Part shown: in pieces, positions 1-64,000 of the stretch
How positions within the stretch are numbered: position 1 is the stretch's first letter
Layout of the letters: every line of letters begins with the position of its first letter
Assembly (NCBI GenBank): GCA_030141605.1
Contig: JAQGDQ010000253.1
Coordinates: forward strand, 183,411 to 247,410
DNA length: 64,000 bases
Direction of reading: 5' to 3'
DNA from: Tubiluchus corallicola
Lineage: Eukaryota > Priapulida > Priapulimorpha > Priapulimorphida > Tubiluchidae
Translations under genes and position numbers: made by a program
The notes under the pieces: generated by a model
Seen by the model: only the letters and a program-made list of their open reading frames with translations
What the model was told of the DNA's origin: nothing
The model's database searches: none

Positions 1-229
1 TACAAGCCATTTTTAAAACGCTGTACAATTTGGCGAATATTTGATAGATTCATTGCATTTCAAATAATCGGGAGCAAAGAGAGCAAAGGCGCAAATTCTA
101 ACTTCATGTGTTTTCTTGTTCCGTAAAAAAAAACTGGACGATTTTTTTGACTACGGTAAAAAATTTACAATTTAAAACCTATAGTAAACCCGAAGCGTTT
201 CTGTTAATTAAACAATAGGTTAGAAACTT
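1..229. other. no recognised feature
   Basis: AT-rich sequence without a convincing open frame or repeat that I could pair elsewhere in the window. Confidence 0.4.
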
Positions 230-690
230 AATTGATGGTACACGAGTCCAACTAGTGAATGCACAACAGAAGGTTATTTTCAACAGCAGAAATATTCCAC
301 GAGCGTATTGCACGTATCTGCGAAAGCAAAAATTCAAGAACAATGCTACTGTACAACATTCAGTGTGATATACAAAAACTCGGCAGATTTAATGTTTTAA
401 ATTCAAATTTCAAGTTTACTGTTGTGCCGATCTAACTCTCAAATGTGTGTACTACCTCACAACTGAACATATCTGAAACTCTAGCAAGCACTGCTTTTTG
501 TGCAACGCGTTTCCAAGATGCAGGAGCTAGCAAACGACGAAATGCGTGTAACAGCGGAGAACTAGCCACAGGAAAGCGAAATTACATTTCTGCGGTGATA
601 ATTCTTTCATGTAAATCATTCATGAAAAAATAGCATGTTCCGTATTTTACAGGGGAAAGATTGTTTTGAGCTACAGTCCGGTTTTCCTTT
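230..690 (+). repeat. dispersed repeat family B, copy 1
   Basis: This block of about 450 bp is colinear with 53,945-54,400. Shared landmarks in order are CGAGTCCAACTA / CGAGCCCAACTA, AAATATTCCACGAGC, TTGCACGT, AAAACTCGG, ATTCAAATTTCAA, ACGCGTTT and a final AGATTGTT. The two copies are clearly diverged, with many substitutions and small indels. A 62-codon open frame starting at 445 is not conserved in the second copy, so I treat it as chance. I see no terminal inverted repeats or tail, and the class is unknown. Confidence 0.6.
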
Positions 691-1224
691 CAGTTAATGC
701 TCTCCGTAACTTAATTAAGCTACTGTTTAACTTTGAAATTTAGGAAATTTATGCTAAAGATGAAGTCATTCTTATGAAACTTTCTCTGCCCGTCTGTAAA
801 CTGACATTGATGGATCGATGTGTTACTTGAGCCTACGCAGCATAAACGGCAGCAGTTTAGGCTATTATCTTATGCGCCTCTTATGTAAGACAAATTGGTT
901 TCTACGAACTGGCGCCGAAATCAATAGATTTCAAATACGATACTTGGATCCGGGATTCAGTACAATCTGAGATTTTTACACGGTTTACCCGTACGCAGCA
1001 TGCATAATGCGGAATTACTAGTATGTTTTTACGATAAATCTGCGTCTTGGTCACATAAATAGAAGTTCCACATTTTAAGGTAGTGACTCTTGCCGTGGAA
1101 TTGAACGCACAGCCTTCCCACATGGAAACAAGCATGACAAAATTCAGCTCTGAATAGGGTAGGTGATACTGGACCAAAAAGTCCCTTTTTCTATTGTTTC
1201 AAGTGGTTTAATGCTGACGCAAAT
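691..1224. other. no recognised feature
   Basis: Intergenic sequence. The minus-strand open frame at 902-1,177 has no recognisable domain and no splice context, and is probably chance. Confidence 0.4.
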
Positions 1225-1640
1225 TTTCAAGTGTTAGTATGAGTGAGCGACTTCTATGAATGAGTCGGTGAGACTTAAAGGTAAAGTCCACAAAGACCCG
1301 CTCTAATCTATGGGCTGGAAGCAGCTTCTCTAAAGAAGATCGAAGAGAAGAAAATGGGTGTGGTGGAGATGAGGATGTTGAGATGGATGGTGGGAATAAC
1401 AAGAAGAGATAAAATTAGAAATAATAATATCAGAGGAACAGTAAAAGTAGTGGAAGCCTCGCAAGATTGCGATGGTATGGACACCTGAAAAGAAGAGTCG
1501 GTGAAGATCATGTGGGAAGGGAAGACATAAATGAAGAGATGGTCAACAACAGGAATGCGTGGAGAAGACTCATTCGCAACGGCGACCCGCATAGGGAAAA
1601 GCTGGGAAGAAGAAGTTGCGCGGTTCAGTCCCATTTCATG
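1225..1640 (+). mobile_element. LINE ORF2 C-terminal relic, copy 1
   Basis: The plus strand encodes, across broken frames, the post-reverse-transcriptase tail of a non-LTR retrotransposon ORF2. Fragments in order include ESVRLKGKVHK, MGWKQLL (frame-shifted), MLRWMVGITRR, LRWYGHLKRRVGEDHVGRE and NNRNAWRRLIRNGDP. Compared with the minus-strand copy at 2,585-2,985, a deletion of about 10 bp after the codons for VHK shifts the frame and brings in a stop. This is a dead fragment. The clade cannot be assigned from the tail alone. Confidence 0.75.
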
Positions 1641-1807
1641 GGATCCAATCAATATTTCATACAAATGACATTCACTCGAAAATCATTCATACTCGTCCAG
1701 GTATCGTCGTTAGACAGCCACAAAAATGTCTATCGTTTCAGTTTCAAAGTCCACAGCGTGGGTAGCTGCAACTACGTCACCCGCTATGTAGCAACGCTTT
1801 GCGTTAA

Positions 1808-2249
1808 CCCTTTCATACCCGTTGTATCCCATGGGATACGAGAATATTCTCTGCCTTTAAAATTAATAAAATTTTAAAACTGAGAGTTATTTGATCTGTT
1901 AATAGTTATTTTGATTTAAGCCAATAACAATAGACTAAAAATAGTGACAAACTAAAAAATCTACATACCACAAAAAACTGTGTAAGGTACAGTACTTTAG
2001 AGTTGACTTTGTACAGATCAGCATAGCACACATACCAAATGTCTTAAATACTTAAAAAAATTATCAGCATTTGCTTTTTATCATGTTTAGCAACCACTGA
2101 ATCCCAATGTATCCCGTGGGATACAGGCTATATTTAGCATAGGTAGAAAAAAAAAATATTATTATGTGTAAACAAGATGGACGTACAGAACAAAAGTACT
2201 AAGCTGAAAAATTTTTTCTTATTAAAAAAATAATTTGGGACTGAAAGGG
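1808..2249. mobile_element. piggyBac-type MITE 1 (TTAA-flanked)
   Basis: The element is bounded by TTAA at 1,804-1,807 and 2,250-2,253. The ends are inverted repeats: CCCTTTCATACCC on the left and, read on the other strand, CCCTTTCAGTCCC on the right (two mismatches in 13). Two perfect or near-perfect 16-bp palindromes lie inside, GTATCCCATGGGATAC at 1,824-1,839 and GTATCCCGTGGGATAC at 2,109-2,124. TTAA target duplication with CCC termini is the hallmark of the piggyBac superfamily. At 442 bp with no transposase frame it is non-autonomous. Confidence 0.75.
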
Positions 2250-2584
2250 TTAACCGCCTTCATCGTGACAGGAACTAAGTTTCGTATCAATGGCTTTCCG
2301 TTTTGTTGTAAATGCTGAACTTTAAGATCTAAATGGATATTATAGCTGATAATCATCAACTACTCCACGGAATGCTGTCGATTTCACACGTTCAGGTTGT
2401 CAGCTGCTTGAGTTATTTCCGGATTTTGCATGTGAAAAGTCTCCTTCTATGTAGAATGATGGTGATGATGCTAATTATAATGAAGAAGAGTCTGATCATT
2501 TTGGAGATGGCGATAATGATGACAATGAACGACAAGACGGTGACGACAGTGATGGTGGCGAACGACATAATAGTGACGATGGTA

Positions 2585-2985
2585 ACGAAAATTCTTCTTC
2601 TTCTTCCCAGCTTTTCCCTATTCTTGGTCGCCGTTGTGAACGAGTCTTCTCCGCGTATTCCTGTTGTTGACCATTTCTTCATTTATGTCTTCCCTTCCCA
2701 CATGATCTTCACCGACTCTTCTTTTCAGGTGCCCATACCATCGCAATCTTGCAAGGCTTCCACTACTTTTACTGTTCCTCTGAATATTATTATTTTTAAT
2801 TTTATCTTTTCTTGTTATTCCCACCATCCATCTCAACATCCCCGTCTCCACCACACCCATTTTCTTCTCTTCGGTCTTCTTTAGAGAAGCTGCTTCCAGC
2901 CCATAGATTAGAGCGGGTCTGACCACTTCTTTGTGGACTTTCCCTTTAAGTCTCACCGACTCTTTCATATGGTAATGAAAAGACT
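2585..2985 (-). mobile_element. LINE ORF2 C-terminal relic, copy 2
   Basis: A 116-codon minus-strand frame (2,968-2,618) encodes the same LINE tail as the plus-strand copy at 1,225-1,640, here with fewer breaks. It runs from ESVRLKGKVHKEVVRPALIY, through GMLRWMVGITRKDKI and LARLRWYGHLKRRVGEDH, to NNRNTRRRLVHNGD. RPALIYGLE and LRWYGHLKRR are typical of the region after the reverse transcriptase domain in many invertebrate LINEs. With copy 1 it makes an inverted pair about 1 kb apart. Confidence 0.75.
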
Positions 2986-3207
2986 GTGACGATTATTTCT
3001 ACAACCATTTTATAGTGGCATGCGTCTTTTTCGTGCTTATTTTTTCATGTTTATTCATCTTATACTCACTTTCTACGCACCTCCTGTACCGGACTCTTTA
3101 GTGACGGAATTTAAATTCGGACCATTCGAACGTATTAGGGCTTACCAAATTTTTAGTTAAATTAAAATGAATTAATTAATAATGTATTAGATTATGATAG
3201 ATAATTC

Positions 3208-3557
3208 TGTTGATGAATGCTGGCATGAAGCCAGTTAACGAGTGGTGTCACGTAAGTGATTCAGAATTGAGGTGACGGGGCTCCGTGCACGATATATAGG
3301 CCGTGCAATGCGCCTAGCTGAGGAAATTAGGCTGAGTCTGTGAGCCGGCGCAGAGAGCCGTTAGAGAGCAGTGGCTTGGCATTGCTATCTGTTATATCTA
3401 TTGTGTTTGATGTTTAATAAACGTGTCGTTTTATAATCAGACTCTTCATAGCTTTGCCATTCCGAAAGCACCAATAATCAGCTATACACAACCAATACAA
3501 CGCACTATCCAATATACAACGAAATTCATTTTACTCTCCACAAACCTGCCATCAACA
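3208..3557 (+). mobile_element. solo LTR of an LTR retrotransposon
   Basis: The 350-bp element starts TGTTGATG and ends CATCAACA, a perfect 8-bp inverted terminal pair beginning TG and ending CA. It is flanked by a 4-bp direct repeat ATTC at 3,204-3,207 and 3,558-3,561. Inside are a TATA-like GATATATAGG at 3,291-3,300 and an AATAAA at 3,416-3,421, in the order expected for U3-R. No second LTR, gag or pol lies beside it. The intact ends and target duplication point to a solo LTR left by recombination, and the 4-bp duplication would fit the Ty3/Gypsy group. Superfamily assignment is inference. Confidence 0.8.
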
Positions 3558-3775
3558 ATTCATACCCGGAACAATTAAAAATTCAAGACACTTGTAATCG
3601 TTTTAGTACAATTATTTGGAAAGCTTGAAAAAACATTTTCCACGGAAGCAGATTTACCATTAAGCAATATCCCACACGGTGTTTGTATTCCCATTTCTTT
3701 ACCCATTTAACGATGGTGAAAGGACAGTAATAAATTCACGTGAAACAGTTACTGCTGCAGAGAAAAATCTGAGAT

Positions 3776-4287
<512 letters not shown>

Positions 4288-4970
4288 TGTCTAGAGTCTA
4301 TAGTGACACCAGCTAATGTGCAAGTTATCATAGCAATGCAACATAGCAAGTTAATGTTCTACATTAAACTTAACCCTAGAGGATCATTATAATTCTGAAA
4401 GGATTCGAAACACGTGCAGCAGGGATTCGAAACACGTATAGACAACACTTAAAAATGTAGACCAAAATAATTGATACTACGTAAATCCAGGTTGCAGATT
4501 TTAGTTCATTACTGTAAAACAAAAGAAAGGCGAGAGAAGATTCATTTACAACTTCGCTTAGATATTGGTGAGATGCCAGCATAACGATTTAATGAGACAG
4601 TGCTGTATTCGTAATAGATTAGACCACGTCCATTGCATTAAACATGTAATGACACTCTGATAGCTATGTATTTTGAATCTATTATCAGTTTTGGGGTGCT
4701 AGTTTAGTTTTCATTGTTTAGAAGTTTATTAGCAGAGATTTCGCTCAGAATTGATATTTGAATTAACGAATCAGCAAGGATAATGTGTGAAATGCAATTA
4801 TTATTTCGATTTTTTACTGACTAACGTTTTTGCTTTAATTACCTAAAGTAGCTCCTACAGCGCTGCACATCATATTAATACAACAATCCAGTATTCAGTA
4901 AAAAAACTAATGTATAACTATATACTGCAGTACTATATACTATGCAATAGCCTGTAATCTATAATATTAT
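4288..4970. other. no gene seen
   Basis: AT-rich intergenic sequence. The only structure noted is a short tandem pair of GGATTCGAAACACGT near 4,400-4,438. Confidence 0.4.
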
Positions 4971-4971
4971 C

Positions 4972-4974
4972 TAA

Positions 4975-5062
<88 letters not shown>

Positions 5063-5614
5063 GTAATAATAATTGTTGTTGGCATCCTTCTGTTTCGGAA
5101 GACAATGGAATGTGCGCCAAGAGAGTCAGTTTTTGATCACATTGATGGAGCTGCAGCGTCGTCTATGGCTGAGCAGTCCGATCCTTGAACGTCTCCAGGG
5201 CGCACGCCTGGGCAAGGTGTATGGAGATCCTGAGTTGCCCAGACAACAGGAACCTCCTCTCTTCCTCCCTGGCTATAGTCCAACGTAAAGCGGAGCGATA
5301 CGTTTAGCACCAGGTTGGCTGCAGGAGCTGCCGGAGTCAGTGAGTATGCTGCACTGGTCCGCCTTCGGGGCTCCACTCCTGATTTGGAAGATTTACTCCT
5401 CTACACATGGCCGTTTTGTCAATTGACCTCCTCCGCCCTCTAGCCCTTGGCTGCCTGTGCAGCTCCTCCGCCCAGTGTCGAGATGCAGTGTGCATCCCGC
5501 AAGCCTACAGCACCTGGTATTCCTAGACGGTCATCCATCCAAGTACAAACCAGGCTCTACGTTGCTTAACTTCGGCGATCAGACGTGAACAGGTGTTTTC
5601 AACGTGATTTGGCC
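4972..5614 (-). mobile_element. 5S-rRNA-headed SINE, copy 1 (near full length)
   Basis: Read on the minus strand, the element has a 5S-rRNA-like head (5,614-5,503), a unique body of about 430 bp (5,502-5,075) and an (AAT)n tail (to about 4,972). The body recurs at 9,404-9,764 and 62,589-62,981. Shared body landmarks are GCAGCTCCATCAATGTGATC, CAACTCAGGATCTCCATACA and GAAGGATGCCA. A 5S-derived pol III head, a non-coding body and a simple tail match the architecture of 5S-derived SINEs (SINE3 class). The open frames across it are chance. Confidence 0.85.
5503..5614 (-). pseudogene. 5S rRNA-like head of the SINE
   Basis: The minus strand reads as a degenerate 5S rRNA of about 112 bp. It contains TCTGATCGCCGAAGTTAAGC, then GAGCCTGGTTTGTACTTGGA, then GAATACCAGGTGCTGTAGGC. 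These cover the internal control region (box A and box C of the type 1 pol III promoter) and the conserved 3' stem. Several changes from the animal consensus, and the direct fusion to a repeat body, argue that it is a SINE promoter rather than a working 5S gene. Confidence 0.85.
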
Positions 5615-5779
<165 letters not shown>

Positions 5780-5789
5780 CGAAGATGTA

Positions 5790-5872
5790 GGAGAAGAAGA
5801 AGAAGAAGAAGAACAACAACAACAACAGCAAAAACAACAATAACAACAACAACAACAACAACAACAACAGCA
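5790..5872 (+). repeat. (GAA)n-(CAA)n compound microsatellite
   Basis: A GAAGAAGAA tract turns directly into CAACAACAA with CAG and TAA interruptions. It is non-coding. Confidence 0.9.
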
Positions 5873-7598
5873 ATGTATATAATGTTTAAACCTTGCACAT
5901 TACATTACATGACGTTCCAATATCGCGGTTTGATGTTCTTGGCAAAATTGGAAGACAAAAATTTGATTTAGTTTCAGTCTCGAGATCGTATTTTCACGGC
6001 AAGATTATTTTTATGACTTGTATTAGCAGGCGCACAATAAAATAATGCAAATGGAAATAGTCTGTGTATACATATGCTATATAAATATGCTGTTTATTTA
6101 ACGAAAAAGCAGCCATTACGGCGACATGATGAATGTAAATAGCATTGCTGCTGCATTGGGTCGTCAGACCTAGCGAAATCCACATTCGCTGGGGAATTTC
6201 TTCTTAGTGACAATGACATATTGAATAAATTATAAACAGGCGATATGGAGATTTCTATTCTAAGTGCGCGCAAATAAAATCTTACTACAGGGACTGTTTC
6301 AGCTCCGTCTTATGTCATCGCACTCCAGTCAGCCAGTTATAGTAACCTAATCAATAACAGGCCTATAGGTGATAAATTTATTAAACATATTAATTTAGAG
6401 TTCAGACATTGCTTTTAAAGAGCCTCAAATCTTTTTACGAAAATAAATTTCTCAGTGGTACCTTTAAACGGTTTCTTTGAGTGAAAGAGACAAATTGCGT
6501 GATCTCTTTTAGGCTCTAACTTTTCTGCTTTGAGAAATTCATTTCTAACTACACGTATTTTCATTTAGGCTGTTTATTTTTATCCTGAACACAAAAATTG
6601 ACTAACAAAATGCATTAGAGTACCAAACACCCACATTAACAGAAAGCTGTACCTTAGGAATCTGTCAAGAAATCTGATTTTTTTTCTAAAAATCTCTTGG
6701 AAATCCTATGAAACTGCTTTCAAAAACACCCAGCTAATACGTTACTCACACCTGGCACAAGTTTGGAATAACTATTGTCGTTAGAAGTCGTGTGCCTTTC
6801 ACCACGTGTTATTCGTTTAATTAGATGAAAACCACGCGACTGTTCATTAGAAAGACTGTTCATCAGACTAACATTCTTTTTTTAGTTACTTCTTTTTGTT
6901 CGCAGCATTCCACTAAGAATTTCTTTTAGCCCCTGCCTTTGAGGCCCAAATTATCCCCTGTTGGTCGTCACCACTTCCACGTTTCCTGGGAGTTGGCCGA
7001 TTCTTGTTCGACCTTTGGCTTATGTCTTTGACCTTACTACTTCTATGCATGTTTAGAAAACTTACATACTATCGTTGCACACTGTATAATACGCTAACCA
7101 TCCTTAACGTCATAGTATCGGCTTCGTGACCGTACTGACCCTCCTCAATACTGCTCTCGGAATAGACCAGATTGAAATGTAAACACGCGAGAATGTGACG
7201 TTATTGGCTCATTGATGATTCTCGACTCTCTTCAGAGGTACTTCAAAATTTAATATTGGAACGCGTATTTTCCAGAAGTCGACCAACAAATATTAATTTG
7301 ATAGTAATTACGCAAGACTGTAATCTTAACCTTATTATGTATGGATTCTTGAATACGAAGTACCGTAAAACCGACACAACGTACAAGACGATAGTATTAG
7401 TATATTGTGAGTAAATGCCTTGTCTTTTGCAATTCCACCTTTCACATACGAACAGTATTTCCCAAAGCAAGGAAAAGCAGCAGAAATGATGGCGACAGCG
7501 ATACAGTAAAGCTTTTCGGCTGCCACTACTACTATTACTATGAATTTTATTTCACACATCAAAAAATACAATATCAAACACATGAATAAACTTTAAAT
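5873..7598. other. no gene seen
   Basis: Mostly AT-rich. One more GC-rich patch at about 6,890-7,045 has an open minus-strand frame with a basic peptide containing NRPTPRKRGSGDDQQ. It may be a transposon remnant but I do not recognise it. Confidence 0.35.
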
Positions 7599-8018
7599 AA
7601 AATAATTTGAGTAGTGTGAGGTGAGTGTACGATACGACCATACGGTCATTAACACACTCACCTTACTTAAATGAAAAAATGATTATAGTTATCCTAGTAT
7701 CATCGTGTTCGTATGTCGGATATTCAAAACGAGTCATTAAATGTTTTTTTTTAATTTAGACTTGAATATTGATAAAGAGCTGCTGTGTTTTAGTGATGTC
7801 GGTAATGAATTCCAAAGTTGTATTGCTTGCTTAGTAACGGAATTCTTTCCATATTGGTTGTTCGTGATAATGTTTCTTAAATTTAGTGTTCTGTTATTCA
7901 TACTGGGGTTTTTAAGAAGTGGGAGTTTATTGTTTTTGAAAGGAGAGTAAATATTGTTGATATATTTATAGAGAAACATCAGTTTACATGACCACACACT
8001 GATCAGCATCTGTTTCAA
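7599..8018 (-). mobile_element. 5'-truncated LINE: ORF2 C-terminus plus 3' UTR
   Basis: The minus-strand frame from 8,018 to 7,737 ends in a typical LINE ORF2 C-terminus: NNQYGKNSVTKQAIQLWNSL, then SLSIFKSKLKKNI and a stop. The pattern YG..S....A..LWNSLP followed by a basic FK.K tail is common to CR1/L2/Jockey-type elements. The stop is followed by a short 3' UTR with a hairpin (7,619-7,663). The stretch further along, GAAATAAAATTCATAG followed by TAG repeats near 7,545-7,515, looks like the element's 3' end and tail. Confidence 0.7.
7619..7663 (-). other. two-tier hairpin in a LINE 3' UTR
   Basis: Perfect 10-bp arms AGGTGAGTGT and ACACTCACCT enclose an inner GACC-GTAT-GGTC stem. It lies between the LINE stop codon and its A-rich 3' end, where some non-LTR elements carry the structure bound by their reverse transcriptase. 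The pairing is visible; the role is inference. Confidence 0.6.
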
Positions 8019-8281
8019 AACACACAGTATACATCGCTAAAACTTATTTTAGTAGAAAAATTGTGATTTATTTCTCAATTTACATAATTTCAAACTGTAC
8101 AACCACCCAAAAATAATTGCATTAATTAATATTTCCTTCGTTAATAACACTTATTACTAACATGGAAACAATCCATGATATTGGTCATTAAATTCAATGG
8201 CAGAACAGAAGCATTGACAGCACGAAATTCGAATAAATAAATAAATTAGTACAAACTGAGCATAGTTTTAATTAACCTTAG

Positions 8282-8420
8282 ATTTAGATTTAGATTTAAT
8301 ATTTTATTTCAAACTTTACAAAGTTCATATACACATCACAAATTAATACAAATAATACAATAAATCATGAAACTCAACAATAACACAAATAACAATTAAC
8401 GATATAACAAACTACGCCAA
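8282..8420 (-). mobile_element. LINE 3' end fragment
   Basis: Read on the minus strand this ends TTTGAAATAAAATATTAAAT followed by TCTAAATCTAAATCTAA. The GAAATAAAAT motif plus a short microsatellite tail matches the 3' ends of the LINE pieces at 7,545-7,515 and 37,262. No ORF2 sequence remains. Confidence 0.45.
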
Positions 8421-9403
8421 TGATGTCTAATTACAGAAGAAAAGTTTACATCACTGTTTAAAATGTTCTTGCATATAAAATGTTTTCACTCTTATTCAGC
8501 CCGACGTGTAAACTGTATGCACATTTTCTGTGAATCACATCAAAATAAATAATATTAAATATTAATTCTTACTCAACTAAATTTTACTTAACTGTTCAAC
8601 TATACATTTATGTACAACATTTCCTTAGGTCAGTTAATATAAGACCTATAATTCAATATGCATTGTAATATATTACAAGTAATTGCAGAGCTGTGTACAC
8701 AAATATTACAAAGAAACATTATTTATTCATATACACAATTATAGTCCATCAAACAATGAGTAAGTTAATAATGTCCAGCCCTGCCATCTTCAAGCAGGAA
8801 TAAACAAACTCGCGTAATTTGTGTGTCAATGCAACAGAATTCCCGAGAAAAATCAGTGACAGTGATTGATGAGCTGCCTGTCTTTGATTCTCAATAAATT
8901 TCGAAAGAACATTTTCATGGTTATTGAAGAATGATTTGTAATGCCAGTACAGGCACATCGACTTTCTATGTCAAAAATCTGCACGTCTGATTTCAATAAC
9001 CAACACAACAGTTCATGTAAAAACACGGAACAAAACACAAACTGTTAGAAAAATGGCAAGCTTCACAAACAAACAAACAAAAATTGCTCACATCTTGCTG
9101 CAAGAGAGGTACACTCTTGTTGGTCCCCATGAAAATAATGGTGAATAGATGACAGAAATTCAAAATTTTCATTGCAACAGGAGTAAAATGGAAATGGCTA
9201 CAGAAGATTCCTCCGTGACAGCACACTCTCTTATCTACGTAATAAAATATTAATTTTCAACATACTTCCTTTGTTAGCACATAAAAAGAAGCAAAGGCCT
9301 GTTATACTATCACAAGCTTATATAACAAGGTCTATCAGAGTCCAAAATTTTTTACTTCCGACCTGTTGCGCTCTTAAATCAAGGACACTACGTACAAATA
9401 TAA
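8421..9403. other. no gene seen
   Basis: AT-rich. The minus-strand frames at 8,749-9,226 are cysteine- and phenylalanine-rich without a recognisable domain or good splice borders. They could lie in a long 3' UTR of the golgin gene but there is no direct support. Confidence 0.35.
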
Positions 9404-9764
9404 CTACGGCCATATCACGTTGAAAACACCAGTTCTCGTCTGATCACCGAAGTTAAGCAACATAGAGCCTGGCTAGTGCCCTGAAGGCGGACCAGTGCAG
9501 CATGCTCACTGACTCCAGCAGCTCCTGCGGTCAACCTGGTGCCAAACGTATCGCTCCGCTTTCCTTTGGACTATAACCAGGAAGGAATTGGGCAACTCAG
9601 GATCTCCATACACCTTGCCCAGGCGTGCGCCCAGGAGAGGCCACTCCAGTGATTCAAGAATCAGACTTCCTCAGCCACAGTCGATGCTGCAGCTCCATGA
9701 ATGTGATCAATAGCTGACTCTCTTGGCGCACACTCCATTGTCTTCTGAGATAGAAGGATGCCAC
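9404..9764 (+). mobile_element. 5S-rRNA-headed SINE, copy 2 (internal deletion)
   Basis: It starts CTACGGCCATATCACGTTGA, matching the beginning of 5S rRNA, and keeps CGTCTGATCACCGAAGTTAA. After CCTGGCTAGTG at 9,478 it jumps to the SINE body at CCCTGAAGGCGGACCAGTGC. Compared with copy 1 it lacks the 3' third of the 5S head and the first part of the body. The rest of the body is colinear to GAAGGATGCCA. No clear (AAT)n tail follows. Confidence 0.85.
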
Positions 9765-11059
9765 AACGTGCAAAAATGTAAGGATGCCAGAAATGTTAGT
9801 ACACCATAATCATAAAGAACAAATTTTATCAAACAGAATTTCCTAGTAAATGGCAAACACTAGATAAAGTAATGAGATATACAGATGCTCAAAAACAAAT
9901 AATTAGTATAAAGTAATCGAAACCGGAAATAACAAAGACAAAGCCCTCAAATGCTCATGTCCACTATAACTCCGCATGAGTTTATCACAAAGAGATACTT
10001 TACAAGCCACGTTAACACAAAAGGAGCGCAATGAGAGTGATAATGACAATTTTACTATTATAAGCCTATAAGGTGATAAAGTAAAAATCCATGAATGGTG
10101 ATCATATATAACACAAGGAGCAGTCTAAGGGTTGGCCGTGCACGAATCCTTCGAGATGCGTATCTCCTGAAAAGTAATGACAACATTTAACAAACACGCA
10201 AAAAGCACAAAATATTTATTCAACGCTGATTATCAATTTTAAAACATATTAGTAAATAGCTATCATGTTTTACATAAGTAAGCATGAGTTTTTTATACTA
10301 ATCTCCTCAAATATCATACTTAACAAAAAAATAAGATCATCAGATAATTATGTATTAATGTCATCATGTTAGCTGCTATTCTTATTAACAGACGTTATGC
10401 CATTGCAGTGCTAAAGCTATATATAAACAACTGACAAACAAAAGTATATCAAATTATATAAATTTTTTACTTCAATTTTTCAAAATAAAGCTGTAAACAT
10501 TTGCTGAGTTTTTTGAAATTACTAACAAGAACATCAGCCACAGGTAGCTGGTTCGCTGTTTTGCACCTGTGGTTAAGTCATTACTAGTTAATTACAAGTA
10601 TCGGTACGAAATTGATCGATATTTCTTGTTGATAACATTATTAATTTACAATTTTTTTAATATAAATTGAATTCCAAACGTTGCAATGTTAGTTCACGGA
10701 ACAAATAAATTAAAGTTCACTTTGTACACTAGAAATATAGAGCCAATACAGAAGAATCTGATTATGCAAACGCTAAACTGTATTACCAAATCTAATTAGT
10801 GTTTGTCAAGCTATAATCATAATTTACAGTTTATGAATATATGACTAACATTAATTCACTATGCATATCTTGTAGTTTTAATCATCAACTTCTAATCACC
10901 GCCATATCTGATTCATCATGTGCAAAGACAGAAGGGCAGGTTATACAGTAATTTACAAAAAAGATTAATTTTCTGGAAAGTTAATTCAACGTATGCCGGT
11001 TACAGTTAGCACAGGTAATAGCTTCTACCAACACAGAAATCTGGAAAATATGAAAATAC
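9765..11059. other. region downstream of the golgin gene, no gene seen
   Basis: Likely 3' UTR and flank of the minus-strand golgin gene. On the minus strand, TTTTCCAG at about 10,975 could be a splice acceptor for an extra 3' exon (see the finding on the golgin C-terminus). Confidence 0.35.
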
Positions 11060-14000
11060 TTACAATTTATTGTTCAACATTCGTTGTAACCTGTAACATG
11101 TTGAAGCACCTTGTCGAGCTGTAAAAAAGTAAAAATTCAATAATTAATGCTGCAATGAAATCACAAACCTAATATTTGATGGATTCGTTGTGTTTCATTG
11201 TGCACTATATGCTGCAATTACTGCAATTCCGGTTTTGTAAAGATGGGAGAAAAACACAGGAAATTTTCTGTTGGTAGAAAATTGTACTCAATGGCGATGA
11301 CGCAACATCATCACTAGTTATGCAAGCAAGTTGTTTCCATGGTAAAATTTTAGTATTAGAAACATTTTTGGCAATTATTATGGCCAACAGTAAGTTATTT
11401 TTAGACTATAATGTGAAATATCATTTTGTTTTCCCTTAACTTTTTTAAAAGTAAAAAAAACGAAAAGCGAATCTAAATGATCTGCAAGTGTAAACAAACT
11501 GGTCACAGCTTAAATACAGCTAAATGATAAATACTTACTAAGAACACCATGAGCGGGAATCCTGGCTTCTTCTTCATCACTCAGTAACCTGAGAGTTACC
11601 TGCCAAGAGAGACATCCAATTATACATTTAAACACTCTACTACCGAAGCGTAATTTATAAGTTGAGGAAAAAAATGTTCCACTAGTCATGCTTCAAATGC
11701 TTTCATAATGCTATGACAGTTGTTTGTGAAAGCTACGAAGTTAAGCAACACGGAGCCAGGTTAGCAAAAAATGTGTGAATGTCTGGAAAAATGCTTCTGT
11801 ATACTGTATTTACTATTTACACTTGGACAGAGTACTGCAGCCTGTACTTTGCGCAGTACATCAGTCTCTTACCTAAACTCATGTTGACAAACTGCAAAAT
11901 CACATTGTAAATCTGATCTCTGCAATCTCTTAGTGAACAGAGGACACACTATTCACACTTGGACAGAGTACTGCAGCCTGTACTCTGCGTAGTACCATCA
12001 GTCTCTTACCTAAACTCATGTTGACAAACTGCAAAATCACATTGTAAAACTGATCTCTGCAATATTCCTAAATATTGGGCTAATGCCACTGTTTGCCATA
12101 TTTTTGCTGTGTACATTTGCAGATGCAGAACAGCTGTTTATGAATTCCAGTATCTACGAAATTCCTTATCAGAAATCTTACTTGCTTGAAGCAAATGTCA
12201 GCAAATAATTTCTATTAAAAATAACTTATTTGAAATTATATGAATTTCCTTTCTGTATTTGTATTTTAACTTTTGTACTACAGCCCTTATCATGAGTGAC
12301 CACTGATTAGGTTGAGGGAACTTGCATAAGAAACTATAAACATCTCAACATGACCAAGACACTTCTGCCAGTGCAGTGCCTCACCTATACTATCCTTGAT
12401 AAATGATCTATATTGCTAGTAGTCTTGCCACTGAGTGCTGAATGTGGACTTGTAGTGTACCACAAACACTATGAAGAAGTAAAGAAGAGGTACTTTAATT
12501 TCTGTTCACTCTTCAACAAATCACGCAGAGCATAATGGTAAAGCATTTCTTCTATCTTCTTTTATAAGATGGATGTCTCTTGCTAAAGCATCTGATTCAG
12601 AGAATTTATTATTCATTATTTTTTCTCTGCTAATAATAAAAGCACCTCATTCTTGGGCAAGGCACAAAAGATACAGTAACAACATGCAGTTAATCATCAA
12701 TAGACTCAATTCTTTTGGGCACATTTAATGCAGACAGTGGTGATTTACTGATAAGCAAGCCAATTAAAGTGATTAAATGGCGTGCAAAGTTGACAAGTTG
12801 AGAATGACTCTTTCTTAACATAAATCTGTATTCAACTACTTCAATGTTCTTAAAACCTTTCACTATGAAAACATGACAGTATCGTTCAACAGAGACAGCA
12901 TGTGCATATTACAGGTAAAGTGTGAAAGTGCCTAGGAATTTTATAAAATGTTTAACTTTTACACATTGTCTGTAACATACACAAAGCCATTCAATCTTCA
13001 TGAATAACTACATCATGAGACAATGTTGGGTACAAAACCATTCGCTAGAGAATAAAAGACAATGCCACTCAAAAATGACAAACAAACATGGAATTACTCA
13101 CAGCGAGTAAATAACAGGTAGCAAGGAGAAATGAGCGCTTTGCTAGGCACGTTAATAAACTAGAGGTAACATGTATCACCTGTGTTGGTGCAAAACCATC
13201 TACTTACATTGTCTGAGTCTTCTTGCATGTGCTGTAAACTGTGCTCATATTTCATCTGTTCCTTTAGATAAGCAACTTCATCTTCCAGCTGCATTCTCCA
13301 TTCTTTCTCTGAAGCATGACTCTGTTTCTCTTTTGCCAAGGTGTTCTCAAGGCTAACAATGTTGTTTTGTCTACTGGCTAGTAGAGTATCGGCTTTTTCT
13401 AGCCTATATACGATATTACCATTATTTTAATGCAAAAACTAAATTGGCATGCACATAAAATGGTAATCATGTAATTATTATTTATGTTGCAGGTACAAAT
13501 GTTTTGGTTCTGGTCCACATTACCCCTTCTCAAGGTAGTATATGCATTAGAAGCCACAATATATTAGACTGTAGTTCAACAAGCTAGACTACTTTTTCTA
13601 CTCTGACATTGTATAGGATTAACTTGTTATGTACACACGTCTCTGTTACATTTAATTTTTGACTTATAATTATACTGCTACCTTTTACTGACATTCTGGC
13701 TTTTTCTTGACTCAATACTGGACCAAAAATGTATGTATGCATTTTAGCTTTTTAGTGTAACGTAGTAATTTGTAGCACTTATTTTTCTAGCTCTTATTTC
13801 AGTAGTTTTGTAGAGGCAGTAGTTGTAGACTACAGAAAATTTGTATTTTTTGCAGAATAAACTAACATAGATATGGGAACGCAACTTTGGTTTGAGCGTA
13901 TACATTACAATTTATATGTACCATTATTAGTAAGCTTTGGGTACTGTTATTACGTCCAAAATTTTAGATGAAATGATTAGTCCCCACTACAGCAGAGTTT

Positions 14001-17000
14001 ATCACCATGTAACAAATTCACTGAAAATCATTAATGACAACTGACAACACGGAAATATCACTGTATATTTACTTTATACAGAAATTATAGCTGTAAATTT
14101 TGGAATACAAATGCTTTTCATGCAGATGGGCATAAGTAAATAGGTATAGATTGTTGGCAAATATTTCAAGTTTACTGAAAGATCATTATTACCCATTGCT
14201 CACAGCTTACAAGTTGAACACTGTAAAAAAATAATGGATACAGACTGGATAACGGATACAGCACGAAACTTATACCCAAGGGAGTGTATTTTAAAAGTAA
14301 CTTAGTGCAAACAATACAAATATTTAAATTAAACAGACAATAAAAGCAAGCTGTTAAACAGGTGCAAAACTTTAAACTAAATGAATTGCATGTTCACGTG
14401 TGCATTTATGTACAATGTCATGTGTTTGTGAGTGCGCATGCATATACCTTTGCTTCACATCTACAACATAATCAGATTCCAATTCTGGCTGCGATTTCTG
14501 CAAATCTTCTACCATTTTGCTTTTCTCCTCCTACAAAATAATAATAAGAGCAATTCTACAGAGCGAAAGTGCAATACATGTACAAACAAATGACTAAAAA
14601 TTTCTTTCAACATAGTCAAAAATAGATATACTAGTAAATGAATGTACAAAGGCACAGACAAAAAGACAGGAAAACTAACAGGACAAACATCAGATGGAAC
14701 AGAGATAGAAAAACAGACAAATAAACAAATATGTAAAGAGAATAAGTAATCAGACAATTCAGTAAAAAGTCACAATAAAATTCTCTTTTATCAGAAAGAG
14801 TCACTGGCACATAAGTATCAACTATTTACTTTTAATAAAAACAGGATTAGTGCACAAACTTTGTATCAATCTGGAATGTCCAAAACTAATAGGACCAAGT
14901 TTTTAGAAGCAGATGGTGATATTTTATCTACAAAACTAGTTCAAACATGAGCTGATGAATGTTTATCCTCCCATGCTAGACAACCAAGTAATCAGTACAG
15001 CTAATGGTTTTGAGTTAGGATATGCAACTATCTTGAAGCATTAAATTGGTCATGTTTGTTTAAGACAAAGCTCAACCACGAACTTATATTCTTTCTCGCA
15101 ACTTTAGAATAGAAACACGGATAAGAAAACTGCCACTGGACTGCAGATGGACTATAATGTCATATAGTTTAAAAACTACTCTATTCTACACTTACATAGA
15201 AGTTGAACATAAAATTCAGTTGGTAATGCATGAATATTACTTACAAGCAGAGCTTGATAGTGAGCTTGCAGTTTGTGAATGGCATCATCTCGCTCCTGAA
15301 GTGCTGTGTAGTACTGCTGTAGCTGTAGGTCACGATCTGCAAGCACCTATACAAATATATTTAGCATTTTGACATTAATTTTGTGTCCAGTTCAAAAAAC
15401 AGTTTGCTACAATGGTTTACTGTGAATTAAAATCAAACCTGCAGGACAAAATCAAAGTATTCGGTAAAGAACTTTCCTTAAATCTATTAAAGATGAAGTA
15501 AAATTTTTGTTGATCTACCTGGTCTAACAAGCGAATAGTAAAAGCCCTTGATTTGCAACATTTTGGTTCCTTATAAGCACTTAGCATATGCCTACAATAC
15601 CTTTCACGAAATTATCAATTTGCCAAAAAAAAACTTTGTAGTTTAATTAGGTTAACTTCTGAGTAACAGTATTGAACATTTCACTAACTTTTCTCGATTC
15701 TATTAACATACTGAAAACCTAAAAAAAAGATATGTAACTGACACACCTGCTAACAACCTATAATATTACTGAATTAGATTAGCTGATTAGATTTTTGTCA
15801 CTACTTCTGAGACAGAAAATACATCATTTTAAACTATGAAGATAAATTATAGTCAATTCACATGGTACTGCAGAGGCGGCAAGTATAAGTATAAGTATCA
15901 GAGCTGCTACAAATACATGGCTGTATGTTGTCTCCTCTAGTAACAGACTGTGAACACGAGCATTTCATTAGTTTTATTTACAATATAATTAATAGCAGAA
16001 TTTTGTTTTATACACCTAATTATACTAAATAGGTAACAATTTTCACTTCATGTGTACAAAAAAGTAAAAATTATACTAAAGTATCTTGCAATAATTAGTA
16101 AGGTTCTGTAAAGTTACCTGAGTTACACTTTTCAGATTTTGCACCAATGATTGCTTCTCTTGGGTCAGAGTTTGCAGCATTTGTTCGTTGTCTTTCAGAG
16201 TCTGACTTACATTTGGAATCACGTCTGGAGTAGCATGAAGACCCACTTCTCCCTGCTGCTGCAGCTACAGAACAAAGAAAAACTGGCTAATAAGACGGTG
16301 GTACACAGCAGCAGTATTTTAATAGACTGAACCACTGACATTCATCTAAATAGTGGTTTAACTACAAAACAAAGCAAAAGTTTTATATAGTCTTCAGGTT
16401 AGCTTACATTGCAAAAACTGTCATGCTACAGTCAGAAAACTGCAACACAGAGACAAAAAATATGGTTTTTACAAAAGAGATAATTAGTAACCTGTGCTAA
16501 TACGTAAATTTTTGGGACTACTTTCAAAGGAATCTAACTACAATCAGAGTGTAGGAAATTTGATAAAAAAAAACCCAAGATCAGCAAACTGTCAAAACAC
16601 ATCACGTGACAAAATACATTCAGTCTAGGCAAATCAATTAAGTGGCATAAGCAATGACACAATCCTCAGCGATTCGCTTGCCAAAAAAAATAAATATTTT
16701 AGCAGTATATTAATAATGCAAGAAAAGTAAAGAAGTCTTAGTGCGCATAAGTGCATCATCTAGCTCACCACATTTAGAACCAAAACAATTTATCAGACCT
16801 AGTAGATATTGTTAGCAACTAAATGAAAGTGACCAGCAAGAAACTAACGTACCTTAAGAAAAATATAAAACTAGTTAAACTCTACACATCAGACCATTAC
16901 ATTCTAATTTGTACAAATAACAAATGTTTCACTGACGGATACCTTGCTATGTGCTTCATGCAATGAAAACAAAGTACTTTTCAATTGTTGCACCTGCATT

Positions 17001-18251
17001 TCATTCTCTTTAACCTGTCCATGAGCTTCCTGCAACTTCTTCACAAGTGATGAGTTCTCTGCCTGAAGTTGGTCCACTTGTGCTGACAAGTTTTCGCTGC
17101 CTACAAAACACAATTCATTAAAATTACAAATGCATAAAGGTAGTGCTATTTGAAGAGGCAAATATAAACAACGCAATAGACCAAATATATTCACTAAAAT
17201 AAACATCAAGTAGGTCAAACTAAATGTTAACTCATTCGAAACCAAACTGCTAAGGTGCGTTCTTGGCATTAGCTATTGGAATCACATCACGAACGACGAG
17301 GTCTACAGACGTGCGGGTCTCGCCGGCACATTGGCAGACCACATCAAACGTTGCCGTCTGGAATATCTGGGGCACGTCGCTCGAATGGCCCGCTCCCGCC
17401 TACCGTTCATCTTTATGTTCGAGCCGGCGCAGGTGGCAGCAGCAGCACGCCGCGGCACGTGGAAGCGCTGCAGAGGAGGTCAACAAAAGCATTTCTTGCA
17501 TCAAATCAAGCGCGATATTGTGTCTCCTCTTGGGCTCGACCGCTACCACCAAGTTTCCGGTGATCTCACAGAGCTGCCATCGTACTGCGAGGACCGGAAG
17601 CAGTGGCATGAGATGGTTCGGGATGCTACTTGTGCTGGCCTGCCTCCACCTGGTGGGGGCAGCAAGTAAGCAAGTAAGTAGGTCAAACTGCTGACTGGCA
17701 ATGATTCCAAAAAGCGTGAATGATCAGCATGACCCCTACATCCTGGCAATGCTGAACTTGACAAACATTTGCATACCATACCAAAAGTACATCTGTGGCA
17801 ACAAATCAAATTTTTAAGCCTAGTAAATAATGAAATTATAAGCAAACCTTCACTTTAAGCACCAGACTGGAGCAGAAAGGGAGTTAAAATAAGAAAAGAA
17901 AAAAGTATAGAGTCTATGTAACATAAAAAAGTTTAAATAACCACGTTTCTTAACAATGTACAAAAATTTAATAAATATAACTGCAAAACACACACTAGCG
18001 CCACCTATTGCATGTAACCAATACACATTTTTATGACTTTGCAAAGCCAATAATTTAGTAGTCTACAATAGCCAAGACTATAAATACCTGTATACGCAGA
18101 CAGTTGTCTTGCTAGTGCATTCTTCTCAGCTAGCGTCTGCCGTAATACTCCCTCCCGATCTCTCAAGGTTTTTGTGATCGACGATAATTGAGACGAGAGC
18201 GCCGACCTTTCCTCGCAGAGTTTATTAATCTGCAGTGTTAACTTCTCACAT
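11060..18251 (-). CDS. golgin C-terminal exons 12-19
   Basis: Eight exons of 59-196 bp following the giant exon, with mixed phases that all match. Exon 12 (18,251-18,088) begins RCEKLTLQINKLCEERSALS and exon 13 (17,100-16,943) SENLSAQVDQLQAENSSL. Exon 17 (13,403-13,208) carries EWRMQLEDEVAYLKEQMKYE. Exon 18 ends the coil with VTLRLLSDEEEARIPAHGVL. Exon 19 reads RQGASTCYRLQRMLNNKL then TAA. That TAA overlaps a perfect donor (TT|GTAAGT at 11,063), so either this is the stop or a further exon exists. Confidence 0.75.
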
Positions 18252-21200
18252 CTGGAATAACAAAACAAAAACCAAATAAACAATTTTCACCGTGATGCGC
18301 ATCACTACAACTACAAAAAATTCAAATTAAGCAAAACAAAATAAGGTAAATAAAATTTACAAAATACTTTATAAACCATCCAATATTGCACCTACACATC
18401 AGCAGGACGAAATGATATAGTATATTGTTCATAGAAATTTTAACTAACAGACTTATAAACAGCTAGAAAAGGTTTTAAAAGTAAACATCTAGAAAACACG
18501 AAAAGTACAAAGGAAAAGTGCAAAAAATAAGCAAAAAAAAACAATGTACGCATTGAAACAAACAACTAACACTTTATGTACCTGAGATTGACTTGATGCA
18601 AATTTTGTGCTGCATTCTTCAACTCTTCCTTCAAAGTAGCATGTTCTGTTACATGGCAGTCAGTAATTGCTGAAATCTTGTTTGCTTTTATCTGATTTAT
18701 CTCTTCTCTAAGGCAACCATTCTGGTGAGCTAGTTGCTTATTCTCCTCTCTCAACATTTCCAAAGATTCAGTACTGGAAAACTTCTGCTTCACTGCCAAT
18801 TTCCCATTATTTTCTTGCAGTTCAACGGCTTCTAATGATGCCTGCTGTTGCATGCGTTGTAATTTTTCAAGCTTTTCTTCATCTGTAGCCATAAATTGGT
18901 AGGACTCGTTGGTCAGTTCTACTTGGTTTCGTAACTGCTCATGTTCTTCAGTACGACACGCACTGTGGAAGCCTCTAACAATCTCATCTTCAGCCAAGTT
19001 TGCTTTAGCATCATCACTAATATGTAGGTCATCTTCTAAGTCAGTATTTACCTCGAGGCGAACATCCGTCATTGAACCTTTCTGACTTTTTAGGGTCCCA
19101 ATTGCCATTTTAAGATGGCTATTTTCTTTTCGCAAAGCTTCAAGCAGGGCTACTGTTGCATGCAGTTCATTTTCAGTGTCACTTAACTGTTTTAGAGTAT
19201 ACGCTGCCTCCCTTGAAGCTTCTTCCTTCTCCATGGTAATTTCATGTTCTCTGTCGACAAGCACCATAATATCAGTTTCAAGTTTCACGATCTTTGATGT
19301 CATTGATTCAATTTTGACAACAGATTCAATAGGATCGACACGGTGGTCAAACAAAGTGCTTGTTTCTGAAGGGGAAATCTCACTAGTATCAGTTGATTTA
19401 GGAGTAGCAACCATTCTTTGTATGCCCTCATTCTCTAATTTAATAATTTTTTCTTGAAGAGAAGTGTTCAGCTCATGTTCGCATTTCAATTTATTCTGCA
19501 GCATGTCAAGTTCTTCACCAAGTATTTCCTTCTCCTTTTTAACTTCTGATAAATCTAATTCAGTTTTATCATTTTTGAGTAAAATTTCATTCAATTTTGT
19601 ATGTAGTTCTATAGAAGATGCACGTTCTGAATCATTCTCTTTTGAAAGGCTATCCACTTGTGCCATTAGGTGTTCAATTGTTTGTTTGAGATCCACAATT
19701 TGCTTATCATGGCTTGCAATATCACCATCTTTCACATTTGCTCTTTCACAAACTTGCTCCTGCAATTTGCAGTTTTCAAGTTTCGCAGCATTCAATTCCA
19801 ATTCCATTTCTTCCTTTTCTAGCTCTAGTTTCTTTAACCTGTTGTATGCATCTTCATATTTCTTTTTGAGGAGTTGATTGGCTTTCAAAGACTCAGTATG
19901 CTCATTTTTTAAACCAGAAAGTTTACCAAGCAATTCATTTATATCTAAGTCTTTACCATTATCCACACCATCTGTGTTTGCAAAAAAATGTCTGACATCC
20001 GACCCTTCAAGGTCAAGCACTTGGTCACACTCATAAACATTGCCAGCTTTTTCAAGTCCATTTTCATTCTCGACTTGCTTCCAATCTGCAAGAATAGCCA
20101 CTTGCTCAGGATTATTATGTTCAATTGGATCATCAATTTGGATAAGTGGTTCTGACATTGTCTCCCTGCCCTCGTCAAACTGCAGCTTTCTTGTTAACTG
20201 AGCTGTATCACAGACATTTATGTTAAGTTGGTCTTCCAATTCTGAGATCTCCTTTTTGTGCAATGCAATGAGAGCATTCATTTCATTTACAACAGTTTCG
20301 TGTTTGACATTTTCATCTGTGTTAATAATGTCTTGTAAATGTTGTGACTGAACATGAAGCTTCTCTTCTGCTTGCTCTAAATTAAGAAGCAGACGACGAT
20401 TTTCTTTATACATATCCTTTAATTGCTTCTCCAGCTCAATTTTATCAGTCTTATACTTTTCAACTACCCTCAAAAAAGCAGTATTGTCAGATTCTAGTAG
20501 CGCAAAAAGAGAATTTTGCTCTTTCAGATCTTCATTTTCCCTTTTGATTTCATCGAACTCTGTTAAGACGTTTTTATGGTGGCTTGACAATTCTGTGAAT
20601 TCAAATTCCATTTTATGCAAATCATCAAACGTTTGGGTTTGCTTGGTTTTCTCACCAATAAGCAATTGTTTTTCAATCTCTTTTTGGTGTAAACTTTTAG
20701 TCAAGTTAATATTTTCCTTGACCAATTTTGCATTTGCTTCTTCTAAACTTCCTAGGGTACCTTTCAAATCACTCTTCATTTCTTCTAGTTGTTTCAAATC
20801 GGATTCAGCCTGTTCTAATTGCTGACACTTTGACAGAATTTCCTCTTTCAAAAAGGAAATTTGCTCTCCAAAAGCCAACGAACTATTATTGGAAATCAAA
20901 TTAGTGTCTGCACTGTGAAGTTTGAACGGCGCAACTTCTTCCTCTAAACTATGCCGTTTATTTGAAGATTCAGCAAGTTGATTCAATATCAAGTTGATCT
21001 CTTTGCAGTTTAAATCAATGATTTGCTCTTTAGATTTTAGTTCATTCTCAAGTTTACTAACTAGTTTTGTAGTGTCAATAATAGAATGATGATGGTCTTT
21101 AATTTCGTTTCTCAATTTGTCATTTTCTGCTTTCAACAATTTTAACTGCACATCCTGATCTGTAAACCTCATTGACATTTCATTAATGTCTTGCCGCAAT

Positions 21201-24200
21201 TTGGATTCAATTTCTTTCTTGGCCTCCTCCATAAAGGCCATGTTCTCTTTACACATATTCTGCTCAGCTAGCAAAGATGTGATGGAAGATTCCATGCGCT
21301 CATTCGTCTTTGAAAGTTCTTCCAGAGCAGCTTCTTTAACTTTCATGCTGTCTTCCAATGCAACATTTGTAGCATGTGCATGTTCAAATTTTTCTTTAAA
21401 TAATTTCAGTTTTTCCAAGAGTTTTTTGAACTTAATTTTCAAAACTTCCAAATCATGTTTTGTGTGCTCCAACTCTTTGTTTGAATCCTCACCTGAAGAA
21501 GCAGCAGAATTAGATACACAAGAGGAAGCATATAAGGGTACCTCTGCCTTTACAACTTGCTCTACCAAGTTTGTACTGCCACATAAAGAAGGTACTGATG
21601 TGATATCATTGTCCATAATTTTATCTGTGGCTGCTACTCTTGCTTCAAGTGCTTTTATTTTTGCAGATTGTTCTGTAAGCTGGTCATCTTTATTTTGCAG
21701 TGTAGACAACATTGTTCTAGCTTGATTTTGTAATACATTAACTTCATTAGTTAACCTGAACATGTCTAAATTGGTAGCTTCCAGCTCAGTTCTTAATGCA
21801 GCCTCGGTTTCCTTTAAAAAATTTATTTGTCGTTCGAACTCTAACATTTTATTGTGCTCTGTTTCAGAAATTTCATGAATAACCTCATGCTGATCGAGAA
21901 GGAACTTACTGTCAGTTTCTAATTGTGCAACTTCCAAATTTTTACTTTCAAGTTGATGCTCCAACTTGTTTTCCTTTTCTACTTCTTGTTGCAGAACTTC
22001 TTCTAATTCTTCTTTAACATTTTCAAGTTCTTTGTAAGTTTTCTTTATGCTTTCTAATTCAAGCCCTTTGTTTTTTAGTTCTTCTGCTATACGAAGCTTG
22101 TCCGATCTCTCACATTCAAGTTCAGACTGTAGGACATCTATAACTGATTTTGAGTTATTAGTGGCTTTCTGTAAGTCCTCTACAGCATGTTCTACATCAG
22201 TCAGTTTTTCTTGTAACAGTTCTCTTTCATATACAGCTTCATCAAGCTTGTATTTTAATTCCTTGTTTAATTCACACTGGTCTTTCAACTCAGACTGAAC
22301 AGCTGATATGATGTCCATTTTTTCATGAACGTTGTTTTTCACTGCATTTAACTCCGTGTCTTTACTTAAAAATAAATTCTCTATTTCTTGTAACATTTGG
22401 CAATAATCAGTACACTCTAACTGTTTTGCAGATTTTGCACAGAAATTTTCCTCGAGCTGTTTCATATTGCCTCTGTTGATACAAACTGTTTCATTTAGAC
22501 CAGCTATAGCTGCATGCAAGTATTCAATGTTTTTAGTCTTTCCTATTAATTCTTCCTGAAGCAAATCCACTGAATGTCGTGCATCCTTTAACTGTTTCTC
22601 AACAGTTTCAGTTTTACATTTAATGTCATCCTGCAACTTTTTATGCTCCTTTTGCAACTGTTTCTGTTCAATAACCAGCACAGAGTTTGCTTCATTTAAA
22701 GCTTTATTTGCATCTTCAGTGTCCTGCATCTCCAAATGAAGCTTCTGGTTTTCACATTTATAACTTTCTAAAGAATTCTGAAGAATTACTAAAGCAGACT
22801 CTTTGTCACATAACGAATTTCGAAGTTTTTCTACTTTTACATATAGATTAGCTATTTTGTTCTCAAGTGTGCTTGTACATAAATTGTATTGCTCAATTTG
22901 CAATTGCTGGTCCATCTGTAGCTTCATCGAATAATCATCCAGTTCTTGTTTCACTTTCTTTAATTTCAAGTCAGCATTTTCATTTGCTGCCTCAAATGCA
23001 GTTTTTAATTCACATATTTCTTCACTGAATACAAATTCTCTTTGGGTTAATTCAGCAGCCAAGTTTCTCACCATCTCATCCTTACACGAAAGGGCATTTT
23101 CAAAATCAAAGGCATTACGCTCTAATTGTGTTGTTAGCTCCTGTATATGAGCATCCATGTCATCTTTTATTTTCTTCTTTTCATCTGTTAATGCCTCTAT
23201 TTTTTTCTCTAGCTCTGCATAATTATGTTCTAAATTAGTAATTATCAAATTGTTCTCTTCAATTTGGTTAAGGTGTTTCTCTATTTCACTGTTCTTTGCT
23301 ACTTTCAGATCTTCTAGTTGTTTAGCACTATTAAACTTTGTGCTCTTAATCAAACCTCTGAGCTTTTTGTTTTCCTTATCCAACCTCTCTTTGTCATTTT
23401 CCAAATCACATATTTTTTCAGAGAATGACTGCAATTGTGCTTCATTGGTCTCATTCATTTCATTGGTCTGTGTTTCGTATAGAAGCTTGAGGTTTTCCAG
23501 TTCTTGTTTCTTCTGACTTTCGAAGCTACCATATTCTTTGGTTAACTCACCTAGCTGGTTTAACAAAGCATGCTTTTCATCATTAACCACTTTATCATTC
23601 TGCACTGAGGCTGCCTCAAGTTTTTCTATTTCACCAAGTAATACCACTTTTTCATCATACATAGTTTCTGCATCACACTGCAGGGCAGATACTTGGACAG
23701 CTAACTCAGACAATTCTGTTTTATAGTCTGCATTTGTCATCGTAAGAAGAGTCAAAGCTGACTGTAACCTGTCTGTCTCTAGATTACCAGCACTTTTCAA
23801 GGTATCTATCTCACTTTCATGTGCCAATTCCATGTCTTCAATCTTAGCAGTCAGCTTCTGGTATAGCTCACAAATCATTTGATCCTTTTCAAATTTTAAA
23901 CCTTCAAGTTCTTGCAATTTTGAAGCGTTAAGTTCCACTAATTTTTCGTCATATTTTGATTTAAGAAGGTCTTCTTCAATTTCTAGTTCTTCAATTTCTC
24001 TCTGCTTCACAAATAATAAATCTTCTATTTCCTTTTCTTTTCTAAATGCTATTTCAAGAAGTTTCTCTTGCATGTTATGCAGCTCCATTTCCTTTGCAGT
24101 AACAGTTGCATTTGATGTTGCATAAGCATTCATAATATCAGATTTGTTGGCATCCAACAAGAGCTGCATTTCCTTGTCCTTTTCTTCGATATTTTTTACA

Positions 24201-27200
24201 TGCTGAGTTTCTTTAGCATACAACTCAGACTTCAAAAACTTGACAACATCGAATTCATTTTTTAATTCCGTGTCAAGAGTATTAACACGTTCACTTACAT
24301 CTAGTTTCCACGAAGCAAAATCACTCTTCATGTCAGAAACCAGTTGCTCCTGTTCATCCATTATGTCCTTCACGAAGCTAACACGCTCGTTAACGAGTTC
24401 TACCAAATTGTCACGCTCAGCTACTTGAACAACGAGCTGTTTACATTCTTTTTGTGTTGTTTCAAGATCTAACATCAAAGCATCAATTTTTGTTTTTAAA
24501 TCTGTTAATTCAGCTTCATTCTTTTCAGATTTCTTTCTTGATAATTCTAGTTCTTCTGACAGTGATTGCACAACGTTGTTAGACTGATCCACCTCACTCT
24601 TGCTAACAGCAAGTCTGGTGCTATATCCTTCAAGGTTAATAGTCATTTCTTCAATTTTTGACTGTGCTTGATGTAGGTCACTTTGTAAAGACATCTTCTC
24701 CATCCCATGTGCCTCAAGTTTTGACTCCAATTCTTCTTTATAATTTTGAAGTCCTTTCACAGATTCTTTAGCTGTCTCGTATTTCTTGCTCAGTTCATCT
24801 AATTTTAGCCTTAGTTCAGAGTTCAGTATTTCAGTCTCATTCAAATGATCAGTAGTGAACTGCAGTTCCATTTCTCTCTGAGACAACGTTGACTGCAGTG
24901 AAGCATTTGCAGATTTTGTAGATTCATAGCTTTTATTCAGCTCTAACATCTTACTTTTCAGATCAGACGCTACTATTTTTCCATTCTCAACTCTTGTTTC
25001 TAGATCATTAATAGTTTCTTTTGAATTTCTCAAAGCAGTTTGCAGTTCCGATACATACGTTAATGAAGTCTCATTTTGGGACTCTAAAACGGAAATGGAT
25101 TGACTTTTCTCTGAAAGATCATTTTGCAGAATTTTCACATTTTTCGAAAGCGATGTGATTTCATCGCTTAGTTTCGTAACTTGTTTGCTGCTGTCAGCAC
25201 CTAATGCATCCAAGTGTGCTTGTTTAGACTCCAATTCAAGTTTCAAATTCTGTATATGTACATTATGTTCATCACAAGTTTGTTGTAGGTCATAATTTTC
25301 TTTTTTTGCTATTTCTAGTTTTCGCTCAAGATCTGCTTTGCCTTCTTGTAAGCTAGAAACATTCATTTTTTCTTCCTCTACTGCAGAGCTTTGTCGCACA
25401 AATTTTTTCTCCAACTCTGTAATTTGTGTTAGTAAGTCATCATTTTGTTTAACAACAGAACCATACTTTCCATCCAAATAATTTACATTGTCATTAGCTT
25501 TGGACAGGTTTGACTGACAGATTTGCAGAGACTCACTTTCAATAGCAAGCTTATCTTTTAACTGTTGGGTAGCTAACCTTTCAATTGCTATTTGCTGTTT
25601 TAGGTGCTGCCTATCCTCATTTAATGTGGCTAAAGAATTTTCATGTACTTTTTTTACTTCTATTTCTTCATTTAATTTCTCTTCAATGGATTGCTTACTT
25701 TTCACCATTTCATTAAACTTAAATTCAATTGAATCTTTACCTTTTAGCAATTCTTCCAATTGGAAGATGAGCGAGTCTTTCGTCTTTGTTACATCTTTCA
25801 ACTGAAACTCACAAGTTTGTTTACCTGTAAGCGCTTCATTCAGCTGTATTTTAAGGCAATCTCTATCTCTGGCTGTCTCTTCAAGTTGCAGCTCAGTAGC
25901 TTGCTTAGTATTTAATGTGTCTTGTAGTTGTAAGCCAGTGGTTTCTTTACCACACAATGCTTCTTTCAGTTGTAATTTCATATCATCCTCGGCTTTTACC
26001 ATTGTTTCCAACTGTAATGCAACAGCTTCTTTGGCATTCATTGTTTCTTGCAGTTGCAACTTCTCAGCTTCGTTAGCTTTCAGTGCTTCTTGCAGTTGTA
26101 ATCCAGTGGTATCTTTAGCATGCAATGCTTCTTCCAGTTGTAATTTAACAGCTTCTTCAGCTTTTACTGTTGCTTCCAACTGTACTTCAAGATCTTTTTT
26201 AGCATTCAGTGCATATTCAAGTTGTGAACCAATAGATTCTCTAGCATGTTCTGCTTCTTCCAGTTGTAATGTAACATCTTCTTTAGATTTTACTGTTGCC
26301 TCCAACTGTGCTACAATAGCTTCTTTGGCACTCACTGTCTCCTGCAGCTCCAATTTCACAGCTTCATTAGCATTCATTGATTCTTCGAGTTGTACACCAA
26401 TGGATTCTTTAGAATGTTCTGCTTCTTCCAGTTGAAATCTAACAGCTTCTTCAGCTTTCACTCTTGCTTCCAACTGTAATTCAACAGCTTCTTTAGCATT
26501 CAGTGCCTCTTTGAGTTGTGAACCAATAGATTCTCTAGCATGTTCTGCTTCTTCCAGTTGTAATGTAACATCTTCTTTAGCTTTTACTGTTGCCTCCAAC
26601 TGTACTACAATAGCTTCTTTGGCACTCACTGTCTCCTGCAGCTCCAATTTCACAGCTTCATTAGCATTCATTGATTCTTCGAGTTGTAAACCAATGGCAT
26701 CTTTAGCATGCAATGCTTCTTCTAGTTGCAATTTAACAGCCTCTTCAGCTTTTACTGTTGCTTCCAACTGTAATTCTATAGCTTTTTTGGCATTCAATGT
26801 CTCCTGCAGCTCCAATTTCACAGCTTCATTAGCATTCATTGATTCTTCGAGTTGTACACCAATGGAGTCTTTAGAATGTTCTGCTTCTTCCAGTTGAAAT
26901 CTAACAGTTTCTTTAGCTTTTTCTGTTGCTTTTAACTGTACTTCAAGGCCTTGTTTAGCATTCAGTGCCTCTTCGAGTTGTGAGCCAATAGATTCTCTAG
27001 CATGTTCTGCTTCCTCCAGTTGTAATATAACATCTTCTTTAGCTTTTACTGTTGCTTCCAACTGTAATTCTACAGCTTTTCTGGCATTCAGTGCCTCTCC
27101 AAGTTGTGAGCCAACAGATTCTCTAGCATGTTCTGCTTCCTCCAGTTGTAATGTAACAGTTTCTTTAGCTCTTTGTGTTGCTTCTAACTGTACTTCAACA

Positions 27201-30200
27201 GCTTTTTTAGCATTCACAGCGTCTTCGAGTTCCAAGCCATTCGACTCTCTAGCAAGTTTTGCTTCTTCCAGCTGTGATATAACAGTTTCTTTAGCTTTTT
27301 CTGTTGCTTTTAACTGCACTTCAACATCTTTTTTAGCATTCAGTGCCTCTTCAAGTTGCAAACCAATAGATTCTCTAGCATGTTCTGCTTCTTCCAGTTG
27401 TAACGTAACATCTTCTTTAGCTTTTACTGTTGCCTCCAACTGTACTACAATAGCTTCTTTGGCACTCACTGTCTCTTGCAGCTGCAATTTCACAGCTTCG
27501 TTAGCTTTCAGTGCTTCTTGTAGTTGTAATCCAGTGGCATCTTTAGCATGCAATGCTTCGTCTAGTTGCAATTTAACAGCTTCTTCAGCTTTTACTGTTG
27601 CTTTCAACTGTAATTCAACAGCTTCTTTAGCATTCACAGCCTGTTTGAGTTGTAAACCAATGGCATCTTTAGCATGCAATGCTTCTTCTAGTTGCAATTT
27701 AACAGCCTCTTCAGCTTTTACTGTTGCTTCCAACTGTAATTCTATAGCTTTTTTGGCATTCAATGTCTCCTGCAGCTCCAATTTCACAGCTTCATTAGCA
27801 TTCATTGATTCTTCGAGTTGTACACCAATGGAGTCTTTAGAATGTTCTGCTTCTTCCAGTTGAAATCTAACAGTTTCTTTAGCTTTTTCTGTTGCTTTTA
27901 ACTGTACTTCAAGGCCTTGTTTAGCATTCAGTGCCTCTTCGAGTTGTGAGCCAATAGATTCTCTAGCATGTTCTGCTTCCTCCAGTTGTAATATAACATC
28001 TTCTTTAGCTTTTACTGTTGCTTCCAACTGTAATTCTACAGCTATTCTGGCATTCAGTGCCTCTCCAAGTTGTGAGCCAACAGATTCTCTAGCATGTTCT
28101 GCTTCCTCCAGTTGTAATGTAACAGTTTCTTTAGCTCTTTGTGTTGCTTCTAACTGTACTTCAACAGCTTTTTTAGCATTCACAGCGTCTTCGAGTTCCA
28201 AGCCATTCGACTCTCTAGCAAGTTTTGCTTCTTCCAGCTGTGATATAACAGTTTCTTTAGCTTTTTCTGTTGCTTTTAACTGCACTTCAACATCTTTTTT
28301 AGCATTCAGTGCCTCTTCAAGTTGCAAACCAATAGATTCTCTAGCATGTTCTGCTTCTTCCAGTTGTAACGTAACATCTTCTTTAGCTTTTACTGTTGCC
28401 TCCAACTGTACTACAATAGCTTCTTTGGCACTCACTGTCTCTTGCAGCTGCAATTTCACAGCTTCGTTAGCTTTCAGTGCTTCTTGTAGTTGTAATCCAG
28501 TGGCATCTTTAGCATGCAATGCTTCGTCTAGTTGCAATTTAACAGCTTCTTTAGCTTTTACTGTTGCTTCTAACTGTACTAGAACAGCTTCTTTAGCATT
28601 CACAGCCTCTTCGAGTTGTGCACCAATAGATTCTCTAGCATGTTCTGCTTCTTCCAGTTGTAACGTAACAACTTCTTTAGCTTTTATTGTTGCTTCCAAT
28701 TGTACTACAATAGCTTCTTTGGCACTCACTGTCTCTTGCAGTTCCAATTTCACAGCTTCATTAGTATTCATTGATTCTTTGAATTGTAAACCAATGGATT
28801 CTTTAGAATGCAATGCTTCTTCCAACTGTAATTCAACAGCTTCTTTAGCATTCACAAGCTGTTCTAGTTCTGAGCCAATGGATTCTCTAGCATGTTCTGC
28901 TTCCTCCAGCTGTAATGTAACAGTTTCTTTAGCTTTTTGTGTTGCTTTTAGCTGTACTTCAACATCTTCTTTAGCATTTAGTGCCTCTTTGAGTTGTGAG
29001 CCAATGGATTCCCTAGCATCTTCTGCTTCTTCCAGTTGCATCTTAACAGCTTCTTTAGCCTTTGCTATTTCTGCCAGCTGTAGTTCAAGATCTTGTTTAG
29101 CATTCAGTACCTCTTCTAGTTGTGAGCCAATAGATTCTCTAGCATGTTCTCCTTCTTCCAGTTGTAACGTAACATCTTCTTTAGCTTTTACTGTTGCCTC
29201 CAACTGTACTACAATAGCTTCTTTGGCATTCACTGTCTCTTGCAGCTCCAATTTCACAGCTTCATTAGCTTTCAGTGCTTCTTGCAGTTGTAATCCAGTG
29301 GCATCTTTAGCATGTAATGTTTCTTCTAGTTGCAATTTAACAGCTTCTTCAGCTTTTACTGTTGCTTTCAACTGTAATTCAACAGCTTCTTTAGCATTCA
29401 CAGCCTGTTTGAGTTGTAAGCCAATGGATTCTCTAGCATCTTCTGCTTCTTCCAGTTGAATCTTAACAGCTTCTTTAGCCTTTGCTATTTCTGCCAACTG
29501 TAGTTCAAGATCTTGTTTAGCATTCAGTGCCTCTTCTAGTTGTGAGCCAATAGATTCTCTAGCATCTTCTGCTTCCTCCAGTTGTAAAGTAACATCTTCT
29601 TTAGCTTTTATTGTTGCTTCCAATTGTACTACAATGGCTTCTTTAGCATTTAGTGCCTCTTTGAGTTGTGAGCCAATGGATTCTCTAGCATGTTCTGCTT
29701 CTTCCAGTTGTAACGTAACATCTTCTTTAGTTTTTACTGTTGCCTCCAACTGTACTACAATAGCTTCTTTAGCACTGACTGTCTCTTGCAGCTCCAATTT
29801 CGCAGCTTCGTTAGCTTTCAGTGCTTCTTGCAGTTGTAAACCAGTGGCACCTTTAGCATGCAATGATTCTTCTAGTTGCACTTTGACAGCTTCTTCAGCT
29901 TTTACAGTTGCTTCTAACTGTACTAGAACAGCTTCTTTAGCATTCAGTGCCTCTTTGAGTTGTGAGCCAATAGATTCTCTAGCATCTTCTGCTTCTTCCA
30001 GTAGCGTCTTAACAGCTTCTTTAGCCTTTGCTATTTCTGCCAACTGTACTTCAACATCTTCTTTGGCATTCACTGTCTGCTGCAGCTCCAATTTCAGAGC
30101 TTCTTTAGCATCGACCGCCTCTTGAAATTGTAAGACAATGGATTCCTTATCATGTACTGCTTCTTCCAGTTGTAATTTAACAGCCTCTTTATCTTTAATT

Positions 30201-33200
30201 ATAGTTTTCAAATTGAATTCAACAGCTTTTTTGGCATTGACTGTTTCTTCAAGTAGCAAATTAATAGCTTCACTGTTCTTAATGGACTCTGCTAACTGTA
30301 ATTCGATGGCTTCTTTAACCATGGTGACTTCTTCCAATTTTAAGTGAATGTTATTCTTGTCCCTTAATGATGTTTCTAATTGCGCTTTAATACTATCTTT
30401 ACTTTTCAGTGCTTCCTGTAATTGGAACTCTATGGCATCTTTATTTGCTTCTAAGCCTTCAAGTTGTTCATTCAGTCTACTTTTCTCCTCATTAAGCTCA
30501 TCAATGTTCTTTGTATGTTCGCTCTTGGTAGTAAATTCAACCAATAATGTCTCATCCTTACTGGCAATCTCTACTTGTAGTTTTTCAATTTCTGACTGCA
30601 GCTGATCAAATTGTTCCTTCAAATTGTTATTTGCAATCCTAGCATCAGCTAACAAGCCCTCCAATCTCACAATCTCCATATCTTGTTTGGCATGATTTTC
30701 CTCGAGTGCTGTTTTCTCAAGCAAGACATTTTCTAGATTGGCACTTAACAGTGACAGTTGTTCTCGTTTAGAATTCAATTCTGACTCCACAGTTGCAGTT
30801 TCTTGAAGCACGCTACAAATTTTGGTTTTTGATTCTTCCAGATCAACAGTTAACAATTTTACTTTTTCCTCATAAGATAATTTCTCTTTCAAGTGTTCTT
30901 CTGCTTTCTCTGCATAATTTGCTAATTCTGCCCTGGCGCTTTCTAGTTGTGATTCGGTGTCATAAAGTTGATTCTGTGTACATTGGAGCAGTTCCAAGAG
31001 TTTAGATACCTCATTTTTCAAAGAAGAAATCTCCTCAAATAACTCTGCGGTTTGAGTACGAGATAAATTCAATTTTTCAGTTAATAAAGACACACTTTGC
31101 TCAGCCAATTCTAGCTTCTTACCAATATTGTCATTGCTTATACGATTATCCTCAAGGGTCAAAGATAAAATAGAAATTTTTTGCTCTGACAATTCCAAAT
31201 TCTTTTCCATTTCTGCCTTTTTACTATTTGCCAAGTAAATGCTTTCACTAAGTGCTGTCAAATGATTTCTGACTACAGACAAATCTAGTGCTATGTCAGT
31301 ATTTTCCTCGATTGATTTACAAGTTTGTGAGTCAGTCTCCTTTTTAGCTTGATCAACAACTTGCTTTAGTTGCAGCAGTTCATTTTGCATAGTCTTTAAC
31401 AGCTTCACCATGTCAATGTTCTCATCATAAAGTATCTTGTTTTCATTCTGACACAGAATCAGATCATTAGTAGCAGAATTTTTCTCTAATTTTAAGTCAT
31501 CAACAGTCTCTTGCAATCTACTTAACTGACACTCCAAATCATTTTTGCCAGTTAATACTACTTCCAATGTATCGCTTACACTCGATTTTGATGTTTGCAG
31601 CTCCTTGAGTTCTAAGTTTACTTGCTTCAAGTTCATTTCCAATGACTGAATTTTAGCTAGCAAATTGGACTTTTCAGATTCTAGGCTACCAACAGAGGCA
31701 GTATTTTCGTCAAGCTTTTCCTGATGCTCTTTCACCAACTTTTTAATATCACTCTGAAGACTATTAATGTCAAGTGACTGAGTGTCGTTCTCTTTGCTTA
31801 ATCTCTCCACAACTTCATCTTTTTCTTGGTTACTAGTTTTTAGTTCATTTATTTCTTGTTGCAAATTTTCAATAATCATTTCATGTGCTTCAGCAGTGTT
31901 TGTTTTCTCAGTATTTTCTTTACGTAAATGAGTGACAGTTTCTTCCAATTCAGAAACATTTAATTGGTTTGCTCGAACTTCTTTTTCAGCGACCAGAAGC
32001 TGCTCCTTTTGCTTAGCGCATTCTGATATTAAAAGTTCCGTTTCATTTTCTAACTCAACCACACGTGTGTTCAAAGTGTTAGTGTTTGTTTCTAATTCAA
32101 AATTTGTTTGTTGCAAACCATGCACATTATCTCTAAGATTTTGCAATACACACTCAAGCTCAGACAGTTTAGACTGCAATTCAATTTTCACTTGTACTAA
32201 CCTGTCATTTTCTCCTTGAAGCTGCTCGACTTCAATCTTCTGCCCACGGATTTCCGAATGCAAAGAAGCTTGCAGGTTCCTCAAGTCAACTTTTTCCACT
32301 TCATGTTGATGCTCTTTGGTGGCGTATAGTTGTTCCTGATTTGCCAACTCTGTTCGCAGTTCCTCCAGCGCTGCGTCACGTTCCTGTAACTCTTTTCTGC
32401 TTTTCTCTATATCTAGATTACAATTCTGCAATTGACCACTTAGTTCACAAGCTTTAGTTTCAGATAGTTCTAGTTCTCTCAAGACATTATTGTGCTTATT
32501 TATAGTTTGCAACAGAACATCCGTTTTTTCAGAAAGCTCTGCCTTGGCACCATTAAGCTGGGAAACTACAGTCTCATAACTGTTCTTCAGCTCACTGCGG
32601 TTTTCATCCAGGTTATGAAGCTCTCTTGTTATACTTTCAAGCTCACATTCTTTGTTTGAGAGAGATAACTCAACTGTCTTTAACTTTTCTTCGAGCTCGT
32701 GTTTGACAATACTAATATCTTCAATAAACTGTTCCTTTTCTTGCAACATGGATTTTAAATTCCTTTCACTTTCTTCCTTTTCCGAGAGCTGTTCATGTTG
32801 GACATTTGATTGCAATTCCAAATTGTGATGCAACTCTGTGTTTTCCTTTTCTAAATCAACATATTTTGACTGCAGAACTTCAGTATCACACTTCAACTGT
32901 TCAACAGTTTGTTCAGTAATTTTTACTAACTGCAACAGTTCTTCATTATATCGCTCAGCATCAGAAAGCTTATGATGAGCTTCAGTTAGTGCTGTTTCTG
33001 TGGTTAAGCATGTTTCTTGAAATGTTGATAGCTCTGTCTTTACTAACTGTAACTCTTCAGTTAGTTGGACAGCAGTTATGTCTGCCATTTGAAGTCGCTT
33101 TTGCAGTGTATGCCTTTCTGTGTCCAATTCACTCTGTAAAACAGTTTTTTCTTCTATACTTTGTGCCAGTTGTTGTTTTGTTTGTTGCAGTTGCATAGTA

Positions 33201-36200
33201 ACTGAATCTATTGAGAAACTTTTATCTTCGACATCATTTTTGAGTACTTCGAGCTCAGAATTTTGTAACTCCACGGTTACTCTCAACTGTTCTGCATCCT
33301 GTGCATGTTGTGACGTTAAAGCCACTTGTTCGCCAACTTTAGTTTCTAACTGTGCTGATACATGAGAAATTTCACTTAATCTGTTTTGTAATTCTTCATT
33401 TTTTATAGTGGCTGTCTGGACATTAGCTTCTAAAACTGATATCTGCTGGTTGTTGCTAGAAATACAAGTTTCCCGCTGTTTTAATTTTTCCTCAAGTTCG
33501 TTCACTAGCTGTTCAGATATAGACAGTTTTTCCTGTACTGCTACTGCATTAGTTTGCTCAACTGACAGTGCAGATGTAATGTCATTCATCTTCTCTTGTT
33601 CGAGGGCAAGCTTTTGTGTCAAGACGCTGACATTTTCTTCCAAGTTACCAATTTGGGTAGTATCAGTCTCAGATTTTTTGGACAACTCGTTATTTATCTT
33701 CTCCAATTCCTTGCATTTAGTTTCAAAAGATTGAAGGGAGTCTTGTAACATAGAAATATGCGTAACCTTGTCCTTCTCCAACTGGTTTTCTCTTTCTTCA
33801 CTAGTACGTAGAGCTTCCTGCCTGCTTTCTAGCTGCTCAGCTGTAATGGCAAATTTTTCCCGAAGTGTTACATTTTCACTTTCAACGGTGCCGAGTTTAA
33901 CCAAAAGCTTATCAGTTTCTGAGCTCTTTTCGTTAACTGTTAATTTAAGCTCCTTAGTTTGTTTTTCGCTTTCTTCAAACTGTTTCTGAAGTGTTGTGAA
34001 ATCATGCTGAAGCTTTTCATGTTCCAAGCTTGTTGTCGAGCAGGCATCTTTAATTTCATCTATTTTAGCCAGATTATGTTCACGTTCATCTTTTAGGGAA
34101 CACATCTGCGTTCGCAAATGCTCTACTTCATTTTGAGATGCCACTATTAATTCATTAAGGCGACCTGTTTCTACATTGAGCTTTTCTTCGGCAGAAAGTA
34201 AGTCAGATTTCAAATGCGTGTTTTCTCTTTCATAATTGGAAATAAGCTCTTTTAATTTCTGAATTTCTTCCGCTCGTTGAGCACAGGTTACCTGCCAAGT
34301 GTCTAGCTTTTCGTTACTGCTTTCTCTCATGGCAGCTAGTGAATTCTTTAGTTCAGCAATTTCTTCATTAAGAGCAGTTTGTTTTTCTTCATAATCAGTG
34401 ACAGAAGCTGACAGTGCTTCATAAGCCACATTTTTCTCTGACAAGGTAGATGTTAATTCATCCAACTGAACAGTATAAGCCCGAATCTGACCCTCTTTGG
34501 CCTGTATATTTTGTACAGCCAACTCCAGCTCGCAAGATACAGCTGCGTGATCTCCTTCCAACTGTTGATATCGAGAATCTGCTTTACCTAAATCATTGGT
34601 TACTGAAACCTTTTCCTGTTCGAGCTGTTCAATTCTATGCTGCAAGTCATTTAGAAACTTCTCCTTTTCTTCTAGTGCCATAGTTTGCTCTTCATATTTT
34701 CCTCTCTCCTCTGCTAATTCATTTTGAACAGAGCTTAAACTTGACTTGAGAGATTCTAACTCAGTTTCATATTTCTCAAGCATATCTCTGGAAGTACTAA
34801 GCTCGGAAGTCAATTCTGCTGATATAGATGATTGATTAACTAGCTCATTTTCCAACTCGGAAAGCTGACCTAGCAAGGATTTGACCTTTTCTTGATACTT
34901 CTGTTCTTCTTCTGACTTCCCAGACTTTGTTAAATCAATTTCTGTTTCTAGAGAGGACAAAGATCGTTTAGTCTCTGCTAAATTTTTTTCTAAAGACTCG
35001 ACAGTCTCCCGCAGCTCTTGTTTTTGCTGCTCATTTGTCTGTAACTGACTTAATAATTTCTCTATATTTTCTTCTTTATGGTCAATCACCTTTTCTAGTC
35101 TTCCTACTTCATCATTCTTGTCAGCTATGTCTAAAATAGCCTTTTCCAAATCTCCCTTGATGTTACCCATAGCTTCCTTAACTGTATCAGTTTCCTTTTT
35201 ACTTCTCTGCAGTGCTGCTAAAACGTCCTGATAAGTTTTTTCCTGGGCAAGCAATCGATCATTCAAGTCATTATTTTTTGCAGCTAAGTCAGAATTGGTC
35301 TTATCAACGCTAACAGCTTTTTCTACGGACAAATGTAGCTTGTTCTCTAGGTCTGCTACCACATTGAGCTTGGCTTCTATCACAGATTTAGCTTCTTCTA
35401 ATTCACGCTGGATGGATGTACACAACTGAGTTTTCTCGTCTAAACGATTTTGTAAGTTTTTTACAATTGCATCAGTATCACTGTTATCTTTACAAAAGTT
35501 ACTTATCGTTTTCTCTTTCTCTTCTAAATTGGATATCAGCTTTGAAGCAGCAGTGTCTTTCTCTAGCAGCTGATCCTTAAGCTGTGCGATGAGTTCAGTT
35601 TTAGCTTCCAGCTCAGTTTCTGCTCGAGTCGAAGCACCTGCTTGTTCGTGAAGGCGTTGCTCAAGACTGCTTGTAAGTTGATTGCTATCTTTCAGTTCAG
35701 ATTCAAGTCTGTTAATCACAGTTAGTTTTTCCTGCAGTTGGCAAATCAGATTACCCTGTTCTAGGTTTACTTCATTCAGGTTCACGACACGCTCCTGCAG
35801 ATCAGCTAGCATGCCATTCTTTGCTTCCAATTGTTCCAAAGATGACTGCAAATCGCCCTGCAAAATAAAAGGGATATTATAATTGTAGTTTGTTTTTCGT
35901 TCTGTTATCACACTGAGGTTAGCTTCTATTACAGATATAGCTTCTAATTCAAGTATAGCTTTCTGTATGGATATAAACAAACATAAACGAATAGTACTTT
36001 AATAGACGTGGTTCTCACTTTATGGTATTAAGTGCATATGCACACAAACTTTCACAAATATGTCCTAGATAGAAAAACATTCTAGCCAATTGGTACCAAC
36101 ACTAGTGCAGAGTAACTACTATTTTTATAGCTCCAATAAAGAAGTCCAAAATCTGCAAATAGCACATACTATTTAGACAGTTACTAGGATTAGTGTCACT

Positions 36201-39200
36201 TATGCTTTTTTACAAAAGCAAATAATACCTTTAATTGGTCCCGTTCAGTTTGTATCACAGCAAGTTTTTCAATTTCTCCAGTAAGCTCCTGCTTTTCTTT
36301 TTCATGTAGCTTTTTAAGATCGAAAAGCTGCTTGTGCACATCTTCTTGTTCAGATTCAGACTATAGGCAAATAAAAAAACTGCAGATTTAGTACTACACG
36401 GTGTCTAGACAAGTCAGCGAGTTCAAGTAAAATAAATAATTCTATAACTGATAACAAAACAAAAAAGAACTTGCAACAATAAGTTCTTCTTTCACTTTTT
36501 GTAGATTTCCACTTTCTACATATTAAACTGAAATTACTGAAAAATGTCAACAATGCTTTTGTTGCATTCAAATTAAACGAAACGGTGAATACCTGTTTTA
36601 ACTGTTCTAGCTCTTCTTTCAATCTCTTAATCTCCGCAGTTTGCTGCGCTTTCTGTTTTAGTGCCTTTTTATCAGTTCTGCTAGCACTCAATTTTGCATC
36701 TTCCAGACCCTATTAAAATGACACGTATACCTTTACAAATGCATAAAGATTTTAATCTAGACATTGAGGATCCATTCAGATCACTACTCAGAGCTTTTCA
36801 GTCATACTTTAGTCCAGTTTCAAATCAACATGATCATTACACAAGATATTCAGTCGAAAACTATGTACTCCCCCTTCCAAAAACAAATATAATGAAACAG
36901 TCATCAAAATATAATGCTATTAAACTATGGTCATCAATTCCGCGTGAAATGAAAACTCTTAATCTTTATCAATTTAAAAAAGCATCAAAGAATTACCTAC
37001 TACAACGGTATAATTAACTCACAATTTTACTCATCCTGATCTTAAGTTACTAACAAAACTTATTTTGTTCTAATGTACGTTATAACTGATGAAAATGTAA
37101 TGTTAATTGTCAATTGTTTCACTTATCTGGAGGAGGACTCGAAAGCTCAATGCTCGTTCCCCCTCCCCTCACAGTAACTCGCATAGTTTATTTTTTTTTC
37201 AATGTTGTATCAATGTATATGTATGTTTGAGTTGCTGTGGAATAAAATCATAATTCATAATTCTAACTACACAAAAGCGTGCAGGAAAAAGATAGCACAT
37301 AATTTCTCAGAAATAAAAGAAAAGTAGTGCTATGATCACATAGTTGTGACAGTATTTTCAATTTTTTTTAACTAGCAGCTAGTAAACAACTCAAGAAGCT
37401 TAGCAGCTAATTTCCACATTGCACAAATGGCTAAAAACGAGAAGCCAAAAAAATTATTTGGGTCATTTGGTTAAAAAGAATATTGAAGAATACGTTCTAG
37501 GGCACTCTTTTCACGACAAAGATGAAAGTGTAACCATTTTCACTATATTTTAAACTGGAGAAAAACTATTGCTTGGATAAGTTCATTTTTACCAAAAACA
37601 CAAGATACTTCGTACTAAATTACACCCATCACTTTGTAATGCCATCCGCACCTACAGTAAGACACAGCAAGTAATTCCTTATCGCTTACAAGCTTAATTA
37701 ACGATGGTCTATAAAAAGTAACACTATCAAATTGACAAAATTATTTCAAAATTTGCAAATGCAAAATCCCATACCTTATCTTTAGCTTCACATTCTGATT
37801 GTAGCGCATCAAATTTCTGTTTCCATTCAGTATCTGCAGCTGCAAATTTCTCCTGAATATCCACCAGCTGTTGTTTGGCAAGATCGAGTTGTTCATTGAG
37901 ATCTCTCGATAAGCGCTCTTTTTCTTGGATCTCTTTTTGCAGGACTTCAATAACCTGGTAAACAAAGGAGAATAATCATAAACGTTCTCGTTAACTCACT
38001 CAGATTGTCGAAGTAACAAAAAACCATCAGTCACATTGAGCCTGCCAAGTTTTAATCTAACAAGTGGTCTTTTAATATATAACAACAATACTGAGAAAGT
38101 GATTGTTGAGCAAGATGATTAAGTTCACAAAATACATGGTAACTGATAAGTAATATAAATAGATCCATGTTAATTATGTTCACAGTGAAATTTACAAGCA
38201 ATATACACATACATACTTCAAAACTTGTCAAGAAATGAAAGTCATAGAAAACAACCCCAAAAATGCAAGACTTAGAGAAACAGAAACCACTTCCAGTGGT
38301 CAGAAATAAAATATAAATTCACATTACTTGCTCTTTGCCTTGAAGCACAATTGTAGTTTCCTGGAGACGCCGGTCTGTGTCGTGCAATGTCTCACCCTGT
38401 AAACGGTCAGCGTGTTGAAGTTCGACCAACTGCTTTTCCTTCTGTTCTAACAATGCAAGGGTTTCATCAACTTTCTTTTGTGATTCCTAGAAAGAGATAT
38501 ACAGCTAGAGATTCCTATCTTTATATACACACTAAATTACTTAGTTTGTAAATTTTACAACGCATAAGAAACGGTTCTCGATTTCGGGGCAGACGTTTCA
38601 CAACTAGTTGATTGTTCATGATGTAGCCGAATACAGCAGATAGAAAAATAAAATAATATCTCAAAATGCAAAACAACTTGCAATATTTCAACTAAATTGG
38701 CACACATTCTTATTAAGAATATGCACTAATTTTATAGATGATAGCACGTTTTTAGCAAATAATTTATAGAATACAACACATGCGGAAGAATAAAAAGGTG
38801 CTTACTGAGACTACAATTACATTGGTTGTACTTTTCTTTTAAAGACCATACTATTACCAAAATGTTGTTAATTTACACTGACGTACAAATTTCGAATACT
38901 TGTTAAAAATAGCTCATTTATTACCATTAGCAAATCTGAATAGTTTGTTACTTCTACCTGAAATTCCTGTACTTGTAAAGCTACATTTTCTTCAGACTCC
39001 TCAACTTTTTTTGATAAAGATGTAATCATTGTTGCTTGATCTAGAATAGTCTGTTCCTTTTTCTTTGCTTCTTCTTGCATAATCTTAAAACAACAAATTA
39101 TGCATTTACATCTACTGCAGTAAATTAATTTTTACAACTGACACCCAGAGCTAACAAGCTAATCTGTTAAAAAACTACCAGTTAACAAGTGCAGTTTTCA

Positions 39201-42200
39201 AATGGTACTTAATAGGTTCACATAAATTTCCTCTATTTTACATAGTAACATTTTTGGTCTACAATATTAATTTATCCTTTACATATTAAAGAGCTTGAAA
39301 AAAGTAAATCTTCGACATCTCAAATAAAACAAACTGGATGTTTACTTTCAGGTTCTGAATTTTTTTTATTAATTTTGAGTTGTTATTCTGCAGATTTTAC
39401 ACTTTATATTAATGTTCACTATTATATTTAAAAATATTCAGCATTGATCAAAAATTCTAGTTATACAAAAATCATGCTAGGGCTAGGAAAATGATAATCT
39501 TAATCGTAAATATTCATTTCAAAAACCTTTTTTGCAGAGCACGTAAGCCCAAATTTGGAAAAGTTTACTATCTCCAAAACCCCCAAACCAGACACCATTT
39601 TTCGGGAGCTAAACATCTAGCTCTGCACAGATGCTAGCATAATGTCTGTGACCGATAAATAATTGCCAAGCGGCATAACAAAAAGGAAGTGCCACCAGTG
39701 GTTTTTAACAAGCAAATACCTCATTGCTTGTATTTTTCATAAAAAAATATTACAACACTCCCTGTGTATATTTTATTTATGAATCTATGCACACTGTTTT
39801 ATTTCTTTCTTTTATACTTTATTAGATTACTTACACACTATCATATAAACAAGTAAACTGGTACAAGTTTCATGAATCAAATCTAGTATGTACCAGTGAA
39901 AATGTCTGACATGACGACATTCTTGGGCAGCATGCTGGTGAACGTGCATCACAACTTAAGATCAAATTAGCTTTAGCATAAGATTCACATTATGCAGAAA
40001 ACATTACAATTTTGGCTTAGCACTATTTGGCTATTTTGGAATAGATCATTGGATTGTATTCAATGACCATTATTGGTAGCACTAACATTAACATATAATT
40101 GCATTGAATGTTTTCATTGTGCTTCCAAGAATCAGTTTTTTAAACACACTTTCTGATTTGTACCGGACAACTTGGATATCTGTACCACACAGTCATACAG
40201 ATACTACTTGCACTAAGCTTACTTGTATTGCGAGATCACGAGTATGCAAAACTTCTTCGGTTTCCTTGATTCTTTCTTGTAGATCCAGTGTAATTTTTTC
40301 ATGATCTAAAATCTTCTGGTTTTGTTCAATTATCTTTCTGTCTTTGTAAACCATCTGTGCATACATCTCTTTCATTTGGGCCGTCTCTTCAGTTTCCTAA
40401 TTAAAGATAAGTTAATAACATTTCGTTGTTGAGTGCAGTCTGTTCTTGGCATACCTATGGACAAAAGAACTCTGAAACCTTTGGCGACCACAGATCAAAT
40501 GCAAATAGCGAAATTATGCAAAGTACACTTAATTACAATTAAGTTTCTATGTAGTGCTAATCTGTGACCATCAGATTCAACTAAGACCAAGACTTGTAAA
40601 ATTGCATTACACACCTTTATTTACAATTTCCTTAACCCTTTTGCTATATGAAACATGTGCAACTATCTTATTTGTGTCTTACCTGAGTATCATTTTGAGC
40701 AACATCACTAGTGTCAACAGTCGCAGAAGCAGCAGATTCTTGTTCAGTCTCCATGGCAACAGCTTCCATCGTTTTCATCTTAACCAACTCGTTTTCTCTA
40801 GCCAGCAACTGTGCTTCAATGGTGTTGGCTCTCTGTTCTAGATCAATTATAATGGCATCTTTTCTTCGCAGTTCTTCAGCCATGGCTGATATTTGCTTCT
40901 CTTTGTCCTCCAACTAAACAAATAAATCTGCATGTTACAGGAATATTTTCTAAACACAAAGAAACATAAAAGTCAGTTGCATTTGCCTAGAACTGCTACC
41001 ACTATAATTAAATTCAATAGTATGATTTAGGAATGCTAAATAATATACTAACAAATGTTCAGCAAGTTGTAAACTTTAAGAACTCTGTCTTAATGACCTG
41101 AACAAGAAAAAAATCATCAAAAGCTTTTACATTAACACCCAGTGCAGGGCAAATAGTCTCCCCCCCCCAACCCCACATAGTCCAGTGATATCAAATGTTA
41201 TAAAAATAATTTTACATTAGCGCTACAAAGTAAAGTTATTGGTGATAAGTTACAATCGTGTTTGCAAGAAGCAATTGAAAATAGACTATGGTACCTAGGC
41301 TTCTTATCTGTCTAAAGTATTTTGTACACAACCACTACAAAAAATGATAAACATGTGAATTCTCTTGCAAAGAAAACAACATCGGTGAATATAAATAAAT
41401 CTGTTGGTGTCAACATTAATTTTGCTTACTGCTAACAATACAGGGTAGATTAGTTCAAATCTACAGCTTTTTACACATTTTTAGATGTTCACATTTTACC
41501 AAAGCATATAATTGCAAACATACATCACTCTTTGTGAGTTCGTTGGATGTTATATATTACATGATCGGGCACACAATGGAAACACGAACTACCAATGGTT
41601 TACAGAGTGGCAGAATAAAACCCATTATAAGGATTACCTTCTAAATTGAGACACTGAGCTGATAGATGGGCCTTAAATGTAGTGTGAATAATCTGAGTGA
41701 ATTATGCCGGGATTTCTGTGGAAGCATCCTACATCATTTCTCAATAAAAAAGAATGTGGCAGTTCGACAGAATGTGGCAGTTCGACAGATAAATGCGCCC
41801 ATGAGCATTTTTGATGGTGGATACTCATCTGTTTACTAATCGAGCCCAGACATGCTTAACTCTCCCTCCTCTAATCAGTAATGTCCAGTGCACACATTAA
41901 AAATTAATACCGCAAACAAGCATCGTTATAGCAGATTACTCAACAGCTTGTGTAAGTAGAAGTCACATGACTAACAACAAAGTAATATGCATAAGGCAAG
42001 TATCACCAGATTTGCTCAATTACCTTTTTCTTCAGCAGAACATTCTTCCCTCTGTCAAGTTTTTCACCTTGTTGAGAGCTACCATCACCATCAAGTGTTG
42101 GCGTACTGCTGCGACTCTAAATAAAACAAATTGTCTAGCCAATCTTTGTCACCAAAAAGACTCAAAGAAGTAAACAGCTGGTCAAAAATCATGAAGCCGC

Positions 42201-43898
42201 TAAAACTCAGAAACGAGTCTCAACTTTCTTCTTCACCTAAGTATAAAATACTGTCGACTAGCATCAACAACAGGTAAAATGGTAGTGCAGGGATGAGAAT
42301 GACAAATTGCAAAAAACTCTGAAACAGGCCGGGGATTTGGGCGCCGTGTAGGCCCCCATGGGGGTTCAATGGGGCAAAGCCCCCTTGCAGCCAGCAACAA
42401 ATTGCAATTTTGTGACCTCTAAGTGGACTTAAAATATCAGTTACCTTGTTTCATGAATAATTTAAAATACCCAACTATCAAGGATACACAATACCAAAAA
42501 GTATATAAAAACTGTTTGCAATCGACTCAAATAACTCCGCACAATTGATTCTATATTTTTATACATAGAGATATACACGTGGTTATACTGATGTATGTGA
42601 TTTAAACAAAGTAACGGCCTGCCAACTAGCAGTCAGCTTGTGAAATAATGTACTGGGTCCGTAAAAATTTTCTTAACGAATTTACGCGATTTACAAAAAT
42701 GGCACTACTGGTCTTCCAAAAACTCGGAATTCCGCGTATCCGCAGAAGTCTGTTTTAATTCTAGTGGTACATACTTCATCAGTAGAGCCTGTACTCTTTG
42801 CTTCTTTCAACTCCTTTTCGAGCTTTGCTACTTTAGCTTTATTCTGCAGCTTAAACTTGGAAAACTTGGCTTTTTCTTCTGTAAGCTCTCTCTTCTGTTC
42901 CTGCAGAATAAAAATAAACCAAATATTAGCAAGGCCTTATAATTCTTACAATATTATAAACCTGTAACAGTTGCTTTTTAGTGACCTAAATTATGACACA
43001 TATATACATATATACTATACATTATACATCACCGAACAAAACACACAGTCTTGTGTACACACAGAACGAACATACACAAGTTTTTTGTGTATATTTTGTT
43101 CAGTAATGTATAGTATATAGGCCCAATATATGTATAATGTATGTATGTGATATACCTATATGATTTATAATATGTATATAATATATTCATATTATTCACT
43201 TATCCTCCCTTGACTAACCTGCACCTCTAACCAAATTCATCTCTATACACATCATGATACTATGCCTTCCCTTTTTTCATCTAACCCTTTCACACTATCA
43301 ATTTTATGAAAGCTTGTAAACGGAATACAATGTCAAAACCATACGTTCCAGTACAATAAAATATTTCAGAATTGGATGCCTACTGATTCATAAATCTCAT
43401 GGGTAATTATGTGAAAAACAGCACTTTTAGGATTAAGACATTGCTAGTTTGTAAAATAATAAAAAGTCAATAATAAATAAGTTATCTCTATATGAAGTGA
43501 TTCTTGTGAGATTTTCTCTTTGAAAAAACAACAAAACCAATAATTTAATCTTTAAAAATGTGTCCTCTGGCTCTTGTTTTCTAACAAATTTTTCTCAGCC
43601 ACAAATTAGTGACTTTATTTTTATTATTACATTCCATTTACATGTTTATATATTTTTTAGCAGAAATATTAGAGAAATCATATGTTGAGTTAAAAGTTCA
43701 GTGATTACAGCAATTGTTCTCTCTTTATCAGCCGATGTTTGCTCATTTTGTCGCAAGAGAGACTTTAGTTGTTCATTCTGCAGTTGAAACTGTTCAAGTT
43801 GCTCGCGGACATCTGACGAAGCACCTGCTGGGCCACTCTCATTCGTGTCACCACGAAACCCCCACATATTCTTATCTCGAGGACACCATATGAATCAC
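11060..43898 (-). CDS. GOLGB1-like: giant coiled-coil golgin, giantin (GOLGB1)-like, 19 coding exons
   Basis: I rebuilt coding exons, 5' to 3': 43867-43709, 42900-42775, 42116-42024, 40913-40683, 40396-40223, 39083-38958, 38486-38328, 37954-37775, 36709-36593, 36360-36229, 35857-18582, 18251-18088, 17100-16943, 16264-16118, 15346-15245, 14530-14448, 13403-13208, 11599-11539, 11118-11060. All have AG/GT borders, and phases match through every junction to a stop after about 6,580 codons. The product is almost wholly heptad-rich coiled coil. The N-terminus (DVREQLEQF..LKSLLRQ..KAKVAKLEKEL) aligns in register with the start of vertebrate giantin, a Golgi membrane tether of about 3,260 residues. 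Giantin genes also have one very long exon. The length is about twice that of the vertebrate protein, partly because of an internal repeat array. No clear C-terminal membrane anchor is seen, unlike giantin. The coiled-coil nature is certain; orthology is inference from the N-terminus and architecture. Confidence 0.65.
11731..11765 (+). repeat. 5S-derived fragment
   Basis: CTACGAAGTTAAGCAACACG followed by GAGCCAGGTTAGCA matches the box A region of the 5S heads of the two SINE copies. It is an isolated fragment of about 35 bp in the intron between golgin exons 17 and 18. Confidence 0.55.
11813..12064 (+). repeat. tandem direct repeat, about 116 bp x2
   Basis: CACTTGGACAGAGTACTGCA and the following stretch to CTGATCTCTGCAAT occur at about 11,819-11,932 and again 136 bp later (to about 12,064), with only a few differences. 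It lies in the intron between golgin exons 17 and 18. No coding potential. Confidence 0.85.
17222..17675 (+). mobile_element. 5'-truncated LINE insertion with 14-bp target-site duplication
   Basis: The element is flanked by perfect direct repeats AAGTAGGTCAAACT at 17,208-17,221 and 17,676-17,689. It encodes one uninterrupted ORF2 C-terminus of about 147 codons, from about 17,229 to the TAA at 17,667. It runs NSFETKLLRCVLGISYW, NHITNDEVYRRAGLAGTLAD, RCRLEYLGHVARMARSRLP, ending ATCAGLPPPGGGSK. The 3' tail is an AAGT-type repeat (AGCAAGTAAGCAAGTAAGT). It is GC-rich against the AT-rich intron and lies antisense to the golgin gene, between exons 12 and 13. The intact frame and perfect duplication indicate a young insertion. 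Confidence 0.9.
18582..35857 (-). CDS. golgin exon 11, 17.3 kb, encodes residues about 500-6258
   Basis: A single open frame of 17,276 bp with no stop. The acceptor is TTTTATTTTGCAG at 35,858 and the donor CAG|GTACAT is at 18,582. The start phase is 0 and the end phase is 2, matching the neighbouring exons. It opens GDLQSSLEQLEAKNGML. The first and last thirds are irregular golgin/myosin-like coil; the middle (30,445-25,658) is the exact 14-residue repeat array. Short non-coil islands occur, for example TSVPSLCGSTN near 21,600 and TPKSTDTSEISPSETS near 19,400. The open reading frame on the same strand continues upstream of the acceptor to 35,980. Confidence 0.9.
25658..30445 (-). repeat. 114-unit coding array of a 42-bp (14-residue) repeat
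   Basis: The span is 4,788 bp, exactly 114 x 42 bp, and the phase holds at both ends with no indel. A typical unit is AKEAVELQLEATVK, with consensus (A)(K)(E)(A/S)(V/I)..QL(E/K)(E)A(.)(.). Units come in higher-order sets such as AKEAIVVQLEATVK, AKEDVTLQLEEAEH, ARESIGSQLKEALN, ANEAVKLELQETVS. Units at the margins are more diverged (for example SKDSIKAQLETSLR near the N-terminal end) and central ones are nearly identical, as expected for growth by unequal exchange in the middle. Fourteen residues equal two heptads, so the helix register is kept. It covers about residues 2304-3899. Confidence 0.95.
26681..28551 (-). repeat. recent block duplication inside the array, period 966 bp
   Basis: Sequence 26,681-27,585 is repeated at 27,647-28,551, an offset of 966 bp = 23 units of 42 bp. 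By eye I found one substitution: the lysine codon in ARKAVELQLE versus isoleucine in ARIAVELQLE (T/A within CAGCTTTTCTGG versus CAGCTATTCTGG). The frame is preserved. The near-identity indicates a very recent event, a gene-conversion tract, or an assembly error. Confidence 0.85.
35858..35961 (-). other. possible alternative 5' extension of golgin exon 11
   Basis: The intron just upstream of exon 11 stays open in the exon's frame. It encodes KAILELEAISVIEANLSVIT, which resembles the exon's own REL-EEAKSVIEAKLNVVAD about 545 bp further on. A second acceptor, ATATCCATACAG, ends at 35,962 in phase 0 and would add 35 residues. The normal acceptor at 35,858 is much stronger. Confidence 0.35.
36229..43867 (-). 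CDS. golgin N-terminal exons 1-10 (residues 1-499)
   Basis: Ten small exons of 93-231 bp, every one of them phase 0, which suggests growth by exon shuffling or insertion of heptad blocks. Exon 1 (ATG at 43,867, MWGFRGDTNESGP) is preceded by TTTTTAG at 43,899, so a non-coding 5' exon probably lies upstream. The exon 1 donor (GTAATC) is weak. Exon 3 (42,116-42,024) is the only non-coil segment, beginning SRSSTPTLDGDGSS. Exon 4 ends in an acidic/Ala-Ser linker (ESAASATVDTSDVAQNDTQ). The others encode charged coil. Confidence 0.8.
36790..37262 (+). mobile_element. 5'-truncated LINE: ORF2 C-terminus and 3' UTR
   Basis: The plus-strand frame ending at 37,017 encodes YFSPVSNQHDHYTRYS and then KYNAIKLWSSIPREMKTLNL, QFKKASKNYLL, the typical end of CR1/L2-type ORF2. 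About 245 bp of 3' UTR follows. It includes a GGAGGAGGAC/GTTCCCCCTCC hairpin-like pair and ends GGAATAAAATCATAATTCAT. It is antisense to the golgin gene, in the intron between exons 8 and 9, starting within about 100 bp of the exon 9 acceptor. The 5' limit is uncertain because the open frame runs back to 36,712. Confidence 0.75.
42335..42415 (+). repeat. GC-rich palindromic patch
   Basis: GGCCCCCATGGGGGTT followed by GGGGCAAAGCCCCC is an inverted, strongly GC-rich island in AT-rich intron 2. It is probably a remnant of a repetitive element; no ends can be defined. Confidence 0.4.
43005..43125. repeat. fold-back inverted repeat in golgin intron 1
   Basis: The arm ATATACTATACATTATACAT...GAACAAAACACAC pairs with GTGTATATTTTGTTCAGTAA followed by TGTATAGTATAT. 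An inner pair, CTTGTGTA...TACACAAG, sits inside it. The arms are about 35 bp and imperfect. It could be a short fold-back MITE or a hairpin. Confidence 0.6.
43872..43889 (-). promoter_or_regulatory. 5-codon upstream ORF before the golgin start
   Basis: In the inferred 5' UTR of exon 1, ATGGTGTCCTCGAGATAA encodes MVSSR and stops 4 bp before the main ATG at 43,867. It may dampen translation. It depends on the UTR exon beginning at 43,898 as inferred from the TTTTTAG acceptor. Confidence 0.4.
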
Positions 43899-46535
43899 CT
43901 AAAAATTAATAAAAATAATCAGAACAAGTATAACCTTCCCTTACTACAGTGCTAATGCAATTGTACACTTATCCTCTTTTTGATGCTTTATTCTGTTTCC
44001 TTATATTCTGTTCTCTTTTCTACAGCTAATTCTGTTTTATATTATATTTGGTTGAGTATGATTGCATATTTTCTTTCCATTATATTTAGCTTATTTTTAT
44101 CATGCAAATTTTGTCGCCTTTATTGATTTTACTATTTTATACTTTATTTTCTACCTAATTTGATTTGATTCGGGTCTTGCATTTTACCTAATTGTTTCAC
44201 TTAGTTGTATCTTCACATATTTGATTGAATATCATTCACATTTTTCAATTTATTATATCAACACCGGTTTACTTGTCGCATAGTCTACTTACTTATCCAG
44301 CTTCCACGTATATTTTGCTCAATTTACAGACTTTTTCAGTTACAATTGACATTCTTCTACTCCATACAGCAGCAATAGTTTTTTTTACTATTTACACAAG
44401 TTAATCTGAGAAGGGTAGCCGACTTGACAACCAATTGGTTCTTCACTACCCTTCCTACCGCACCCCCTGATACTTTCATTATGCATATTTCATTAATTAC
44501 ATTTCATATTTACTTGTCCAGCCTATGAAGCCATAAGAGAAAAATATGAAGACAGGCTCTACAATTTTACCTTTCGAAAAAAAAATCACCTTTCTCCCTA
44601 CTCTGGTTATTCAATTCTGAGAACAAAATTGACCTAACTACCTTTGGAAAATTTATCACTGAATGTATACTGGAAACATTGTCTAAAATACAAATAATAG
44701 TTCAAAAGCAATAATGTAGGAATGCTGGCTACACAAAGATACTATAATTAGAATATATTTGATCATTATTATATATGTATATATATATATTGTAACTAGA
44801 TTAGTAAGTAAGTAAGTTAGCAAGTAAAAAATTTATTTGTCTCTGAATGTTACAAAATAAACAAAAGCAAAAAAACTAAAATAAAGATGTAAACGGGACG
44901 GGGTGAGGAAAAGACCAAGGGTCACCAAGTCAACCTTATCCAAATTGAAGAAAATTAAGTGACCAGTCAAGTAAGGTATGTACAAATGAAAATAATCAGC
45001 AACTTGACAAAACAAAGAACAATGAGGTAACGAGTTCAAATGAGTTTAAATTTAGAAACAGTAAATAAATTTGGCAATGAGAAGAGGCAAAATTTAAATT
45101 AGCAAACAAAATTAGAAAATTTAAACTCAACAAAAGCAAAAATTTGGATTTAACTCAAGAGATATAATTCATAGGAATAACCCAAAAGAAAAAACGAAAG
45201 CAATATCGAAGTACGTCAATTGTAGATTCATTGAGCAAAATATAGTCCCAGTAAAAATAATGAAAATGGCTCAGCGATAAACAACAAGAATAATGCTGAA
45301 TTTTTTCCAGACTATGTGAAGATTCAAAACTTCATATTAGATCAGTTAGACTTAGATTAGTTCCAAATTCTGTGATTGACTTTTGTACAAAGTATATTCA
45401 TTAACTCTAATATCATTGTCTGACATGTGATCATAAAAGCAAGCTCTTGGTTAATTTTGATGTTGTATATTGAACTAGTCAATGCATATCCCAGTTAATA
45501 ATAGTCATAATTATACTAATTAATATAAAGTTTTGCAATCTATAGTCATTAGTTATAGTATCTATTACTTCTAGCAAGTATCATTGGGCAGCAAAAATCT
45601 CAATCAGTTTGATTAATAATACAATTGCAATAGTCGATCTGTACCTCATAATTAATAGCTAGTATAATTAAGTAGAAGTACATCAGTTTTTTATGTCTAT
45701 ATGATAGCAATCTGTAGTTCTACCTGTATATAAATTTCTTTTTGTACTTACCAATGTATGTAATGTTAATTGCATATTTCCGCAACTGAATTGTAGTTTC
45801 CGACTTGTGTAGCTACCAATTTTAGTATGTACGCGACATCGTTGCGCAAAAAGCGAACCTAAAGTACTAGTAGTAGTACTAGTCCAAGAAACCCATGCGG
45901 GCGCAATTTGTGTATTAACCCATGAGACCACCCCCACAACTTGTAACTACGGCAGCTCATGCACTATGCCAATACATTCCGGCTCATTTTGTAGTATTAA
46001 TTGTACAAAAAATTGTAAAAATGAACAACATACTGAACAAACTCTACCCCTTCTACTCTCTTTGCCAACAATGCCATGTAAACTACTGGATACTGGAGAA
46101 TTTGCGGTGACATCTGGTGGGAAATGTTAAAGTTTCCAACCTAAAATAAACCCTCGATTAAAAGCAAAATACTGATGCAAATAATAATTATTCCAATTAC
46201 GTTTCTTTATCATGAAGTAACTTTTTAGCAGATTTGCAACCCCAACAAATTTTATTTACATGTTTCTTCCAAAATGTTAGAAAATTATTTTTATACATAT
46301 TTTTCGTAGGCATTTTCTTATTTTTTGTTATAATAATCAATTCACTCTCCTGAAAATCAGAATTTGGGACTCATTTTTATTACTCACAGTCACAAGACAA
46401 GACGAAAACAGTACTGAAATTACGCATTAGGTTGTGTGTTTGCGAAGTAGCAGTTGTTTCTCAAGATTAATGGGCCCTTAGGGGCTTCGCTGAGTATATT
46501 TTAAATTTAGACAATTACTGACCAAAATCAGCAAC
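43899..46535. other. divergent intergenic region between golgin and PINK1
   Basis: Repeat-rich. 44,000-44,540 read on the minus strand is related to 51,300-51,700 (see the repeat entry). 44,800-45,200 is an A-rich, repeat-like block beginning with AAGT repeats. I see no gene. Any promoters for the two divergent genes must lie here, but no motif is convincing. Confidence 0.4.
44000..44540 (-). repeat. dispersed repeat family C, copy 1
   Basis: On the minus strand this contains GGGGGTGCGGTAGGAAGGGT, ACCAATTGGTTG and TTGCTGCTGTATG, matching in order GGGGGTGCAAGAGAAAGGGT, ACCAATTGGTCT and GTGCTGCTGTTAA at 51,328-51,420. A similar A-rich continuation follows (TATGCAATCATACTCAACCA versus TATGCATGATAAACTCAAAC). 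Diverged copies; class unknown. Confidence 0.55.
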
Positions 46536-49094
46536 ATGCCTTTACAAGAAGTGCAAAAGGCAATGCTGAAACTTGCTTATGTACCGACTTCTATGAAGCT
46601 GAGCTGTCCCGTGAAAAAATTCACTCCTTTCAAGAAATGCAAGGAAGCCGCACTTGGTCGATACCAACAGAAAGCTGTAACAGCTATAAAGTCAGCTCCA
46701 AAGCTAGAGCCACTACAGCAACAGTTACCATATCGGCCAATTCTACAACGCATTATCACATGGTCACGAGATACAGTAGCAGCGCGATGTCGCCGTCGAG
46801 CAGCTGAAACTTTTAAAACTGGTCAGAGTGTATTGGTTCCTGCATTTGGACTTGCTGGTTTAGCTCTAGTATCTAGTTCAGAAGACGAATCTATCCAACC
46901 CGACGTAAATACAAAAAATGGTGATTTACTTTGGAACCAGTTTACGGCTAAGTACACAAGTACTGACTGTGAAGTCGGTTTAAATGCAATCAGCAGCTGT
47001 CTGAAAGATTATGAGTTTGGTGAATACATCGCTAAAGGTTGTAATGGTGCTGTTTATGCGGCAAGACTTCGAGAGAATTCAAAAGTAGAGTCCCTAAATT
47101 GTCCGACTACTGAGACCCCTGGTGTGGTTGATGACTGTGATGTCAGTTCTTCTGAGTTCAGCTTTGATGTTCTAAGCGAGGAAGCCTTGTCATCTGAAGA
47201 CAGCTTTACAGTCATTTCTAGTGGAAGTAGTACAAAGCTGGATGAGGATGTCACCTATGACAATATGGCGATCAAAGTTGTTTTTAATTACAGCTATGAT
47301 ACAGAGGAATCTGATGCAGCAGTGGTACAGTGCAAACACCTGCAAAGAGAGGCTGTCCCAGCAAAGGCTGTGTTTGCTTTTGGAGAAATGGCACCATGGG
47401 AAAACGGAAGCAGAGTGAAGAAGAAAACACTGCCTGCTCACTTGAACATTGTTGATATGCCATGTGTGATGTACGGACAGTGGCCTGAAGAGCTACTACC
47501 AACTGGACTAGAAGAGTATCCTGAGGCACTTCCACCTCTGCTGAATCCAGGCAGTGGATTCGGGCAACAGTCAACTTTATTTCTGGTGATGAAACGGTAT
47601 CCGATTACATTAAGGCAGTACTTGGAGTCTTCAAATCCTTCTCCATATATTAGACTGCTTTTGAATTCTCTCGAAGTCGGTTTAAATGCAATCAGCAGCT
47701 GTCTGAAAGATTATGAGTTTGGTGAATACATCGCTAAAGGCTGTAATGGTGCTGTTTATGCGGCGAGACTTCGAGAGAATTCAAAAGTAGAGTCCCTAAA
47801 TTGTCCGGCTACTGAGACCTCTGGTGTGGTTGATGACTGTGATGTCAGTTCTTCTGAGTTCAGCTTTGATGTTCTAAGCGAGGAAGCCTTGTCATCTGAA
47901 GACAGCTTTACAGTCATTTCTAGTGGAAGTAGTACAAAGCTGGATGAGGATATCACCTATGACAATATGGCGATCAAAGTTGTTTTTAATTACAGCTATG
48001 ATACAGAGGAATCTGATGCAGCAGTGGTACAGTGCAAACACCTGCAAAGAGAGGCTGTCCCAGCAAAGGCTGTGTTTGCTTTTGGAGAAATGGCACCATG
48101 GGAAAACGGAAGCAGAGTGAAGAAGAAAACACTGCCTGCTCACTTGAACATTGTTGATATGCCATGTGTGATGTACGGACAGTGGCCTGAAGAGCTACTA
48201 CCAACTGGACTAGAAGAGTATCCTGAGGCACTTCCACCTCTGCTGAATCCAGGCAGTGGATTTGGGCAACAGTCAACTTTATTTCTGGTGATGAAACGGT
48301 ATCCGATTACATTAAGGCAGTACTTGGAGTCTTCAAATCCTTCTCCATATATTAGACTGCTTTTGTTTGCACAGCTTGTAGAAGGGATAACACACCTGTA
48401 TCATAATGGCCTTGCACACAGAGATATCAAGTCTGACAATATCTTATTGGATTTCAATAATGATGATTCTCCTAGAGTTGCTATTGGCGATTTTGGCTGC
48501 TGTGGCTGGCTGGAAGAAGAACCAGTTGTAGTTGGTAATCGTAACTTAATGGCACCTGAAATTGCTAAGGGATTAATCTCACAGACTAAAGTTAAAGACT
48601 ATTCAAAAGCTGACCTTTGGGCTGCAGGCACATTAGCATATGAAATTTTTGGAACTTCTGCTGAAAACCCCTTTTACCAACAGCTTGACAGCATCAGTTA
48701 CTGCAGTGACCAGCTGCCAAAGCTAAAAACTCGTTTGGATTACAGGAAAGGCAAAATTGTGGAGCGATTAGTCTTGAAGATGCTAAATGAGAATCCAGCC
48801 AAAAGACCTTCGCCAGATGTTGTTGCAACAATTCTTGCCATTTTGCTTTGGGCCCCAGTGTCTTGGTGGCACTCCCGCACTCTGCATGTTCCTACTGTAT
48901 CTGACCTTGGGTCATGGCAAGAAATCTTAACCTGTCTTTGCCACCAGTTTGCTTCTTTTCCAGACATCAATAAATGGCAGCTCTGTACTACTGAGTATCA
49001 ACTTCTTCTGTCTTTTCTTAATAGGTTTAGACTTTGTTTTGTCCAGTCTGCTATAAATGATTTGCAAACATATGTCAAACTTATGACCCATTAA
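46536..49094 (+). CDS. PINK1: PINK1-type mitochondrial serine/threonine kinase with duplicated N-lobe, intronless
   Basis: 852 residues in one exon; an in-frame TGA lies upstream of the ATG. PINK1 phosphorylates ubiquitin and Parkin on damaged mitochondria. Residues 1-95 are basic, as in a mitochondrial presequence. SVLVPAFGLAGLALVSSS (98-115) matches the PINK1 membrane segment. A kinase N-lobe appears twice: glycine loop IAKGCNGAVY at 165-174 and 399-408, and AIK lysines K247 and K481. One C-lobe follows: HRDIKSDN (catalytic D630), GDFGCC (D652), LMAPEI, DYSKADLWAAGTLAYEIFG, KRPSPDVVA and the PINK1-type C-terminal extension. FLVMKRYP.TLRQYL and SPYIRLLL are PINK1-specific. Residues 146-376 and 380-610 are the duplicate, joined by Asn-Ser-Leu. 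Without the extra copy the length would be about 618, close to the 581 of human PINK1. How a second N-lobe affects folding is unknown. Confidence 0.92.
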   Translation: MPLQEVQKAMLKLAYVPTSMKLSCPVKKFTPFKKCKEAALGRYQQKAVTAIKSAPKLEPLQQQLPYRPILQRIITWSRDTVAARCRRRAAETFKTGQSVLVPAFGLAGLALVSSSEDESIQPDVNTKNGDLLWNQFTAKYTSTDCEVGLNAISSCLKDYEFGEYIAKGCNGAVYAARLRENSKVESLNCPTTETPGVVDDCDVSSSEFSFDVLSEEALSSEDSFTVISSGSSTKLDEDVTYDNMAIKVVFNYSYDTEESDAAVVQCKHLQREAVPAKAVFAFGEMAPWENGSRVKKKTLPAHLNIVDMPCVMYGQWPEELLPTGLEEYPEALPPLLNPGSGFGQQSTLFLVMKRYPITLRQYLESSNPSPYIRLLLNSLEVGLNAISSCLKDYEFGEYIAKGCNGAVYAARLRENSKVESLNCPATETSGVVDDCDVSSSEFSFDVLSEEALSSEDSFTVISSGSSTKLDEDITYDNMAIKVVFNYSYDTEESDAAVVQCKHLQREAVPAKAVFAFGEMAPWENGSRVKKKTLPAHLNIVDMPCVMYGQWPEELLPTGLEEYPEALPPLLNPGSGFGQQSTLFLVMKRYPITLRQYLESSNPSPYIRLLLFAQLVEGITHLYHNGLAHRDIKSDNILLDFNNDDSPRVAIGDFGCCGWLEEEPVVVGNRNLMAPEIAKGLISQTKVKDYSKADLWAAGTLAYEIFGTSAENPFYQQLDSISYCSDQLPKLKTRLDYRKGKIVERLVLKMLNENPAKRPSPDVVATILAILLWAPVSWWHSRTLHVPTVSDLGSWQEILTCLCHQFASFPDINKWQLCTTEYQLLLSFLNRFRLCFVQSAINDLQTYVKLMTH
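46971..47663 (+). repeat. PINK1 N-lobe duplication, copy 1
   Basis: 693 bp (231 codons) matching 47,673-48,365. I count six differences, all transitions: at KG(C) T/C, (A)AR A/G, Thr/Ala A/G, Pro/Ser C/T, Val/Ile G/A and G(F)G C/T. Only three change the protein. Copy 1 ends after the codons for SPYIRLLL, with nothing of the C-lobe. Confidence 0.97.
47664..47672 (+). other. 9-bp templated filler at the duplication junction
   Basis: AATTCTCTC separates the copies. With its flanks, 47,659-47,678 reads TTTTGAATTCTCTCGAAGTC, the exact reverse complement of 47,065-47,084 inside copy 1 (and of 47,767-47,786 in copy 2). Microhomologies TTTTG and GAAGTC flank the filler. Confidence 0.9.
47673..48365 (+). 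repeat. PINK1 N-lobe duplication, copy 2
   Basis: It begins GAAGTCGGTTTAAATGCAAT, as copy 1 does, and continues without a break into the C-lobe (FAQLVEGITHLYHNG), so it is the copy in native context downstream. Copy 1 is the one in native context upstream. Offset 702 bp = 234 codons. Confidence 0.97.
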
Positions 49095-49450
49095 ATTTTG
49101 AGACATTTTAGATGCAAAGTTGGTTTTCACTTTTATGGGTTAAAAGTACTTTATTGGAGAAGCTTTTAGTAAGCTTATGGGTATACTATAGTGGTTAGTT
49201 TAGAATTTTCTAATCAGCTGATTTTAGCAAAAGAGCAAAGTGACAGTAAAGCTATGTTGCATATCATAATTATAAAGGCTGAGAATTGAAATGACAGTTG
49301 TTATTTTAACTTTGCAGAAAAATCATTTGTTTGTTATGTGCAGTTTTAATTAATGTATATATACGTAGTTTAAAATAATTATTAAGCTTTTTGCATAGAC
49401 AAACCATATAGCGTGTTGCATTCACTAGCCATTTATTGTAATCGATTTAC

Positions 49451-49456
49451 AATAAA
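49451..49456 (+). promoter_or_regulatory. candidate polyadenylation signal of PINK1
   Basis: The first AATAAA hexamer downstream of the PINK1 stop codon, followed within 20 bp by a T/G-rich stretch (GTGTTACTTTGTATG). Confidence 0.5.
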
Positions 49457-49714
49457 AATGTGTTACTTTGTATGCAGTTACTGTTATCTGCTTTTCATTA
49501 ATGAGTATTTCATAACAGCAGCAGACTTTAGTCCGTGCTTGTAACACTTTGTGAAGGGATGATGGATGGGATAATGTACAAAAATGGCAGATGTACTAAG
49601 GGTAATTATGGATTTGAATAATCTTTATCCTTAACACATTTGAGACAGCATGGATCACCACGATTTAGCTGCGATTTCAATGCACAATTTTTAAACCAAT
49701 TACATGTACTACTG

Positions 49715-49805
49715 TTTTTCATCATCGTATGCCCATTACGTCCGTTGTAGAAGTTGGGCAGGCAGACTTCCAAAATAACAGAAAACCACCCTCAAGACAG
49801 GTGAA
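49715..49805 (+). repeat. dispersed repeat family D, copy 1
   Basis: CATCATCGTATGCCCATTAC, GTTGTAGAAGTTGGGCAGGC and AGACTTCCAAAATAA match in order 52,501-52,570 (CATCATATCATACGCCCGTC, ATTGTAGACATTGGGCAGGC, AGAATTCTAAAATAA). Both begin next to CAT repeats. A short repeat of unknown class. Confidence 0.6.
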
Positions 49806-50954
49806 CACAGCAGTAATCCAGTAAAAGTACTATGCCAGTGTTTTTACTAAGACAATGACACAAATCAAACAATATGCATCGATCTTTGCAAGAGTACTTT
49901 TCACTAGTGACTGGAAAATCTTTAAAAGTGAATTCAAATTCAATTCAGACTCGAGATCTTAAAACTTGGTTTAATTTGAATTCAAAAGTCAAAAATTAGA
50001 TTTGGTTCGAATTCATATTCTCTAATTACTCAACCTTAATACTTAATATGCAAACAATTTAAGAGGACAATTATTATGAACTTTATATAAAGTTACTTTT
50101 TTCAATTTGTAATGCACAGCACCAAATTTTTCCCTTTATTTTAATTGGTTTTCAAAAAAAAGAAAGTTGTGTAATTATTATAGCATGCATTAAGATTGGC
50201 GGAAAGACCAAGCCTTGCCAGAATTAGACTTATTTCAACATTGTCGAAAAATGCTAGAATGGTAATAAAAGTGTAATAATTCGTGTTAGTAAAAGCATTT
50301 CAAAATTGCGATCACTTCACGCTTGGTCCACCCCCATTTTGAATTCCTACTCAAACCAATGGCACCATTCATCAAGAAAAGCAGTACACTACCAGTTTCT
50401 ATGAAAAGCAAAAAAAATTTACAAAAAATTAGATAGCTGATTTCATGATATTTTTGCATAAACATTGGGTACTGAAACTGCACAAGTTTGATTTAATTTA
50501 AACAGCCAGCACAGTGATGCTCTTACGAAAATTCACTAAGTCTACCAACTATAGGTCATAATTCTCGAGTGAATTGCACCTACCACCATGCCTACCGTGG
50601 TGGCGCAAAGTAACTTTATTGCTTTATGGACAGTTTTAGTGCAAATTTCCTTGTTCTATTTTTCTAACAGGTTTCTTGTATAAGCCATCTTCACTATTAA
50701 TTGACTTAAAGCGAGCACAGAAAGATAAATATTTTTGGTAATTGGCTCAATCAATAAAGTTTCTTGAATAGCAAAAAATTTCATGATACATCATATTTCA
50801 GGAATCAGTGTTCGTTAAAAATCATTATCAAAGTCCCCGAGTTAATGCTGCCCGTTCGTAATGCAGGAAATTCTAACTGGCTTCAGCAATTTTAATTATA
50901 TTAGCAACATTTAGCAATATTAAAATATATTAGCACCGTAGCAGCAAAGTTTTT

Positions 50955-51218
50955 ATATATTAGATGGCCAAAGAAAATTTCAAACAAAGGTCTATAGGAA
51001 AAAATAAAAGAAGAATCTTGGACAAGAAAAATAAGTAGATGCCGTTTCAGACGGATTGGGCATATGCTTAGACTACCTGATGATATTCCAGTGATGACAG
51101 CTCTTCAACAAGCCATAGAACCAGCTAAAAAACCTGCAGGAGGACAAATGTTAACATACTTAGATTTTGCACAGAAAGATTTAAACACTTCAGCATTGAT
51201 CCTTAGAAGACATAGACA
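50955..51218 (+). mobile_element. LINE ORF2 C-terminal relic
   Basis: The plus frame reads RWPKKISNKGL, a TAG stop, then EKIKEESWTRKISRCRFRRI, GHMLRLPDDIPVMTALQQAI, TYLDFAQKDLN. RRIGHMLRLPDD..A..A...G is the familiar end of a LINE ORF2. A repeated ACATAG tail follows at about 51,208-51,228. One nonsense codon is present, so the fragment is dead. Confidence 0.7.
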
Positions 51219-51299
51219 TAGACATTTTTATTTATCTCCTCATTTACACCATAGTATACAAATTCACTATTATTTTTATAGTTATTGATTAAAAAGGAT

Positions 51300-51700
51300 A
51301 AATTAAACATAAAGGAAAGAGTTAGGGGGTGCAAGAGAAAGGGTAGCGAAAGACCAATTGGTCTCAGGTTAGTGTAAATTTTAAAAAATTTGTAGTGCTG
51401 CTGTTAACAAGAATTTATGGGGGAATACATTAAACATGAAAGCGAAATAACTAAATAAACAAAGAAATAAAATGAAAAATATGAAATGATGATTAACAAA
51501 ATGTAGAGCATTTAACTAATCGATTAAAACATGAAAACTAGAAACAAGTCAAACCAAAAAAAAACATAAATAATAAATCAGTGAATGAAACAAAATATGC
51601 ATGATAAACTCAAACAAAATATAATGAAACAAAGATATGCAACCGTATCAAATTATGCTAAGCGTAATGATAAAATACTATGGAATGCAAGAGCTAGTGC
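51300..51700 (+). repeat. dispersed repeat family C, copy 2
   Basis: Related to the minus strand of 44,000-44,540. It has an AAAGGGTAGCGAAAGACCAA core with a self-complementary ACCAATTGGT, and a long A-rich 3' half (AAAATATGCATGATAAACTC). No coding frame. Confidence 0.55.
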
Positions 51701-52105
51701 AGAAAAGTTGGGTAAACAAAATATGTAGTGAAATTTGAGTATGTGACTAGATAGACAATATGGCTCAAAAAATATAATAAAACTTAATGATAACTGTGAA
51801 ACAATGAGCAAAATAATCATAATAAAGTCGATATATATATATGAAGTGAGAAAAGCATAATATGGAAGTAAAAACATAAGTGGAGCAGGCAAAATTATAA
51901 GAAATTATGTATGAGAAAAAGTGTTGTAGCTGCTGGATTTGTTTGAACATTATTGCTTACCTTCCCTTTTCATAGCTGCGAAGAAATAATACACTTTGAT
52001 GAGAAAAAGTACTATGATAATATAATTATAGTTAATAGATTAGCTCAAGGGGAATACATTAACACTAACAGAGAAGATTTATCAGATTTGATCTTAGCAG
52101 AAAAG

Positions 52106-52477
52106 TCACTCATAGTAGTTAGAAATAAGAAAGGATTTATAGTTAATTATCAAATAACTAAAGCTGCCATTTTTTTGTTCATTAGAAAGACTGTTCCACA
52201 ACAAAGCACCTTGATAAGATAGAGATCTTTGCCCTTTGTTAGTATTAAATCTTTGTATATAGACAGTTTGGTTAGTGGCAAATCATGTATGATACTCGTG
52301 CATCTGGGCTACGGATGTGAAGTAATTCTGAAAAATTTCAGGAAGCATATTATGTTTAAACCTATATAAAAATTTGGCCATCTCTAATTTATATATATCC
52401 TGAAGTTTTAAGATTTTATGCTGATGATGTAGAAATAAATCCACTTGGGCATTGCAGCGTGTAGGGAGTCCTGGCAT
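52106..52477 (-). mobile_element. LINE ORF2 C-terminal pseudogene
   Basis: The minus frame encodes HKILKLQDIYKLEMAKFLYR, FKHNMLPEIFQNYFTSVAQM and HEYHT, then a TGA where CGA (Arg) is expected, then FATNQTVYIQRFNTNKGQRS, YQGALLWNSLSNEQKN and ends ISNYYE. The HNYNTR-like and G..LWNSL motifs are the usual end of CR1/L2-type ORF2. Apart from the single nonsense codon the frame is intact. Confidence 0.8.
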
Positions 52478-52494
52478 AGAGAGGTGAGCAGAAT

Positions 52495-52600
52495 CATGTC
52501 CATCATCATCATATCATACGCCCGTCCCGTCTATTGTAGACATTGGGCAGGCAGAATTCTAAAATAAAAGAAATAATCTGCGTTTACCTGTCTAAGGCAG
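52495..52600 (+). repeat. dispersed repeat family D, copy 2
   Basis: The second copy of the short repeat described at 49,715-49,805, adjoining a CATCATCATCAT run. Confidence 0.6.
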
Positions 52601-53114
52601 AAATCATGTCCCTGGACGTGTGATTCATAGAAGGAGGAAAAGAAGAAGAAGAAAGAAACAAAGTTTTTTGGTAGCAGTACTTCTCTTAAAGATTTCGCTT
52701 ATTGTGCTGAACGTCATTGTTTACATTTGTTCTGACTCTTGATACTCTCTCGTTTTTTCTTTTTCTTATTTACGTTTACATACAAAGTTTTATTTAGTTG
52801 AGTGTTTTATTGTGAGATTGATATTATTAGTGTTAATGAATTTAGTTTTTGTAGTTTATATCATTTAGTTTTGAATTAAGTGTTTAATGTATTTTGTTAT
52901 CGGACATTGTATACTTGTGAAAGTAACTACCAAGTAATAAGACTGTTGCTTTATTTAGCATGGGCAGTTTATAAATTTTCGTCAAAATCGCAAACGTAGC
53001 GTTTTTTGTGCGTACACTTATTGGTTTATATATATATTTATATATAATTATCGATATATTTGTACAAATAAAGATGAAGGTCCAATAACACTTAAAACAA
53101 TTTTACTTGAACTA
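52601..53114. other. no gene seen
   Basis: AT-rich flank with GAAGAAGAAGAAA and TATATATATA patches; nothing recognised. Confidence 0.4.
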
Positions 53115-53399
53115 CAGCAAGTCCTTGCTTGACGACTTTCTGTTTAGCGATGTCTCGTTTTAACGACGCTTTTAAGTTTTGGTAAGAAAGATAGGTGGTT
53201 CTAAGCAAGCAGCAAGAAATATGAGTATAACTAACACATCTTTTAATTTATATGAATTAAGCAGCATAGATTTTTGCTTCTGGAATGTATCTCATTTCTT
53301 TTATTTACTTTCTATATCAGTCTTGTCTCATTTAATGAGCTTTTGCTTAGCATCGCATTTTGCTATAATGCAATAGCATTGTTAAGCGAGGACTTACTG
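53115..53399. mobile_element. pogo/Tigger-like MITE with TA target duplication
   Basis: The element is flanked by TA at 53,113-53,114 and 53,400-53,401. The left end CAGCAAGTCCTTGCTTGACG and the right end read on the other strand, CAGTAAGTCCTCGCTTAACA, form inverted repeats differing at four of 20 positions. The CAG start, TA duplication and CTYGCTTRACG-type sequence are typical of pogo/Tigger elements. At 285 bp it lacks a transposase. It ends about 190 bp before the start codon of the MPPED-type gene, so it lies in that gene's 5' region. Confidence 0.75.
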
Positions 53400-53591
53400 T
53401 ATCGCTTTTGTGAGCACTTTGTTTGTTCTATTGTTTGTAATCAGTATTTGTTTCTACAGTTTTATACAGATCTGAAGATCATTTCCTCATGGCAAAGTTT
53501 TAGGAACTGCAAGCGCAAAGTATACTGTGATGCCGTTCTGCAAAGATTATATTTGATCAGTTAAATTTAGTCTCAGCGTAACTGCGATCAT

Positions 53592-55355
53592 ATGGTAATA
53601 GAAACATTGCCACTTAGTCAACCTGTGTCCCAGGACAAAGTTCGTTTTGTTTGCATTTCTGACACCCATAGCCTTTATTTTACATTAAAAGGACATGTTC
53701 CACCTGGCGATGTTCTTATACATGCTGGGGACCTGACAAGAATAGGAGACTTGCGGGAAATACTTACATTAAACAATTTTTTAGGTACGTGAATAAGAAA
53801 ATAAATTTTAAGTCTGCAGTTCACAATGAAAATAAAGGAAGACAGGATGATTTTTCCTATACTACCTTCATGTACAGTAAAAAGTATACATTCTAACACC
53901 AATAGTACTGCAAAAGTGTTTCTGATAATTATATAATGGACTAAAATCTTAATTAACGGCCATGCGAGCCCAACTATTGATGACATCACAAACTAACATA
54001 ATTTTCAAAAGCAAAAATATTCCACGAGCATGTTGCACGTGTTTACAAAAGCAAAAGTTGAAATACAGTGCTACTGCAAGAGATTCAGTGCATTGTAATA
54101 AAACTCGGTAAGTTTTAAGATAAAGATTCAAATTTCAAATTTGCTGCTGTACTCACACATGAGCTGTCGAGCATGTGCAGTATGTCACAAATGAACACCT
54201 TTGAACTGAGAGGTACAGAACCTGTCTTTCGTGAACGCGTTTTCTAGCGAATGGCGAAGAACTAGTGGCGCAAATACAAAATTTTGCATTTGTATGGTAA
54301 TAATTGTTTCGCGTAAGTCATTTTTGGAAAAACGTGTTTTGTTTCAACATTTTAAAGAGTAGATTGTTCGGACCTGCAGTTTAAGATTGTTTCCAGTTTT
54401 GCTTTAAGTTTATTTGAAAATGTAAGTTATTTAGTTGCAAAATATGACTGCAATGTAATTGTGCTGCAGTAAGCTGTGATTTAACGTGTACATAGTCTGA
54501 GCCATTGAAACATGCTTGCTTGCGCTGGGCTGATTTACAAACAATGTTTAAGAAAACTAACTCCACATGTACAAATGTAATTGTTGAACTAATAGAGGCT
54601 AGTGTAATTTTCAATGATTCTACTGCTTTTATATGGTTAAGATATAAAACAACTGCTGTCGTAATTGTAGCATGCTCAGATTCAATTTCAATTTCGTTTT
54701 GCTTAGCTTGATTTACGGCATTTATAGTCTTTTCCTAACTGTGTGGTAACAGGACAGATAATATTATGTGTTTCCAAGTGTACAGTACGCTGTATTGGCC
54801 TCTCATTTGTTTATTTGCTAATTTACTTCATATTTGCATGGGGCAGCATGACTTAAGTTAGGCATGTTTGTGGTAATGACTAAAATAACTCGCTAATGTC
54901 TAGGATTCACCAGACACAGTTACTAGATATGGATCGGATCCAGATTTACGTAGAATAACTGTTATGTACTTGCAATATATTAGTCTTCAAGAACTAAAAA
55001 GATGTGATTTTAAAACATCTAGAAAAGCACCAAGTTTGATAGTTATAAATGTGCACAGAGACCAAGCAAATATTCAAAACTGCTGAATTTAATGTAACAA
55101 AAAGTAATGTTTAGCCACTAGTCAGTAGCCACAGACCATTCTACCTAGCACAGCACAAAAACTGTTACTATTTGGATTCCTCATACAGTCGAAAATCCGA
55201 TAAATGCGGACCCGGTCAGAATAGAAATTTTTAATTTTTACTAATTTTAGAAAAGTCTAGACCTGGTGCATCCCTAGCTAATTTCAAAGACCAATAAGCA
55301 TATACCAGACAACATTCTAACACACTGTCTGGCCATTTGACAGTCTTGGTTCTTG

Positions 55356-55406
<51 letters not shown>

Positions 55407-58400
55407 GGCAAATGCCCTTTGCAATGTAGTCACAAACTATATTGACTAGACCTGTGATATAGATTATGCAGTATATGTATGTCTTCAAATAGTATGCCTT
55501 CAAAATTATATATATTTGAAGTTTACCGTTTTGCATGCTTAGTATAACACCTATATATGGGAGATTTTGCAGCAATCATTTTGTTTCATTTTTATTAGAT
55601 TCTTTACCTCACCCATATAAAGTATTAATAGCAGGAAATCATGACTACTGCTTTGAAGACAACTTTGTGCCAGGGTTATCAGACATCACCGTTTTACAAC
55701 AGGTATGTACTGTGTGATGGTAATCACGTTGGTAAAATTCTAATTTTGGGCATTCGTCAAAGATGGTTATTTTAGAAGGCTGATCCTATGGCAAAAAATT
55801 ACTTTTATAGTGGGTATAGTAGTTTCTAGTATTATGGCTCCATATATATATATATATATATATATACATACATACAGTAGGCGCATTCAAAGCAAAACTG
55901 CTACGCTAGCGTATTAGTGCATGATAAACGTACCTGCTTACAAACAAAACGGCACTTAAGATGATTGTTTGTACCTGTACAATAGCGCACAAAAGGGAAG
56001 TAGAAATGACATGAGTAGGAAAGGCTCTTTGGGCACATACAAATGTCTTATTTTAAGCATGTGAAGGAAAAATATTGAGTCAATTATGCGGAGTTATTTG
56101 AGTCAATTACCGACAGTTTTAATGTAGATTTAAATAGAAGCATACCAAGTGTTTTTGAGTCAATTAAGCGATTGAATCTATTAACCGTGAGTCTATTAGT
56201 CGGCGCCGACTGCATATATATCAGGCAATTTGATATGTATAAGGCCAACTTGATATGTAACACATTAATAATAGTAATTCTTTCAGGCAGCAATGACAGC
56301 AAAAGCTTTTAATAATTTTTTCTTACCAGTATCACTAGTACATAGAATTTGTAATCAACTATATCTGGTGCCTATTAATTTTTATGCAAAATTAATACTT
56401 TTTTCTTGCTTCTATCTATAGTATGGTGTAACTAATCCAAAAGAGTTGTTGACATCCCCTGGAGTCATTTATTTACAAGACACCCACACGGAAATTCTAG
56501 GGCTGAAGGTCTACGGGTCACCATGGCAACCAACTTACTGTAGCTGGAGTTTCAACTTAGACAGGGGTAGCGAAATAAGAGAAAAATGGGACCTGATACC
56601 CAGTGGTATTGACGTTCTAGTGACACATGGTCCGCCAGCAGGTTTGTTGCAAATTTGCAAATAATTTGCATTTAAAAAACAGTTTGTGAACAAGTCACTC
56701 CGCTTCTCTCACTCTTTTTGGGATGTATGAATGTAGGAAAAACTTATGAATGAGTGCCACTATGGTATCTATATATTAATTCTGCTGGTATGTTATATAT
56801 GAGATTCGAGGCTACAGCTTGGACGAAGGCACCATTTGCGATTTTTTTCGAAATTTTGATCAAACAGCATGTTGAAAAAACGTCATAGCGGCGCCTGGTG
56901 GGACTCTCGAAAAGAGATATATAGCTCTTTAGAAAGAGCAAGAACAGGGCTACACGATGATGTGGGCTGCATTTTAGGACACGTCCACTGAGAGGAGTAT
57001 CGGCGAGTTAATTAGATGTTCTATTTTCCGCAATTTTCGCTTGGAAAACTGCTGATGCAAAGCCATTGTTCTGATGTCATCCATTATACTCTGTCTATAA
57101 CCTTATAACTTTAATTCAGTAAAAAGCTGCTGCGGCTGACTTTGCGTTGTAAATGAAGACTACGTAGGATGTTCGCGTATTTTTGATTATAAGTGTATTT
57201 ATACGCAATTTTTTTGCGGGGCCTTTGCTAGTTTTACCATTAATTTACCACACATATTTGTTGTAGGTCATGGCGATTTTGCTTTTTGTGGAAGAAATGT
57301 TGGCTGTGAAGATTTACTGGATGTTGTACAGCAAAGGGTCAAACCAAAAGTGCATGTTTTTGGTCACATTCATGAAGGTATATATAATCAAATAATTATC
57401 TTGCAGTAGGATTGATTCCCTCCTGATTTTACATGCACAAGAAATACATGATTGTTTAACCCTTATAGGGTCACGATTTTTTTACAACCGATTTTGGTAA
57501 CCGGGGCATAAAAAATTACCCCCACCATAATTCGTAAATTACTTTTGATAAACCGCCGTGTTTCATTAGTAAACAGCAACAGCATAATTTGTGGTTATGC
57601 TGACCACCGTAGGATACTTTATACCTCTGCTTAAAGACATGTGACTTACTAGTAATACGAAATTTAAATTCACTTAGTTACGTTCCCTTATCTATGCTGG
57701 AATAACTGTAGACAACCGACATTGCTAGCGCGTGTGCAAAAATCATTGTTATTTTGAATTTATTGTCTAGTTCTACGTCAGCATACAGACGTCTGACATT
57801 TTGTTTTATCAGATACATCGCCTGTATAATGTATAGACAAGCGAAGTAAAGTTTCGACAATTTTAAAAAATCGACATATTGCATTCTCACTTTTATTTCG
57901 TGGTGAGACAATGTGCCTAAAATAAATAACTGAAAGTATTTTGTGCACAAAACATATTTAGAAAAAGTCATAGAAAAGGTTTACTGGGATGCGTATGGTA
58001 AAAGGGTAAAATGCAAAAATTCCAGTCCGTGGGTAATTTTTTACCTCCCGGTGACCCTACAAGGGTTAAACTTCAGCTAATGAGTGCATGGCTCCGAGAC
58101 AAAACCGTCCAGCAGTTAGTTCACGTAGTATACAAATTATATCGAGAGCCTTCAAGTACCAAAAAAATCGAAAATAGGTTCTAATACGAAAATGTTAAAT
58201 TTGTGCATATTATGCACTAAATATATTAAAAATTTATGTTCCAATTTACATTCCTTGGTCATCTTTTACAGTTCTAAAACTTTAATTTTCTAACCAACAT
58301 GTACAGGAAAATGCTTAATTTGCAGTTATGCTTTCGTTACTGTGCACAAACCAAAATATAGTCATGCATAAGAAAATAAGAAACAACCGAATTTTATAGT

Positions 58401-61294
58401 CAACTGTTCTGGTAACAGCATGTGCATCTCCTTTGACTTTAGATGATATCAACTCAAGAAATAGAGATGATTGTAGAGCAGGTGCAACCCTACTGCCTTT
58501 TGCCTTTTTGCTGAATTTAATAAAATATAGAGAACAGCTAATGAAGGCCTAATTGTAGCATTTAATAATATTTGTAGTATATTTGCTATGGAACTTTTGC
58601 AAAGAACATGCAGCCTTTCACATTTATTGAGATTTTTCACAGTGGTGTTATGCACAACCTGTCGTGTATTCATGTATATCTTTCAAAATCTGTTTGCGTA
58701 AAGTGCGCAGAGCTATCCATTGCCATATGATCATATTCCCGCTTTTCCCATTTGCGTTGCAAAATTCCGTTTTCCAATCGTAAGGCAGGCATCCCAGTGA
58801 TTTAAAATTTCTTTTCTAGTGGTGCTACGATGCAAAATTTTCTCCCATGACGGTTTAATAGCCGATTGTTCTATGAATTCGCATAACGGACGTATATCAG
58901 CATCACGCTTTTGCTGCTCTTTGAAACTGAGATTAAAATCTCTTACTGTGGTTGTTTAAGTCAATGCAGCATTGTACTTACTAGTTTTCTTTTTCAGCGC
59001 ATTATTTGATTCGAATTCTTTTCCACTAGAAAGGTTCATAACGGGGTAGAAATTAGGCATTTTAGGTATCCTGTGCTCTATTTGCTCAGATTGTTTTTTA
59101 TGAGATTCACTGTTCTCATTATTTGGATTATCGTCTCCCTTTTATTCTAGCTAAATCATATAAATATATAGATGCTACGGTCATGCAAATCTCAGTTAAC
59201 ACAAGTTTGGTATAGTGTGAAAAAATTGCTGTGTCACATTCTTAATGAAACATTAGTTCATTGGCCAAATATTATAAGCCTCCTGACCCATTTACATTTC
59301 AAAGTGGAAATCTTGTTGCTTTCTGATTAATGTTTCTAATAATATTAATTGTTGTTATGCATTTCATAGGCAGATAACCATTTTGCTACTACTTCTACAC
59401 CGCCACCACCTCTCACATGCATGAACGCACCCTCATACACTCGCACAGAGAAGCAACTATTCACAAGATATCATTGCGTGTAACTTCTTCATTTTCCATT
59501 TTTGTAGAAATTGTCGTGAACGCGGATTAGGTTTTGGTTTTTTGTAAATTTTTTAGAACTTTTAATCTTTTAACTCTTTACAAAAAAGGGGGAGAGCAAT
59601 TATTGTGCAACTGGAAACCCTGGTGTTTTAAAGTTAAAGTCCACATTTCACGAGGTGCAAATATATGATTAGAATAAAGTTTGTTAATATTGAAATTCTG
59701 AGTGGTAATGCCATTTAAGAACGATAAATTTAAAATGTGCGCATAGTTATGTTTACATTACACAAACATTTAAAAGATAATATTTACAATGATTTATGGA
59801 AAAGAATGATTACATGATAATGGTGATGCGAATAAATAGAGCTAAATGCTACATTTTGGGCAGAGAAAACTAGAGCTAAATGCTACGTTTTAGGCAGAGA
59901 AAAAATAGAGCTAATTGTTACGTTTTAGGTAGAGAAAAACTAGAGCTAAATGTTACATTTTAGGTAGAGAAAAACTAGAGCTAAATGTTACTTATGAGCC
60001 ATTGACTACATTAAGTTAATGACTACATCAAAATGAGCATGAGTGAAACAATTTTCACAAACACTGCAAAATACAAATATAACGACTACATGCTGAGAAC
60101 TGGCTACTCGATAAGGAGGCAGGGGGTGTGCCATAACTTGATGTATGACACCCCAAGCTAGATGGGAAATTTTGGCAAGATTACAACTATACAATTGTAA
60201 TGACTACATACTGAGAACTGGCTACTGATTATCCTCGATAAGGAGGGAGGGGGGAGGGCCATAACGTGATGGTGTGACACCCCCGGCTAGCTGGAGAATT
60301 TTGACAAGACTACAATTATACATACTTTCTGAGAAGGAAGCCTATGTGCAAATGATTACGTGGCTAATTGGGAATGAATCCTAACCTAGTTTACATAGAG
60401 CTAAATGTATACTATGAAACAGGTTTGCAAGGGCAGATCCATGTAACCATGAATGATCACTTTTACTGGAGAAGTGTCATGCTGGTGTTGTTCTCAACAG
60501 AAAAACTTACTTTTCTATTTTTATGGTAAAACTTACTGATACTTTGCAAAGACACTGATATTTATAGTCTAATAAGAAGATGGAAATAGTTCCTGTCTAT
60601 GTGGTTGTATGAAATTTATGAGTGACAGTTATGGGCATTGTTCATTTTCAAAGCCAAAATGTGATCATCTGTATGTTAATTCGTGTGACGGGAACACAAA
60701 AGAATTTCCTTCATTGCATATAGTGTACTCAGAAATCTTTATTTCTGTATATAAAAAAATGAAGATAATAAGTTTGACAGCTTTCACTGCTAACAAATGT
60801 ATAGTGATCTAATTATTATAATTTAAGATAATAAAAGTAAATATTACTCACATCGTGTGGCTATAACAACTTAATACATCCTTAATACTGGTTTACAGCA
60901 AATCAGGTAAAGACGCTACAAATAATTACTTGAAAATTTATCTAAACATTATTTAACGTTTGCTGAGGCTTCTGTAAGCGTGTTTTGTGAGGCTCGATCT
61001 AATTTACAACTTCACAGGTAAAATTACAGGTAAGTTCACATAGGTGCTGCCACCTACATGTCTCACCTTAACAATTCAGCTACACAAAAACTAAAGAAGC
61101 TTTGTCTCTTTTTAGGCTATGGTGTGACGAACAATGGTGTAACAACTTTCATCAATGCATCTCACTGTACTCAACGTTATCTACCAAAAAACCCTCCTGT
61201 GATATTTGATCTACCACTGCCTACTGGTGTGACCACTAAAATTACTACTGCTATGCCAAAGATTGTATCTCCTGATAATGTGTGCCAATTGTGA
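53592..61294 (+). CDS. MPPED: MPPED1/2-type metallophosphoesterase, five exons
   Basis: Exons 53592-53784, 55599-55702, 56422-56641, 57267-57377 and 61116-61294 join in matching phases with GT..AG borders to give 268 residues. An in-frame TAG precedes the ATG. The family (MPPED1/2) is a class III phosphodiesterase; vertebrate MPPED2 hydrolyses cyclic nucleotides poorly. Metal-binding motifs in order: CISDTHS (D24, H26), HAGDLT (D47), AGNHDY (N78, H79), VTHGPP (H168) and FGHIHEG (H206, H208). The family signatures YGSPWQP.Y, EKWDLIPSG.DVLVTHGPP and NPPVIFDLPLP are present. It keeps H206 where vertebrate MPPED2 has glycine, so a fully canonical site is expected. Shorter N-terminus than vertebrate homologues. 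Introns are 1.8, 0.7, 0.6 and 3.7 kb; the last holds a MITE, a Gypsy-like relic and minisatellites. Confidence 0.92.
53945..54400 (+). repeat. dispersed repeat family B, copy 2
   Basis: Diverged partner of 230-690, inside MPPED intron 1. Shared words include AAATATTCCACGAGC, TTGCACGTG, GATTCAAATTTCAA and ACGCGTTTTC. Non-coding. Confidence 0.6.
55359..55403 (+). repeat. (TA)n microsatellite
   Basis: An uninterrupted TA tract of about 45 bp in MPPED intron 1. A shorter one lies at about 55,846-55,864 in intron 2. Confidence 0.95.
57460..58065. mobile_element. piggyBac-type MITE 2 (TTAA-flanked) in MPPED intron 4
   Basis: Bounded by TTAA at 57,456-57,459 and 58,066-58,069. The ends are CCCTTATAGGGTCAC and, on the other strand, CCCTTGTAGGGTCAC (14 of 15 match). 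An inner inverted repeat follows: CCGGGGCATAAAAAATTACC on the left and CGGGAGGTAAAAAATTACC on the right. The left one is about 26 bp inside the terminal repeat and the right one adjoins it. Terminal plus internal repeats with unequal spacers is the layout known from piggyBac itself. At 606 bp there is no transposase; the 97-codon minus frame inside looks like chance. Confidence 0.82.
58731..59150 (-). pseudogene. probable Ty3/Gypsy Pol relic
   Basis: The minus strand from 59,150 to 58,731 is a single frame of about 140 codons broken by one TAA. It reads KGDDNPNNENSESHKKQSEQ, then KMPNFYPVMNLSSGKEFESN, NAALT, stop, VRDFNLSFKEQQKRDADIRP, LCEFIEQSAIKPSWEKILHR, KEILNHWDACLTIGKRNF. The pattern QQ..D.DI.PL..F...S..KPSWE.I...S....L..WD.. 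resembles the linker between RNase H and integrase in Gypsy Pol. There is no start codon, LTR or integrase zinc finger nearby. The frame is visible; the family is inference. Confidence 0.4.
59838..59996 (+). repeat. 34-35 bp minisatellite, about 4.5 units
   Basis: Tandem AGAGCTAAATGCTACATTTT plus GGGCAGAGAAAACT units with small changes (TTAGGTAGAGAAAAACT). Lies in MPPED intron 4. Confidence 0.92.
60081..60321 (+). repeat. tandem direct repeat, about 115 bp x2
   Basis: GACTACATGCTGAGAACTGG, TCGATAAGGAGG, GCCATAACTTGATG and GACACCCC..GCTAG recur in order 118 bp later with about 10% differences and an 11-bp insertion. In MPPED intron 4. Confidence 0.85.
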
Positions 61295-61685
61295 TCGTAA
61301 TATTTCCAGATATTTCTTTCTTTTTCTAAATCAGGACAGACGGAAGCCAGTTTGAGTTTTCAACGTTTATGAAGTTAGGCATAAGTTGGAAATATGACTA
61401 ATCAAAGTACTGCAAATACAGGAAACCATTGTGAAAGCTTTAGACTGAGCTGACTGAATTTTCACCGATTGACAAACTGTTCGTATTTTGTAAAGAAAAG
61501 GTGCGGAACCTATTTTTCTATAGGCTTATTTTATGCCCAGTTTAAAAAGTGCCTTTGTGCAAAAAAGGGTTTTGTAGATTGTATTTAAACTTGTTCGTCT
61601 TCCTTAAATTCTCTTCACTCATTTCTGGCAGATCTGTGTATAGTCAAATTTGTACTGGTATTGGCAGACTTAAGCAAAAATGATG

Positions 61686-61691
61686 AATAAA
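61686..61691 (+). promoter_or_regulatory. candidate polyadenylation signal of the MPPED-type gene
   Basis: AATAAA about 390 bp after the stop codon, the first one downstream on the plus strand that I noticed. Confidence 0.4.
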
Positions 61692-62588
61692 ATAACCCTT
61701 ATAAATTCATATTAAGTACTGATTAAGCTTTGACTTAGCTTCCTAAGTAAGGATTTGACGAAAGCTTTCCATTGCAATGTAAGCTATGTGTAGCAACAAT
61801 TATGGACATTGGTTAACATTGCTATAAGTAGCTCATCTTTGATGCGTGAGCTAAGCACATGTCAAGACAAAAAAGTTTCCTAAGTATTTGCTTTTTTGTA
61901 TCAGTTTTTTTAAACTCAGGTTTTAAATGCAGCAAGTCCCATGCGTGTGGAAAGTGTATTTATTTTATCGAAGTTTGTTTCTTGTCGGTGTACTTATCTT
62001 TAAAAGCTGGTGCAACCATTTTGCACCAGTTGTCAAATCATAGTTATAACTATTTATCAAAACTACTAAAATGTTCATAGTCTGTGATAAGTACTGTTTT
62101 TATTGGCAGCAACGTAATAGCTGTGTGATATATTTTTATACAGATGAATTAGAATATCTAGTCAAACTGAAACGTATTTGTGTAATAGTGATAAACATAA
62201 GAGTATAAGTATTACTACACTACATATATTATTGGTGGTTTGGTGAAACCAAAAAACTTGAAATTTAGTTTTAAGAATTTATTCTGAAATGCCTACATTA
62301 ATAGTGAAGTAGTGTCATGTTGAAAAGCAGAAAACCAAATACCAAAACTACAGGTGAAATCATTTAGGTGTGGAAACAGGTTTAGAGATTATGCATTCAT
62401 AAAGACTGTGGAAGCCAATGAAAATTTAAACAGTAAAGAGAAAGCTTTAACAATTTTAACAAGAACACCTGAAGGTGGCAGCACTATCCAAAACTCAAAA
62501 AAGTATGATGACAATTCAACATAAATTTAAATTTAGAGTAATTAAAATGATTTTCTTCTGTCCAATTGGATATTGTAAAATCATGTTG
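61692..62588. other. no gene seen
   Basis: AT-rich flank. The plus frame 61,859-62,080 has no recognisable domain. Confidence 0.4.
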
Positions 62589-62981
62589 CTGTTGGCATCC
62601 TTCTGTCTCAGAAGACAATGGAGTGTGCACCAAAAGAGTCAGTTATTGATCACATTGATGGAGCTGCAGCGTCGACTGTGGCTGAGCAGTCCGATCCTCT
62701 CAAGAGCACACACCTGGGCTAGGTGTATGGAGATCCTGAGTTGCCCAGACAACAGGAACCCCTCTCGTCCTCCCTGGTGTAGTCCAAAGGAAAGCGGAGC
62801 GATACCTTTGGCACCAGGTCGGCTGGCAGGAGCTGCCGGAGTCAGTGAGCAGGTTCGCTTTCGGGGCTCCACTCCTGATTTGGAAGCTTTACTCCTCTAC
62901 ACATGGCCGTTGGGTCACTTGACCTCCGCCGCCCTCTAGCCGTTGGCTGCTTGTGCAGCTCCTCCGCCTTGTGTCGAGATA
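62589..62981 (-). mobile_element. 5S-headed SINE family, copy 3 (head missing)
   Basis: The minus strand matches the SINE body from ACTGTATCTCGACAC, through GGAGCCCCGAAAGCGAA, TGACTCCGGCAGCTCCTGCC and CAACTCAGGATCTCCATACA, to GAAGGATGCCAACAG. The 5S head is absent; only a GGGAATGCC-like remnant precedes the body. No (AAT)n tail follows. The 154-codon plus frame across it is chance. Confidence 0.8.
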
Positions 62982-64000
62982 CAGTGTGGGCATTCCCACG
63001 TGTAATGTCGTGTAATAGATAAGTATAATAATGATAACAAGTAGAATGATTGAAGTTGTTACTGAAGTTGAAAATTGGCAGTTGGTAAGGTGTTCTTTGG
63101 GAAATTTTAACTTTATGATTGCTTTAAATTGACGTCTGTGATTTACAGAAAGAATTCACTTACGCTTGTCAGATTAGCTATATGGTAAATTATTGCTATG
63201 TGGTGTCTATTTATAGTATATTAAATAAAATTGATCACATAATTAGCAGCATTGTTATACTAGTGTATGTAGTAAGCAGACACATTCAGGTTGAGAAATG
63301 TGGTGTGGAACTGTTCATCATCAACATTATGCTCATCATCGTTATCATCGGTCAAAAACAACATTTAAATAAATTGCTGTGTGCCGGGTGAATAAAGTTT
63401 TTTTTTGTGATCTGTCGTGAAGCTCACGATTTCTTTATCTTATTTTTTATTAGTTCTTAATTATGATCATTAGTCATATTATTACATTCTCTTGTTAAAA
63501 CATTAAAAATCCCACACAAGAAATTTCAGCTATAAAATAAACCTATTTCTTTATATACAGTCTAAACTTTCATCCTTGAAGTAGTCTGCATAACATTTAC
63601 CTTCATTAAATTGCTGGCTTCCTTGCTTCATGGAAAAAACTTACCTGGGCAGTTGGCTTTCAGAGATCACTGAGTAAGCATGTGGCTTAAACTGAGAGAG
63701 CAATGTATAGTGTTATTAATGATTTATATAAATAAAGCTCACCTGTATTTTACTTGAATTCTACCTGTATTCTACTGTCTTAGCAATTACCTTCAGAATG
63801 TCTTCATATGATCTTAGGTAATTATGGAGATACAGTGAATTAATGGACACATTTTAAAAGGTTATAAGTAATTTAAAAAAAAAAATTGGTATTTTTATGA
63901 TATTATGGACAAGAAAAAGCTGTGAACGTTGCAAAGGGGTGAAACAGTCTGTTCCTAAACTAGATAAATGCAAATTTTACTGTGCTGGATGTGTACAGAA
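62982..64000. other. no gene seen
   Basis: AT-rich intergenic sequence with no recognisable coding region or repeat pairing. Confidence 0.4.

Follow-up and report, generated by a model that had tools for sequence, protein, structure and literature searches.

A duplicated kinase N-lobe joined through an inverted templated insertion in the assembled PINK1 gene of Tubiluchus corallicola

A single open frame of 852 codons lies on the plus strand at 46536-49094 of the 64,000-nucleotide stretch of Tubiluchus corallicola DNA analysed here (the window; assembly GCA_030141605.1, contig JAQGDQ010000253.1), with its ATG at 46536, a stop codon that ends at 49094, and no need of an intron. The best PDB match of the encoded protein is the PINK1 chain 5yj9 (1.7e-64, query residues 471-844), and the top 12 among the best 60 of its 954 PDB matches are PINK1. 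Within the frame, sequence comparison finds two direct copies of a 693-bp unit, 46971-47663 and 47673-48365, which are spaced by 702, contain no indels and agree at 687 of 693 positions, a difference of 0.87%. Searched alone, the unit matches PINK1 and nothing else in the PDB at E<=0.001, with 12 distinct sequences. A sequence-only reading of this DNA had described two 693-bp copies that differ by six transitions within one open frame, and had taken the gene to be PINK1 and the repeated block to be its kinase N-lobe; the comparison and the PDB matches bear it out. A DNA search of the whole assembly, parts of which read N, listed the unit at these two places alone.

Copy 1 (residues 146-376) carries a glycine loop, an insert, K247 and E272, and runs up to the start of helix αE. 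Copy 2 (residues 380-610) is contiguous with a single C-lobe and C-terminal region (48366-49091), which holds the only HRD (628-630, with the Asp at D630) and the only DFG (652-654). The P-loop motifs start at residues 168 and 402 and each has its cysteine, C169 and C403. By motif and alignment, the ATP lysines K247 and K481 and the αC glutamates E272 and E506 are present in both copies; Lys193 and Glu214 are their PhPINK1 counterparts (PMC8828467, in excerpt). These positions agree with the earlier claim of two glycine loops and two ATP lysines, K247 and K481, set against one catalytic loop and one DFG. The serine loop contains S259 and S493, although its alignment is ambiguous: HMMER places E258 opposite PhPINK1 Ser202, with chain residue numbers derived by hand, and a shift of one residue would fit.

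Upstream of the duplicated block, a hydrophobic stretch picked out by eye (residues 100-112, 46833-46871, plus strand) is a candidate transmembrane segment, and residues 128-141 (46917-46958, plus strand) are a candidate N-helix (NTE), placed by the P-loop alignment and by position relative to the PhPINK1 N-helix. In PhPINK1 the transmembrane domain spans 101-117, much as here, and the N-helix 121-135 (PMC8828467, in excerpt). The first 145 residues gave no PINK1 match of their own; there were 13 weak PDB matches at E<=10, nine of them PINK1, and all nine start no earlier than residue 153. Judged by its motifs, the predicted protein is a complete kinase, made of copy 2 and the C-lobe, with copy 1 as an extra N-lobe behind a probable N-helix. 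This arrangement puts 234 extra residues between the candidate N-helix and the complete kinase.

Is this the animal's only PINK1? A search of the 343.5-Mb assembly found no second one, and with no further PINK1 found, the possibility that the gene is a retrocopy of an intron-bearing PINK1 was rejected. Eleven pattern matches in genome contigs and three in viral contigs were considered as relatives, and tblastn showed none to be one. The pathway in which PINK1 acts probably has its partner parkin in this genome, since matches to zf-RING_12 and IBR_2, as in parkin, share one 426-aa frame at C390.

The six differences between the copies are all transitions: 47039/47741 T/C, 47063/47765 A/G, 47106/47808 A/G, 47118/47820 C/T, 47250/47952 G/A and 47561/48263 C/T (copy 1/copy 2). 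Three are synonymous and three change amino acids (T191A, P195S, V239I). Five of the six fall within the first 280 nt of the unit (P 0.04, post hoc). They carry no signal of selection, as a 3:3 split of synonymous and nonsynonymous changes is the expectation for random transitions (P(>=3 synonymous of 6)=0.36). With assumed values for indel rates, an unconstrained frame of such age would stay open with a probability of about 0.18-0.43. The suggestion that a frame kept through six substitutions points to youth or tolerance accordingly has little weight. Moreover, the six differences would be uninformative on age if each copy derived from a different haplotype.

The junction between the copies indicates how the duplication arose. 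A filler of 9 bp, AATTCTCTC (47664-47672), separates the copies and encodes Asn-Ser-Leu. Together with the last 6 nt of copy 1 and the first 6 nt of copy 2, it makes up a 21-nt segment (47658-47678, plus strand) that is the exact reverse complement of 47065-47085 in copy 1, and again of 47767-47787 in copy 2, with which it forms a 21-bp inverted repeat around an 88-nt loop; both templates are read on the minus strand. Just one of the 262,144 possible fillers matches the unit over 21 nt, the next best reaching 17, so that a random filler was rejected, and only 88 of 20,000 breakpoint pairs drawn at random within this frame offer such a bridge. Folding the junction segment gives -57.5 kcal/mol (z -7.2; none of 200 shuffles as good), whereas for the comparison segment at the start of copy 1 z is -0.24 and 79 of 200 shuffles do as well. 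The junction contains GAATTC, and an EcoRI cloning chimera was considered and rejected: the native end of copy 1 lacks the site, and the inverted match extends past both sides. The filler is therefore non-random, an inverted templated copy with 6-nt homologies on both sides, a feature beyond the sequence-only reading.

What event could leave such a junction? We consider it probable, though well short of certain, that the duplication is a real and young structural variant of PINK1, made by theta-type end joining with an inverted templated insertion. Ends at 46971 and 47663 of a single-copy gene would have been joined, whether these lay on sister chromatids, on homologues or on opposite sides of a staggered break. 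At 46971 the minus-strand 3' end (GACTTC) would have folded back to pair with GAAGTC 94 nt behind it, leaving the 88-nt loop, and would have copied 15 nt, giving a new end, CAAAAG, able to pair with CTTTTG of the other end. The outcome would be a doubling of 693 bp, a 9-bp filler and a preserved frame. The strand, the order of events and the polymerase are those that we infer. Theta-mediated joining has been reported to leave inverted templated insertions of 3-30 bp, and Drosophila fold-back favours a 6-nt loop (PMC11292364, in excerpt); because the loop here is so much longer, a template switch of the MMBIR type fits equally. In mouse cells, moreover, most small tandem duplications at breaks with 3' overhangs are ascribed to CST/Pol α and Ku80, not to Pol θ (PMC8355091, in part). 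The assembly does contain exons of a family-A polymerase at C2043, and one of these exons is best matched by DNA polymerase theta chains (8ef9, 4.1e-20).

Could the duplication be absent from the animal, as an artefact of assembly or library, produced by stringing two haplotypes together or by taking a chimeric amplification product into the consensus? The difference of 0.87% between the copies falls in the range of animal heterozygosity and is compatible with such an origin, and amplification chimeras through inverted priming are known. However, an in-vitro chimera of one molecule should yield identical copies, and here there are six differences. Nor do we know how overlapping haplotypes could generate a 9-bp filler copied in inverse orientation from the unit. 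The assembly has the neighbouring MPPED2-like region at a single place, with no other near-identical match over its full length, and by this one test, which concerns that region alone, haplotypes seem to be collapsed at the locus. Assemblies often contain false haplotype duplications, which typically come with gaps (PMC9516828, in excerpt), but the two copies here abut the filler without a gap. No N run lies between them or anywhere in the window, and the nearest is about 47 kb off within the 256,900 contig bases examined. On balance an artefact seems rather unlikely.

A real duplication might also have given rise to an intron, following the Rogers model, in which a donor in copy 1 and an acceptor in copy 2 would allow removal of a 702-bp intron and restore a normal PINK1. 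Copy 1 contains exactly one AGGT, at 47036-47039, and splicing out 47038-47739 would give back the sequence as a single copy reads; the T>C substitution at 47741, one of the six, turns the corresponding site of copy 2 into AGGC. Precedents exist (PMC4974935, in excerpt). Nevertheless, under a generic weight matrix with values entered from general knowledge, the donor scores -0.39 and the acceptor -0.43 bits, at the 59th and 45th percentiles among all GT and all AG dinucleotides of the window, whereas in the introns of the MPPED2-like neighbour, with boundaries set by eye, four donors score 5.4-10.5 and three acceptors 5.2-5.9 bits. A polypyrimidine tract is absent as well. Seamless splicing was rejected on these weak signals, and a new intron is the least probable of the readings considered here.

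What would the 852-aa product do? Three answers share the origin by end joining and differ only in consequence. Our tentative choice, held with less than even confidence, is a hypomorphic or near-neutral allele, whose product would be a folded kinase able to act, with weakened docking of N-helix and CTR on the TOM complex and weakened activation through the symmetric dimer. The allele might instead be null, a decaying pseudogene with a misfolded product and a frame open merely through recency. Copy 1 stops at the start of helix αE, so that core residues would be exposed, and the chance of an open frame given above would allow it; that this is the sole PINK1 found in the assembly and has 852 codons free of stops and frameshifts makes a null allele unlikely. 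A functional gain kept by selection, the extra N-lobe serving as a tethered partner that presents its serine loop to the active site in cis or blocks dimers, is more doubtful still. Both copies do retain the N-lobe landmarks, including C169/C403 and the ATP lysine, a single Ser202-Asp334 contact suffices in PhPINK1 oligomers (PMC8828467, in excerpt), and the duplicated EGFR kinase, which works as an intra-molecular dimer, is a precedent (PMC7925532, in part). Against this, the six differences lack a selection signal, the phospho-serine alignment is ambiguous, and the 234 extra residues part the candidate N-helix from the kinase, when defects in N-helix:CTR contact impair PINK1 (PMC8767193, in excerpt). 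The notion of a decoy or dimer mimic is coherent, since in published structures the serine loop that is phosphorylated in trans belongs to the N-lobe (PMC8828467, in excerpt), but it is unproven. It is very improbable that the sole PINK1 is a three-lobe kinase whose tethered N-lobe gives the serine loop to the catalytic half within the chain, with activation on TOM freed from the symmetric dimer or damped by a built-in competitor.

At the DNA level the locus offers a clean record of the way in which error-prone end joining can duplicate a gene segment and keep the frame, apparently in one event. Should the allele prove real and be expressed, it would amount to a natural experiment on PINK1, in which two features of its presumed mitochondrial activation are altered, the N-helix being parted from the kinase and the trans-phosphorylated lobe doubled.

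How does the locus compare with known systems? In the literature searched, judged mostly by title, we know of no report of a PINK1 with a duplicated N-lobe. The PINK1 of Pediculus and Tribolium (PDB) shares the kinase core, the Lys, HRD and DFG motifs and the C-terminal region, and the P-loop cysteine is as in Pediculus; in T. corallicola a second N-lobe is inserted before the kinase, and a long Ser/Asp/Glu-rich insert lies between glycine loop and ATP lysine. With the EGFR kinase domain duplication (PMC7925532, in part) it has in common an in-frame internal kinase duplication in one chain, but the EGFR event, seen in tumours, doubles entire catalytic domains, whereas here the N-lobe only is doubled, in an animal assembly. 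Intron gain in potato RdRp and in ATP2A1 (PMC4974935, in excerpt) likewise involves an exonic tandem duplication with AGGT in the unit, though the splice signals here are weak. The C. elegans helq-1 mutants (PMC8078821, in part) also associate tandem duplication with an inverted repeat, one that pre-exists in the locus, while here the junction itself creates it. Theta-mediated end joining (PMC11292364, in excerpt) shares the short inverted insert from nearby DNA and the microhomology at both ends; the present case differs in its 88-nt loop, its 693-bp tandem duplication and an enzyme that is presumed.

The PINK1 open frame of the window, on the forward strand from an ATG at 46536 to a stop ending at 49094 (852 codons), contains two direct copies of a 693-bp N-lobe unit, at 46971-47663 and 47673-48365, with a spacing of 702 bp. 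The copies differ at six sites, all transitions, of which three are synonymous and three nonsynonymous (T191A, P195S and V239I, all within the Ser/Asp/Glu-rich insert between the glycine loop and the ATP lysine). Copy 1 breaks off where helix alpha-E begins, and a 9-bp filler (47664-47672) encoding Asn-Ser-Leu comes next; copy 2 continues into the C-lobe, like other PINK1s. The sequence-only reading had described two 693-bp copies, six transitions and one frame, and re-measurement finds it correct. The duplication is confirmed and a probable mechanism of origin can be added. No earlier report of such a PINK1 variant was found in the literature searched.

The best PDB match of the 852-aa protein is a PINK1 chain (5yj9, 1.7e-64), the best 12 of 954 matches are all PINK1, and at E<=0.001 the 12 distinct PDB sequences found with the unit by itself are likewise all PINK1. 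Each unit includes a glycine loop, with C169 and C403 aligned with Cys169 of Pediculus PhPINK1, and an alpha-C glutamate (E272, E506). HRD and DFG occur once each, so that the motifs and alignment bear out the earlier picture of two ATP lysines (K247, K481) and one catalytic loop. For the trans-phosphorylated serine, S259 and S493 are uncertain candidates, and HMMER sets E258 opposite Ser202. Pfam finds a single kinase domain, Pkinase at residues 578-761, with PK_Tyr_Ser-Thr over the same stretch; the part of the protein before the filler, searched by itself, has no Pfam match. A sub-cut-off DUF1463 match at residues 183-259 is taken as sequence composition. With the first 192 residues as a PDB query there were 13 matches at E<=10, all weak (best 0.11); nine are PINK1 chains, and in every one of these the best stretch starts at residue 153 or later, in the glycine-loop part; residues 1-145 are therefore without a PINK1 match of their own in that search. 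A hydrophobic stretch (residues 100-112) and a candidate N-helix (residues 128-141) are placed by position only.

What event joined the two copies? The 21-nt junction, 47658-47678, consists of 6 nt of copy 1, the filler and 6 nt of copy 2, and is the exact reverse complement of 47065-47085 in copy 1 and 47767-47787 in copy 2. When all 262,144 9-mers were set between the two real ends and matched to the unit on both strands, the observed filler was the sole one matching over 21 nt, the next best reaching 17. Against the whole window, five fillers give matches of 18-19 nt and three give matches of 49, 49 and 89 nt; the last three are taken to be the copies' native flanks and the junction matching itself. 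Among 20,000 breakpoint pairs drawn at random in the PINK1 frame, 88 offered an inverted bridge of 6 nt, a gap of 0-20 nt and 6 nt. A minus-strand 3' end at 46971 (GACTTC) could have paired with a GAAGTC lying 94 nt further back on the same strand, across an 88-nt loop; it would then have copied 15 nt, now ending in CAAAAG, which could pair with CTTTTG of the other end. Fold-back, 15-nt copy and second pairing make the simplest route of origin. The 21-bp inverted repeat is the trace: the predicted folding energy of 47650-47795 is -57.5 kcal/mol (z -7.2, equalled by 0 of 200 shuffles), and its counterpart where copy 1 starts, 46956-47093, gives z -0.24 (79 of 200). Transcribed, 47650-47795 would give the PINK1 mRNA a strong hairpin, with a stem 21 bp long or longer, that may interfere with reverse transcription, PCR or translation.

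The scar belongs to a known class, and its novelty at the DNA level is low. According to the available text of PMC11292364, theta-mediated joining can leave templated inserts of 3-30 bp in inverted orientation, and in Drosophila a 6-nt loop favors them most. The assembly contains Pol theta exons, on contig C2043; one matches the Pol theta chain 8ef9 at 4.1e-20, and theta chains rank above Pol nu and bacterial Pol I. The mouse data in the available part of PMC8355091 cut both ways: at breaks with 3' overhangs most tandem duplications were due to Ku80 and CST/Pol alpha rather than theta, and those made by theta were larger, with microhomology. The same scar would be expected of a replicative template switch (MMBIR), which fits as well as theta-type joining. 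In helq-1 worms tandem duplications were linked to inverted repeats in 7 of 17 cases, with a replicative route proposed (PMC8078821, as far as its available text goes).

Might the duplication be an artefact, either a false haplotype duplication or an in-vitro chimera? We consider this improbable. The former usually shows a gap and half depth (PMC9516828, available part), and there is no gap between the PINK1 copies; a chimera from one molecule would have identical copies, where these have six differences. The filler, moreover, is an inverted copy of the unit, and we are aware of no assembly process that would put one into a join. Across the assembly (343.5 Mb, 2344 contigs) unit DNA was found at these two places only, and of the 17 matches listed for the kinase part two fall in this gene and the strongest of the rest is kinase-like, at 1.7e-6; thus the search of the assembly brought up neither a single-copy PINK1 nor a second haplotype or an intron-bearing parent, though a gene in missing or masked sequence would escape. 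The window is 183411-247410 of contig C2099, and the 256,900 contiguous bases surveyed of this contig (325,131 in all) contain two N runs only, of 5,793 and 5,000 bases, the latter ending at the base before the window. Each may be a gap or a masked stretch, and neither comes closer to the copies than about 47 kb.

Splicing could in principle restore a normal PINK1, by the Rogers model of introns born of tandem duplications (PMC4974935, available part), with a copy-1 AGGT donor joined to a copy-2 acceptor and 47038-47739 removed. Copy 1 has one AGGT, at 47036, and one of the six substitutions falls exactly in the copy-2 AGGT. The sites score -0.39 (donor) and -0.43 bits (acceptor), however, against 5.4-10.5 for four donors and 5.2-5.9 for three acceptors of the neighboring MPPED2-like gene, and such an intron seems very unlikely. 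The PINK1 frame also has stronger GT-AG pairs whose removal would keep the frame, such as donor 47122 (8.4 bits) with acceptor 47550 (8.5 bits) or 48963 (11.9 bits), as strong as the neighbor's introns. These count against a simple single-exon reading, but are taken as chance because their use would remove part of the PINK1 coding sequence and the sites are also in the single-copy gene.

How old is the duplication? A frame kept through six substitutions had been read as youth or tolerance. The frame is indeed open, but this is weak evidence: the 3:3 ratio is the random-transition expectation (35% synonymous expected; P 0.36; transition weight assumed). If the differences arose after duplication, about 11 substitutions are expected in the frame on the lineage, and an unconstrained frame would then stay open with probability 0.43, 0.27 or 0.18 at assumed indel:substitution ratios of 0.05, 0.10 and 0.15. 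The two ends may instead have come from two homologues, making the six differences ordinary SNPs and the event perhaps very recent. Of 61 near direct-repeat rows on C2099 (at least 150 bp and 90%, starts within 4 kb, over the 256,900 bases), two are at least 98% identical, the PINK1 pair and a pair of 431-bp period at C2099:248916-249782; young tandem duplications are therefore not unique to PINK1 in this stretch. The second pair, about 16 kb past the end of the PINK1 frame, is head to tail, 99.3% identical, with a 5-nt overlap; weaker repeats of 91-92% overlap it.

The PINK1 frame needs no introns, and its neighbors have them. The MPPED2-like metallophosphoesterase gene (53571-57378, forward strand) has at least four exons, one tested (7.9e-21) and the rest placed by eye; in one of its introns, about 56838-57235 belongs to a repeat family that has many other members in the assembly, at about 85-91% identity. 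A giant coiled-coil frame of 5,810 codons (18566-35998, minus strand) contains an array of 42-bp (14-residue) repeats at about 25700-30200, with more coiled-coil exons on the minus strand, by eye, to about 43894. There are 5S rRNA matches at 5502-5620 (minus strand, 84.4 bits), adjoining TAA/TAT repeats, and at 9402-9506 (plus strand, 47.7 bits). A parkin-like frame of 426 codons, at C390:450388-451302 on another contig, has both zf-RING_12 and IBR_2 matches, as in parkin, and no intron between them; PINK1 is likewise one frame, and the MPPED2-like and Pol theta genes are intron-bearing. The assembly also includes seven polA genes, each in one frame of 812-946 aa (C1658, C1700, C1721, C1830, C1729, C1997, C2126), four scoring identically (536.7 bits). 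They are taken for bacterial by length, and therefore bacteria that live with the animal are probably part of the assembly; the polA contigs, read as bacterial, are perhaps redundant.

What would the 852-aa protein do? The available text of PMC8828467 describes the PINK1 N-helix, directly after the membrane segment, as packing on the C-terminal region, P-loop cysteines that face each other, and activation in symmetric dimers, where the serine loop of one N-lobe reaches into the active site of the partner, a single serine-aspartate contact sufficing to hold an oligomer. Mutations of the N-helix:CTR interface impair TOM stabilisation and activation, except L539F in the CTE under the authors' conditions (PMC8767193, available part). 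Here 234 extra residues lie between the candidate N-helix and the complete kinase. We expect a kinase able to fold and act, but activated less well on mitochondria, because those residues part the two and defects at the N-helix:CTR interface impair PINK1. The extra N-lobe had also been proposed as a dimer mimic, which is possible by analogy with EGFR, where duplication of the kinase domain gives an intra-molecular dimer (PMC7925532, available part), although there whole kinase domains are doubled and in this PINK1 the N-lobe alone.
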